Assembly: GCA_022264855.1 (NCBI GenBank)
Contig: JABYQU010000028.1
Span: 186,001 to 250,000, forward strand
Length of the DNA stretch: 64,000 bases
Direction: 5' to 3'
From: Lenzites betulinus
Lineage: Eukaryota > Basidiomycota > Agaricomycetes > Polyporales > Polyporaceae
The position numbers and the translations under genes are program-made. The notes beneath the pieces were generated by a model. It had not been told where the DNA came from, ran no database searches, and was given only the letters and a program-made list of their open reading frames with translations. This document shows positions 1 to 64,000 of this stretch, in pieces. Position 1 is the stretch's first letter, and every line of letters starts with the position of its first letter.

Positions 1-2665
1 GACGAAAGAACTTTAAGAAGGCTGTGCTATGTTTTGATACTGGCTGAATGGTCCTTTCAGAAATTTCGATTACACAATGTTATGATTCCACGACTCCCTA
101 CCGGTACGCATATCTTCCTGAGCATAATGTAGGCTGGGGTACACCAGTGCTCGACACCATCATCTCCTTCGCCCGCTGCAACTGCGGCTGATAGCGCGCG
201 TGCTTTCTTGCATGAAGACGACAGCAAGAGCGAAGGAGGTGACATCAAAGGGCGTGCGGAACGTCTTTACCACGGAAGCCTCACTTCAGGTGTAGTTCGA
301 GCTCGTGCAGTGCGAGGCCTGGCGTATAAGTAGCTCTGAAGAACAGGACGAGGAGCAGGGGTTCGTACCTACTGAATATATCATCAATGCTCTTCCCTTT
401 ATGCGGACAGGAGATCTCATTGGAAAGTCCAGCATTTGAAGCCTAGCATGTCTCAAGTAACCGTAGCATCGAACAATCATCAAGGTACTCTTCCGAGGCC
501 TAGCTCTTGCTCACGAGTGTGGATCACACTGTATACTTGGGTTTTGACACGGTGCATTACTACACGCTACGCTGTTATTCGGAATCTGCAGAATGCTGAA
601 AGAAAGGGGTGCAGGGTTACTGAGTGCTGCTAGGGAGAAGAGGCAACATGGTCGATGCTGGAGGCGGTACAGCCTTGAATGTGTGGTGGCTAAACATTAC
701 TGATCTTCCAGAAACACGAAAATTAAGACATATCATTGTGCAGTGGTACTTACCTGGATCGTGGTGGTCTATCCGTCAGACTGCCTACCTCATCTAGGTC
801 TCAGAGACCCATACAATGGAGTCGTTGCATACACAAGCATCGTGATGCCGCGCCACCGCCTTGCCAACTTGGTACGTTGAACAATTGAATATTCGGTAAG
901 CCAGCCACGCCACCCTGCCACGTCCAAACTGCATTTGTCTCGTCCAATGCTCAAAGCTTCCCACTCGAGATGGGGGTACAGGCGCTACAGGTCGCCGTTC
1001 CAGGCGACCAATGACTCACACAGGCTTCCGACTCGGAGGGTGTCCCACGATGATGGACTGGGGCATCTTGCGATATGAAAGTGGAAGCAAGAGAACCGCT
1101 TTCCTTCATATCGATGCACGTACAACGACAGCCAAGCGCACAGAGTGGTAGGGGTGGAAGCAGGGTTTATGGCAGCTTCTCTTCATGTCGGTTCATGTAC
1201 AACGCCTTCCTCGCGACTATCTGGACACGCACCACACATCACATTTTGATGTTCAGGAAGTTGTACTTCGTGTGTCTAGATCGATATTACCTCTGAATGG
1301 TTGGTGGGCGGTGCATATGCATGTGAATGAACACGCATCTTGTCGCGCTTCTCCCGCTCGGACTATGGCGCACAGGTTGCGGACTTCTTCGCAGCTGCGT
1401 GGACACCCAACACGTATTAACATCCAGGGCGCATGCGCTTCTTATGTCTAGACCTACCTGTGAAAGACTGATGTGTGATAGATGTGGATGTGGATGAACG
1501 CCCACCGTGTCGTGCTTCCCGTTCGGACTCTGGGGCACGTTGGGTCTTCGAAAACGCGCGTCGGAAACGCTCCAGCAAGCCGTACCGGGAGAGAAGCACG
1601 AACAATCATAGAAGAACTGTACAACGAATTTGGTGCGAGCGATCCGTCCTGGTGGCGTAGTACCCTCGCCCCGTCACGCAGTGCCTGAAGATCTGGCAAG
1701 CCGTCCCGGTCCCATGGCCATTGTTCTTCACCCGGACCAAGGTGGATGTGCGCCACGATGCTCCCGGGACTGAAAAAGGATCGGAGAACTCGAGAAGCTA
1801 AGAAGACTCGGAGCACGTCCGAGTCACTCGCGTCTGCCGCGAGGCGTTGCAGCAGCGTCACGGGATGGCCTGGCTCCTGAGTGAAAACATTCAGCGGGCG
1901 CGCGGACGGAACACCTCCGCACATGCGTATGCAGACTGGCTCTACCGAAGGAGCGCGGGTGAATAAGGCAGCACATACCGGGAACACTACATGCAACCTG
2001 TACATCATGGTGGGCCTGTGGCCTCCGCGCGCATGTTATCTTCTAGTCCAGTTGCTATAGACAAGGAGCGGGTGTGACCCACGAACTAGAGGGTAGTACA
2101 CGAGTCTACGGGATACCAGATATCGAAGGGTTAGTTACAACGTTTGAAGCGCCCACCTACTTAAGCGCAATTCTCCGGCGAGTTCCGAGCGGGAGCATGG
2201 CGATTCTGAAGTTTGAACAACACGGAGGCTGCGAATATGGATTTATACATTTTATCACCTCGTCACTTCGACGCTGTCAAAACGCTTCTACCGAACATCG
2301 TCTGAAGGGTACCAAACAAGAGAAAGCGGAACGGAACCGGTAGGCGCGAACTAGTACGGATACAAAGGGGTGCGGGTGCGGGACAAATGATACACGGGGT
2401 ATGCGAGACTGGATGAGAGGTATGCCAGGGGCGAGAATGCATGAGCGAGTCCGAAAGGCAAGGCGCCGCATGGGTAGCGGCGCGCCAATAGTGGGGTAGT
2501 AGAGATTACACGAACATAGGGTGTCCAAAGCGGGGAGAGAAGAAGGGGACCACACACGAGAGCCAAGACGAACAGAGAGGGGTAGGCTAGGATGGTTGGT
2601 TGGTTTTGGGAGGCAGAGCTGGAACGAGCGAGCGCACAGCGCATCGTGTCCGTCCGCGCCACTTT
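1..2665. other. No convincing gene; holds one repeat arm
   Basis: I see no gene here with family similarity, coherent splice sites or GC3-rich codon use. The longest open frame (1454-2008, minus, 184 codons) lies inside a diverged repeat whose other copy is at 5.44-6.02 kb. It probably reflects a decayed ancestor rather than a working gene. Confidence 0.6.
1350..2000 (+). repeat. Left arm of a diverged inverted repeat
   Basis: This stretch resembles the reverse complement of about 5440-6020. Shared blocks include the segment around the words cccgggactg/caatcccggg, the neighbourhood of 'gaataaggcagcacataccgg', and the block with 'agctgcgtgg' near 1395 and its complement near 6000. On minus, both copies can encode a similar short peptide with the words ASDS and FLASRVL, so the ancestor may have been coding. 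Identity is clearly well below 90 percent. The Clp1-like gene lies between the arms. Confidence 0.6.
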
Positions 2666-3691
2666 TCACCGCTTTTCGTTGACCTGGGTCATCGCGGCGA
2701 GCACAACCTCCCAAGCGAGGTCCATGACGCCCCAGAGCTCCGCGTCGAACACGCCGAGCGCGCACACGTTCTGCCAGAGCCCGTTCACGAGCTTCACGTG
2801 CGCCATGAGCGCGCCCATTGCGCCTTGGGGGCCTCCGCGCTGGAACGCCGCCCCTGCAAGCGCGTGCGCGAGGCGCAACAGCCGGTCCGAGCTAAACTGG
2901 GAGACGTACACGAGCTTGCCTGCGGGCGCAGTGCTGGAGCTCGCGGCGGACATCGGGGGGAGCGCGGATGCGAGCGAGGGCAGAAGGGCGGCGAGCAGCG
3001 TGTCGGGGCGCATGGTGTGGAGGTACGCGTGGAGGAGCGCGAATGTCTCCGGGCTGGGAATCGTAAGGGGGATGACGGGCAGCGTGAGCGCGGCGCGGCG
3101 GCCGCTTGCGGGCAAACCTTGCGGGAGTGGCGGCAGGAGCGAGCAGTGCGCGGAGAGCACTATCGCAGATGCGGGGTAGAGGGGGATCGTCGCGGAGGCC
3201 GGGAGCGAGGACTTGTCGGCGAACGACGCCACTGTGGGTGTTGCGGACGAGGAACGCGAGGAGAGGATGGCAAGTACGTGCGAGGGGAACGCAGACGCGT
3301 CAGGCATCTGCGACGTCGGGCGCATTGGCACGTCGAGCGTCGGCGGGAGGTGCGCGCACGGGAGCGAGCTCGGGATCGTCAGGAGCGACAGCGCCGCGAT
3401 CATTCTGGCGGAGTCTGTCAGCACAGAGTACAAAGACGCGTCGAAATGAAAAGCGACGCACTGATTAGCATTGCCAGCAAGCATCTTTCTAATGTACTCG
3501 AGCGGAACGCCGGCGAGGGCGGGGTCGATGCGGGCGATCGCGTCGCGGGAGGGCTCGGAGAAGCTGGGGCGGGCGAGGCGGCGCGGGATGTTGAGCTTCT
3601 GCGCAACAGGCGACTGGTAGTGGGACATGGAGAGGTTGAGGGGCTCGGGGACACCGTGGTGGTGCGCGGAGCGGGAGGCGACCTGGAACAT
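2666..3691 (-). CDS. Clp1-like protein (clampless-1 family), probable regulator of clamp-cell development
   Basis: Single uninterrupted frame of 341 codons. I recognise the family from the middle and C-terminal parts: 'FPSHVLAI' (about residue 153), 'VLSAHCSLLPPLP' (about 198), 'IPSPETFALLHAYLHTMR' (about 229), and a C-terminal run with 'LMAHVKLVNGLWQNVCALG' and 'FDAELWGVMDLAWEVVL'. In Coprinopsis and Ustilago, Clp1 acts downstream of the homeodomain mating-type proteins and is needed for clamp formation and proliferation of the dikaryon; that role here is inference by family. It has no known catalytic domain. The N-terminal 60 residues are variable and serine/histidine-rich. The start at 3691 is the first ATG of the frame; a downstream Met (residue 22) is possible. 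It lies alone between two inverted-repeat arms, with no partner gene adjacent. Third-position GC is very high, unlike the flanks. Confidence 0.75.
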   Translation of the reverse strand: MFQVASRSAHHHGVPEPLNLSMSHYQSPVAQKLNIPRRLARPSFSEPSRDAIARIDPALAGVPLEYIRKMLAGNANQCVAFHFDASLYSVLTDSARMIAALSLLTIPSSLPCAHLPPTLDVPMRPTSQMPDASAFPSHVLAILSSRSSSATPTVASFADKSSLPASATIPLYPASAIVLSAHCSLLPPLPQGLPASGRRAALTLPVIPLTIPSPETFALLHAYLHTMRPDTLLAALLPSLASALPPMSAASSSTAPAGKLVYVSQFSSDRLLRLAHALAGAAFQRGGPQGAMGALMAHVKLVNGLWQNVCALGVFDAELWGVMDLAWEVVLAAMTQVNEKR

Positions 3692-6550
3692 GGCGGTATG
3701 CGGGAGAGGAGGAGGAGGGTCGCGTTGATGAAGCTCAAGCGGCTAGCGTGCTACTAGGAGAGCTAGGAAAGGCACGAAGAATTAAGGACGGCTAGGACGC
3801 GACGGGTCGAGCGGACAATAGGATAAGTGTGATCGACACGGGGCGGAGGCGAGGCGATGGGCGACGACTTGGGCGGCGAGTCAGATGCGACGAGTTGTTC
3901 TCAGTCGCCGAGGACGAGGATGGTGGCGCCTCGGCCATGTCGTGTAAGTACTCTTATAGCGCACTTGGCGCTCGTTGGAGAATCGAGAATAAGGCGCAGA
4001 TGCTAGCAGATCTGCACATGGGCCGCGGACGAAGAGGAGGAATAAGAGGAATGCCGAATGTGGAAGGGCGTTTGTGTTGGGATTTGGAGGCCATCAGCGC
4101 CTCCCACACGTGGCCCGCGCTTCTCGACCCAACTTGGGTCGGTTTGTCGCCCCGTCCTCCTCCTCCAACCCTCTCCACGCTCCCCCGCCCCGCTGTAGCC
4201 ATCGCAACTACAGTGTGCCTTGTATTTCCCGCTCTACTCCCATCAGGCGGCGATCTCTCGAAGCTCTATCGCGCTTTCCTCGAAGCTGCTCTGTCTTTGT
4301 CCTCAGAAGCAGTCTCCCCGTGAACTCCGCTGGGTGTTGCGACATTGTCACTCGACAGTCCAACTCGGAATTCTGACCATCCCAGGCCTACACGTCCATG
4401 TGTCCGAGACTCGATCTGGTGTATGATACGGCAGCATCTCCGCTGTGTCCTGAACCTGGCGCCGGCGCCACACTTTGCGGGGCCTCTCTGAAACTCTTTG
4501 AGTCTGTAATGCTGGGGGTTGCTATGAGCCCTGGGCTGTGGACAATTGCCTACAATTGCGCACATAACATACGGGTGCCTTAGGCGGTGCCTCAGTCTAC
4601 CACTCGCTCGGCGGGCGCGAGAACCCAGACCGAATTCGCACGATCGGGGTGTCGGATCGGTCTCTGTTCATTCACACGGACGCTCTTCGAGGAACTTCTG
4701 CACTGATGACGACACGGGTACTTACGGGAAGCCGCCACATAGCAGCGCGCAAACCCTCTGACTGTCACTGACATATCCGGATATCCATCCAGGGTGAGTA
4801 AGGCTGGTGCTGCCTTGTCTCGCGCGCTTGTCCTCTCACGTTTCGCGATATCTGGGTTCATTCCACCTTCGACCACCTTCGACAATGTATCACCGCCACC
4901 GAGTATGCGTAGCCTGTCTTGGACCACTCTGGTGCTTGAATCGAAGCTCACGCGCGCTCGTGCCCTCTCGGTGAATCTTCGCTCCTCGCTGAAAAGCCTG
5001 CATCGAAATCTGCATCTCGCACCGGGCAGTGCTGCACGCATCAGGGTCTGCGCTCTTCATTAAATCCACGCTCGTCTCATTTCGCAAAGCCGCAGGCCTC
5101 GAGGCGTTCATCAAGCTGAAGAGCAGCCGCAATCCCAACGTTTCGGCCCGCTGTAAGGATCGTCTTGTTCCGCTTTCTCCAACTACATGTCGGTAACGGA
5201 CCATCCGCTGAATTGAAGTTCGAATTGCCGCCACAGACACTGATCACACCCACGGCGATTGAGAGAAGATTGCGCGGAATCCGGATATCTCTCTGATAAG
5301 CCACTCCGGATTACAGGCCCCTTGCGTCTCCTCGGGGCTGAGCTTGTATTCGTGGCGTGCGCGCGGCAGCTATACAGGCCTATCATCATCATGCGCATTG
5401 CATACAGTGTGCCACACCATGTAAGTCAGTGCTAGCGCGTGGCGGGGACATCCCGGTATGTGCTGCCTTGTTCACTCTCGCTCCTTGGTGGAGAAAATTT
5501 ACATGTACCGGTACGGCTGAGTTCCGTCCGCTGCGCCAACTGAATGCTCTCCCCCAGGCCATCTTCCGGACCATCTCGTGACGCTGCTGAAACGCCTCGC
5601 GGTGGGCGCGAGTGACTCGGTCGGGCTCTTCTTGGCTTCTCGGGTTCTTTTTCAATCCCGGGAGCATCGTGTTGCACATTCGCCTTGGTCCTGGTGAAGG
5701 ACAATGGCCATGCGCCGGGAGCCTGAGGACTCGTCAGGCACTAGATGATGGAGGGACAGTGGTCGCCAGCACGGATCGCTCCCACTAATTTTCGTGGTGC
5801 ATTTCTTCCATTGTCCGCTGTCTGCGGTTTTGCTGACGCGGGGTTTCCGGATACAACCCGTGCACCATCGTGCGTGCAGGAAACACGCTGCGGTGGGCGT
5901 CCATCCACATCTATCGCACATCTGACATCAGTCTTCCACAGGCAGGTCCAGACACAGGAAATACACGCTCCCCGAATGTTGGTACGTGTTATGCGTCCAC
6001 GTAGCTGTGAAGAAGTCGCTGTATATGCACCGATATGAGTTTGAAGCGGACCGATCTTCTTGCTTGCTTGCTGCCACTGTTCATATCGCAGGATGCACAT
6101 GCCCATCAACGTGAGACACTTGGAGTGCTGTGCGACTTATTGGCCGCCTTAATCGGCGATCTATGGCCAGTGCCCATACATCTCTCTCTAGGCTCGCGAA
6201 CCAGCCGTCGTTTGTATACCCAAGCATGGTCATGAACGTTTGAGGAGACAAAGGTAACGTCTGAAAGTTGCGTTGTTGCCGGCTCGGGCAGCAAATGTTA
6301 AATTGCCCAACATGCGTCTTAGAACGGTGGCGGTATACATACGTGTGTCCCGACGTGACCAAGCGTCGTATATATGTCTCTTCGGAGACCTATCATATCA
6401 TTACTTGTGCGCTCTATACACGCAAGTTCTTATTCAATGCACAGTGCTATTGTTGCAAGCTTCAAGATTTCAAGCTTGCCATGTCAAGTACAAGCCGCGA
6501 TGTCACCAGCGACTTTGAAACATACCGGGCAACTATGCAAGAAAAACTAT
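3692..6550. other. Intergenic stretch, no supported gene
   Basis: It contains several overlapping frames below 150 codons (for example 4592-5041, minus) without recognisable domains or matching splice sites. The right arm of the inverted repeat occupies about 5440-6020. I see nothing else I can name. Confidence 0.5.
5440..6020 (-). repeat. Right arm of the diverged inverted repeat
   Basis: Reverse-complement relative of 1350-2000 (see that entry). I found no clear terminal repeats or target-site duplication, so I cannot assign it to a transposon class. The pair brackets about 3.4 kb including the Clp1-like gene. Confidence 0.6.
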
Positions 6551-6623
6551 GGCCAACGCCGGGGTCGAACCGACGACCTTGGCGTTATTAGCACCACGCT
6601 CTAACCAACTGAGCTAGTCGGCC
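6551..6623 (-). tRNA. tRNA-Ile(AAU)
   Basis: A full 73-base cloverleaf reads on minus: 7-bp acceptor stem (GGCCGAC/GTTGGCC, one G-U), D arm GCTC...GAGC, anticodon stem TGGTG/CGCCA with loop CTAATAA (anticodon AAU, read as IAU), variable loop AGGTC, and T arm GTCGG/CCGGC with loop TTCGACC. No intron. The base after the acceptor stem would be the discriminator A, and a run of five T follows on minus, fitting a Pol III terminator. The sequence is identical to the plus-strand copy at 15879-15951. Confidence 0.97.
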
Positions 6624-6891
6624 ATGCATCTCATACAATTGGTAAGCACCATGTGTCAATGACTTTTCTTCCGCGCCACGTGTTCACTGTACTCCGACTG
6701 TCGAGCTCTTAGGACATGCAATATTTGGGGGCACAGACAGCTCCTCGCAAGTGCTGCATTGTATATGCCCAATGGGGGGACCACGTTCAAATAGGGATGT
6801 CAATACAATATTAATGTGTGGCAGAGAACGATGAATGGCGACTTCTCAGGCCCATGAGGGTTGCAAGACTTTATCCGAAACGATACACCGT

Positions 6892-9374
6892 TTACGGACG
6901 GAGACGCGAAACCTTCAGCGGCAAGGCGGGAATCTCGCTTTCCCGCCCGACAGTAGGAAATGCCACCGCCGCGGTGTTCCACACGATAGGGGCGCCCGTC
7001 GGTTCAAACCTGAAGTGCTGCAGCATGAGGAGGAGGACCGTTTCTGTGGAGATGCGATGAGTACGCGTGAACAGCCAGCGTTGTGGACATTTAATCTCAC
7101 TGATCTCGAGTTGCGCGAAAGTCAAGCCGCTGTATACAGAGGTGAGCACGCGAGCGCACCATCCTAAACTCTATGCACTTACATACACGCCCGGTTGCCG
7201 GCGAGGAACGTCATCCTATATATGTTCGACACAAACGATCAGCGAACCCGCTCAGGCCTGCAGTGTACAGCAAGAACACCACTTGCATATGTGAGAACAC
7301 CCCCGGTATACGCGCCTCCTCAACCTCTTTGGGCACCGAACCCGCCAGCCAGCGCTCTGGCTTCCACTCTGACGCGTCAGGACCCCAGAGCGCGGGGTCG
7401 AGATTACACATGTCGATCATGACACACGTGTTCTTAGGGAGCGGGACGGCGGTGATGAGCTCGCCGTCCAGTCCGCGCACGGGTGTGGCGAGCGGTAGGA
7501 CGGTGTCTCGGGTGACCCTGTATTACATGTGGTGAGTCACGATGCTGCTCCGGGGTGGATCACAAGGTGCTTGGTAAGGCGTACTCTCGGAAGAGCATAA
7601 CGATGCCAGGATATCTAAGATATAACGTCAGTATGTGCCGTGCACATAACGTGAGATGAGGATGCTTACCTTCGAGTGTTTCGCGACATATGGCGTCTAG
7701 GTACGGCAACGCCATGAGCCGCTCATATTCGAGCGTATCGCCGTTCCCTTCAGCCTCGACCGCGGCGGAGATCTCTGCGCGAAGACGCTCCTGTACGTCA
7801 GGGTGTTTGGAGAGCAGGTGAAGTATGCGTGTGATGGAGTTCGCTGTCGCGTCGATGCCGACATTGTATTTCCAAGTAAGAATCGAAGGAAGAGGAGCAT
7901 ACTAGTAGCAGGTGACGTACGACACTTGGCTAAGTATCTCGTCATCGCGGGCTTATCCTCGGCCGAGGCATACATGTTGTTCTTCACTGCACAAATCGCT
8001 TCAGCGTTGCAATCACGGAAGGCGTCCTCGCCCGGCTAGAACTTACGGAGGATACTCATGACGTCCTGGCCCTCGCCAACCTGGTGTTTCACTGCATCAT
8101 CACCACGTGCAAGTGCTGCTTTCTTCTCGTTGAAGATGAGCACCGCGCGCGCGTGCAAAATGTCGGATATATCCTTCATGCGCTGTATGTTTGCGCTTGG
8201 CAGATACTCAAGCACTCGGCGACGGAACGCAGCCGAGCCGATGTGCACGAAGTAGGGAAGGAGGACCCGCGGGATTATGGAGTTCTGCATCTGCGGGCTG
8301 TGACAAGTTGTGAAGGAGCAGATGAGTGCGAATATCACAAAGTCTAGGAAAAAGACACGTACAAGAACACCTTGACGGTCTTCAAGAACTCATCTGGGGC
8401 GTCTTCAACAAGCGGGTCGAACGAGTACCCAAGCACCCCCTGTCCGAGCACTTCGAGCGTTGTACGGCTTATCCAGGAGAGCATGTCAAGCTCTACATCC
8501 GTCGCGGATCCCTCTTTAGCACCTGGGGCCGGGAGGCGAGCCATCATCGCATTGCGGGTCTGTTGTCATGGATGATCAGTGTGGGCCTCCTGTATGAAGC
8601 TAGTGATGCTAGGGGCGAGAGTTAGAGGTACCGACCTTGTGGATGATATCATAGAACAGCGGCGTCATGTTGCGCAGGTTTTTACTCGAGAAGGCTGGAC
8701 TGAGCATCTTGCGCTGCCGACGGTGTTGTTCGCCTATAGTGTGGTGTAAGACACTCATGTGCACGATGCGCATGCGCACGACAAACCTGTGGATCCGGAA
8801 AGACAAGGACCCAACAAGATGCGCAAGCCCCTGTAAGGGCAGCTTCTCAACTCGCGGGATGCGCTACATGCAAAGGCGACAACGTACAGAATGGGCTCTT
8901 CAAACGACTCCTGGTCCCTAAGAAATATATGTTGAAACTCCTTTGGGTCGTGGGTGGCTACCCATTGTTCCTATGGGCAAAACGGGTATCAAAACGTCAA
9001 TCTGCGCTCAAACTGAAGCAACCGGCGCGAGACAGCGTACGTTGAATAAACCACGAATGGTGAACGTGCGACCATATTTTGTGCTGAGTTCACGGCGCCA
9101 GTCCCCACTGTGGCGCCCAATAAACTGGGTGACGCTACCTGTATTCCGCGGGTCACGCTCAGCCCTGCGTGTATCCCGGCCAAGATGGATGCATACCGGT
9201 AAGGAAAGATGAAGACGGGGGCCCGGCGATATTCTTGATTGTGCTCTTGACTACGAGTGGCCGGACCAGTCTCCACGCGACGTACAGGCCCAGTGCCACG
9301 AACGCTGCCTGCGGCAAGGCGATAGTATCCAGAAAGGCCATGACGAAGGGAAGTTGGGCATGTCTCGCCGGCAC
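6892..9374 (-). CDS. Cytochrome P450 monooxygenase, many introns, two apparent lesions
   Basis: N-terminal hydrophobic anchor (from M at 9341, 'AAFVALGLYVAW') then the proline hinge 'GPPSSSFLTG'. Further exons give 'HIFLRDQESFEEP', 'GEQHRRQRKMLSPAFSS' (C-helix WxxxR region), an I-helix with 'GIDATANS' (7.84 kb), 'LPYLDAICRETL' (K-helix), 'FREVTRDTVLPLATPVRG', 'EWKPERWL' (PERF region, 7.36 kb), and the heme loop, which after splicing reads 'FLAGNRACIG' with the axial Cys. The C-terminus is at 6.9 kb. At least ten short introns are needed; one at 7216-7286 uses a GC donor (GCAAGT) and is required to keep the heme loop in frame. Two junctions do not fit. At 7671-7682 the ExxR helix reads E-T-L-E and the phase across the next intron is wrong. 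Near 8560 the exon start is one base out of frame. Either this is a young pseudogene or there are base errors. Substrate unknown; family placement within fungal CYPs not attempted. Confidence 0.85.
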
Positions 9375-9499
9375 TAGATCAGCGACGAGGCTATATACTG
9401 CATAGGAGAAGGGCGGTAAGGGTCCGGGAAGCGCGGGCAGTGAGCGGTATCACAGTACTTACCGGCGGCCGTCAGGGACAGACTTGCTCCCTACGCGCG

Positions 9500-11983
9500 T
9501 GAGCACAGGCTACATCCAAGTTTCTATGCAAGGGGTATCTTCAAGCTCTTCAGGATGGGAATTGAGGCGCAAGGTATCAAGGGCATTTTGTGATGGCAGA
9601 TTATAGTGCGCCCATATTTGACACACGCACGACGGGCGTAGCCTATCGTCCGCTTGAACACGGATGGATTCAAATATATCTCCCCGGATGGTTTTTGGTT
9701 TGTGTGCGGACAACATGTCCCTGTTTGGTTGCTTGATCCTTCATTCCACACAGAGATGCTCGCTTGGCTCACAATCACTTACGCAGCGGCACACGTTGGG
9801 GCAGAACGTGTACCGCAGCGCAGCGATGCCCGCGCGGCGAAGGTCGAGGAGGATGGGCGTGGCGCGCGTGGTGTGTTGGAGTAGGAACCAGGTAGGAACC
9901 CACGCGCTCGGCTTAGCGATACAGATGAACTGGTCAAAGTTCATGTCAATACGGCACGCCTCGAGTGCAAATAACACCCTGCAGTGGAATTGGCTGTTAG
10001 CGGGCGGTGGAAGGCCAATCGTGGGTTACTAGTATGATGTTCTGCGTTAGTGAGTGGGCAATGGGGAGCGCAACTCCATACGCACATAGGGCAGGGGAGC
10101 TGCATTCACGATACACGGGCTTAAGGGAACTACGGGTTGCGGAGATGACTGTTTATAAGGTCAGCATTTGATGAGCAGGGATAGCAAAAAGCGTCGTCGG
10201 CATTGTCATTTTCGTAACAGGTACCACGACACGTCGTGCGCCAAAGATTGAGACATCCCCATGGGCAGATGTCCAACCGCGACGTTATCATACCTGGATG
10301 ATATAACACGACTCAATACAAGCCGCGAACGGCTTCTGCTACGGGTAAGCCCCTCGATGAGCAACGAGATGATGCTCGGAGACATGTGCACTCTTCGTGC
10401 TGCAGTACGAGGAACGATCATTGATCGCAATACATCTGACGAGACCTTCAATATTGTCCACGAGCAATATCAACGTACTTACATACATTATCGATGTATC
10501 TACACGTCCCGACCTACCTTAGCCTAACGACAGCTGTGGTACGAGCGCCTGCTCCGCGAAGCTGCTCCTGAGGCTGCAGACAATCGTCGCAAATTTGTTC
10601 GTCGCAAGTATCATGCAGGAGGATGGAAAGTGCGACGCCAGCTCTGCATTGAAGGTCCCATCAAGACTCTCTAGTGCGTCCATGAGGTGCGGTCCTACGT
10701 GGGCGCGATCGGGCTTCCTCAACGTCAGCGCGTTGTTGATCACGATCACCAGGCTGGGGAGCCTGTGAACGCGATATACACATCAACACGCCGATGAAGC
10801 GAAAGGAACGAGAGCCCACACACCTCAGGCGCGGGCGTCGAGTGTCGCAAGAATATCTCAGCCCAAGGGCTTTGCTCCCGGCTCTTCGTGCTCGACGTCG
10901 CGCTGTCATCCACAGACCCGAGTTCCTCCCGGAGCGCTCGCAAAAGTCGGGTCGCCCCCATTTCACCGTCGGCGGAGGGGAGTGGCGGCGCGGACGACGG
11001 GAGCGTGAGGGTGCCCCTGCTCTGGCGAGCACACCGTGACTCCTTCATTTTCGCCCACTCCTTCTCGAGCCGCCTGCCCGTGACGGCCGTCACCCGCAGG
11101 ACGTCGCGGAGGGCAGGAATGAGATGTTGGTAGGGCATACTGTAGACCCGTTCTTCCGGGCGTATGACGTACACCCAGCCTGTGCAGGCCACGCGCGCGA
11201 GTGAGTGACTGCTGCGGGCTCACAGCGGATGTCTTATGAAAAGAGATAGAGAAATACGACATACCTGTCAATATCCAGTCAAAAGGATTATTATCATCCC
11301 CGAACACCACCTTCGCGGTGTCCCCCGAGCCCTCCACGTACGCCCCGCGCGTGGCGATGAGCGAGATCGCCGTCTTGAACTTCCGGAACACCTGCTCGCG
11401 CGCGACGTGCCCGCCGATGTTCCGCGGCGCGATGTTGAGCAGCGACATGTTCACGCGCCGTTCGCCACGCGTTGGGCCGGTGTGCAGCTGGTATGGCGGA
11501 CTCGGGTGCCGCGGCGACGGCTGCTGGAGGAGCGCATGGGGGAGCGCGCGCAGCTTGAAGCCGTCGCAGGTGCGCCACGGGAACGCGCGGATGTAGTCGG
11601 CGGGCAGGTATGAGAGCGCGGGGTGGGTGGGATCGAGGGCCTGGTTCGGCGGAGGAGGCTTGTTTGCGTGGATTATGGGGTAGATGCTCCCCGGAGTCGT
11701 GCGTCTGAACTGGAATGGGGTTCCGACGGTGAGAGTTGAGATAACTGTAACTCGGAGGGCTACGTACGTTGATGGATCTTATATTCTTATCAAGCTTAGG
11801 AAGACGGCTGATCTCGACAAAAGGCGACCTGCTCATGGCCCCGTCTCGCAAGCAAGCCCTGAGCTTGCATAGGAGTTGGAGGTAACGTTCAAACGGTTTG
11901 ACGCCGACTCTATGAAAGCATAACCCGGCGCCTAGGCTTCTAACCTCGATTCTGTATGCATGTGCTCTTCGCCACAAGCGCAA
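9500..11983 (-). CDS. Unrecognised multi-exon gene
   Basis: Several GC3-rich segments on minus with plausible splice sites suggest one gene. One exon (about 11.70-11.27 kb) contains 'SIYPIIHANKPPPPN', 'SYLPADYIRAFPWRTCDGF' and 'NIAPRNIGGHVAREQVFRKF', ending in 'PFDWILTG'. After an intron of about 80 bases the phase is kept and the next exon reads 'WVYVIRPEERVYSM' and 'LRVTAVTGRRLEKEW'. A further exon at about 9.98-9.79 kb reads 'FDQFICIAKPSAWVPTW' and 'LLDLRRAGIAALRYTF'. I do not recognise the family; there is no obvious catalytic motif and no certain transmembrane helix. Start and stop are uncertain; limits are outer bounds. It follows the P450 in the same orientation, so a joint pathway role is possible but unproven. 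Confidence 0.4.
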
Positions 11984-12326
11984 GTCGTACTACCACGGAA
12001 GTTGGTTCAGCATGGTTGTAGAGGTATCTAGGATGAGTACATGTAAGTTTCAATGGCGCAGGTAGTGAGGCCCGTGAGGGCGCGGAGATTATCAGGTGAA
12101 AGCCAGAGTTCGCCGGATGCACTTGAATCATACACTCTCCACACAGAAGTATAGGCCAACCGATGTGCTGTCAAGCACCCTCCCACCACAAGAGAACTGT
12201 AGTAAGACCCAGAAAACAGCGGGTATAAACAATTCACGGATACAAATACAAGCTCAAACCAAGCGCATATTCATAGATCACCCATATCCCCCTCCCGACT
12301 CTCTCCCCCACCCCAAAAGCGCACCC

Positions 12327-15300
12327 TCAAGCCCGCCTCGACCGCGTCGCGCGCGTCTTCGGGGCCTCCTCCACAACCGCTGCCGCCTCCTTCTCAGCCT
12401 TCCGCACCGCCGCGGCCGCCCTACTCCCCGCGCGCCCCCGCCCAGCAGGGGCCTTCCCCTCCTCACGCACACCCGCGTCCTCCTCTCCAGGCTCCGGCGT
12501 GTTCTCCTTATCCTCCGGAATAGCATCTGCGCCCGGTGTCGCAGCGCCGCGCGCACGCGTACCCGCACGGCTCCCGGCCGCCGCGCCCTGCCGCGGGACG
12601 GGCGTGCGCCGCGACCGGGTGGGGCGTGTCCCTGTCGCCTCGTCCTCCGCGTTGGCGGGGAGCGCCGGCTCGACGTCCTCCTGCTTCACAGGAATCTTGC
12701 TCCTCGCGCCCCTACGAGCGCGTGTGGGAGCAGGAGCAGGGGCGGGGGCCTCTTCAGACGCAGCAGCAGCGGGAGTCCCGGCGCGGGGCAACGAGTCGAG
12801 CGGGTCGTCTTCCGTGTCCTCCTCCGTGACCTCGATCGGCTTCGCTCGCGTCCCGCGCCGCTTCGCCGTCGTCGTAGGGGCAGCGGTGGTGGTGGCGGCG
12901 GGGGTGGGCGTCTTGGCGCGCGTCTTCCGCGGGGGCTTGATGTCGACGGTGTCGTCGGCGTGCGAGCTGCCCGAGGCGACGGAGGAGTCGGTCGCTTGGC
13001 GGGTGCGGCGGGTCGTGCGCGGGGCGGGCTCCGGGGCCTCTTCGGGCTCTTGCGGCTCGGGCGTGGTGGGTTTCTTTTCTGCGGCTTTGCCGCGCGTGGC
13101 ACGGGTGAGCTAGGGAGTAGTATAAGTACTTGATGTTTCGGAAGAGGAATGTGTTAGGGCGGTCTACGCACCTGGCCAACTTCACCATCGGCGGTACGCG
13201 CCCTCGTGCGGCGGACTGCACGATCGTCCTCAGCAGCAGGTCGTTCCTCAGGAACCTGTGAGGTCGCGCGCCGCGTGCTCTTCGCAGGCGCGGACTGAGG
13301 CACCGCAGCGGGTGTGCGTCGGGCAATCCGACTCGTCGCGGGGGCCTTCTTTGCGCGCGCACCGCGCGCAGGGAGGGGTTCGACTGTCTCCTCTGCCTCC
13401 TCTTTCTCTTCTTCTTGCGTCGCTTCGGGGTTCTTCTCCGGCTCGGCATCCTGTGGGGCAGAGGTTTGGGCCTCCTCCGTCATAGCCTCCTCGCGACGCT
13501 CGGGAGCAGCCGCGCGGTAGCCCACGGGGGTGCCCAGCATCTCCTTCACGCCCTCCATGCGCGGTGTCTCGCTCGGTCCCGCAGGCTGCACGCGGAACAT
13601 CGTGCGCACGCCCGCGAGTGCAGGGGTACGCGCCCCCGCCTGCGCCCGGCCAAAGACATGACGGAGGTCAGCCATCGGCGGGGTCTGCAGCTGGACGGGC
13701 GCATTCTGCGTTTCGGTCTGCATTGCCGTCTCCTGGGCTGTAGCCGTTGGCTGCTCGTCGTCGCTCTCCTCCTCGACGACAAACCGTACTGGGGTGCCCA
13801 TTCCCGCGTGCCCCGGCGCGAGCAGTGAGAACCCGCCTTCGCGCTTGCGCGGGCTTGTGCCGAGACTCTGGCGACTGAGGCTCTGGCGCTGCTTCACGCT
13901 CTCCGCCATCTGGCGCATACGTGCGAGGAGCACGGCTGTATCCTGCTCTTCATCCGTGTCCTCTTTCTTGGCCGCCTCGCCGTGCAACAAGCCCGATGTG
14001 GACTCATCCTTGATCGCGGTGGAGGACGATGCGGCGGCGGCAGGGGTAGCAGGCGCTTGGGTAAAGCTGGGCGAGGGCAGGGGCGCGAGAGAGGGGAAGA
14101 GCGTCCGCCGCGTGCCGGGTGTTTGGCCCTTGAAGAAGTTATCGGGCGTGGTCAATGCAGAGCGTCGGCGTGCGCGAATCGCCTGCGCATTCTTATTAGT
14201 TACAACATTGTCGCAACGGAAGGGTGAAGTACCTCGCGCTCTTCTTCTGTGAGCTTCTCGCGCTTGACAGGAGAGCGGGGCGTTGCAGGTGGTGCCGCGG
14301 CATCCGAAGTCATGTTATGAGGCGGCGCGCTGGCTTCCTCTTCTTTGACGGGAGCGGGCACGGTGATCTCGCCCACCTTCCAAGGGGCGACAACGCGTAC
14401 ACGGCGCGGACCCGTGTCGTGCGACGCCCCGCCAAGAGACAAGCGCCCCACTTTGGCCGACATCATGCGGGGGAGTTGCGGGGTCATGAACTGCCCAAGC
14501 GGACGTTGGGGTTCGTCGGGTGTACTTGGTTCGGCATGGTGGTCGTCCTCTTCGTAGTCGTCTCGTTCTTCCCCTTCTTGTTGTTCATATTCGTCTTCGT
14601 CGGAGCCATCGAGATCATCCATGCCCTCGTCATAGTCTTCAGTGTATTGCTGTTCTTGCTCCTCATCATACTCCAAATCTTGATCTTCGTCCTCCTCCTT
14701 CGGCTGAGCGCAATGAGTGACACGCCCGCCAGAAAGGGGAAAGAAACCATACCTCGACAGAGAGCCCACGGAACGCCCAGCCCAGGCCGCCCTTGACTAG
14801 ATCGAGGCTCTTCCGCCAGCCGGACACCTGGCCCTGGCCACCAGGCGGTGGGACTTCCTGGACGTCGTCGTCGCCCTCCTCAACCTCTGCAATAGCAGCA
14901 ATGGTCTCCTCGACCTCATCTGCATCGTGCTCCTCTTCCATCTGCATCTCGCGCTGAATCGCCGCCCGTTGCGCAGACCGAATGAGCACAGCGCGGTGCA
15001 GCGAGGGCCGCATCTGGCGGCGCACAGGTGTTCGAGGGGGGTGCGCGGCCAAAGGAAGGGGAAGGGGGAGGATGGGCTCTGGTTCGGGCTCGTACTCGTC
15101 GAGAATAACGAGGTCCTTGTCTTCCTCTATGACGCTAGGCGAGTCGCTGTGGACGAGCACGATCTCCTCCTGCTCACGTGCAAACGGCGTGCGGAGCGGG
15201 CTCTGCAGTATGCGGAGGTTCACTTGTGGGTTTTCGCTTGGTCCGGGCGTGAAGACGTGCGCGCTCGCGATCATGGAGAGGCGCAGTGGGCGCCGCGAGG

Positions 15301-15694
15301 GAGTGGCTCGGGTAGGCGTGTTGATGAGTGCGGTGCGGAGATGCTTGGGGGGGTAGCTGAAGCGGAAGCGTTTCTTGTGGATTTCGATTACTGAGCTATT
15401 CTGCAGCGGAACGGTGGTAGGCCCTGGGGCATTCGCCGTGGCTGGGAACAGAGGCTCGTCATCAAGCAGGAGGCCGTTCGTGCCAAGCACGACAAGGAAG
15501 GCTTTCCGTTCAACAAAAGTAATCTTCGCATGGAGAGCAGACACAGCAGGGTAGTAAAGGCGGAGAGAGCAGGACTGGTCGCGTCCGATAGTGAGCTCCT
15601 CGTCGTCGATGGGATATGAAGTAACAACGGATTCCACAGGCAGACGACGCATGAGGGAGAGCGTTCCATAACGCCCAATGTCGCTGGGATCCAT
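12327..15694 (-). CDS. FHA-domain nuclear protein, about 1068 residues
   Basis: Four exons with agreeing phases: 15694-14753, 14703-14233, 14182-13172, 13109-12327 (introns 49-62 bases, all GT-AG). The N-terminal 100 residues form a forkhead-associated domain: 'LTIGRDQSCSLRL', 'VSALHAKI' and 'GTNG' are the phosphothreonine-binding signatures. The rest is low-complexity: an acidic stretch at about 320-370, repeated S/TP sites, and a long basic Ala/Pro/Arg-rich tail with repeated 'TRSRR'-type motifs that look like nuclear and DNA/chromatin-binding segments. The layout (one N-terminal FHA domain plus a long disordered basic tail) is like Ki-67- or MDC1-type chromosome proteins; that parallel is architectural only. 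'TPVRFVVEEES' contains a V-x-F core that could be a phosphatase-1 docking site (weak). A tRNA-Ile gene starts 185 bases upstream on the other strand. Confidence 0.85.
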
Positions 15695-15878
15695 CGTCGC
15701 GTAAAGAGCTCGGGTGCAAGAGATGCAAGACGGGGGAGGCTAGGCGCGCAGTGGTGGTCGTGATCTGGGAGAAGTTCAACTTCTTCGCGCGCGCAGCCAC
15801 CGCGTTCAGTAGCGTGACCGCGTCGGACGCGTGATCCAATGGTTGCGCTATATTGTGCTGCAGAAGTAGCCTAAACAT

Positions 15879-15951
15879 GGCCGACTAGCTCAGTTGGTTA
15901 GAGCGTGGTGCTAATAACGCCAAGGTCGTCGGTTCGACCCCGGCGTTGGCC
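15879..15951 (+). tRNA. tRNA-Ile(AAU)
   Basis: Same 73-base cloverleaf as at 6551-6623, here on plus: anticodon loop CTAATAA, no intron, intact T loop TTCGACC. Discriminator A follows at 15952 and a T-rich Pol III terminator at 15954-15960. It lies head-to-head with the FHA gene. Confidence 0.97.
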
Positions 15952-16250
15952 ATTGTTTTTGATATCGTCACGTACGTACAGCTGGTACGTATGTTTCATA
16001 ACATTACACCAACGTCACAATTTCTCCAAGCCTAAGAACAAGTTTCGACTCGTACACCGCCATGTAGACTTTATATTCAATCATTATGGCACGAGCTCCA
16101 GATTGATATCTCTAACAAGCAGTAATACAGAACACACAGCATCTACATATAATTCGCCTCATACCAACCCCACAAGTCCAGCGGAATCATACATGTGCAG
16201 GCGCATGCGCGAACGCCGCAGTTCATAGGATGAGCCACAGCTCAGTGCAG

Positions 16251-17978
16251 TTAAGCCTTCTTCTGTAACAACGCCAGGGAATGTTGAGCACCACAAGCCG
16301 CTGCCTTGGCGGACCAAGAGTTGCCCTCCTTCCGCACAATAACCGTTGGAGTCCGGACATCGACCCCCTCTTTCCCCGTGCCAACTTGACCAGTCGTATC
16401 GCGGCCCCAGCCATACAGCGCGCCGCCCCGCGTGATGGCCAAATTATTGTGCGTCCCGCACGCAATCTGCGCGACCGGGTCGTCCTCGTCCGGGAACGGC
16501 ACCAGCACAGGCTCGGGCACGTACCCCTCCGGGTACCGCGCCTTCAGCGCCGCGTTGTCCTCGGGCACCCCCAGCTGCCCGTCCTGGAAGTTCCCGCACG
16601 CAAACACGCGCCCGGCCGAGGTGAGGAAGAGCGAGTGCTCCGCGCCACCCGCGACCTGCACGACGCGCTCTCCCGCGCCGAGCACGTCGTCACCGAGGCC
16701 CCGGAGGGCGTGCGGCACTGCGACGACGCGGTCCTCCCCGCGCAGCGCCCCGACCGCGCCCGTGCCCGTCTGGCCGTGTCCATTCAGGCCCCACGCCCAC
16801 ACCCCGCCGTCGGCGTCAACGGCGAGCGAGTGCCCGGACCCCGCGCCGACGGCGACGGCTTTGCGCCCGCGTGTGCCGAGCACGACAGGCTCGGGGAGCG
16901 TGCCGCGCAGCAGGTGTCGCGCGAGGACCCGCCTGCCGAGCTGCATGTACTCGCTCGAGCCTGCGCTGTACACCGCGCCCGTGGTCGTGAGCAGCAGCAG
17001 GTGGTTGTCGCCTACGGCAATGGCGGAGAAGCGCAGCTTCGCCATGGTGGGGAGCGCGGCGGGGGTGTATTGCTTGGGCACCCCCGGGGCGAATCCGAGG
17101 TCGCCATTCGAAGTCTGTTTGGGTCGTAGTTTGGGTCGTGGTGAGCATTCTGTAGGATACAAGGAGGGGTGCACTCACTCGGTACGTGCCCCAGGCACGC
17201 AGCTCGCCGTGTTCGTTCAGCACTGCGCCGATGCAGTCACCGACTGCGACTGTTGCAGCGCGAAAGCCCTCGTCAATGAGGCTACGAATGGGCACCGGGG
17301 TGTGGAACGGCACCCCCGTCGCCTCGTCCACGTCGACTGTGGATATTCCTTCCGCCACAGTCATCGTCCGTCGGCCCATCTCCGCGTTGTCGTTCATGCC
17401 GCACGTCCACACCTAACGTACCGTCAGTAATTAAAACAACATCAGCGCCGGCCAGTTCGCGCGCACGCCGCACACGCCGCGCCATGTCGACCTACCGAGC
17501 CATTCTCGTCGACGAACACCGAATGGAGCGCACCCGCGGCGACCGCTTTGAGGCCCGCGCCCGGGTGGCGGCCCAATGCGCCGTCCGCGCTGAGCTTCTC
17601 GACGTGCTGGTTTCTGCGGGGCTTGGCGATGGTGTGGGTGCTGGAAAGGACGTCAGCACCCATGCCTAGCTGTCCAGAGTCGCTTGCACCCCAGCAGAAA
17701 AGCAGCCACCCGGGGTGCTCCTCGGTGAGAGGCTGTGGGGGTGGGTTTAGTGGCTGAGCAGGTTCTGGACTCGGATGTATTCCGTTGGGTGCGTTGGTGG
17801 GGGCCCTTCGTTTCGCGTTAGGTTTCGGTTTCGCTTTGGGGGCTTCACTGGCAGGGCGAGCTTTCTTCGCTGTCTTTGGAGCAGGTTCGGGAGCCTGCCT
17901 TTTGCCTCGTGTGGTAGGCCCGTCACTGGCAGCATTGGCCTTAGTGTCTATTTTCCTGTAGGTGGCTTTGGGAGGCAT
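16251..17978 (-). CDS. RCC1-type protein, probable Ran guanine-nucleotide exchange factor
   Basis: Three exons with agreeing phases: 17978-17496, 17412-17179, 17114-16251, giving 526 residues. The first 70 residues are Lys/Ala/Pro-rich with basic clusters such as 'AKRRAP', a likely nuclear localisation segment. The body is a seven-bladed RCC1 propeller. Visible repeat signatures are 'FCWGASDSGQLGMG', 'AAGALHSVFVDENG', 'WTCGMNDNAEMGR', 'VWAWGLNGHGQTG', 'VAGGAEHSLFLTSAG', 'FACGNFQDGQLG', 'IACGTHNNLAIT' and 'LYGWGRDTTGQVG'. Length matches fungal Pim1/Srm1-type proteins, which sit on chromatin and load Ran with GTP for nuclear transport and spindle functions. The third exon is set by an acceptor at 17115, because the AG nearer the donor breaks the frame. 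No lesion seen. Confidence 0.9.
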
Positions 17979-18446
17979 GATTACAGAGAGAGGTCAGGGT
18001 GGCACTAGTACTGCGCAAGCTGTCTATAAAACAACTCGAATGATTGAGCTCAACGTTGTACGAACATGCCGGTCGGCTACCCGAGTTACGTGAAGCGATA
18101 TGGATTAGTAACTAGTAACTAGTAACTGGTCATTAATTCATTACTAGTTAAAAGTTGTACTAGCTATTAGACTATCAGTATGGTGTTTCTTCGAGTTCCT
18201 CAAGTTCTCTGACTGGAGTCGGTGGTCGCAGATACGTTCGAGACAGCCAGTCGGACCGATTGTTAGAAAAGGTGGGGTCAAGTCTTACTTCGATAGGGAA
18301 CGACCCTAGAGCTAGATTAGTCAAAAGACGAACGTCTCACTGGGTGCATATTCTCCGGCAGGGTGTAGTACGGTGCCAAGAAGCAAGAGTATCCATTCGT
18401 ACACCCTACCACGTCGATACAGAGCACATAGAGGTACCACGGCTCG
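17979..18446. other. Intergenic, with a short ACTAGTA tandem run
   Basis: The region between the RCC1-type and WW-domain genes carries 'actagta' repeated three times near 18110-18130, then AT-rich sequence. A similar CTAGTA-rich patch occurs near 21400. I see no gene. Confidence 0.5.
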
Positions 18447-19461
18447 TCATGTACGCAGCCACGCAGTCTTCGCCAATTTCTTCTGCCGCTTCTGCTCTTT
18501 GAATCGTTCCTACAACCAGAATGAACAAGTCGCCCAAGTAACACACTACCAGGTCCGAAGGTGTACTCACCACATCCTTCTTCGTGGGCCGCTTGCGCTT
18601 CTTGCTCTCCTCCTCCTGCGCCTCCTGGAGCTTACGCATCTCGACATCGCTCTCCCACGCGTTCACGTCGAAGTAGAACTCGCTCATCCGCTTCGCCCGC
18701 TCAAACTCGGACAGATGCGTCGGGTCGCGGGCGTCCGGACGCGCAAAAGCCCCCGTGCGCGCGTTGAACTTCGCAGTGTACGTGAACGCCCCGGGGCCGC
18801 TGCCTCCCGCGGCGAGCGACGGGTCGAGGTGCGCGAGCGCTGGGTCGATGCCTTGCGCGGCAGCGGCAGCGTAGATGTCGGCACTTGAAGAGGACGCAGC
18901 TGTTGGTTCGGGCGTTGGCGATGAGGCATGTGCTGCACTGGACGGCCCGGCCTCGGCGTTGGGCGGCTGGAGGGGGTTCTCCCATGTCGTCTCGTGCGTG
19001 AGCGAGTTGTAGAAGTAGTACGCGCTGTGCGAGGGTGACCACACGGCCTGCCATGTTCCCGATGACGCAGCGTGTGCTGCTGTTGAGGCGGCGAGCTCAG
19101 GTACAGCAGAACCAGAGGCAGAAGCAGGTTCTACAGGGGAGGGCGAGGTGGTGGCCTCGCGAGAGGCCGCGTTGTCGTTGTCGCCGCCAGCCACAGAGTC
19201 TTCGAGCGAATTCCCTGTAGCAACTGGAGCGGCTTCTGATCCCTTTCCGCGTGTATCCTGCTCTTCATGCTCGCCGTTGTGCGAGGCAGGGGACCCGGTG
19301 TCGGCGTCGGATAAGGGGGAAGATGAGCGGGACATGGTCGAGGGCAAGGTGGATTCAAACTCCGCTATGCCGTCTGAGAACGTCCCCAATCGGAAAGAAC
19401 CCGGTGAGCCCGACCTCCTCCTGCCCTTCTCCTCCTCCACCATCACTTTCGCCAGAATCAT
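18447..19461 (-). CDS. WW-domain protein
   Basis: Exon 1 runs 19461-18571 and exon 2 18509-18447; the phase-0 intron restores a basic C-terminus 'ERFKEQKRQKKLAKTAWL'. A WW domain lies in the middle ('TWQAVWSPSHSAYYFYNSLT' then 'HETTWENPLQPP'; both tryptophans present), so the protein should bind proline-rich partners. After it come 'YTAKFNARTGAF' and 'ERAKRMSEFYFDVNAWE', then a Lys-rich stretch 'KKRKRPTKKD'. That tail, conserved in many basidiomycete WW proteins as far as I recall, suggests a nuclear RNA-processing or transcription adaptor; this is inference. The frame is open to 19461, but the Met at 19335, which starts a Ser-rich segment, is the more usual-looking start. It is divergent from the stress-protein gene at 19737. 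Confidence 0.8.
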
Positions 19462-19736
19462 TCGGAAATCTCAGGTATGCGCTACGACTGCATCATGAGA
19501 ATGATCTGTAAACGACTGAAGTTAAACAACAGCGTACAGGACTATAACTCAGGCCTTTCTCGTGACCCCGCAATCCCGCACGCGTCTTCGTCTATTCTCG
19601 AAATACTGGAGGCATCTGACTCCTGTAACATAATTCCGGACTCCACCCATCCAAACCATCCCTATGTAAAGCAGTCCTGAACCTATCAGACGGGCCTTCA
19701 CTTACATTCTTGGTTGAACGTCTCCGCAGATCCACT

Positions 19737-20918
19737 ATGGCTTCCCCGGACCGTCCGCATTACATCCCTCTACCCCCACCCCTGCGCTCCGCGATGAAGC
19801 ACTCTTCATCACGGCCAACTACCCCGAATGTCACAGCACCAACGTTGTCCCCGAGCCTTCGCGCGTCCCCCTTGTCTCCCCCGTTCATGGGGATGGGGAT
19901 ACCCTCGCCTGCACTGTCCGCGGCCACTCTACCGAATCCCCCTGGTCACAGCGCCGGAACTCACAATCCGTACTCGCAACTCATGTCGCCAAGCAGCAAT
20001 GCATCCTCCACGGCCGTCACAATGAGCTCCCCGAACATCCTCTCGTCCCCGCTAATAGCCGCCCAAGGATACACGCCGAAGGTCTCGTTCGACACGCTGG
20101 AGAATCCCCAGGCGAGCATGTTCTCATACACGCTGCACGTCCAAAGCGAGGGCTACACGCGAAGGCGCAGCACGCGCGTCTTCCTCTGCGCATCGAGCCC
20201 GGACGAGAGCGGCCGGCAGGCGCTCGACTGGTGCCTCGAGAGTCTCGTGCAGGACGGCGATGAGCTCGTCGTCTTCCGCGGTGTCGATCCAGATGACTTC
20301 GGTACGCCGCCAGCCCCCTTTGTCCGCGCGCATCAACCATTCCGTACTCATTCCGATCGCAGCTGATAACGACCACGGGCAGTACCGCGAGGACGCACGC
20401 GAGCTGGTACGGCAGATCCAGGAGCGCTGTGTCGAGTACGACGCGGAGCGTAAGCTGTCGATCATCGTCGAGTATATCGCGGGCAAGGTCACGCAGACTA
20501 TTGACCGGCTGGTCGCGCTGTATCGCCCCGACTCGGTCGTGGTCGGAACGCGTGGGCAGCGGAGTGTGATGCAGGCGTGGGCAGGTGCATTCGGTGCACC
20601 GGGAGTCGGAAGCGTGTCCAAGTGCGTACCAATGCTAGCCAAGGGTGAAGGAGTTGGTTGCGCTGACAATGTTACGTAGGTATTGCTTGAGCCACTCTCC
20701 GGTACCTGTGATTGTAGTGCGCCCAGAGAGCAAAGTCCGGAAAACCATGGCGAAGCGGCGAGCAAACCCCAAACGAGGGCAGCACTTTGACGAGTACGTT
20801 GCTTCTTCTTCATCGACCTCTGTGCATGCGATGTCTAACATGTATGCCCAGGCTTGCGAAGCCGAAGACAGGGAATGGCTCACTTTCCGTTCCCATGTTT
20901 TCTACGCTCACGCGATAA
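19737..20918 (+). CDS. Universal stress protein (UspA) domain protein
   Basis: Four exons with agreeing phases: 19737-20301, 20363-20621, 20680-20793, 20852-20918 (introns 58-61 bases), giving 334 residues. The first 130 residues are Ser/Pro-rich and disordered. The Usp fold begins with 'STRVFLCASSPDESGRQALD' and 'CLESLVQDGDELVVFRG', continues with 'LSIIVEYIAGKVTQTI', and ends with 'PDSVVVGTRGQRS' and 'SPVPVIVVRPESK'. The G-x-R-G...S...PVPV pattern is the nucleotide-binding signature of the ATP-binding Usp subgroup. Fungal proteins of this layout are cytosolic and poorly characterised. The last exon ends in a short basic/serine tail. I chose the ATG at 19737; an earlier frame start exists but has no ATG. 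Confidence 0.87.
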
Positions 20919-21990
20919 GCCAATACTCTGTGCATCGTCCATCACTTTTTATCTGTTTTGTAGGGTATGAGGTGACAAATGTCAACGGACATTGTGGCTC
21001 GGGGAAGTCAAGCGATCCTGTATGCACCCAGTGTAATGTAACATGTCATTGCCAGTACTTTACCTCGATTACCGGAAACTAAATGGTTGTTATCTCCAAT
21101 TGTAGAGGCGTCACTGGATCTTTAATTCGACGCGTTGTGGTCGTCAACAGCCAACCCTGGTTTTGGTGATGGGTCGTGTATCTGTGCGCGGTCAGTGCAA
21201 AAAAGGACTACATGACCCTACCATGTTTCCCCACTCATGCATGCTACATTACCTCGCCTTCCCATGCTTCCCCCTTGTCTGTGCACTCTCCATCCTACAT
21301 CCACAATAGTGCCCCGGCCCCTCCCCTCTCTCACACTAAGTAACTACTGCAGCCTTTCGGCTCCCGCATGCATTTGCACTTCACCATTCACTAGTAACAC
21401 TAGTAAGTACCCAGTAGTAGGTACTAGTAGGGCTCCCGGTCGCGCCCAGATATTGGACGCTATCTCCAGCTGTCAGTGCAGCATTCTCACGTACTTGTAT
21501 GTATATATTATCGCGATGGGGTAATATAAGGTTGGCCGCATACACGGACCTCCTCATCACATGACTTGAGCGCCGGGAGACGTGACGAATGCTTGTAAAA
21601 TTATCTTGAATCCATGTAGTCCCTCAATCGTTATGGGATGACCGATTTTTTGTCAAGAATGTATATACGAACAACTAATCGGTTGCTCGGAGACGAGACG
21701 AGCGTGCCTTGAATTCGAGTTCTTTTTACAACGGATGATGTCCGTTTTGGGTGCAGTCACGACGTTGAACGCCCAGGATTAGCGCTGAGCGTATGGGGCG
21801 CGCTTGTGCATTAAGTGCGGGAGAACACAAAGTCGAGAACCAGCCGGGGAGGGGGGATGCCCAGGAAACGTGGTTCCGCATGGCGAACCGCCAACCTGGG
21901 CAAGCATGCTTGCAAGCGGGCTGCAGAAGAGGACGAAAATGAGAAAGAAAATGTGTGTTAGCAGAATACTACTCATCATAACAGCAGCAT
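20919..21990. other. Intergenic region before the retrotransposon
   Basis: No supported gene. There is a CTAGTA-rich patch near 21390-21440. This is the left flank of the Gypsy element; the five bases before its LTR are AGCAT. Confidence 0.5.
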
Positions 21991-22232
21991 TGTTAAGTTC
22001 ACGTGGGTGCTTTTACCGTGCCCAATTCCTAACGAAGTAGCTTGGTCCGGGCCTTTATTAGGCGGCGTACTCCGTGAGGATGGTGGGCGTTGGCAAAAGA
22101 CTTGCCCCACCAGGCGCCCGAGTCCCGAATACTCGGACGCCGTACGCGACTACGTATTACATAATAGAATGAGTTATTCTACGGGTAACAAATACCAGCC
22201 CTCGGGCTAAGTCCACCGGAGCGTCCCTTACA
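21991..22232 (-). repeat. 3' LTR of the Gypsy element (242 bases)
   Basis: In element sense it starts TGTAAGGGAC and ends CTTAACA. On the sense strand it holds CCTAATAAAG, a candidate polyadenylation signal. It matches the right LTR except for a single base seen near 22190. Confidence 0.95.
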
Positions 22233-22244
22233 CTCTCCCCCCCT
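22233..22244 (-). other. Polypurine tract of the Gypsy element
   Basis: On minus the bases directly before the 3' LTR read AGGGGGGGAGAG. This is the expected plus-strand primer for LTR elements and confirms the orientation. Confidence 0.85.
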
Positions 22245-22260
22245 AGACCCGACACGGGGT

Positions 22261-22891
22261 CTAATATGATAGTTAAAAGCTGCAAATATGAGCAGCAATA
22301 GCGCTTTAATATTAGGTGGTCAAGGGCAATCAGCCAACCAGCGTACGTTGGCTGCACCCCTGGTAGTATCATCAATACAGGCGGGTGAATGTCTAGCACT
22401 CATGCTAACGAGCGAAGGGATTGAGCTTCGGGCAAATATTAGCCCCATTTATAATACAGGCCGCGAATATAAGCGGCGATTGACCAGAAATGCCTGATGA
22501 GTTGGCTGGCCTCCAACGATAAATTCAATCCGCGCAGCAAGTCTGCGTGTTTAGTAGGTATATGGAGAGTTCAATAGCACGGTCTAATCCATTACTGGAT
22601 TTGGTGACGGTCGCGAATATAAGCGACAGTTGCCCTTGATTGAGTATTGTAGTCGGGTAGCTACAACACTTTGCTGCGAATATCGGCAGCGCGAGCCCTT
22701 AGTTGAGTCGAGGTAGTCGGGCAACTACACGACCTTGTTGCTGCGAATATGAGCAGCGATAACCCTTGATTGGACATTGTAGTCGGGTAGTTACAATGTC
22801 TGGCTGCGAATATAAGCAGCGCGGGCCCAATGCTAAGACGACACACTGGGCAAGGTGTGTCGAATAATTCCAACTGCGACATACGGCGGCG
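22261..22891. repeat. Array of covarying 8-base-loop hairpins in the 3' untranslated region of the Gypsy element
   Basis: Short perfect or near-perfect inverted repeats follow each other almost without gaps. Type A: stem of 4-5 bp closing GAATATAA-like loops at 22279-22296, 22430-22445, 22460-22477, 22610-22627, 22673-22690, 22740-22757, 22803-22820 and weakly 22874-22889. Type B: stems of 4-10 bp closing TCGGGTAG-like loops at 22647-22666, 22713-22728, 22773-22800 and 22839-22862. A further one at 22331-22354 has an 8-bp stem and 8-base loop. Type A stems differ (GCTGC/GCAGC, GCCGC/GCGGC, GTCGC/GCGAC, GGGC/GCCC) but always pair. From 22610 on, A and B alternate with a period of about 65 bases. 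This is direct reading; function is unknown. Confidence 0.85.
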
Positions 22892-22920
22892 TTAGAGAAC
22901 GGGATACGAGCGGCGGCCAT

Positions 22921-25254
22921 TTACGATGAGGCGGGATCACCCTCGTTAGCAAGCGGCGTGCTTGCTGAGGACTGCGATCCTCCAGTCACCGCGGGAGAGG
23001 TCCCGGCGACCACGCCGCCACCTGCGAGTCCCTGGTTAGAGCTCCCCGCGGCGGGACCGTCGGTCATCTCGGTGTCCTGGGGCTCCGGGGCATTGCCTAC
23101 TGGCAGCCCGAGAATAGGGGCAGGCGGAGCCGGCGTGGCCAAGAATGCGGTTGTAGGCGGGATAAGAGCATGAGCGGTTTGCAGCTCGAACAGATTAGGT
23201 ACCGCAAGCACGTCGGCTACCGCGTTCACCCCGGGGAACACGTACTGTGTCTCGGTGTAATCACGGCCGTGAAAGAGCGCTCGAGCTCGCCAGGCGGAGA
23301 CCTGTACACGATCGGCCAAATCGTACCCCACGCCCGCACTGGCGTACCATCGAGCGACATGGAACAGGGTGAGCTCGCCCTCGCGGTATGATCCTGCGAA
23401 TCGAGCATCGGGGGAGTATACGGGTTGCCGCGGGTAGTTCCCTCGCTGAACGATATGCCGATACAGCCCCTGGACGGAGAACAACTCCTGAGACAGAGAT
23501 ATCCATCGACCCCGGTCGTCGACCGATACACCCCGGCCCACGGGCCTGCGAATCATGAGATGCAGCTCTACATTCTCGGCCCGAGGCGCCCCGTCCATGG
23601 TGCCGTCCACACGCTCCATCCACGCGGGGATACGGCTCTGATGCAGCGACAGCCATTCAATCCAGCGGCTCACCGCGTCGGCCAATCGAGGCTGGTTGAT
23701 ACGAGGCTTGGCCGGTTCGGTCCACGTGCGGGAGGGTGGCGGCAGGTGTGCGGTAGACGTGGGGACTAGTCCCGGTGGAGTATATTGGGGGGATCCCCGA
23801 CGTCCATAACTACGAGCAGGGGCTGTCCCTAGGGGCGCGGACCGTCGATCAGGGTTGCGCCAGTGCTCGTTCAGCACTCGCAACCCTTGCACTCCCGTCA
23901 GCGCCGGGTTAGCCGCGATCTGGGCCAGGAGGTGTTGAATTCGATGACGGGCCTCGCCCATATCGGCGTGAGATGCGCTCATGAGCATTCTCGCATCCTC
24001 CGTGGTCACAGGCACAAAATTGTACCAATGCGACGCCAACCTTGCGTCAGATTCCCCCGGTACAGTCAGCATATTGCTGGGCCAGCCATCCGGTATCCGG
24101 ATTGTTGGCGCGTGCGGCCCATTCATGGTGAAAGCCGGGCCAGTTCCTGGTGCAGGTGGAGGCGGCTGGTCGCGCCGGGCATGACGGACTCGTTGTCGGT
24201 CGGACACCTTCCGGATCCGATCCACATCGTATACTTCATCCTCATCGGACTCGTCCGAGAAAGCCGTAAACTTGTCGAGCACGTCGCTTGACCGGCCCGC
24301 TTGAGGGTAGTCATCGTGGCGATCATCCTGTGTTCGGCGAGGAGGGGTCCGAATGCGTCCATGTCCTGAGTCCTGGCGGTCGCGCCGTGGGCTCATTTCG
24401 CGAGGATCGCGCTGTATATACCCAGACGAACCCGACCCATGAGTCACCGAAGTCAATGCCGATGATGGACGGATACTTTCCATTTGTCGCATCATTTGAC
24501 GTCGTTCGTCCTCCAACTCATTCACGCGTTCTCTCGCTGTGTTTCTCTCCGAGCGGTATCGCTCCCACAGCTCGCAGTCTTCTGCTGTCTGACGGCGATT
24601 CCTCGCCTGTTCTCGTTCTCGTGCCGCCTCCAACTCCTCTATCCTAGCGTTGGCCGTCGCTAATTCTTGAGCTACTCGCTCGGCCTCTTCCCTCGCCCTT
24701 CCCCCTTCAGAGCGAGCATGCTCTTCGAAGTGGCGCCAGAAGCGAGCCTGTAGCTCCCCTTGTACCGTAGTCTGGGCCTCTATGAAAGCCGCGTCGTTGG
24801 CCGCGGCCATGTAGTGCCGAATGAACTCGGCGCAGACAGCGCATCCAACAGTGTGAGCCACGAGCAATGGGTGCCCGGGCACTGCGGCCCATGATAACGA
24901 TGCTAGAGGCATCAGCGGCGGCATTCCGGGCGCCATTCCCATTTGTGATGGCGCTCCCATTGCTCCAGTCATCGTAGAACCCGGCCGAAATTGGCCTCCA
25001 GCCCCGTACCCATAGCCTACCGGGGGCTGCTGCAGGTATATGCCCTGCTGTGCCGATTGGCCCATCCCCGTCATGAATGTAGGCTGCATGGCCGTGAACT
25101 GGGCTTGTTGCGGGAACTGTCCAAACACCGGCATCATTGCCGTCGACGGCGTCGCCGCGTTCAAAGCCGTATTGGCCAAAGCGCTGTCTACCGCCATTTC
25201 GGCGGGGTTAGGAGGTCCAGTCTCGTCCGAGGGGTTCGTGTTGTCGGCAGGCAT
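22921..25254 (-). CDS. Third ORF of the Gypsy element, 777 residues, unknown function
   Basis: A single open frame between pol and the 3' LTR, in the position of env in retroviruses. It has no signal peptide, no transmembrane helix and no Cys-rich ectodomain, so I do not read it as an envelope protein. The N-terminus is Gln/Met/Pro/Gly-rich (about 1-130). Residues about 160-260 form a heptad-rich coiled coil ('ELATANARIEELEAARERE' and following). The middle is Arg/Asp-rich. The C-terminal third looks folded, with many Trp and Tyr ('VSRWIEWLSLHQSRIPAWME', 'GELTLFHVARWYASAGVGYD'). The last 60 residues are Gly/Ser/Pro-rich. An assembly or capsid-like accessory role is speculation. The intact frame argues it is maintained by selection. 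Confidence 0.8.
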   Translation of the reverse strand: MPADNTNPSDETGPPNPAEMAVDSALANTALNAATPSTAMMPVFGQFPQQAQFTAMQPTFMTGMGQSAQQGIYLQQPPVGYGYGAGGQFRPGSTMTGAMGAPSQMGMAPGMPPLMPLASLSWAAVPGHPLLVAHTVGCAVCAEFIRHYMAAANDAAFIEAQTTVQGELQARFWRHFEEHARSEGGRAREEAERVAQELATANARIEELEAAREREQARNRRQTAEDCELWERYRSERNTARERVNELEDERRQMMRQMESIRPSSALTSVTHGSGSSGYIQRDPREMSPRRDRQDSGHGRIRTPPRRTQDDRHDDYPQAGRSSDVLDKFTAFSDESDEDEVYDVDRIRKVSDRQRVRHARRDQPPPPAPGTGPAFTMNGPHAPTIRIPDGWPSNMLTVPGESDARLASHWYNFVPVTTEDARMLMSASHADMGEARHRIQHLLAQIAANPALTGVQGLRVLNEHWRNPDRRSAPLGTAPARSYGRRGSPQYTPPGLVPTSTAHLPPPSRTWTEPAKPRINQPRLADAVSRWIEWLSLHQSRIPAWMERVDGTMDGAPRAENVELHLMIRRPVGRGVSVDDRGRWISLSQELFSVQGLYRHIVQRGNYPRQPVYSPDARFAGSYREGELTLFHVARWYASAGVGYDLADRVQVSAWRARALFHGRDYTETQYVFPGVNAVADVLAVPNLFELQTAHALIPPTTAFLATPAPPAPILGLPVGNAPEPQDTEMTDGPAAGSSNQGLAGGGVVAGTSPAVTGGSQSSASTPLANEGDPASS

Positions 25255-25541
25255 GGTGTTGTTCGGTGCGCGGTAAGATGTAGCAGATGGTGGAAGAAGG
25301 TAGAGAGAGAGCAGGAGGCAGCCGACGACTTGCTGGCGCGGCCTTCACGCTGTACGGGTAGTCGACCCTTAGCGGTGAAGTACGAAGCGCTCTATCTCAG
25401 ATTCCACCACTAAGGCGCTTACGCGTCGCGTCGCGTCGTCACGCGTCAAGTCACGGGCATAGCGCGTCGTATATTCTTTTGTCAATTATCGTGGCGAGCA
25501 TCGCCCAAGTCCTTCCAATTCGTGCAAATATGCATTAGTCC

Positions 25542-28500
25542 CTATGGCGTGCGGGCTTTTGGTTTCCTTGGCAGTAACTGCCAGTTGTCCACGCCCATAA
25601 GCTGGCAATATCCATCGAGCGCCGCTAAGTCTTTGCAGTTATCGTATGGTTCCCAGGTATGATCGCCCAATGTCCAACGGACGTGAAATCGGCACTTATT
25701 GCCCTGCCATTCGTGGCCGATGATTTCGTCCACCAGCCACTCTGTGCTGTCGTCCTCCCCAATATCGTAGAACGCACGGGCTTCACGATGAGGAAACAGT
25801 GCATCGTCATTGGGCTCGTGAGGCCGGAGTAAGGATGCATGGAATCGCGGATGTATCCTTCTGGCCTTCATCTCAGGCGGTAGTTCCAGCGTATAGCTAG
25901 ACGTGTCGGGAAACGCTTCCGTAATTCGGAACGGCCCAATATATTTGGGCACCAGCTTTCGAGCTCTGCCCTTGGGCAGCGATAGATTTTTTGTGGATAG
26001 GTAGGCTTGATCGCCCACCTTGTATATTGGTTCCGCCGACCTATGCTTATTTGCATAATGAGTCTGTGCCACTCTTGCATCGATTATAGCATCATGAGCC
26101 GCTTCCACATTGGCTCGGGCCCTTACGGCGAATTCCCGTACACCCGCGAAGTGCGAGTTAGTATTGATACCATTCATGGTCCGAGGCAAGTATCCGTAGT
26201 TGAGCTCAAATGGAGCAAACTTGGTAGTAGCGCTTGACGCCGAGTTCAATGCAAACTCTACCAGTGGCAATTTCTGGTACCAATCCAGCTGATCTGGCGC
26301 CACGGTTGCACGCAATATCTGTGTTACTGAGCGGATAGTTCGCTCGCTTAATCCATCGGTCTGAGGATGGAACGCAGTAGACATGAGCAGTTTTGCTCCC
26401 ATTAGTCTATGAAGTTCTCGCCAAAACTTGGACGTGAATTTACTGTCTCGGTCCGAGACAATAGATTCCGGCAGCCCATGCAGCCGCACAACTTCTCGGA
26501 GATATATTAACGCCAATTCGGCGGCAGTATCCGTTGTTCGGATGGGTATCAAGTGGACCATCGACGTCAGTCGATCCACTACTACCCATATATAATCGCA
26601 ACCAAACGCGACCGGGAATGGCCCAACGAAATCCATAGAAATAGACTCCCAAGGCCGCCTGGGCACCGGCAGATGGTGTAATAGCCCGGCAGGCCGTTGA
26701 GTCGATGCTTTAGCCATGTGACAAATACCACAGGTGGTACAGAACTTATCCACATCTCGCCTCAAAGTAGGCCACCAGAACCATCTGCGGATGTATTCCG
26801 CGGTCCGTTGCGGTCCTAAATGGCCCAATGCTGTATGAGCTCGGTCTAAAATAAGTTCAGGAATCATCCTGCGACCGAATAACACTCGGGGAAGGCATAA
26901 CACTTCTTCATAATCACGATTTTTCGTGTATATTAGCCCATCGGGCTGTCGGAAGTTACGGTGGTGGTCCGGATTCTCCACTATCTTCCGAAACGTGACA
27001 TCGTGGCTATAACCCCGCCGAATGGCTTCCATCAGCCCATCCTCCATCTCCACATACGGGCGTAATGATGGCCCATTAGCCAGTGATTCCGATAGTGTTG
27101 GATTGGCCTCCTCATCCTGCGTTTCTCGCACCACTGGCCTGGGCTGATGCGAGGCGTACTCAGCCGCTTCTTCTTGCCGAGCTTCTACGGGCTCTCTCAG
27201 TTTACGGGCTGCTTCTGCCTCCGCTATCATGGCCATTTTCTTGGCAGTATGACGAATTATACGGCCGGCACCTAGTTCAAGTACTCGGGACTGGGGCAAA
27301 TCATCCCTATCAGGGTCTAGCCTGGCGTCGGCATTAACATATTCGTATTCCTCGAACAAGTCATGAGATCCATCGGCCTCATGATACCTCGACAAACAGT
27401 CCGCGACCTTGTTCAGGTGACCCGGTATGTACGATATCGTATAGTCGAATCGAGATAGGTACTCATACCAACGAATCTGCCTATTATTAGGCCGGGGAAC
27501 ACCCTTGAGAAATTCCAAGGCTCGATGGTCGGTCACTATACGGATTTTCCGTCCCAGTAGCTTGTCTTCCCACTTGAGTAGTCCTTCTAGGATGGCGAGA
27601 GCTTCTTGCTCGTAGGTTCTATAGGCTCTTTGTGCACTCGTCAATTTCTTTGACATGAACCCTGCAGGCCTGCAAGTCTGCCAATCCTGGCCTTGACCAT
27701 ACAACGCTCCTACTCCATACAGCGAGGCATCACAAATCAGCCATATTGGCTCTGGCTTATTAGGATCAATAGGCCGTAGAATGGGCACTTTACATGCTAG
27801 GGCTTTGATCGATTCAAAGCATTTATCATGTAAGGCCCGCCATATGAACGGCCGGTCATTATGTACCATGTCCGCTAACGGGGCAGTGTATGAAGTAACG
27901 TCAGGCATGAAATGCGCCAAGTAGTTGACTAGTCCTAAGAATCGTTGGACGTCGTGATATGTACGAGGCGTCCGCCAATGGCGGATACGGCTCATTTTGT
28001 CGGTATCTGCATGTAGCCCTCGGTCATCAATCCGATGGCCGAGACAGTCTAAGCTCTTCGAAAACAAATCGCACTTTTTGCGACTTAAGTATAGCTTCGC
28101 TTTACGGAGCGCATCAAACACGAGCTTCAAGTGCTCTTCATGTTCTGCCTTGGTATTGGAAAAGACGAAAATATCGTCTAGATACACATGTACGAATCGG
28201 CCTATAAACTCACGAAATATCGTGGTCATTAGTCTCTGGAAGGTGGATGGCGCATTCGTATCGCCTTGTTGCATGACTTCGCTCACAAACGTCCCAAAGG
28301 GCGTCGCGAACGCAGTTTTCCAGATATCCGACGCAATAATGCGAACTTGTTCATACGCATCGGATAAATCGATCTTCGAGCGATATTTGGCTCGGGCTAC
28401 GTCCATCCTGATTTGGTCCTGATCCGGGAACGGAGTCAAATCATGAACGGTATTGTCGTTACGCTGTCTTGCGTCAATGACAGTCCTTAGCTTGCCATCT

Positions 28501-29081
28501 TTCTTGGCTACACATAATAACGGCGCCGCTTGCGGCACGGTAGCTGGCTTCCACCAACCTGCCTTCACATATCTGTTAATCTTGGCCAATAGCTCAGTCT
28601 TTATAGACTCTGCGCATCTTGGCAGGTGATACTTGTATGTCTTATGTTCATCGATGAGTGGTATCTTATGATCTACCTCCCGGAATGGGGGCAGCTCCTC
28701 CGGCGGCGGCCGCATTATATCCTCCGTGGCCTTATACCACTTCTCCCGGAGCTTCTCTAGCTCGGCTTCTTCGTCATCCTCCACCGTAGCCATATGGCTA
28801 CTCTTGTCTCGTATCTCCTCCCATTGCCCTATAGCAATTTGTTCCATTACTCGGCCTATTCGGCGCTGATTCTCCTCCTTGGCTACTTTTAGCCGGTGTT
28901 CCGACGAATGCACCGAAGGCGGCATCTCTTCCATGATTACAGGCATTGAGCTATTTTTTGCCCGTCCTTGATGTCGAATTGGAATGTCTACGGCTTCCTT
29001 GCCGTCCCCTCCCCTTTCCATACTCGACTCTGAGAGCGCATGACGCGTGCGGGAGGGCTCCACCTTAGTGGATTGCGTCAT
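25542..29081 (-). CDS. Pol of the Gypsy element: reverse transcriptase, RNase H, integrase, chromodomain
   Basis: 1179 residues, uninterrupted. Reverse transcriptase: 'AAPLLCVAKKDGKLRTVID', 'SKIDLSDAYEQVRI', 'ATPFGTFVSEVMQQGDTNAP' and the active-site 'VYLDDIFVFS' (about residue 300). RNase H: 'WLICDASLYGVGALYGQ', 'YEQEALAILEGL' and 'IRIVTDHRALEFL'. Integrase: HHCC zinc finger (from 'HTALGHLGPQRTAEYI', then 'CTTCGICHMAK') and the D,D,E core ('SMDFVGPFP', 'IVSDRDSKFTSKFW', 'HPQTDGLSERTIRS'). At the C-terminus 'EWLVDEIIGHEWQGNKCRFH' followed by 'WEPYDNC' is a chromodomain, placing it among chromoviruses. The protease is not here but at the end of the preceding ORF. The ATG lies six bases after the gag stop, in the same frame. 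Confidence 0.96.
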   Translation of the reverse strand: MTQSTKVEPSRTRHALSESSMERGGDGKEAVDIPIRHQGRAKNSSMPVIMEEMPPSVHSSEHRLKVAKEENQRRIGRVMEQIAIGQWEEIRDKSSHMATVEDDEEAELEKLREKWYKATEDIMRPPPEELPPFREVDHKIPLIDEHKTYKYHLPRCAESIKTELLAKINRYVKAGWWKPATVPQAAPLLCVAKKDGKLRTVIDARQRNDNTVHDLTPFPDQDQIRMDVARAKYRSKIDLSDAYEQVRIIASDIWKTAFATPFGTFVSEVMQQGDTNAPSTFQRLMTTIFREFIGRFVHVYLDDIFVFSNTKAEHEEHLKLVFDALRKAKLYLSRKKCDLFSKSLDCLGHRIDDRGLHADTDKMSRIRHWRTPRTYHDVQRFLGLVNYLAHFMPDVTSYTAPLADMVHNDRPFIWRALHDKCFESIKALACKVPILRPIDPNKPEPIWLICDASLYGVGALYGQGQDWQTCRPAGFMSKKLTSAQRAYRTYEQEALAILEGLLKWEDKLLGRKIRIVTDHRALEFLKGVPRPNNRQIRWYEYLSRFDYTISYIPGHLNKVADCLSRYHEADGSHDLFEEYEYVNADARLDPDRDDLPQSRVLELGAGRIIRHTAKKMAMIAEAEAARKLREPVEARQEEAAEYASHQPRPVVRETQDEEANPTLSESLANGPSLRPYVEMEDGLMEAIRRGYSHDVTFRKIVENPDHHRNFRQPDGLIYTKNRDYEEVLCLPRVLFGRRMIPELILDRAHTALGHLGPQRTAEYIRRWFWWPTLRRDVDKFCTTCGICHMAKASTQRPAGLLHHLPVPRRPWESISMDFVGPFPVAFGCDYIWVVVDRLTSMVHLIPIRTTDTAAELALIYLREVVRLHGLPESIVSDRDSKFTSKFWRELHRLMGAKLLMSTAFHPQTDGLSERTIRSVTQILRATVAPDQLDWYQKLPLVEFALNSASSATTKFAPFELNYGYLPRTMNGINTNSHFAGVREFAVRARANVEAAHDAIIDARVAQTHYANKHRSAEPIYKVGDQAYLSTKNLSLPKGRARKLVPKYIGPFRITEAFPDTSSYTLELPPEMKARRIHPRFHASLLRPHEPNDDALFPHREARAFYDIGEDDSTEWLVDEIIGHEWQGNKCRFHVRWTLGDHTWEPYDNCKDLAALDGYCQLMGVDNWQLLPRKPKARTP

Positions 29082-29087
29082 GCTCCC

Positions 29088-32000
29088 CTATTTGACAGGA
29101 TTAGCCTTGTTCGGCACGCGATTCCCTGGCCTATACTCCTTCATCGCCGTATTGATAATTGGTTCTTTGAATAACGGTATCACCGTTCCTCTGACCACTA
29201 TCTGGTCACGGCCAAAATCTAAGAGCACTCCATGCTCGCGACAAAACACTGTTCCCAGTATGGCATCGTATCGGTCTATGTCGACAACGTCGAAGTAGTG
29301 TTCTTTCTTAACAGTTCCCACTGTCAAAGTAGCCCTTGCACCAAAATTAATGCGGGTCTTGCTACCCTTCGTGCCCAGTTGAAGCCCTACTGGCTCCTTC
29401 AAATCAACCCTGCTAGCTTTGCAGATATAGGCAAATTCCGGAGTAATAGAATCCGTAGTACACCCAGAGTCAAACAGCACAAGCGCCTTGACGTTGTTTA
29501 TCCATAGTTCGGCGCATAATGTACGCTGGCTGTCTAGCCTCCGTTGTGGTTGATCCCCATCATCCGTGGCCTTTCGCACTTTAGCGTCGTATAACCATGC
29601 GTGCCTCAAGCCCTTGTCTCTCGCTACGGCCATGCTATTAAGCCGTTCGGCCTCACCGACACCATCGTTTCGTAGGGACTCTACCCTCATGGCCCCAAAT
29701 AATACGGCGTCCCCGTAATCGTCTATTTCGCCTGGCGAGTCCGCCTCGTTCACATCGCTTTCGTACTGCGATCCGCCGTAGCCCGGTTCAGACTGGGGAT
29801 ACTCATCCTCATCGGGATATGTCTCCTCGTCCATGAGCCCTTCGGCTTCGTATTCACTAGCTTCCAAGGCTTTCTCGTCTGAGGCTGCCTGAGCGTTTAG
29901 CCCGCTATTCTCATGGTCCGAATTGTCATCCACTACTCTTTGTGCAAACATCTTCGGCCCAGCGATTCCTCGCTGATTGAATTTGGGACAAGTGGGGTCG
30001 GCCGCATAATGACCTATCTGTCCACATGCAAAACATTTCACCGTCGCTTTACTGGCATTCGGCTTATCAGTCCGTTGTTGAGGGGCATGAGGCGCAGCAG
30101 GCGGAGCTGAGGGCTTATTTGAGGCATTCACGCCTCGAAATCCTCGCCTACCAAACCCCCTAGACACGCTGCGAACAGGTCGCGAGGCTCCCTTCTCCGC
30201 GTCCTCCTTGGGTTTATTACCCTTGTGGTCATTAGCACTCTTGCTACTAGCAGGGTGTGCTGCAGTCGATGTCCTCGACTTTCGGCGCATTGCCATAGAC
30301 CGTGAGTTTTGCTCTAGGTCCAATGCTGCTTGATACAGCTCCGTCAATGAATTATACTGCACGGACAGGCCGTTATATACAGTCAACAATTCCTCGAATC
30401 GGTCGGGCAACGCGTCCATGAATTTCTGACGTTGTTGGAACTGAGTGGGAGTCTCCCACATGCGCTCTGCATGATATAATAATCGTTCGTATAACGAGGC
30501 AACTCCGCCCTTCTCGGCACTATACTGCAATTGTTCAAATTCATGAGCGGCGACCATATGGATGTCCCGATGTATAAACCGGCGATATAGGCCGACGATG
30601 GCCTCGTCAAACCACCAATCGCGTTTATCGCGTGAAGGGGATCGAATGGTATTCTGGAACCAAGTGGCTGCGTCGCCGCCCAGGCAGGTGCCTAATATTC
30701 GCACTCGATCCCCGTCCAGCTCAGGACCTGTAATTCGTAATGTACTAAAGTATTCCAGCAGATTCTGGAGCCAAACTATAAACCCATCTGGGTCATCCTT
30801 GCCCTCAAATGCCTTGGGCACCGCCAATTTGGCTACTTTAAGATATGCTGGCGGCGCCGTGGTAGGTGGGTCGGCTACCGACTCTTGAATCATGTCCAAT
30901 ATACGTTGGACGCCTTGTATATCCCTGGGTCCGTTTCCAGGCACAAGGTAGGCCAGATCGTCCCGTCCAGCCATGGCACCAGGCGTTTGCCCCGCCGCTG
31001 AGCTCATCCGATTGTCCGGAAATCGAGAAGGGGCCATGGATCGGCGGGACCGTAAAGGGTCCGCTCTGGCGAATACGGAGATCGAAGGCATGGTGGTACG
31101 CCGAAATGGCGTAGTCGAAGCGGACGATTCATCGCGGCTTTCCGCGGCTCCAGTACGTCTGCGGCGCAAGTTAGCGGAGTCGAATGCCACGCTTCTTCGT
31201 GGCTCTGGAATGTCCAGCGGGCTACGAGTGGTTGTAGCCGACAATAACGGCGTGTTATTGGGCGGAGCAGGCGCACTTCTGGAGGGCCCAGACACGTCGG
31301 ACTTAGCTAGTCCAGCTGCGGTTAGCCGTTGGAGCCGGCCGTGTTTCAGCCTTTCATGAGGATCAACATCCTCGTCCGACTGTCCTACTTCTGAGGCAGC
31401 GTCCAATAGTTCCCCTTCTACCTCGTCCTCCTCGTCCCGATGCCATTGCCTAGGAGATCCTTGGGAAACGTCTACTGCGGGCGTTTCAACATGCACATCA
31501 GCATATCCTTCCGGGATGTCTCCATCTTCGCCGTCTTCGGCGATTCTTCCCAGTAGGTCGGATACTTGAGCATTAAGCTCGTCCTCTGCTCGTTGCACTT
31601 CCAGGCGCAGCGTCGAAAATCTGCGTCTCGACGCCTGTAACAATGATACCAGCTGAAGTGCTGACGACTGGCTTATAGCCATGTTTGGGCCAATTATTGG
31701 TGAGGACCGGGGACTAACCATGCCTACCGGCATATCATCTACCGGCTCGGCCTCCTTGTCTAACTGACTAGGCGGTCGAGATCTCACAGATACATTGGAC
31801 ACTCGTGCCGAATGGTATCCTTCAGTTCGAGATGACGGCCGTGGAGCGGCCCGGCCCTTGCCCTTGTCGGCCGCGGAAGTCCTGCCCCTCGTAGTTTCCA
31901 CATGTAGGGCAGAGCTCAATCCCAGCTGACTAGCTGTTGGCACATCCTCCGGAGTAGATCCCGGCGACACCCGGGGAAATTGGTATGACTCGCGGCGATC

Positions 32001-32180
32001 TACGCGACTATGGGCTCTAGTCGCGGCCTGAGAGCCTGTTTGTGTAGGCGATTCCCGCCTGGAGGCACTCGGCCTGTAAGGTCCAGCACCACTCGTGGTG
32101 ACTGGACCCGAGGGAGTCGTCGGGCGCGACGATCGAGATGGCCTTCTGCTGCTGGCCGGGAAGTTCCCAGGGACTTCCAT
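29088..32180 (-). CDS. Gag-protease of the Gypsy element
   Basis: 1030 residues, uninterrupted. The first 400 residues are Ser/Arg/Pro-rich and disordered. A gag capsid domain follows (about 440-640; 'VPKAFEGKDDPDGFIVWLQN', 'DWWFDEAIVGLYRRFIH'). A zinc knuckle lies at about 713-728 ('CFACGQIGHYAADPTC'; spacing C-x2-C-x4-H-x6-C, slightly longer than canonical). An acidic linker precedes a retropepsin-like protease at about 890-1010 with the active-site 'LVLFDSGCTTDSIT'. The frame ends in UAG, and pol starts two codons later in the same frame. Processing by its own protease is expected from the family. Confidence 0.94.
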   Translation of the reverse strand: MEVPGNFPASSRRPSRSSRPTTPSGPVTTSGAGPYRPSASRRESPTQTGSQAATRAHSRVDRRESYQFPRVSPGSTPEDVPTASQLGLSSALHVETTRGRTSAADKGKGRAAPRPSSRTEGYHSARVSNVSVRSRPPSQLDKEAEPVDDMPVGMVSPRSSPIIGPNMAISQSSALQLVSLLQASRRRFSTLRLEVQRAEDELNAQVSDLLGRIAEDGEDGDIPEGYADVHVETPAVDVSQGSPRQWHRDEEDEVEGELLDAASEVGQSDEDVDPHERLKHGRLQRLTAAGLAKSDVSGPSRSAPAPPNNTPLLSATTTRSPLDIPEPRRSVAFDSANLRRRRTGAAESRDESSASTTPFRRTTMPSISVFARADPLRSRRSMAPSRFPDNRMSSAAGQTPGAMAGRDDLAYLVPGNGPRDIQGVQRILDMIQESVADPPTTAPPAYLKVAKLAVPKAFEGKDDPDGFIVWLQNLLEYFSTLRITGPELDGDRVRILGTCLGGDAATWFQNTIRSPSRDKRDWWFDEAIVGLYRRFIHRDIHMVAAHEFEQLQYSAEKGGVASLYERLLYHAERMWETPTQFQQRQKFMDALPDRFEELLTVYNGLSVQYNSLTELYQAALDLEQNSRSMAMRRKSRTSTAAHPASSKSANDHKGNKPKEDAEKGASRPVRSVSRGFGRRGFRGVNASNKPSAPPAAPHAPQQRTDKPNASKATVKCFACGQIGHYAADPTCPKFNQRGIAGPKMFAQRVVDDNSDHENSGLNAQAASDEKALEASEYEAEGLMDEETYPDEDEYPQSEPGYGGSQYESDVNEADSPGEIDDYGDAVLFGAMRVESLRNDGVGEAERLNSMAVARDKGLRHAWLYDAKVRKATDDGDQPQRRLDSQRTLCAELWINNVKALVLFDSGCTTDSITPEFAYICKASRVDLKEPVGLQLGTKGSKTRINFGARATLTVGTVKKEHYFDVVDIDRYDAILGTVFCREHGVLLDFGRDQIVVRGTVIPLFKEPIINTAMKEYRPGNRVPNKANPVK

Positions 32181-32268
32181 GTTCTATTCGAAATAGTCAG
32201 TAGTCACTGATGACGTGTACGTCGCCCAGTGAGGCGTAGCTGTAAAGCTTCACGGAAAGCTAAAAAAG

Positions 32269-32510
32269 TGTTAAGTTCACGTGGGTGCTTTTACCGTGCC
32301 CAATTCCTAACGAAGTAGCTTGGTCCGGGCCTTTATTAGGCGGCGTACTCCGTGAGGATGGTGGGCGTTGGCAAAAGACTTGCCCCACCAGGCGCCCGAG
32401 TCCCGAATACTCGGACGCCGTACGCGACTACGTATTACATAATAGAATGAGTTATTCTACGGGTAACGAATACCAGCCCTCGGGCTAAGTCCACCGGAGC
32501 GTCCCTTACA
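32269..32510 (-). repeat. 5' LTR of the Gypsy element (242 bases)
   Basis: Matches the left LTR except for one base seen near 32467. The inner flank in element sense reads CTTTTTTAGCTTTCCG, without a recognisable tRNA-complementary primer site. The outer flank is GTACC. Confidence 0.95.
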
Positions 32511-34513
32511 GTACCACACAAAGGCAGATTACCCACAGGACAAAGGCTGCGTTCATCCGGCCGCTGCTTGAAGCATTCCGTAGCTTCAGCACTCCCAGTG
32601 GTGCATGGTACAGAACACAGCCTTGCTATATAGATCCTTGCTAACAAGACGTAGCCCCATTGCCTGGTACCCTCGCACTCTAGCTGTGATGTTCGCACCT
32701 TGCACCCTCAATTCTCCTACGATATCCTGTCAGCAAGCATGCACGGATAGGGTAGACTCACACGTGTACGCTCAAAAACCAAGATGGCCTTGCTCCTGGC
32801 CAGCAAACACACAGAGCTGTACACGTCACCGTGAAGTTATACGCACAATCCCCAGAAGCACACCGGTACCCAAGCCGTTGTTCTTTGCACCCCACCCCTC
32901 CGCACAACCCACGGTCGTCATAATGTGTACCCAGAATGACGGTCTCCATCGTGTTCATCAAGGACACGAGACCACTGGTGCATACGTTGTTAGCGCGTGT
33001 CCGTTGATATCCGCGGAACCAATATTGCGCGGGACATCGTTGCTCGGAGGAAGAGAGTGCGTAGATGCGAAGGTGATGGCTTTGCCAACTGTCAGCGCGT
33101 GGAGGAGCTCGCGTGATTCAAAGGCCCAGTCCTGCGCAACAGCGGGCAGGGTGATCAGGACGCCCGCAGTGCCGTGGTGGCTGCCCAGAAAGAGCACGCA
33201 CCTCATTGTTGCGCAATGCCGTCCCCATGTGCGGCGTCTGGATATCAGCGAGGTGCAGGATGCTAACGTGTTCACGCCGGGATGTCAGTGCACACAACCA
33301 CCAGGTGGGACACACAATCGCATACCACTCCTTGGGATCTGGCCCCTGCGGCCCTGGGTTTCCGCACAAGAGGAGGAGGTCACCACTGCTGGATACTCGG
33401 TGATGTTCAGGGTAGGGCACAGGCATGCAGACGCGTTGGGAACCCATACATTTCACGATCTGGGGAGCAATGGATACCAGATGTCGATTAGCCAGTGTCT
33501 TGCGCTCGACAACCTGTACCTTTTGCAATGGGGTGCTTACCGCTTTCATAGACATGGCTGGAGCAGTACAGACCATTATACACATGGAAAGCTAAAGAGC
33601 GGGCGAACAAGCAGCAGAGTGAGGGGGTGTGGAGCGGTGGGTTGTGGTGCCAGTGCTGGCGGACGGACTGCACTTGCTTTTACGGGCCTCGCCCATGAGG
33701 TAGCATATGTCCTTCACCCAGCGGTGCATGGACATCCAGTTTACGATTGACGCGACAACATTGTCGAGGCTGAGCGCTGTGAGCGTCTCGCAGGGGCACT
33801 CTTCCGGCCGTGAGCGAGTAGAGCAGGGATAATCAATGTGCGCGAGGCGGAAAAGACGGAGGATTGCCAGTACGGCGGGGGTCTCGAGTCCAGAGACCGG
33901 AGCAGGGAAGTGTTGAGGGACATCGCATAATCACCAGCGACCTCCGGGTGATCGGAGGACGTAGTCGGAACTGGCGAGTGACGTCCTCGACGTGCTCATG
34001 CACAATCCAAGGCTTCAAATGAGCTGAATCCACTAGGGCAGAGAGGTCAAGGCAAGGAAGGCGCGGCAGAGGCCAAATGGATGATACTGGAAGTAACGGA
34101 GCTCAGAGAGAGCTTGTAATGTTGACTGCGCCACCAACATTTAACATAATATGTCTATAAATGTGCGCGAAGGAGTGCCAGGAGTAGAGATCAGGAATCT
34201 CGCGTGTTTGGGGCGTCTAACAGGAATCCAACGGGCGCTTTGAAGCTGACCAGTCCCGGTTGCAGTACTAAACTCATCCGTTGTCGGACCGTCCAAACTC
34301 ACGTTTTTCATCAGCGGTTATCCCATTGCACGATAAAAGCACGCTTGAAATATGATAATCGCGGTACAGTAGAGTAGAGATTAATGAAATAAGTACGTAG
34401 CATCGATGGCAGAGAATAGTGTGTTGAACCGTGGACTGTGTAATAATGATAAGTAGAACAGGAATGATATGCCTGGGTGAGAAATTCTCTGAGACTAGCG
34501 ACGAAGAATGTGT
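32511..34513. other. Right flank of the retrotransposon; possible gene relic
   Basis: On minus, about 33.0-33.6 kb, two frames carry GC-rich, coding-like segments ('SSGDLLLLCGNPGPQGPDPK' and, in another frame, 'GVLITLPAVAQDWAFESREL'). They cannot be joined by splice sites I trust. I read it as a decayed gene of unknown family. The 34.0-34.5 kb part is AT-rich and empty. Confidence 0.35.
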
Positions 34514-35805
34514 TTACGCGGTGCCGCGCAGTTGCGCGTCGTCGTCCTCCGCGTCCATCGTAGACCCCGCTCGCGAGCTCCCCGTGTGCTCGTTGTCAGA
34601 GTCACGATCGTAGTCCGCCTCATCTGCGTCCGTGTCCTCCGACTCCTCCGAAGGAGGCGCCAAAGTCTCGGCCGGGGCAGCAGCAGCATCCGCGAACGGG
34701 TGCACCCAGTCGTCTGCGCTCGACGCCGAGTACATATTGCTCCTCCGCGACACGCGAGCGGAAATGCGCGGCTGCGACGTGATCAGGGGCGAGGCGTAAC
34801 CTGCGGGCGAGGGAAGGGCGAAGAGTTGAGGAGCGACCAGTGGAGAGGCGTATCCCGCGGGCGAAGGCAGAGCAAAGAGCTGCGCGCCCGCGTGGCCATG
34901 ACCGGGAGTGGTGAGCGCGCTCAGGGCCACGTCCTCGGAAGGAATAGACGAGCCGCCGTGGCCGTGGCCGCCCGTGACTGTGGGGGTGGCGAGGTGTGCG
35001 AGTGCGGCGGCGGAGGGGATGACAACGCGGATCGACTGGGAGCGTGTCGACGAGCCGCGCGGGGTGGATGTGGTGGAGAGCGGAGCGCTGTGGGTCTGGG
35101 GAACCTGGCTGGAGGAAGCGGTCGACATTGTTTGTTGCGGAGGGAGAAGCGGTCGAGTAGTAGATGATGAGAGAGACTACGAGGGGCTTCGACTGGGCCT
35201 GAGAGTGTGGAGGTGAGTGAGGATCGCAACGGTGCGCTCATCTCTACTTATACCGTATGCATCCCCACACAAACTGTAACGTATCTGATTGTACGAGAAA
35301 CTCCCATTTGACAGCCACAGCTTCGCGTGGGGCGTAACAGGACATATCGCGCTCATACGGCCGGGCGTTGCAAGCTGAAACGCGACGGCATAACGGATGG
35401 CGACGCCACCCCCGATTTGACGTCGCGCAGCGTGCGGAGGAACGGCGCGCCACGGGCAATGAGGCTTGTCGTGCCTGCCCTGCGCCCTGGAACGATGCCG
35501 GGCAGCGAACAGAGTCGAGGGCGGGAGACAGACGGCATCGCGCCATGCACCGCCAGTGCCATCAGAGGCGTTTGGCGGTGCAAAGTACGCGGGAGCGCCT
35601 AGCTCCTTGCTCGCCATCTGCTCTGTAGTGGATGGACGCCGTATGGACGCCCATTTACGGGCTTCGTTCCATGTTGAGATCTGCACCGCCGGCCCTGACA
35701 GCTTCTTGTTTTCATAGGGAGCTTCGAGATCTCGCACAGATCCGGGATTCGGCTCCCGCGTGGTAGACCACCGCTTCTTCATTGCGGACGCAATGCGCGT
35801 GTGAG
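34500..35805 (-). repeat. Duplicated block A (inverted relative to 39075-40330)
   Basis: Reverse complement of about 39075-40330 with small differences. It carries the small-protein gene, its TATA region, and an upstream stretch ending at the palindromic word 'gcattgcgtccgcaatg' complement near 35790. The upstream part continues to about 37.9 kb as a match to 58.23-60.57 kb. Confidence 0.85.
34514..35128 (-). CDS. Small His/Gly-rich, acidic-tailed protein, copy 1 (204 residues), function unknown
   Basis: Single frame, no intron. I do not recognise the family. The N-terminal 45 residues are Ser/Thr-rich. The centre holds 'TGGHGHGGSSIPSEDVALSA' and 'TPGHGHAG'. Next comes 'QLFALPSPAGYASPL', present twice in tandem here but once in copy 2, an in-frame duplication of about 16 residues. 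A short basic stretch ('SARVSRRSNMYS') precedes an Asp/Glu/Ser-rich tail ('EESEDTDADEADYDRDSDNE'). No membrane segment or signal peptide. A TATAAG box lies 124 bases upstream on minus (35247-35252). The copies differ mainly in the Ser/Thr-rich part and agree almost fully from the GHGH motifs on, which suggests constraint or gene conversion. Confidence 0.7.
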   Translation of the reverse strand: MSTASSSQVPQTHSAPLSTTSTPRGSSTRSQSIRVVIPSAAALAHLATPTVTGGHGHGGSSIPSEDVALSALTTPGHGHAGAQLFALPSPAGYASPLVAPQLFALPSPAGYASPLITSQPRISARVSRRSNMYSASSADDWVHPFADAAAAPAETLAPPSEESEDTDADEADYDRDSDNEHTGSSRAGSTMDAEDDDAQLRGTA

Positions 35806-38800
35806 TCGCCGGTGAGATTTACCTGGTCAGTGTCCGCGTTTCTGGAGGCTCAGGGCATGACACGAGTCGCGGCATGACTTTCGCAGGGCCAGCCATAGGC
35901 CGTCGGGCAGCCGACACGAGCTCTGCGGTGAGACGTGCATCGATTGCGCTATCCGTTCGAGGTCTAGATTTGAGAGCGTACGTTGGGTGGGTTGGACTGG
36001 GACGCGCCTTAACTCCGCTACGGGCTGTTTCAGCACACGGGCTCGCGCCGAGGGCCCGGACGACTGATTGTGCTACGTCCGGCGAAGCCTCTCGTCGGGA
36101 AGCTACACGTGCGCCTAGAGTCGGGTCGTATATGCTTCTGCTTCGTGTTCTCCGCGAAGAATGTGCTTGGGTGACCACGATGCGTTCGTCACTGGGTGGT
36201 GGCCGGACACACTGCGGGTAGCCGCTCATGGACCGTCAAGGACTCAGCGAGCTGTAGAGGAACGCGTACCGGAGGGTCAACACATTGTCGTCGTGCTATC
36301 GCGGTCAAACCTTGGGCGGAAGCAGTCTTCGCGCGGCGAAGCCTCCAACCTGGCCTGTTGTGGTGTTACATGCGCATGGGCACACCCTGAGAGACGTTGT
36401 GGGTTAGTGATAGGCTGGATGTGTTAAAACTACGACCGAAGCGAAGAGAGTGGAGTACGTTCCACCAGCGCATTAATCTATCTCTTCAGCGACGCATCGT
36501 GTGTTACACAATGCGCGCCGGGCACTGGGAAGCGTCGAAGAGCGAAAATCGCTCGCAGAGGTCCTCGCCCATCCCACGATTTGCATGATGCAGCGGGGAG
36601 CTCGTGGTCAGCCGGCAGAAGGAGGCAGACTGAGCGTTCGCTGACCTCTTCATCGAATGTTCTGTCCACCATCAGTACTGCAGCTCGCATGCATGCGCAC
36701 AGCGCGAGGTAACAGCAAAATCGATATCCCGCCGATCTACCGTGCGTCGTAGGGCCATCATCCATGCGGTTGACGCCTACAAACCTGTAGCTTGGCGAAC
36801 GGCGTCCTGGTCCGTTGTGGCTAACCGTTTGCTAAAGTTGTCAGATGAAATGGTGCTGCGCACTACGCACACGATCGTCTTGGGCGCACTTGGGTGAGTG
36901 GCTTTCGCCATGCGGCGGTTCTGTAACATCCGTGGGGGGCTGTGCGTGCCGAAGGTTTGATTGTCATAATCGCAGCGTCGAAGTTGAGAGTTCAATTAAT
37001 GGATTTGCACGGCCCAAAGTTTTGGCTAGGATTGGCCGGGGTGTCCTTCGCTCTGCGCAGCATACCATGCATACTACACCGATCAGCCAAGAGGACGCGG
37101 TCCCGCAATGCACAAATCAGAAGTGAACGTACTCTTCAACTAAAGCCACGTTTGCGAAGTGTATCCCACATCCACTTGCTGCCGACGTCAATACGACATC
37201 TAGGTGAGTACGGTGGCCCGGAAAAGGTCTGTTTTCGGACTAGGGGGAAACTCCCATGAGCCGCTATTAGAAGGAAAGTCGCACATGTGCACGCAGCGCT
37301 CACCCAGGTTCTGTGCAGGCAAGTTCTTGACGCGAGGCTAAGGCTCTGATGACATGCAGCTATCGTTCTGCTGGCCACCACGATGATCACAGGTGGTGTA
37401 CATCCCGCGAATAGAGGCTGAAATCGAGGTGCGGGAGGGGTTCGGGGTGGTGCCGCAGCATTTGGTAGTAGAGGTTCCAATTAGACCTATACACGTTGCT
37501 TCTGCAACTGAGGAGTTCAGATGAGGCTTCGATACGCCTGAAAGAGGTTGACGAAGTTCGCGAGCTCGAGATCACAAACAAACACGACGCACATTTGCCC
37601 GCAGTTCCCCTCTAGGACAGGCTTGGATCAGCCACAGAACTGGATTACTGTCGACAACCTGGTTCTGAGGCTGGTTCAGGTCCTGAAGCCTGTTTAGAAC
37701 GTTATTGATTGGATAACAAAGCAGCCTACAGTTGCTATTTGTGCTTTGTTGTCAGAGCTCCAAGCCTGTCTCTGGCCCGGAACCAGGAAACCAGCTTTGG
37801 GCCTGTTCCTACCCTGTTTTGGACCAGAGCCTTGGCCCATTGCGCGTCGTGAAAGCGCATGCGAACACGATAGACTTGAGCCGACATGCTGCTGCGCGGG
37901 CTTTGGAGTCAAGAGGACCTGGAGGCAATGTATAATGAGGGCGGAGTGAGTAAGTTCAACTGAGCAAGGAAAGCAGATAATCGGAGTTTGGAAAGGAAGG
38001 CCATTCAGGGCGCTTGCCCGTTCAAAGAGCGGTATTAATAGTACTTGATTAGTACCAGTTAGTACATTATTAATGTGTTTGCCGTACCTCCTTTAGTGAT
38101 CAACCATGTTCTAACAATCTTCGTGCTCTGCCACTGACTATCAGCGGAACCTTGGCCTTCACTCGCATGCTTCGCCTTTTGTCCGTTCCACCTTTAGGAG
38201 CATCTATCGATTGCGGTTTGTCGCGGTGCACACCCACAACGTAGTGCTCTTGCCAATCGTTCCGGGTGTCCTGGCTACCTGGCTACTGTTTATCATGCTT
38301 TGCGGTTGTTCCCGCAGTTTTTTGGAGACGCTCTGCTGGAGCTCCGATCAACCGCCTCCAACGCAAGAACTTGAAGGATAGACCTGGTTGGTTTGCTCGC
38401 GCGGACACCGGTTTGGGCAAGGGGTCCTAAGCGTTCCGGGGAATCCGACACTACATATTGACGAACAATAGGTATGCACAGAGGACTCAATGTGACGCAT
38501 AGACTGATCATGCAACTAGACGACATATCATCTTGCGAGGACAACGCGCGTCACGACCACACGCAGCGTCGTAATATTCATGTCCTCGCCCTCGTCCGTG
38601 CCTTCGACGCCAGAGGAGGGCCAGTCAACACGTTCGAAGGCTCGTCGAAAAGGGGATTTGTAGTAGAGCGCGAACAAAATGCAGGCGGCCACTCACCGTC
38701 GCGTAGGCGTTTAGACATATCCACCGAGCTTCGCGCGTGCACCGTCTCGCGAGTGCGAAATGCCTTGAACGCCATCCGCGGTGATTTCGGTATGCAGGTT

Positions 38801-39758
38801 CGCACACCGGTACCGCTCGCTCGCAGATCGCGGTCACCCGGTTCCTCGGCACGAGCTCTGGTGCGAGAAAAGTTCATCGGGGCGTTAAGGTGCATCGCAT
38901 CGCAGTACAAAGTATTCTCTCTCACCTCTCACGGATAATGCAGCCAGTTCACCTCTTACGTCAAGGCTCGCGTCAGCTTCCTCCGCCGGCCTCGGTCTAG
39001 CGCTGAGAAAGTCGGGCTGCGACTCGTCAGGGCCTGGGACGAAACGCCGACAAGTCATATTGCACCGGCGCCCCACACGCGCATTGCGTCCGCAATGAAG
39101 AAGCGGGGATTTACCATGCGGGCGGTAAAAGCCGGATCTGTGCGAGATCGTGAAGCGCTCAACAAAACCAGGAAGCTGACACTGACAGGGCTGGCGGTGC
39201 AGATCTCAACATGTAACGAAGCCCGCAAACGGGCTTCCTTCTAGTACTACGGAGGCAACGGCAAACAGGCAGTGCGGAGCTCCTCCGTACTTTGCACCGC
39301 CCAACACCTCTGATGGCACTGGCGGTGCCTGGCGCGATGCCGTCTGTCTCCAGCTGTCTCCTGCCCTCAACTCTGTTCGCTGTCCGGCTTCGTTCTAGGG
39401 CGCAGGCAGACATGGGCAGGCACGACAAGCTCATTGCCCGTGGCGCGCCGGCCCTCCGCAAGCTGGGCGCCGTCAAATCGGGGGTGGTGTCACAATCCGA
39501 TATGCCGTCGCGTTTCAACTTGCAATGCGCGGCCATATGAGCGCGACGTTACGCACCCCGCGAAGCTGTGGCTGTCAAATTGGGGTTTCTCGCTCTTACA
39601 ATCAGAGACGTTACAATCTGTGTGGAGATGCGTACGGTATAAGTAGAGATGAGTGCACCGTTGCGATCCTCACTCACCTTCATACTCTCAGTCACAGTCG
39701 AAGCTCCTCGCAGTCTTCTTCACCCACCACTCGACCACTTCTCCTACCCGACCAAGTA
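35129..39758. other. Repeat-rich region without an intact gene
   Basis: About 35.39-37.92 kb is an inverted match to 58.23-60.57 kb. The duplicated part carries decayed coding-like words, for example 'LLSCRSNVYRSNWNLYYQML' on minus at 37.45 kb. About 37.57-37.84 kb is present here but missing from the other copy, so it is an insertion or a deletion there. The 38.5-38.94 kb frame (154 codons) has no recognisable domain. Block B starts at about 39075. Confidence 0.5.
39638..39643 (+). promoter_or_regulatory. TATA box of the small-protein gene, copy 2
   Basis: TATAAG in the context CGGTATAAGTAGAG, 121 bases before the ATG. The same box and context precede copy 1 on minus at 35247-35252, so the core promoter was duplicated with the gene. 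Confidence 0.55.
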
Positions 39759-40328
39759 ATGTCGACTGCGTCCTCCTCCAGCCAGGTCCCTCAGACTCAC
39801 AGCGCTCCGGTGTCCTCCGCATCCACCCCGCGCGGCTCGTCGACCCGTTCCCAGTCGATCCACGTCGTCATCCCCTCTTCCACGGAACTCGTGCGCCTCG
39901 TCACTCCCACTACCACAGGCGGACACGGGCATGGCGGCTCGTCCATTCCCTCCGAGGACGTAGCCCTGAGCGCGCTCACCACTCCCGGCCATGGCCACGC
40001 GGGCGCGCAGCTCTTCGCTCTGCCCTCACCCGCGGGTTACGCCTCGCCTCTGATCACGTCGCAGCCGCGGATGTCCGCTCGCGTGTCCCGGAGGAGCAAT
40101 ATGTACTCGGCGTCGAGCGCAGACGATTGGGTGCACCCGTTCGCGGATGCTGCTGCTGCCCCGGCCGAGACTTTGGCGCCTCCTTCGGAGGAGTCGGAGG
40201 ACACGGACGCAGACGCGGCGAACTACGATCGTGACTCTCACAACGATTCGGAGCACACGGGGAGCTCGCGAGCGGGGTCTACGATGGACGCAGAGGATGA
40301 CGACGCGCAACTGCGCGGCACCGCATAA
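39759..40328 (+). CDS. Small His/Gly-rich, acidic-tailed protein, copy 2 (189 residues), function unknown
   Basis: Paralogue of 34514-35128, inverted and 4.6 kb away. It has the same order: Ser/Thr-rich start, GHGH motifs, one 'LFALPSPAGYASPL' unit, a basic 'SARVSRRSNMYS', and an acidic tail ending 'DDDAQLRGTA'. I chose the ATG at 39759 because it aligns with copy 1 and follows the TATA box; the open frame extends upstream to 39525, but that part matches noncoding sequence of the other copy. The acidic tail differs by a few residues from copy 1. No known domain. Confidence 0.7.
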   Translation: MSTASSSSQVPQTHSAPVSSASTPRGSSTRSQSIHVVIPSSTELVRLVTPTTTGGHGHGGSSIPSEDVALSALTTPGHGHAGAQLFALPSPAGYASPLITSQPRMSARVSRRSNMYSASSADDWVHPFADAAAAPAETLAPPSEESEDTDADAANYDRDSHNDSEHTGSSRAGSTMDAEDDDAQLRGTA

Positions 40329-40696
40329 ACATATAACGAGGCTTTTCCCATGGACTTTCAACCAGCCTGTTGTATCGTTATTTCTGTTCTACCTATCATT
40401 ATTACCCAGTGTTCATTTCATCGACCCCAACTCCATTTTTACCTCCTTATTCACTCACTGTACAGCAATCATCATAATCTATGCCATTTCACAAGTCGGA
40501 GTGTACGCCGTTCGGATTCGTAACCTTCCTGACTATCAATGGGCGGGTCGTTCAAATAATCACGACGTTAGGTCCTAAAATGTGCGATTGATATGGGTAC
40601 GCCGAAAACATTTATCAAGCAATCGTGGTGGCTTACTAGCCGTACCACTCGACCGAGCTTTGAAATTTGAGACCCTTGCAACGGAGGTGTCGAACA

Positions 40697-41554
40697 GAGT
40701 TGTATACATCAGTTGTTGCAACATTCTAGGTGTAATAAATAGCGGTAGTTGCAACTTCGGCGGTTTAAGGCCAAATAGGCGCCGTGTGGCACAGCCACTG
40801 ACGCGCGAGACGCGGGCGCCTATCTGCAGTTGCAGTCACGGCGAGGTGGGCGTCTATTGTAGTTGCAGCCACGAAAAGAACACGCAGCCAGCGGAATTGA
40901 ACACCGGACCTGCTGCAAAAGCCTATAAGTAAGAGTGATACACATAAACCATTCAGCCACAGAGCTGTACAATCTCAAGGCTGTCCACGGCACTAGTTCT
41001 GATACATTTCCCCAGCTACTAATGGCACCCCCAGTTACTCTAAGTCCTCACGCAGTGCCAAGCTTCAGCAAGATGTCAGATTCCAGTGATATAAATGGAC
41101 CACTCGGCCACAGAACTGTACACCCTATAGGAGTATATATGGTACTAGTGTCCATCCATTCCTTTGGCTACTAACAGCATTATAAGTCCTTATGCAGCAT
41201 CAAGATCCGGTAAGGACTTGGAGTACCATTAGTAGCTGGGGAAATCCATCAGAACTAGTACCGTGGACAGCCTTGAGATTGTACAGCTCTGTGGCTGAAT
41301 GGTTTATGTGTATCACTCTTACTTATAGGCTTTTGCAGCAGGTCCGGTGTTCAATTCCGCTGGCTGCGTGTTCTTTTCGTGGCTGCAACTACAATAGACG
41401 CCCACCTCGCCGTGACTGCAACTGCAGATAGGCGCCCGCGTCTCGCGCGTCAGTGGCTGTGCCACACGGCGCCTATTTGGCCTTAAACCGCCGAAGTTGC
41501 AACTACCGCTATTTATTACACCTAGAATGTTGCAACAACTGATGTATACTCTAC
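40697..41554. repeat. Fold-back (palindromic) element with candidate 7-base target duplication
   Basis: The left arm (about 40703-41030) and right arm (about 41225-41548) are reverse complements. They are identical over roughly 300 bases, with a few mismatches near the centre, and enclose a spacer of about 190 bases. The direct repeat TCGAACA lies immediately outside (40690-40696 and 41555-41561), a candidate target-site duplication. The arms encode no transposase, so it is a non-autonomous fold-back or MITE-like element. The right arm on plus contains GTTCAATTC, which fits a Pol III B-box consensus; this may be chance. Confidence 0.8.
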
Positions 41555-41776
41555 TCGAACAACGCAGACTCTCCTGAAAGATGTCATTTTGTACGACCAA
41601 GAGCAATATGTGTTCACTTCTCCTTCGCACAAGCACGATACGGAGTACGGCAGGGGTTTTCGAGGTTGAGCGAGGAGGCGGAGCGCAAGCATGAGCCTAG
41701 TAGTAGTACGTCCTGGTGTCAGTCGGTTGAAGAGAGGAAGACATAGAGGAAAGGTGGACATACAGATTGGCGACGA

Positions 41777-42793
41777 TTACCCAACGAGCCGCTGGAGATC
41801 CCTTATCCCGTCTCGTGTCGCAGTGAAGGCGTCGTTAAGCATTCGTTCGGGGATGGATTCAGCTCTCGGGCTCAGCCTCCACCGAAACTTGGACGATCCC
41901 TCCGATTTGCATAGCTGTTGAAACATAGTGACGAGCTCGTTTGCCGTGGGTCGCGATTGGGGTTCATCCTGTCTCATGCAGTCCACGAGTGGTTTGATGA
42001 AATCCGTGTCACGGAATGTCTACGGATACAAAAGTCAAACCGTGCTCGCATAAGAGGCGCCGGCGGGAATATGCACCTGCAAAATCTCTTCGTAGAAGAG
42101 GTTGCCGAGAGCGCGGACGTCTCCCTTGTATGCATCCCATGGTTCTGTCGCGGAGATCTCCGGCACTTGTCGGCCACGGCCAATGTACCCAAGGACTAGC
42201 GGGGATGCGCCTGGCGGGAACCGCACGGCGAGACCGAAGTCGATGTAGAAATATTCGATACGATGGTCAATTCGGCGCAAAGGGGTCAGAAGGTCGAGCA
42301 GGTCGTCTGAGTATTGGATCCTGACGGGATGGTGACCTTGAGGGAACAACGGGCGACCATCCATCATGACGTTCAGTGGGGATATATCTCTGTCGCTGTA
42401 GATTAATTTAGCTCCACGGTGACAACGTCCAGCCATACCTGTGTGCGACAGAGTTGTCGTGAAGGAATGCGAGACCCTGAGGCGTATATAAACTTAGCGC
42501 GACACGGGGACGTTTCATTGGGGACCCACCTCTAGCATTTGGCGGATGAACTCGACGACTTCACCGATCAGTTCGAATTCGGGGTCGTCGAATGGCCTTA
42601 GGTACGGCATAACCATGAAGTACCATTCAGGTTCGTCTGGGTCCGGGAAGATATCTATGACGGGAACACAATGGTTGTGTGGATGTTTGAGTGCGGTGAC
42701 AAACTGCGCGATCTCTATTTCTTGAGCATAATTCTCCAAGCGTTTGATTGCAACTAGTTCTCCACTTGAGGTTTTCGCGTCTAGCACCCACAT
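41777..42793 (-). pseudogene. Kinase-like gene, 5'-truncated copy
   Basis: Exons on minus give an N-lobe with the catalytic Lys ('GELVAIKRLENYAQEIEIAQ'), a hinge 'MVMPYLRPFDDPEF', 'GLAFLHDNSVAH', the catalytic loop 'DRDISPLNVMMD' (Asp and Asn present), 'EYFYIDFGLAVRFPPG' (DFG), and a C-terminal 'KPLVDCMRQDEPQSRPTANE'. Short introns lie near 42.43-42.46, 42.48-42.53 and 41.99-42.05 kb. The N-terminal exon seen in the paralogue at 62.69 kb (a segment with 'YLMRPRYLPGWKPSW') is missing: homology stops near 42.80 kb at a plausible acceptor. It may have a replaced first exon or be dead. The divergent neighbour at 43.2 kb is truncated on the same side. Confidence 0.65.
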
Positions 42794-43207
42794 CGCCTGT
42801 GACAGGCCCGGAGTTCAGGACTTAGTGTTGTACCACACCCACGCAGTGCGATATGACCGATACCTGGAGGCTGGCGGTGCGATACTGCGGGGATAACATT
42901 AGTAGGAATTGGGCCGCTTTCCCTCAAGGCACGTCCCTCGGTTAGGACAGGGTGGCGAGTCATCGCCTCGCCGCGGCGAATACATGAGAATTCCACACCG
43001 TCGGTACTATTGGAAGCGGTACACTGCAGCAGGAGACAGGTTGGCGCGGCACGAAATATAGTCGTGCTTCCGACGAACAGTCGATGCAGACGGCGATGAA
43101 TCCAAGATATTATCAATATATTGTTTCGCTTCCGAATCTGTTGAGTAGTAGCCCCTTTCTTACGATCGTCCCCACTATCGATGTAGTATCCTGAACTTCT
43201 GTTGCAG

Positions 43208-43836
43208 AGAAGGCGCTCGGAGAAGGCACAGTTGGAATCGTACACTCCGGAGAGTCCTGCAACGAGCCTTAGTAACAAAGGTACGCGAACTTCATGCCAT
43301 GCTCTTACTCTTGACGTGCTCACACAACCTATCAAGGCCATGGTCAACCCTCTTCGTCAGGGACTGCGTCGCCGGTTCCATCGACGAACGGAGGCTCATC
43401 TCCCAGGCCAAACAAAATTCCTTCCATCTTTACTATCCATCATGCTGTCTGCGACATCAACACACCTGGGGCCGTCACTGTCGATCTGGGGCTGCCTCAT
43501 GCTGATTCTACGCTGGCTCAACACCCCACCTTCCCCCCGATCTCCAATGCCCACGTCCAAAACCTACAGAACCAACTGTCTATGGCTTGCTCGCTCCTGC
43601 AAGCATTCAACGCCGCCGTCTCACGTTCAAAACGGCCCAAGCGCCATTGCCGCGGCGGCTCCGGTATGAAGAAGTTCGCGCGCCACTTCCATCGGACGTA
43701 CGCGTCCAAACTTCTACGTGGCGCAGGGTTCCCGCGCGAGATTGTGATCGACCCCGAGTCGTTGCTACCTCTTCGGGAGGACGCCACCGACTCGGACGCG
43801 GACGATTACGAGGACTGGGACGATACGAAGGAGTGA
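43208..43836 (+). pseudogene. Truncated copy of the small membrane-protein gene
   Basis: It matches exons 3 and 4 of the complete gene at 61106-62245. Exon 3 starts 'RRRSEKAQLESYTPESPAT'. After an intron ending near 43.34 kb, exon 4 runs to the stop at 43834-43836 with 'HVQNLQNQLSMACSLLQAFN', 'GGSGMKKFARHFHRTYASKL' and an acidic 'DSDADDYEDWDDTKE' end. The intron before exon 3 is still recognisable, but its donor is changed and the first two exons, including the membrane helix, are absent upstream of about 43.14 kb. Confidence 0.65.
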
Positions 43837-46452
43837 GGACGTACTCGGGGCGGTGCGGGACGCAGTCATCACACACACTGTGTGCTCGACAGCTCGTCCT
43901 GCGTCGGGTATGTGTCGAACTTGGCTCGCAGTACCGACTGCATGCATATGACATGATGTTATCGCATATGCATCAACGGTGATCGTTTATTCTGGATACA
44001 CCAGACCCGTAGTCTACCGCTGTCTGCCTACGCTTCCTTCTCACTCCTCCCGCTTGCTCTGTTCTCATGGGGCTATTTCCTGAGTTGCCCATTATGCTCT
44101 CATGCCAGTACGCCATCTCTACGCTCCGGTTCAGCCCCTTCGCATGCTATGTACAAACAAACTCATGTTTTCGATATCCCATCATGTCTAGTGTTCGCTG
44201 CCACTCCGGTCTCTCGTCTATCGTCGCTTTCAAGTCCCCCTCACGTGTTTGTATCCACCTATGTATATCAAACAGAACACAGAGAATTTATCTCCCAGCA
44301 CTACTACAGAGCAGAACATCGCCGAATGGCTAAAACGCGAGTGTAACATCAGTCATCCCTATATAATACAGCATATCGAACTACTTGCTCTCCCCCGCAA
44401 GCAAACGATACCAAGTCTCGTATCCTCATGTGCCGCAGCCATCTATCACTGGTAGGCATACTTCTACGCCGATCCGTCCGTGCTTGTCTGCTTCTCAGCC
44501 GGAGGCGGCCACGGCTCCTCGCCCTTGCGGATCTTGCCTCCGTAATCCTTTGTCTCGGGCTGGATTCGGAGATGTGCAAGGTGAGTCGGAATGCATGTGC
44601 GAACATTCAATCGAGACCGACTTTATGCAGGACCTGAAATCGCATACGCACGCATCAGTGGACCCATCAGGCTTGTGTAGACATATATTAACACGTACCG
44701 TTCCGCGAATCTCCTGTTCACGGACGCAATAGTACGCTGTCTGTCAGACCGTTGAGGTTTCATGATAAATAACTAGTACATGCCTTCGCGTAACCTGGTG
44801 TTTAAAGTATAGTGAGTCAAACGAGACGCATGCTGAAAAACCAAAGAATACGCACCGACGACCTGTTGCTTAAACGACGGCGTGTTCGCATCCACCGCCA
44901 CATGCTTGACTCCGCCCGCGCCAGGCTGCGTCGCGGCTATAGTCGTAATCGTCCGAAATTCACGTCAATAACCATGCATCATGCATCTACGCATTGTTGC
45001 AACACCCTACGAAACGCACCTTGTTGCGTCGGCGTTGTGACCTGTGTCGGCGCGACGGTCTCCGTAGGCAGCGCCGGCTGGAACTCGGACGTGAAGTCGG
45101 TCGTCGGTCGCTGGCGGCCGGCGCCATCCTCGTTCTCGAGAGCGATGTTCGTCGTGGGGCGTTCGTGGGAGGGGGACATGGTAGGTGAATGAAAGGATGG
45201 GAGACGGCTTCGCGCAGGGTACTTATAGCATTAGTAGGTGGTTAGTGGTGCAGGTACGATCTGACGTCATCTACGAACCTCCCCGCCACCAGCGCAGTGT
45301 CAATGAGGCGCCCATGCTTAAGCTTCGGTGGAAGAGTAAGTACATCGTCAATGTCTTCTGCGATATACGCGCGATGGACTAGAGAAACGATGCCAACTGT
45401 CACTCAGCAGAAAAAACGTACCTTCGTTGGCTACAGTGGATTAGTCGGTGGCAAGGAACCTTGCATCAACGTTAACGTACGCAAAACGAATGCCACTCCA
45501 GAAAGCCGCAGATATATCCTACATGCTTGACAAGACGTGGCGGGAGGCATCCACGGCCGAATGTCAAAGCCTCCGCATTTATCTCCAATTGCAAGAGATG
45601 CGCGGGGGATCGCGGAAGACAGGGATAGGTCGCGCCCGGGCGAGCGGAATGCAAGTCTGTGGTGGAAGAAATGGTTCGAGAGCATGATATGAGGATGGTG
45701 CTCACTGGAAATCCTCGGACGATGGACGATCTGTCCGTCCGTGTGCGGAACAACGATGTGGTCAGATATCACAGCGAGGATCGTTCGAGTATAATGGGAC
45801 GCTCACCTGTGTGGACCCCGCGGAATCGTACAAATTGCAGCCGTGAGCGGGTAGCACGGAGTCTCGCAGCGGGAAGGTCTACAGATAGTTAGCGATACGC
45901 CGATGCATGCTCGCGCTGCCTTTCGGACAAATCCGCCTCCGCAAACTTGCTTGGGCATTGAGCGACTACACCCGCGCTGTGCGCCACAACGCCATCAAGT
46001 TGCACTCCATTGCAAGACGGAAGACGGCATGCGTCCTAGCACATGAGCACACGGGCACATGGGAACAAGTATGATAGAAGGAGAGCATGAGGACGGGTCT
46101 CCGCACAGACGACCGACACAGAGCAGGACGGGCGGCATACACGAGGAGTATAGGGGAAATGCGAGGTGGGGGTTTAACATAAGGCTGTACACAGCAAGGG
46201 GGACAATCCACATGATGGTGTCCGTGTGATGAGATGGTACAGGTGCGATGCGTGGAATGGTGGGAGCGAGAGGGGGCTCCGGGCCGGTTTAAGCAAGGAG
46301 ACGAGCGAGGAGGTAAGCAAGCAGCGATGTACAACGAACAGCAAGGTGGCAGATGCGGGCATGGACAAGAGGCGACGAGGGACGAGGATAGGCGGATACG
46401 ACACATGACACCAGGAAGAGACCAAGAATGAAATGGAGGGGATGGTTGAAAG
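43837..46452. other. No intact gene
   Basis: 43.84-44.33 kb matches the downstream part of the duplicated block at 60.6-61.1 kb. Beyond that, frames are short. One frame on minus (44979-45179) begins with a Ser/Thr/Pro-rich peptide ('MSPSHERPTTNIALENEDG') and may be a first exon, but I cannot find its continuation. Confidence 0.4.
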
Positions 46453-47938
46453 TTACGGGGAGGAGTTTGGGCTAAGGACGGCCAAGCTCTTCCTCCGGAA
46501 TATCTTCGTCAGGTCCTTCGCTTTGGTCACCCATCCCGCAGCCGATAATCTCCGTTCCTGCGTCGTGGTAGCTGCGCCCGTGCCGGTCGCTGCTCCTAAG
46601 CTTTCCCCCGCGGAGCTGGGCATGCTGATGGTAGACCGACGTGACCGTGGGGCCTCGACTTGCGCATACACGAACGTCGTCCCGTGGGGTGTCCTTGGCG
46701 CGTCCGCCTCCGCTGCGGCAGCCTCCTCCGCGTGCTCCGCTTCCGTCGTCGCCTCCTCGACGGAGACTCCGATGAGTAGTCCGCTCGGAGTCGCAAGGAT
46801 ATCGCGCGAGCGCGTCCGTGACTTCGAGAGTCGCCGCGCGATGATCCCTCCCATGGCCTTGCCGATGCTGACGCGACCAGCGATCTTCTCCATCTGCGTG
46901 ACTTGTTCCTCGTCTCGCGGGTCTGTCTCGCCGGGTTCCTCCTGTGAGGAGGCGAACGAGTCCGCGCTGCCCGCGTACTTCTGCGCCTGGTAGAACGCGC
47001 CCGTTTTCCCCGCGTTGATGATGATGGAGTTCGTGCGCGAGGGAAGCGCGCTTATTGTTTCTGTCGTTGGCGCGACAGACTCCGTGGCCTGTGAAGCAAG
47101 CGAGTTAGGGCCGCTCACAATATATTTGAAGCAGAGGGAGGAAAGGGAAGGTCAGGTACCATTGATGTCGCTGCCCCAATAAACCGCCTGTCCGAACATT
47201 AACGGCAGGCGTACACACGCGCGTCATATGTGTCCGTGGGTATGGCAAGACCCGTCCAATCGTACCAGTATGTGCTGCATTAACCATCTCCCGCCAGATA
47301 CGGGTTCCACATAGCAGTCGGACCAGAGCGATGGCAGACAATAGGCTATGCCCATCAATAGCGGTCCCCGTGAAGGATACGCAAACTCGGCGTATGTGGC
47401 ATACAGAGGACGCACATGCACAGGGTTGTGCCTGAATGACACGCGCGTATTCCGGAGCTGATAACTCCATCCGAACGCGCACGTCCATTCGAACATCACG
47501 TTGCCGGGATGCCGGCATAGCGAAGAGCGGTGGAAGGTAGTGCGGAGGCGTGCAAGAGGGTGCCGAGAAGGAGATACGCAAAAATGGCACACACCTGGCC
47601 GAATCGCGAGACGGATATGCTTCCTCGTCTCCTGTCTCGCGTCGCGTCTCGTACGACGGTGACTGCGGCGGGTGCGGCTGGCGGAACCGTTTGTGGCGGA
47701 GGTGGTGGGGTCAAGGACGCGTCTCCGTGTGCTGGCAGCGCGGTCTGTTCTCGTGCTCGACGCTCGGTTTCTTCCTCTACCTTTTGGAATATCTGGGGGG
47801 TTACACGTATCGTGAGTAGGAGTGTACTTGTGTGGACGACGCGGCGCGCCATACCTGCTCGATGAAGTCGGTGCGGGGGTCGGGGACGCACATGGGCGCG
47901 GAGCTGTCGATGGGCTCTGGTGTTGAGGGTGATGACAT
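46453..47938 (-). CDS. Conserved-looking basidiomycete protein of unknown function, about 305 residues
   Basis: Three exons with agreeing phases: 47938-47855, 47792-47595, 47088-46453. The N-terminal part has 'DPRTDFIEQIFQKVEEETER', a short coiled coil, then a Pro-rich linker and 'RRRGSISVSRFGQ'. The last exon contains 'NAGKTGAFYQAQKYAGSADS', 'QVTQMEKIAGRVSIGKAMGG', 'LLIGVSVEEAT' and a basic 'WVTKAKDLTKIFRRKSLAVL' near the end. No catalytic motif or membrane helix. The second intron is 506 bases, about ten times the usual length here; it may hide a small exon or an inserted element. The order of motifs resembles uncharacterised Agaricomycete proteins as I recall them; no function is proposed. 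Confidence 0.65.
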
Positions 47939-48696
47939 GGCGTCGGCGTGGGCGGTGGTGGTCGGGGAGAGAAGAGGACGGGGAGGGGATGGAGGAAGGG
48001 CGTGAGAGGGGAAGGAGTTATAAGCGGCTGATGGGTGTTCTGGAAGCGGGCGAAGCATCCATCACCTTGGACTTCCAAGAGAAGGCCGAATTGAGGGCGC
48101 AAACATCCTCACATATTCGTCCGTCCTCGCCGTCCATCACAGCACGCCCTGCCTTCCCTTGTACTCCTCTGGGATATGCGCGGGGGACACAGGTACGGTG
48201 CGCTGCTGTGATCACAGCCAACAAAATCAAGATGCGTATGATGCCTGCTGAGTGACCCTGATGCAAGCCATCTTTGTCCGGCGCGAACACCGAAGTCCAC
48301 GCTTCACAACTTCGCAACTCAAGCAGCTGCGAATGTTCGGCATTCGTTGGCAGAAGGGACTCGCGAGTCGCGCGAGAGAGAAAGCGTTAATTCCGTGCGC
48401 GGGAGAAGCCTAAAGCCAATCTACTCTGACTTTCCAAATGGAGAAAATATGGGGTTCCAGCGGGAAGGCCCAGGCTGCTCGCCCTTCACGCGCGCCCCGC
48501 ATCAGAACTTCCACGCGATCCGGGAGAACCCGCGCGTCCTCCTCGTCGTTCCCGTCCTCACGCTCGTCGCGTCCCGCGACGTCCAGACCCCTGCAGCCTC
48601 TTCGCGCCCGTACTAGCGGCCCCGCGACGGCCCCGAGTCCGCTCCCACCAGCGACGTCGTTCCCCGCCGCGTCCTCCCTCTGCCAGTGTCACGGCC
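47939..48696. other. Intergenic between divergent genes
   Basis: The upstream part may be the 5' leader or promoter of both flanking genes. GC-rich, coding-like sequence at 48.48-48.62 kb might be an upstream exon of the gene at 48697, but I cannot make the phases agree. Confidence 0.4.
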
Positions 48697-49143
48697 ATGG
48701 CGGTCCTGCCGTACCTCCCGCACCTGCTCTACTCGACCGCGCTCACCTCGCTCGCGATGCACCACCTCTTCCAGCGCAAGGCGCTCGAGGCCGACCGCGC
48801 GCACGTCGCCGCCCAGCTCTCCATCCTCGACGACCTCCGCGTGCGCCTCGGCGCGGGCGAGCGCATCCCCGAGCGCGAGTTCGGCCGACTGTGGCGCCTC
48901 GCGCAGAGCCACGATGTGTGGCGCGCGAGGGCGGCGGGCGCGTCCGGGGCGGGCGAGGCCGAGGAGAGCGAGATCGGGTGGAAGGAGGTGTTGTTTGGGA
49001 AGCGGTTCGACTCGGCGAAGTCGGACGAGTGGGACAGGAAGGATCTCGAGCGCGGTGCGTACGTTTCGTTCACAGCCGCGCACAAGCACTGACTTTGTGA
49101 CTGCTGTACAGCCCGCAAGGAAGTGGAGGAAACGAGCTCATGA
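48697..49143 (+). CDS. Small protein with N-terminal hydrophobic segment, unknown function
   Basis: Exon 1 runs 48697-49054 and exon 2 49112-49143; the 57-base GT-AG intron restores the C-terminus 'LERARKEVEETSS'. The ATG sits in a good context (GGCCATGG). The first 20 residues ('AVLPYLPHLLYSTALTSLA') are hydrophobic and could be a membrane anchor or organelle-targeting segment. Next comes a helical region 'ALEADRAHVAAQLSILDDLR' followed by 'GERIPEREFGRLWRLA', and a charged C-terminal half. At about 130 residues this resembles small fungal mitochondrial or ER membrane proteins; that is inference from layout only. Codon use is strongly GC3-biased. Confidence 0.6.
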
Positions 49144-50443
49144 CGTCGTAGCCCGGTGCAAACGATGTGAATCTGGATCCTAACATGACCTGATTCTTTG
49201 CCACTCGCTCGCAAGACGAATCTATGCAAATCAGTTAGCAGCTCCTCGCTCGAAACCCGAGCATAGCGCCAAGTTTCCGAAGATCATATGCGGCTCTTCC
49301 CGACATGGAGAAGAGTTCGTGGGTGAGGCTGGGGCTTGCCTGTCTACGAGGTTCAATAACCTTGACGAGGCGATCTTCCCGCGTGTCGCAGTGATTTTGC
49401 CCCGTCCATATTGGTGAGCCCCGCATATCCTCGACTATTGGCCAGCACAAACGTGTTTAACATGTGCACCAGCAGTAGAGACAGCATATGCGCACCTGGC
49501 ACAGATCATTTGCTTAGGCTATATGCTTCCTATCCGTCTACATCTATTATTCTTGAAAACGTCCCAATTCGCAGCCTTGCAGGTTGCGCCCAAAACTTGG
49601 TACTTAGTGTGCAAACTGTAGGTCCACTACTCTCGGGCACCTCGGCTACCACGACTCGGGCACTCCGACGGCTTCTGGACCACAGCCGGCAAACCGCCAG
49701 TGCTTCGAGCGCATGCACCCAAATCCCCTCGATCAGACGCGTTCATCCCGTCATGGTCAGCGGGCGAGGGACCGCGACGCTACCAGTGCGTTACCCAGCG
49801 AGAGGCGCTTCACAGCCAGCCCAGAGGCGGCTGCTGAGGCCCGAGAATTCAGCTGCGCTGTGCCAACGGACGCAGCGCGTACCCAGGGTGAAAACACCAC
49901 CAAGCGTCATCCGGGTGAGTGTGCACTGGCATGGGCTCGGCGTGCGCTGCCATCCCCGAACTTGAAGCTCAACGATAAGGCAGACGCCCAGTTTTCGGTC
50001 TGACACAGACCTAGCTCTACATGAATGATCCACACGTCCATCGCAACTCACAGTGTTATATCATCCAGCCCCATGCACATACGAAAAACTCAGGAGGAAG
50101 GTCGTTCGGTGGGCTACTCAAGCACACATTGCACATATCCCTCACGGGCGTTCGGGCACATAACGGGCATCGCGCTCAAGTACCCTGTCGTCCTCCTGCG
50201 CGGGTGGTTCTACGGGCATGATCGATATCCGCGAATGTAAGAGTCAAGCAGCCGTGGCCACCTAGGGCCAACGAGCAGACGAACGCGCATGCGCAAGACG
50301 CGTGGTCTCGTGCGGAACGGGGATAAATCTGCGACTCGGACGAATATACATGTGGATCCAGTGGTATAGTACAATTACAAGACATGGCTGCAAGATACTC
50401 TATGGAGGTAATTTTGTGAAGTAGAATGTCCGAAGAAGTGGTA
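49144..50443. other. No supported gene
   Basis: Frames up to 184 codons on plus (49411-49965) lack domains, splice signals and the GC3 bias of the neighbouring genes. I see nothing specific. Confidence 0.45.
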
Positions 50444-50640
50444 CTAGTAAGCGGAAGACAGATTAGAAAAAGCGGGAGATTCAGACGTGTCGCATGTGTC
50501 ATAAGACCAGGAGTATCCGGACCACGACTCGTCCGTATTTTCTCCGTAGATATCGTGCATGGCGAAAGGCTCTTGGTGGCCTGGGGTCTGGAGGTACCCG
50601 TACGTAGGGTCAGCGACCCCTACCGCGGGAGCCGCGCGTC

Positions 50641-50648
50641 GTTCAACC
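50641..50648 (+). repeat. Left 8-base target-site duplication
   Basis: GTTCAACC immediately before the terminal inverted repeat; the identical octamer is at 54795-54802. Confidence 0.92.
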
Positions 50649-50843
50649 ATTTGAGGTTAATGTCCCACCGCGTTTGCTCGGCATTTTAAACTCCGCTGTG
50701 GCGCGTCGATATTCAGAACTTTATTGTGTCGGCCCGACGGGCGCTTAACGCGCGTACCCCGCGCGAGCCGTCGCGCACCCCGCGCACCCGCGCACGACGT
50801 CGCGAACGCGCGCGCGCGCACCGCCGTTGTTTGTTTATGCATC
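50649..50843 (+). repeat. Left terminal inverted repeat of the MULE
   Basis: Matches the reverse complement of 54601-54794 with a handful of differences (for example one base near 50686 and a shorter CG run on one side). Confidence 0.9.
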
Positions 50844-50958
50844 CGATCAATCGAACATGTGCTCCTTGAACGATCAATCGATCACCAGCCACAGGTGTGC
50901 GCACATGAATACATATTGACAAACATGCTCGGTGGCGGAAAACATCGTAAAATAATTA

Positions 50959-53900
50959 CTACTCTCGTTCGCGGTAGCGGTAGCCAATTACGTTGCTCGG
51001 TCGAGGATGGACATTGGTCCGAGGCATTGTGCGGCGGGATTCGAGATGTTCAACATCATGCACCCATTTCACAGTGCTGCGTAGACGGGTTTTCGCATCT
51101 TGTATGCCCTGAGTGTCCATTTGATGACGTCGCTCTTGAAAAAGGACCAGAGTTCGTTTGAGGAGCATGATTGTGTCTTCGGCACTGATGACCTCGAGAT
51201 CGGGCATCGGCTGGGCATCATGAGCACATACCCACCGGATTGCGCCCCGGAGGCTACCCCGAATCGCCGATCGAAGGAAACGCGGCTCCGGGTTCTTGGC
51301 CTGCTCGGTGATGATCGTGATGGCTTCCTGTAGAGCACACTCAATAGCATCAGAATCTATATCTTCTTCATCCTCGAGCTAGTAGAAAGGCAAAAAGTAT
51401 TAGTATATTTGTGAGGTTGTATGTAAGCGCACATACCTCATACTCGCTGCCGTCCTCTGTGCGCGTGCGCGGGATGCCGTCGCGCCCTGTATGCGGGGCT
51501 TTGTCAGGGGAGGACAAGATCTAAGGAAGCAATATTAAATGATATTTACAACCGCAGACTAGAGCACTAACGTACTGGGGACGAGCCTCGCCTGCAATCC
51601 ATGCCTGGGATGTCCACATCGGGGTCGGAATCGTCCACGTTGCTGGGTGTCATGTATCGGGTGGGCCGTACGATGATTGCCGAGTGCTTGCTACGCATTC
51701 GCTCAGTCCAGGAATGATCGCGCATTGTTTCAGGAGGTGGCGCGATCTTCCCGTCGATGGGGACGGTGTAAAATGGCTGTATGTGATAGCGCACAGCCGT
51801 TGGCCACCAGTCCGCGTGGAGAGCTCCGACTGCCTGAACGAGATGCTTGCACAACAAGTTTGCGTGGTATTTTTGGGATCCACAGTCGCAGGTCCAGCGC
51901 GTGATATCGGTGATGTAAGCGCCGTGAAGCGGAACCTTGAGGAGGCGCTCCCATGCACGCTTGAGCGCCCGTTGCGCATTGGAGCATTGCGCCGCTCGGC
52001 TGGAACGGGAATGGGTGAGAATCTCGCCTAGCGTGATCCGATACGGCGGGATGGCCTTGGTGATGAGGGCGTAAAGAGCGAGATCAATCGGAGGGCGGTT
52101 GTACATGTGGAGGACAAGGCGCTTGAGGTTACGCCAAAGCGACTCGACGATCATTGTTGTGCGCTTGCGCGGGATGCTGCTGTCATATGCAGAATGTGCC
52201 CAGAGCTTCCAACGAGGGCGGGAGTACCAAGAATTCCAGAGATATGCCCAGACCTCAGCCAGATTATTAGACTTACAATGCCGGTACATCTCCCCGACGG
52301 CGTCCCGATAGATATCCTCGGCAGATCTCGATTCTCCATGGCGCTCGGGCAGCAAAGAGTGTTGGCAAGCATGCTTAGTAAAGAGCCGGAGGAGAGGGAG
52401 GCGATGTGAGACAGGGCAGAATTGGTAGCTTGGTGCCCGAGACTGTGGGCCTTCCTCTGATGGCAGTGGAACGTTGTGGCTATTTCTGATATTGTTACCG
52501 TCCCGATTAATTAAGTCAAGCTCGTGACGGTAGTCTTCGGCATCATCGAGCGCTGATGCGTCTGAATCGAAACCTTCGCATTCATCGTCTTCCAAAGACT
52601 CCCCACAGACAGCGCGTCGAGCCCAGGATGTCTCGGTGTCGCTTTCCTCGTCTCCAGAGCTATCGGCGGGACGAGGGAAAGCAGGGAGTGCAGACGGGCG
52701 GGCAGTGTCTGTTTCTTCGAAGTCAGATGGGCCTTCGGCACTGTCTGGGCCGGTACGGAGTGCCTGCGCAATGGCAGCTGGCGTGAGAATGATGTTAGGT
52801 AATGCCGCTGTAAGCACGGGCGGGTGTCCATCAACGAGCAAGCGTATACGTGGCAGCGGGCGCTCAGGCGGGGGTGCGACCTGAATTAATGGCATAATGA
52901 GCGGCAAGCAATAATATAACAATATATGATAGACATACTGGGTGTGACCCGGCCGCAGCGCTTTGGGCAGCAGGTATGAAGTTGACATCTATATATGGAA
53001 AGTCGCGCTGAGCAGCGGACACATCATACGGGGCTGGAGTTTCTTTGTTCTTGCAAAGGCGTTGCTTCAGAGCGCGAACGGCGTGCCAGTAACAAAGTTG
53101 ATGTTTTGCATCGGGCCAGATCACATCCATGGCATTGATCTCCGACCAGTCCTTGTCAGTGAGTGTGAACTCGGGATCAACCCCGAGATCACGGAGTCCA
53201 CCTAGGAACTGTTCCAATACGGCCTGCTTGGCACCCGATGCGGCGTCTTTTGTGGTCTTGATGAACATGAACACCAGGGGAATTCCGGAACCCTCGGCAT
53301 CAGCAACGGCCGAGAACAGCTCGAAATTCCCGCCATTAGTATTCCCTAAGAAAGATCATGAGTGCATATACTCCATTTAGTACATTTCTCCTTACAAGTG
53401 GAATCCATTGCTAATTCTTGAGTGTGTTCGGCCCATCCCTCCACGAAATCGGTGACATAGAATGCGAGCACTTCAGTCCCGGGCTCTGGAATGACATTCA
53501 GGGACTTGACATGGTATTCTTCGCCCTTTTCTGCGATCATTTTGCGTGCAGACTCCAGCGGGTTAGGTGCGAGCCTCCATTCGTCCCGGGTGACAATCTG
53601 CCAGTAGTAGTAGACAGCTTTTGATCGAAAGGGGAGCTTGATCTGTTGTGCGGTGCTCTTAGCGCCTTCTGCGCAAGTGATGTGCTGCCAGATCTATGAG
53701 GAAGATAAATAAAGTTTCAAATATTCACGGAAGCAATTACGTACCTGCCCGGGGGTTTGCGTGCGACCGTGTTGCCGGATATAGTCCTTCCACTTCTCCG
53801 GAAGCTCTATCTCCAAAAACGGCTGGTGTCCTACCGCGTGCTTCACAGATACGCGCATCACATTCGAGTCGGCGCTCGCGTTGATATGCAACCATCCAGA

Positions 53901-54502
53901 ACACGCGAAACGCTCCATCCGGCGTGAGTCCCGTCCTTTCTCTCCTTTGGCAACCTTTGGCTTGTGCTCCCGATCCTCTGACTGTGCACAGCTGTACGAT
54001 ATGGCTTGATCCCCGGTGCGCTTCCGTGTAACCGTTTTCTCTCGGCTGGTGGAACAATTAATTATGTGAGCTGATATTGTCCTAACGCCATCTAATCAGG
54101 CACCACTCACCTCCAATGCAGCATTTGCACTTCCCCCACGGCCCGAGCAACCTTATCCGCACGCGCCTGTAGTGAATCACCCCCCTTTGGGGCAATAACT
54201 TCGATGTTCACGCGCGCGCGGATCGTATACGGCGCCTCATGGTCTGCAACCGCCTCGAGGAAGTCCTCCGCAGTCATGTCGCCTAGATCTGTGCCGCCAA
54301 TCTCGGCCCTTTCCCCCTCCACCCTGCTTTCCTCCTGCTCCTTCCGCTTGCGCTCGGCACGCCTTCCTTCGCACTGGTCTACACAAGGGCCACACATGGC
54401 AGCGGGCTCCCCCTTCTTTCCAGCGGCACTGTTCTTGACGCGCGGCCGGAAAGCTGCGACAGGTTTCTCGGCATGACAATTGCTGCAGGCTTTTGTTGCC
54501 AT
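50959..54502 (-). CDS. MULE transposase, with one apparent frameshift
   Basis: Exon 1 (54502-54111) starts with a Cys-rich finger ('KACSNCHAEKPVAAF', then 'CGPCVDQCEG') and an Arg/Glu helix. Later exons give 'MERFACSGWLHINASAD', 'ELAMDST' joined to 'NTNGGNFELFSAVADAEGSG' (first catalytic Asp), 'FTLTDKDWSEINAM' with 'PDAKHQLCYWHAVRALKQR' (second Asp and the HxxCxWH-type motif), 'MIVESLWRNLKRLVLHMYNR' (region of the catalytic Glu), and 'WTCDCGSQKYHANLLCKHLV', a SWIM zinc finger. The last exon ends near 50959. Introns are 45-70 bases. In exon 2 the frame shifts once near 53930, inside a CCC run (GGG on minus): 'CAQSEDREHKPKVAKGER' is in one frame and 'DSRRMERF' in the next. The gene may therefore be dead, or the base may be an error. 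Confidence 0.85.
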
Positions 54503-54600
54503 TCGACCGAGGAGGTGTGTAATTTATGTTTGCATTGACAACTCTCTCTCAGTCTCTCTTTGCGGTGAAGCCACGTGCTGTATTGATCGGACGATAGAGC

Positions 54601-54794
54601 AGATACATAAACAAACAACGGCGGTGCGCGCGCGCGTTCGCGACGTCGTGCGCGGGTGCGCGGGGTGCGCGACGGCTCGCGCGGGGTGCGTGCGTTAAGC
54701 GCCCGTCGGGCCGACACAATAAAGTTCTGAATATTGACGCGCCACAGCGGAGTTTACAATGCCGAGCAAACGCGGTGGGACATTAACCTCAAAT
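54601..54794 (-). repeat. Right terminal inverted repeat of the MULE
   Basis: Reverse-complement partner of 50649-50843; ends CCTCAAAT followed by the target duplication. Confidence 0.9.
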
Positions 54795-54802
54795 GTTCAA
54801 CC
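54795..54802 (+). repeat. Right 8-base target-site duplication
   Basis: GTTCAACC, identical to 50641-50648. Confidence 0.92.
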
Positions 54803-55599
54803 GGGCGATTCTGGTGATCGACGCGAACGGACGGAAATGGCACCTACACCGCCACAACGTGCAGGAGTCAGACTCACCATCCCATACAAAGTCACGAAAA
54901 CAAAGAACACTTGGTCACTTACTAGACTGTGCGGGCTGTCCGAGGCCACAGATTCGCGCGCTCGCAGCGCGAGCCAGACCTCGCACATACAACCTGGAGA
55001 GAGCCCCATCGCATCCGCCGATTGCATGATCCGTTGCATGTCGGGATTCGCGTCCGCGCGGAGTTGCGCGACGATCGCGGGGTGTTCGTACAGGAGCCTG
55101 CCGCACACGCGGGCAACCTCGTCGGCGTCGATTTCGGTGCTGTCCACCGGGGGAGGAGCAGTCGCGTGTGCGTCGTCCTCGAGCTCCATAGCACATGGAA
55201 CGCGCAGCCTGTGATCGGGGGCGTTCTGGGGGCTGGCACTGGAGGGTTCGACGGCCGGCGAGGAAGGATAGACGGGTGGTTGGTCTAGCATGCGCAGTCG
55301 ACGGCGCTGGGATGTGAGGTAGTTCGAATGGTCTTTGCGGGAGTACCACTCGAGACCGGGCATCCTAGCGACCTCGTGGAGGAATTTTTCGTATATGGGT
55401 TTGGGTGGAAGTGTGTTGTTCGCGAACATCGCTGTAAACGACCAGGTGCATCAATGTCCAGTTCGATCGACGTTCAAACTGTATGGGATGGTGGGCTCAC
55501 CGGCTCGGCGAGCTTTCCATTCGTGTGGCAATGAGTTCCGCATATATCGCGACAGAGAACCGTCCAGATCAGTACGATGGAGCAGCGCGTTCGTAGGGC

Positions 55600-58229
55600 A
55601 GGCGAGAGTGCGGGAGGGTCACTGGAGGGACGAGAGAGAGGCGCTTCGAGCGCTTCGGGACCCGTGCGCGGTTGACTTACTTCCGGCGATTGTTGAACAT
55701 AGTCTGCCATGTAACACGCCCGTTAGCCACCAACTCCTCGCGCACAAATCACCCAGCGAAACAATACGCACAAGAAATGCTCTCCGGGCTCGACCATTCG
55801 GTCCCAAAAACGTTCCGTACCTTTCTACTGGGGGCATACTGAGCGGCGGAGCGCAAACTCGTGAGTCTAGACACAGCGACATGGGGCAGAGAGATGCTAA
55901 TCCTGGTCTGACGGTCTACAACCGGCTGCATGTCATGGATGCATGGTTACACAAGCCTGGTCCTATCATTACCTGCACACCATTCAAGGCATGAGACTGG
56001 AAAGAGGGCCGCGGAGAGTCTCGGACATGAGGAGCGATTACACTAAGTAAGCACTGGTATGAGTTCTGTTGATGAATGAAATCACTAACCGTGCATGTAG
56101 AAGATACCTAGTGTGTGTGTGTGTGTGTTGTACTGAGCTATACCCATAGTCGCTTCAATCGTAGTCGGGTTGTGCACAACCATGTTTCCGGGGGTCCCTT
56201 CGCATATAAACTGGGTGAGTGCGCTCCATTCGTAAGCGTAGTGGCATTGCTGGGCTGTGAAAAATCGGGCATGAACCTGGTTTGGGATATGCACACCAGA
56301 GAAGGTGCTGAGAGACATGAGCCTGCTTGGCAAATTAGTAGCCCTTGTGAAGTTTCGGGGCTACCGCAGGGACGTTGAGCGGCGCGCTTGGCTTGAGACC
56401 GACAGAGAGAGCGATGGGGATGGGGGTCTCGTTGCAAACGCGTACCGTACATACATTTCAGAGCCATGTATATAAGGGAACTCGATCTAATCTATCGATC
56501 GCTGTTCGGACCGAGCGGAGGCGCTTGATACCAACGGGCGCTAAAGTTAACAGCCCTGACTCAACACTGCTCACTCAAGTGACAGGTGCACTCTTGGCAC
56601 TTGATCTTCGCCGAGGAATTAATATGCACACCGATAAACGGTCTGCGTGTCAGGCAATGGATTCTACTTGTAGAGCGATGGACCCTGTGCTCACCAAGCA
56701 ATACACTCACTTGCTGAACGATGGCCCTGCTCGATGAACGGCGTACCTCCTTGCTAAACAGTGCATCATCTTCACGAGAGATATATCTACCTGCTGAGCG
56801 ATGGGGATGTGAGTCGCTGAACAAAAGAAATCAAAGTCGCCGAGTAAAGGGATTGCTCGCCATCCGACGAACATGCCCGCCGAGCAGCAGGCTACCAACG
56901 GCCATACCCAGTGGATGATAGCCCTATTTTGTGGATGAAATGTAGCTCGGTGAGCAATATATGAAAAATAAAGTAACCAAGGTCCAACATGCCACAGAAT
57001 GCTCTCATTCAGAAAGGAGAGCTCCTGAGTGAAGAGCTGACCATTCTGGGTGAGAGCACTATGGTATGATGGTCCTATGCCTAATTGTGTCCCTTCAGTC
57101 CAGATACCTGCGTTAATCATGTCTCCCGTAAGCATCTGCTAGATGGAATCTAGCATGCTCACAAGTCCTGGAATATCCTTTGATCAGGAGATGATACATA
57201 TCAGTTGATGCAGTACAAGGGGCAACTTACAGAAGAGCAGCAGCATGCCTTGCTGCGGTCGGGGGGTTGGGGAGCTAAGTTGAGTACACTTGATTTCTTC
57301 GCGGCTGGCGTAGAGCGGACTGACATTCGTAGATCAGACCGGAGGCCTGGGGAACCTACAACATGGGCTGATCCAATGTCGAGTGGACGGGGGAGAAAAC
57401 TGGGAGAAAACTATGCGATGAATGTTGACGATCGAGAGTTGAGTGCGAATGAACTCGGCCCGCGACTCGAGTCCTGCACGGCATTTAACGAAGTCGAGGC
57501 GCCCATGCGTGCGCAGGCGCTCTCACTCACTGGCACTCACCTCAGCCCCCTGCTCTTCAGCAAACCTGCTTCTCTCGTCAGGCCAGCGAGAACACTGGCC
57601 ACATTGAAAGAGGTTTCGTGATTTTCCCGCTGGGTGAGAAAGACCTCGTTGCTCCATGCATCCAAACCCTCGGATAAATACCGGCAGCTACAAAATGCAC
57701 CCCGCGGCGTACGCGCGCCCATTGCGTGCGCCATATACAGCGGTGAGCAGATTTTTCTCTCGATGATACCCATTGATGGCAGTTCAGCAATGTTTGCTCC
57801 GCACGTCCAGACGCTCGCGTGGATTTTTGGGTCCGTGACTAGTACTTGCACACGTACGTGCTGCACAGACGCGCCCGCGCACGACGCGTCGTGGCCGCTG
57901 TGCAAAGCAAAGTGAGCATGTTTTACCCTCGGCCATACGTTATAATGTCTGTGGAGAAGGTTTACGTCATTGTGACTCGGTGGGTAGCACCTGTATTTCT
58001 CGACGAGATTTTGAGAGCTTGCTGGCGAGACTTTTCGGGTTTGCGACGTAGCGAGCTCGAGCCCGCATTGTTGAAGTGCTCGCTTCGACCACTCTCGTAT
58101 CTAGCGTTCTTCGCCGAGTGCAGATCATCGATCAGGTCGTCCAGTCGGCTTCGACTACAGATAAATGCACTTTTTGCAGGTCAGGGCTTGCATTCGTGGA
58201 AGACCGGGGCGCCACCGTGACGAGCGTGC
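55600..58229. other. Region without a supported gene
   Basis: Contains a (GT)9 microsatellite at 56111-56129 and, from about 56.69 to 57.0 kb, loosely repeated words of the type GCTGAACGATGG, CTGAGCGATGG and TCGCTGAACAAAAG that may be a very degenerate minisatellite. Frames are below 145 codons and show no domains. Confidence 0.45.
56111..56129 (+). repeat. (GT)9 microsatellite
   Basis: Uninterrupted GT dinucleotide run read directly from the sequence. Confidence 0.9.
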
Positions 58230-60570
58230 CTCCTTCAGCTTCTACGATGCGAGCCCAGGCGACCAAGCCCGCGCAGCAGCATGTCGGCCCAAGTCCACCG
58301 TGTTCGCATGCGCTCTGCTTGTGATCTCGCGCTCGCAAACGTCTTTCAGCCGTATCGAAGTCTCATCTGAACTCCTCAGTTGCAGAGGCAACGTGTACAG
58401 GGCTAATTGGAACCTCTGTCACCAACATCTGCAGGCACGAGCCCGAACTCCTCTCGCACCTCGAATTCAGCCTCTATTCGCGGGATGTACACCACCTGTG
58501 GTCTTCGTGGTGGCCAGCAGAACGATAGCCGCACGTCATCAGAGCCTTAGTCTCGCGTCAAGAACTTGCCTGCACCGTACGCATCCGCTATCCTGCCAGT
58601 GAAAAGGTCGTTGAGATGTCACGTAACTGGGTGAGTGTTGCGTTTACATGTGCGACTTACCTTCTAATGGCTTATGGGAGTTTCTCCCTGGTCCGAAAAG
58701 AGACCTTTTCCGGGCCACCGTACACACCTATATGTCGTATTGACGTCGGCAGCAAGCCGATGTGGGATACACTTCGCAAATGCGGTCTCAGTTGAAGAGT
58801 ACGTTCACTTATTATTTGTGCATTGCGAGACCGCGTCCTCCTGGCTGATCGGCGCGGTATGCATGGTACGCTGCGGCGCAGAGCGAAGGACACCCCGGGC
58901 GATCCTAGACAAAACTTTAGGCCGAGCAAATCCATTAAATGAACTCTCAACTTCGACGCTGCGATTATGACAATCAAACCTTCGGCACGCACAGCCCCCC
59001 ACGGATATTACAGAACCGCCGCACGGCGAAAGCCACTCACTCAAGTGCGCCCAAGACGTTGCTTCAAGATCGTGTGCGTAGTGCGCAGCATCAATTCATC
59101 TCACAACTTCAGCAAACGGTTAGCCACAACGGACCAAGACGCCGTTCGCCAACCTACAGGTTTGTGGGCGTCGACCGCATGGATGATGGCCCTACGACGC
59201 ACGGTAGATCGGCAGGACGGCGGGTTTGCTGCGACGGCGGGTTTGCTGCTACCTGACGCTGTGTGCATGCATGTGAGTCGCACAGATTACCATCTGGACA
59301 GGATCATTGATATGGAGGTCAGTGAACGCCTATTATGCCCAGTTCGCCTCCTTCTGCCGGCTGACCACGAGCTCCCCGCTGCATCATGCAGATCGTGGGA
59401 TGGGCGAGGACCTCGGCGAGTGATTTTCGCTCTTCGACGCTTCCCAGTGCCCGGCGCGCATTGTGTAATGCACGATGCGTCGCTGAAGAGACAGATTAAT
59501 GCGCTGGTGGAACGCACTCCACTCTCTTCGTTTGGATCGTTGCTTTAACACATCCAGCCTATCTCCAACACACGTCTCTCAGGGTGTGCCCACGCGCATG
59601 TAACACCACAACAGGCCAGGTTGGGTGCTTCGCCGCGCGTAGACTGCTTCTGCCCAACGTTTGACCGCGATAGCACGACGACAATGTGTTGACCCTCCGG
59701 TACGCGTTCCTCTACAGCTCGCTGAGTCCTTGACGGTCCATGAGCAGTATGTCCGGCCACCACACAGTGACGAACGCATCGCGGTCACCCAAGCACATTC
59801 TTCGCGGAGAACACGAAGCAGAAGCATACACGACTCGACCCTAGACGCACGTGTAGCTTCCCGACGAGAGCCTTCGCCCGACGTAGCACGATCGGTCGTT
59901 CGGGCCCTCGGCGCGAGCCCTTGTGCTGAAACAGCCCGTGGCGGAGTTAGGGCGCGTCCCAGTCCAACCCGCCCAACGTACGCTCTCAAATCTAGACCTC
60001 GAACGGATAGCGCAATCGATGCACGTCTCACCGCAGAGCTCGTGTCGGCTGCCCGACGGCCTAGGGCTGGCCCTGCGAAAGTCATGCCGCGACTCGTGTC
60101 ATGCCCTGAGCCTCCAGGAACGCGGACCCTGACCAGTTATATCCACCGGCGACTCACACGCGCATTGCGTCCGCAATGAAGAAGCGGTGGTCTACCACGC
60201 GGGAGCCGAATCCCGGATCTGTGCGAGATCTCGAAGCTCTTTGTGAAAACAAGAAGCTGTCAGGGCCGGCGGTGCAGATCTCAACATGGAACGAAGCCCG
60301 TAAATGGGCGTCCATACGGCGTCCATCCACTACAGAGCAGATGGCGAGCGGAGAGCTAGGCGCTCCCGCGTACTTTGCACCGCCAAACGCCTCTGATGGC
60401 ACTGGCGGTGCATGGCGCGATGCCGTCTGTCTCCCGCCCTACACTTTGTTCGCTGTCCGGCTTCGTTCCAGGGCGCAGGGCAGGCACGACAAGCCGTGGC
60501 GCGCCGGCCCGCTGCAAGCTGGGCGACGTCAAATCGGGGGTGGCGTCGCCATCCGTTATGCCGTCGCACT
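58230..60570 (-). repeat. Inverted copy of about 35.39-37.92 kb
   Basis: Extended similarity in opposite orientation, including the words around 'tgcgtccgcaatgaagaag' and the stretch with the scrambled coding-like peptides 'TTDQDAVRQ' and 'DDGPTTHGRSAG'. The small His/Gly-rich gene that borders the block at 35 kb is absent; instead the block stops at about 60.57 kb and another duplicated block begins within about 30 bases. About 280 bases present at 37.57-37.84 kb are missing here. Confidence 0.85.
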
Positions 60571-60594
60571 ATCACACACCGGGGAACAGCACGC

Positions 60595-61105
60595 CACACT
60601 CACGTTCAAGGCATTCGGCGATGTTCTGCTCTGTAGTAGTGCTGGGAGATGATTCCTCTGTGTTCTGTTTGATATACATAGGTAGTTACAAATACGGGAG
60701 GGGGACTTGAAAGCGACGAGAGACCGAGACGCCTGAGTGGCAGCGAAAACCAGACATGATGGAATATCGAGAACATGAGTTTCTTGTGTACATAGCATGC
60801 GAAGAGGTTGAAACGGTGTGCAGAGATGGCGTAGTGGCGCGAGAGCATGAAGAGGGCAACTCGGAAATTTGTGCCATAAGACGACTCGGAGAGCAAGCGG
60901 GTGAAGTGAGAAGGAAGGGTAGGACAGCGGGAGGCTAAGGAGCTGGTGTATCCAGAATAAACGATCACCGTTTATGCATGTGCGATGACATCTTGTCATA
61001 TTCATGCAGTCGGTACTGCGAGCCAAGTTCGAAGATTCGGCGGAGGACGGGCTGTCGAGCACAACAGTGTGTGGTGACTGTGTCATGCACCCCTGGCGTC
61101 CGTCC
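60595..61105 (-). repeat. Inverted copy of about 43.84-44.33 kb
   Basis: Noncoding part of the larger inverted duplication 41.8-44.33 versus 60.6-64.0 kb; shared words include the stretch near 60.63 kb with 'gcagaacatcgccgaatg' on minus. Homology to the 44 kb copy ends at about 60.595 kb. Confidence 0.75.
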
Positions 61106-62245
61106 TCACTCCTTCGTGTCGTCCCAGTCCTCGTAATCGTCCGCGTCCGAGTCCGTGGCGTCCTCCTGCAGAGGTCGCAACGACTCGGGGTCGATAGCAA
61201 TCTCGCGCGGGAACCCTGCGCCACGGAGAAGTTTGGACGCATACGTCCGGTGGAAGTGGCGCGCGAACTTCTTCATACCGGAGCCGCCGCGGCAATGGCG
61301 CTTGGGCCGTTTTGGGCGTGAGACGGCGGCGTTGAATGCTTGCAGGAGCGAGCAAGCTATAGACAGCTGGTTCTGTAGGTTTTGGACGTGGGCATCGGAG
61401 AGTGGGGGGCAGGTGGGGTGCGGAGCCAGCGTATAATCGGCCTTAGGCAGCCCTAGATCGACAGCGACGGTCCCGGGTGTGTTGACATTGGTGGCTCGGC
61501 CGTGGCTGACAGGATGATGGATATGGATAGTAGAGATGGGAGGAATGTTGTTCGGTCTGGGAGATGAGCCTTCGTTCGTCGATGGAATTGGCGACGCAGC
61601 CTCTGACGAAGAGGGTTGATCATGACCTTAATAGGTTGTGTGAGCACGTCAATAGTAAGACCCTGTAATGACGTTCGCATACCTTTGTTACTAGAGCTGG
61701 TTGCAGGACTCCCAGGAGTGTATGATTCCAACTGTGCGTTCTCCGAGCGCCTTCTCTGCAACAAAAGTTCAGGAACGATCGTGAGGAAGAAGCTACTACT
61801 TACTGCTAGGATGATGAGCAGACGATTGAGCGCCGCCTCAGTGTCCGTGATCGTCTGACATGTCCCGTTCCACCGATGCTTTATATTTTGCGGGAACGAC
61901 TTGTCGGAGTGCACGATCGCGAGCATCTCATGATGGTGCGAGTTCGCGCTGATGTATACAACAAGGCGCGTTCATTAGCGCGACCGATTAAAGCACTGTT
62001 CGAGCACAGACGCACTAGAAGAGGACTTTTTCCATTCGCCTCTGCTCATCGGGATCGGTAACCAGGCCGTCGGCGAGGGCGTCTTTGTACATCCCCTTTG
62101 TCTGCAGATAGAGAGCGCCTAGCCCATTCAGCCTTACCAAAGGCGAGCCAGAGTGTAGCCACTCCAGTAGATAATGACAAAGGCCTGCTAGGAGACTAAT
62201 AGCAGCGGCAATGGCGCCCCAGAGATTCCACGGCAAGTCGGACAT
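61106..62245 (-). CDS. Small membrane-anchored protein, 322 residues, unknown function
   Basis: Four exons with agreeing phases: 62245-62016, 61948-61804, 61755-61683, 61626-61106. Near the N-terminus 'LWGAIAAAISLLAGLCHYLL' is a clear transmembrane helix; 'NRLLIILA' at the end of exon 2 is weakly hydrophobic. After it come a Ser/Pro-rich linker, 'HVQNLQNQLSIACSLLQAFN' (helical), and a basic patch 'RPKRPKRHCRGGSGMKKFAR'. The C-terminus is acidic, 'DSDADDYEDWDDTKE'. I do not recognise the family. It is divergent from the kinase-like gene at 62690 (444 bases between starts), and the same divergent pair, truncated at both 5' ends, lies inverted at 41.8-43.8 kb. The basic and acidic parts are almost identical between copies; the linker is not. 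Confidence 0.7.
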
Positions 62246-62689
62246 CGTGCACGCCGTGTTACAGATCTAGCTGAGCGAATGTGAGGGAGTTGATGGGCTG
62301 ACGAGCGTTGTGATCAGGATAGGGTTTAAATGTTTGCTACGCCAGCTTCATGAGTGTGTACTGTGGCAGATGACCTGTATGTGGAACGTGGGACATGCGT
62401 GTTTTCGATGTTGGCGGAGAGGAAGCAGTCGTGGTAACAGCATGTAACGGGAGTAGATAGTTCCAAGGGCTGTATCCGAGTCATTTTCACGATCTCAGAT
62501 TATGCTGGAATATGATAAGTCCTGGTGTCAGGACATCATGGAAGCGACGAGAACCTGGCAAAGACATTCAAAAGATCGCCGATTCCAACTTACCAAGTTA
62601 CCCTTTTTGGACCAACTCCACGTGTTGGCTTTAGTTGACGCTGCACATGCTGTGCGGATGATGCCTGCCTCCGCACTCACCTCTAACTC
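62246..62689. promoter_or_regulatory. Shared upstream region of a divergent gene pair
   Basis: 444 bases between the starts of the membrane-protein gene (minus) and the kinase-like gene (plus). I cannot point to a certain TATA box or other site; the label rests on position. Confidence 0.35.
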
Positions 62690-64000
62690 ATGTCTGCACC
62701 GCCTAGGCAAACGCATCACAGAATTCTGACCCAGATCTCTATAGACCATTACGAAAAAGCGACTCGCGAAGGCCTGTTCGATCTCACATCTGGAGAAGAA
62801 CGCTGGAGAGACCGTCACATTTTCCTTGAGGAACATGGCTATCTCATGAGGCCGCGATACCTGCCGGGCTGGAAGCCATCGTGGATAAATACAAACTATG
62901 ACCCGTTCTACTGTGAGGATTACGTCACGCTACTGGTAGGGATATCTCTATGCGACTACTTTCATACGCATCAGATGTTGACAAATTCATTCACCGGGTA
63001 CTCTCACTACAGCACCACCGTGTCATTGATGCAACACGAGCGTCAGACCACGCAATGGTCGCTATTAAGTCGAAAATTCCCAGACAATCCCCGGAGCTTC
63101 AAATTGGCCAGTTTCTAGCTTCCATCAAAGACCCTCGAAATCACAGTGTACCGGTCTACGAAATCCTTACAGACCCCCTCGACACCGCGCAAGCATTACT
63201 GGTCATGCCCTATCTCCGTCCCTGCAATGATCCTGCGTTCTCCGCTATTGGAGAAATTGTAGAATTCGTCGACCAGACGATCGAGGTTAGCATACTTTTT
63301 GCGCCGAGTCTACTCTTGCAAGCCTCATATACTATGCAGGGACTAGTGTTCATGCATGATCATAACGTCGCCCATCGGTATGCAATTTAATCAGCAGAAC
63401 ATAAGCCCCCCGGACGATAACTTCAGCAGCGACATAGCTTACGAGAACGTTATGATGGACGCCAGAGCCCTATACCCCAACGGCCATCATCCAGCGCGAT
63501 TGAACTTCAATCCTGATGCGCAAACACATGCAGTACCGCTTCCTCGTGCTGGCCGTAATATACGCTACTTTTACGTCGACTTCGGACTGTCCTTGCGCTT
63601 CCAGCCGGGATCCTCTACGCTCGCGTCAGGAAACGTCGGGAGGGCGCATGTCCCAGAAGTCATGTCGAATGAGACGCCGTACGATGCACTCAAAACCGAT
63701 ATCTTCGCTTTGGGCGAGTTGTACTCGGAGGAGTATGCGAAGGTCAGTACTGTACACGCACGGGCCATCAGTCTTTGCTAATGTATCTGCACAGTATACC
63801 AACATCGAGTTCCTCCTTCCCCTGATTACGTCGATGATGCAGAAATCGCCGGAGCGCAGACCTACAGCGGTCCAAGTATCGCGGGAATGGCAGAACATCC
63901 GTGCAGCGCTCGACGACGCGCTTCTGCGCTGGCGCCTGGTACCGAAGAAGGAGCAGCCGCTCGAACGAGTGGTCAACGACACTGTCGCGGTCGCTTGGGA
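62690..64000 (+). CDS. Kinase-like protein, runs off the window
   Basis: The N-terminal segment contains 'HYEKATREGLFDLTSGEE' and 'HGYLMRPRYLPGWKPSWINT'. An intron at 62913-62974 (GTGAGG donor; the nearer GTAGGG donor breaks phase) leads to the N-lobe 'VIDATRASDHAMVAIKSKIP' with the ATP-site Lys, hinge 'LLVMPYLRPCNDPAF', 'GLVFMHDHNVAHR', the catalytic loop 'SDIAYENVMMDAR' (Asp and Asn kept; the Arg-Asp of HRD is replaced), 'RYFYVDFGLSLRFQPG' (DFG), and a C-lobe 'MMQKSPERRPTAVQVSREWQ'. It continues past 64000, so the end is not seen. Such divergent kinase-like genes are numerous in Agaricomycetes. Whether it phosphorylates proteins is open; the catalytic residues needed are present. Its paralogue is at 41777-42793. 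Confidence 0.78.

Follow-up and report, generated by a model that had tools for sequence, protein, structure and literature searches.

The window, by which we mean the whole 64,000-nucleotide stretch of the Lenzites betulinus genome analyzed here (the assembly that holds it has 37.4 Mb), contains a Ty3/Gypsy LTR retrotransposon on the minus strand, with two LTRs, Gag, and a pol in the order RT, RNase H, integrase. The original prediction spoke of an otherwise ordinary Gypsy element, and this layout agrees with it, with the Gag knuckle and the protease below the Pfam cut-offs. The 3′ LTR (21991-22232, minus strand; 242 bp, TG...CA) and the 5′ LTR (32269-32510, minus strand) are 99.6% identical in a BLAST self-match. 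The polypurine tract GGGGGGGAGAG can be read directly at 22233-22243 on the minus strand. ORF1 (29088-32180, minus strand, 1030 aa) is assigned as Gag with one knuckle-like CX2CX4HX6C motif and a retroviral-type protease, where all three Pfam matches fall below the curated cut-offs and the spacing of the motif has been judged by eye. ORF2 (25542-29081, minus strand, 1179 aa) is pol. Pfam reports in it an RT, an RNase H, an integrase and an SH3-like tail, and no chromodomain at E ≤ 0.001; by eye, the C-terminal tail of the integrase has what we take to be a likeness to a chromodomain. The placing among chromoviruses that the original prediction implied is not confirmed by these matches. Elsewhere in the window there are two pairs of inverted repeats (35382-37580 with 58316-60567, and 43189-44344 with 60596-61774) of 86-88% identity.

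ORF3 (22921-25254, minus strand, 777 aa) has an HxxxCxxCxxxxxH motif, a long predicted coiled coil, and a predicted helical C-terminal domain. It has no family match in Pfam, and the weak matches that it gives to Pfam and to PDB sequences lie mostly within the coiled-coil stretch. The structural model, of low confidence (mean pLDDT 55.5), has a predicted helix of more than 100 residues in addition to the predicted C-terminal domain, and a fold search with this model reports nothing at E ≤ 0.001 in the PDB or in a viral library. Relatives of ORF3 number 11 among the matches listed (the best 8000 candidates were scored), from sources that include Lenzites and Trametes, and the HxxxCxxCxxxxxH motif is present in 11 of the 12 aligned proteins. 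In viral contigs, none of the 21 stretches compared has a relative of ORF3.

The interval of 691 nt from ORF3 to the 3′ LTR (22233-22923) holds an array of hairpins, at 22244-22862 on the minus strand, that occupies the 3′ untranslated region between ORF3 and the polypurine tract. Reading in the sense of the element, the upstream part consists of a B1 hairpin, the hairpin A1, and then a series of modules, each of about 65 nt and composed of a B hairpin, a linker with GGG, and an A hairpin. The downstream part consists of a spacer, a middle A hairpin, a C hairpin, a last A hairpin, and a hairpin that abuts the polypurine tract. All coordinates that follow are on the minus strand. Module 1 (22803-22862) has the B1 hairpin at 22839-22862, with arms CGACACAC/GTGTGTCG, a linker with TTGGGC, and its A hairpin at 22803-22820. 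Module 2 (22740-22800) has a B hairpin at 22773-22800, a linker, and an A hairpin at 22740-22757; module 3 (22673-22734) has a B hairpin at 22707-22734, a linker, and an A hairpin at 22673-22690; and module 4 (22610-22670) has a B hairpin at 22643-22670, a GGG linker, and an A hairpin at 22610-22627 with stem GTCGC/GCGAC. Beyond the modules we find an A-like unit, GGGC-TAATATTT-GCCC (22429-22446), the middle A hairpin GCCGC-TTATATTC-GCGGC (22460-22477), the C hairpin (22321-22362; inner stem CAGCCAAC/GTTGGCTG, loop GTACGCTG, and an outer stem), the last A hairpin GCTGC-TCATATTT-GCAGC (22279-22296), and the hairpin TAGACCC/GGGTCTA (22244-22263) next to the polypurine tract. The location predicted for the array, 22261-22891, is right in substance; the start, 22244, falls slightly outside it, the hairpin next to the polypurine tract had been omitted, and the element is on the minus strand.

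Seven copies of the element in this genome carry the array, and we name them by contig: C30 (the copy in the window), C54, C100, C33, C53, C81, and C90. In all seven, the array adjoins ORF3 and the motif GGGGGGGAGAG closes the 3′UTR. Identity to the window copy is 99% for C54 and C100, 79% for C33, 73% for C53 and C81, and 78-81% in three partial matches for C90. We count four lineages, because C54 and C100 share a 3′ flank, and because the 3′UTRs of C53 and C81 are near-identical despite their differing flanks. Counting B1 and its A hairpin as one module, there are four modules in C30, four in C33, three in C53, and two in C90. As for the insertion sites, the window copy has no target-site duplication (5′ flank GGTAC, 3′ flank ATGCT), and its flanking 5-mers (in 21976-21990 and 32511-32525) are swapped with respect to C100, which has ATGCT at 5′ and GGTAC at 3′; C54 has its 3′ flank in common with C100 and a different 5′ flank. 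Two insertions may have exchanged sequence reciprocally; otherwise, the assembly has been misjoined through identical elements.

Across the lineages, the A loop is TNATATTY on a GC/GC closing pair in 20 of the 22 units tabulated, which were collected with a looser expression that already demanded part of that motif; the exceptions are CGATATTC in C30 and TAATGCTC in C33. The loops of B2-B4 have the form NNRCCC(G/C)N in 9/9 units, as the collecting expression required, on stems GTAG or GTAA/CTAC, while B1 loops have 7-9 nt and contain GCCCA. The C loop is GTACGCTG in all four lineages. From 22610 to 22862, A hairpins start 63-67 bases apart and B hairpins 64-66 bases apart, so the two alternating loop classes that had been proposed from 22610 on are indeed there; a third class, the C loop at 22321-22362, had been missed. 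Two of the B stems are imperfect: in the unit at 22773-22800 an A.C mismatch closes the loop, and the unit at 22707-22734 contains internal mismatches and has an alternative reading with a 6-nt loop. The GGGC stem in the original list exists, as the A-like unit at 22429-22446, and is tabulated in the window lineage only, of the four compared.

How much of this could arise by chance? On the minus strand of 22233-22923, there are 21 perfect stems (≥5 bp, loops of 3-15 nt), which bears out the prediction of a row of short inverted repeats between ORF3 and the 3′ LTR. Ten of the 21 have a loop of exactly 8 nt; thus, "almost all" loops of 8 bases is correct for the named units and too strong for the whole stretch. 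Shuffling at equal composition, a check proposed together with the prediction, does not reproduce this density: in 1000 dinucleotide shuffles of the 691 nt, the number of 8-nt-loop hairpins has mean 0.52 and maximum 3 (10 observed), and the number of hairpins of all loop lengths from 3 to 15 has mean 7.0 and maximum 16 (21 observed). A scan of the 64 kb in 184 windows of 691 bases (plus strand, step 345) finds 0-3 hairpins with 8-nt loops everywhere except in the two windows over the array, with 8 each. The other array copies are similarly rich, with 8 such hairpins in C33, 8 in C53, and 5 in C90; a locus of the more distant ORF3 family described below, C63, has 1. Tandem Repeats Finder reports no row in 22233-22923 at score ≥ 40, because the copies of the module are too diverged.

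A and B hairpins occur almost nowhere but in the elements that bear the array. Among the matches listed in a genome-wide search, 32 of the 36 to the exact A pattern fall in the seven array copies (the reversed pattern gives 8), and by eye the four outside arrays do not have five paired bases. For the B pattern, 12 of the 12 matches listed are in array copies, with 0 for the reversed pattern, and a looser B pattern places 12 of 13 there. These counts do not support the mobile mini-hairpin family that had been listed as one option. The C pattern with up to 2 mismatches has 28 matches vs. 24 for its reverse; 6 exact ones are those of array copies, and the remainder are C90, with 2 mismatches, and 21 others at control level. 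A model (R1) made from nine modules, three of them the window's own, matches in the window the four modules, 22279-22339, and 22460-22517, the last of which includes the middle A hairpin, and in 22 other loci its best E-value is 0.11. In viral contigs, 37 stretches have one A pattern each and one has a B pattern, matches that we take as chance. A distant family of ORF3 (28 rows, 33-45% identical over the matched part, 43-45% for the long rows) has, in 13 of 15 loci, a short 3′UTR with a single A-like hairpin, GGCCAC-TGCTATTT-GTGGCC, and a hairpin beside the polypurine tract similar to that of the window; in the other 2 loci both are absent. Gypsy loci that have no ORF3 (n = 7) show no array within 4.9-6.5 kb behind the pol match, with single relaxed matches only, and as the pol match is partial in three of the seven, the true 3′ end may be elsewhere in those. 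Two pieces of pol of the near family (C81:57872 and C19:36981, one of them truncated) have no A hairpin within 4.2-5.1 kb behind them.

The array exists, and selection acts to keep its stems paired. For the modules, we used 9 of 13 (the four B1 modules were left out), with 15 named pairs and 135 cells, from four lineages of one genome. Standard pairs occupy 90.4% of the 135 cells vs. 77.8% in shuffles (0/500 as high), and when the frame is slid by 1-3 columns pairing falls to 13-53%. Changes on both sides are seen in 8 of the 15 pairs (shuffle mean 5.2; 9/500 as high) and in 23 cells (8.9 in shuffles; 0/500 as high), and the number of pair types is unexceptional (14 vs. 12.4; 133/500 as high); all these shuffles ignore relatedness, and a structure derived from the same rows favors itself. 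For the C hairpin, with 4 sequences, 98.3% of 60 cells are paired vs. 93.1% in shuffles, and 5 of 15 pairs have changed on both sides (3/500 shuffles as high). The A stems are nearly constant per position between lineages and different between positions, so that the covariation of A stems is between positions, and that of B and C stems is also between lineages. Thus the aligned relatives in these four lineages of one genome, where uncompensated drift had been named as the thing to look for, have compensated stems, and, together with a hairpin density far above that of shuffles, they uphold the original proposal of selection on structure.

Rates of change can be compared between C30 and C33. 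Per-site change in stems is 0.06 for A, 0.06 for C, 0.22 for B, and 0 of 16 sites for B1; in loops it is 0.18 for A, 0.25 for B, and 0 of 8 for C (the A figures include the unit found in C30 only). Outside the hairpins it is 0.17 in module linkers, 0.12 in the stretch before the array, and 0.33 in the downstream spacer. Hairpin parts are held tighter than the downstream spacer, and loops are no better held than module linkers. The three repeat modules of C30 are more similar to their positional counterparts in C33 (0.82, 0.75, 0.80) than to each other (0.61-0.72). In C53, the last module is at 0.82 to the last of C30, while its second module (0.72 and 0.73 to a pair of C30 modules), like the repeat module of C90 (0.54-0.67), has no clear partner. 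This identity of position across lineages indicates that the module copies are old and have diverged under a pairing constraint, and it does not support the mechanism of hairpin renewal that had been considered.

Which strand is the one that folds? In the B and C stems, a wobble test counts 8 G.U pairs in the sense strand vs. 4 A.C (P = 0.39, not significant), and folding energies are low on both strands. The mean predicted pairing of the named stems (sense/antisense) is 0.82/0.75, 0.82/0.75, 0.99/0.87, and 0.82/0.73 in the four lineages, that is, somewhat higher in sense in each of them. For some of the named stems, the pairing predicted in context is low, at 0.28-0.29 for two A hairpins in C30 and 0.28 for the B hairpin of C90.

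Other noncoding parts of the element also show conservation. LTR positions 63-242 in sense (21991-22170) keep 96-97% identity in C53, C81, and C90, against 73-81% for the 3′UTRs of these copies, and the same stretch is at 78-81% over about 105-125 bases in most rows of the distant family. By eye, it has two neighboring long hairpins with stems changed yet still paired, and it is possibly a second conserved RNA domain. The 5′ leader (32180-32268, minus strand) is nearly invariant between lineages, with CGCC-TCACTG-GGCG followed by GACGTACACGTC; the single leader of the distant family that we have seen has a hairpin GCCC-ATATTTG-GGGC at the equivalent place. No tRNA primer site is obvious by eye behind the 5′ LTR. 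The gap between ORF2 and ORF3 (25255-25541, minus strand) has, in the four lineages, a conserved CTTCACCGCTAAGGGTCG...GTGAAG with a variable middle, and after it a pyrimidine-rich stretch before the start of ORF3; the conserved motif may be an internal promoter or one more RNA element. Kissing of the A loops with a GAATATA in this gap was considered and rejected: by eye, the sequence is present in the window copy and was not seen in the gaps of the other lineages.

As to what the array might do, our most likely reading, at a probability of about 0.45, is that it would be a multivalent docking site, in the sense RNA, for a protein encoded by the element, and that it would single that RNA out for nuclear export and packaging. 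The persistence of loop patterns while stems change suggests that something reads the hairpins in single-stranded nucleic acid, and repeated modules suggest that the reader is multivalent. The working form would then be RNA and not DNA, with the loops as the part that gets read. The reader would be a protein of the element, either Gag, with its knuckle-like motif, or ORF3, with an HxxxCxxCxxxxxH motif and a predicted coiled coil that would lend themselves to multimerization on repeated sites, and the outcome would be the selection of the element RNA for export and packaging. In favor of docking we count the hairpin excess, the covariation, the restraint on hairpin parts relative to the spacer, the association with ORF3, the Gag motif, and the sense pairing. 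Counting against it are a wobble test and folding energies that single out neither strand, loops no tighter than linkers, the weakly paired stems, an unexceptional number of pair types, and the lack of a fold match for ORF3. The evidence for docking comes from four lineages, all of one genome. The distant ORF3 family does without the array, with a single A-like hairpin retained, so the array is not a strict requirement for ORF3 or for Gag. And were an ORF3 mRNA to have the same 3′ end, it could not be told apart from genomic RNA by means of the array. A more elaborate version, which we hold to be unlikely, is that the two alternating hairpins and the third one would form a modular identity code of the RNA, read cooperatively by ORF3, in an export and packaging system for the genomic RNA resembling Rev/RRE or CERV, where modules would be gained and lost to tune the dosage.

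The docking reading has to be weighed against others. The array may be read by host proteins, and not by one of the element, as a signal for RNA export or stability in the manner of a constitutive transport element, which seems to us rather unlikely. Its location behind the last ORF and ahead of the polypurine tract is in keeping with that, and export elements with multiple stem-loops have been described in retroelements, in the accessible text of PMC11379458; such an element would leave unexplained a two-hairpin module of lineage-variable number, and Rfam gives no match at E ≤ 10 in 21900-23000, so the array matches no transport element catalogued in Rfam. A still less probable alternative is that the array joins RNA to RNA, where the CCC of the B loops would pair with the GGG of a linker or with the 5′ leader, resulting in pseudoknots, circles, or dimers. 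All 13 tabulated B and B1 units do combine CCC in the loop with GGG 6-10 nt behind the stem, and the eight leaders seen on the seven array-bearing contigs contain TGGGCGA. Against it, the flanking pairs do not covary: units with their own partners score 20 vs. a mean of 18.8 with permuted partners (13 units, P = 0.34), or 12 vs. 11.1 (9 units, P = 0.39), and by eye the A loops are self-complementary over four AU-rich bases only.

The inverted repeats could also act as DNA, either as cruciforms or as sites for a DNA-binding protein, and the failure of the wobble test and of the folding energies to single out one strand is what this reading has going for it. We consider it very improbable. A dimeric site would keep its arms, and here it is the outer arms that vary, in matched pairs, while the loop patterns persist; short arms with 8-nt loops extrude poorly, which counts against cruciforms. 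Finally, neutral tandem duplication with chance complementarity would account for modules that repeat at 63-67 bases and are variable in copy number, but it would not account for changes on both sides that preserve pairs, for most modules holding their positional identity between lineages, or for a hairpin density far above that of shuffles, and we give it almost no credence.

Several known systems share one aspect or another with this array. The 3′UTR of alfalfa mosaic virus, as described in the accessible text of PMC9414508, is a linear array of stem-loops flanked by a short repeated motif, AUGC, with several independent binding sites for the coat protein. A linear array of 3′UTR hairpins with a short repeated linker motif is also what we find here; alfalfa mosaic virus is a plant RNA virus in which binding has been demonstrated (PMC9414508, same text), whereas here the linker motif is GGG, binding would be an inference, and no common ancestry is shown. 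The MPMV-type constitutive transport elements and the MER11 element are, like the array, structured RNA in the 3′ region of a retroelement RNA; as far as the accessible part of PMC11379458 goes, they have no repeated two-hairpin module, and our array is without an Rfam match and its export role is putative. In Cer1 of C. elegans, an element of similar genetic layout, export of the genomic RNA requires CERV, a protein with predicted coiled-coil domains; Cer1 differs in that splicing attaches CERV to exons that it has in common with Gag, and the main text, in the part accessible, does not mention a stem-loop (PMC10309623). Plant Retand elements also have repeats between the coding region and the 3′ LTR, in their case family-specific tandem repeats between pol and the LTR, of origin and function stated to be unknown; the accessible main text of PMC11963269 does not use the terms hairpin or secondary structure, and the copies here are too diverged for Tandem Repeats Finder. 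For Ty3, a zinc-finger motif is critical for packaging, and RNA packaging depends on the UTRs or on POL sequence; for Ty1, the signal is at the 5′ end. Gag binding sites are said not to be precisely defined. The likeness to Ty1 and Ty3 is in cis-acting RNA near the ends, with no hairpin array described for them in the accessible text (PMC4974528). Thus the array resembles alfalfa mosaic virus in form, the transport elements in place, and Cer1 in layout, and we claim membership in none of them. A literature search, judged by titles and the opening of abstracts and with most subscription journals outside its coverage, found no hairpin array in a fungal LTR element.

Even for Ty1 and Ty3, according to the accessible text of PMC4974528, it is poorly defined how an LTR retrotransposon chooses its own RNA. 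A short, repeated, and covarying hairpin module is a compact and testable candidate for the selection of element RNA. The array also separates two things that are easily merged, structured RNA and tandem repeats near a 3′ LTR: in this element, the sequences of the repeats have drifted apart and the pairing persists.
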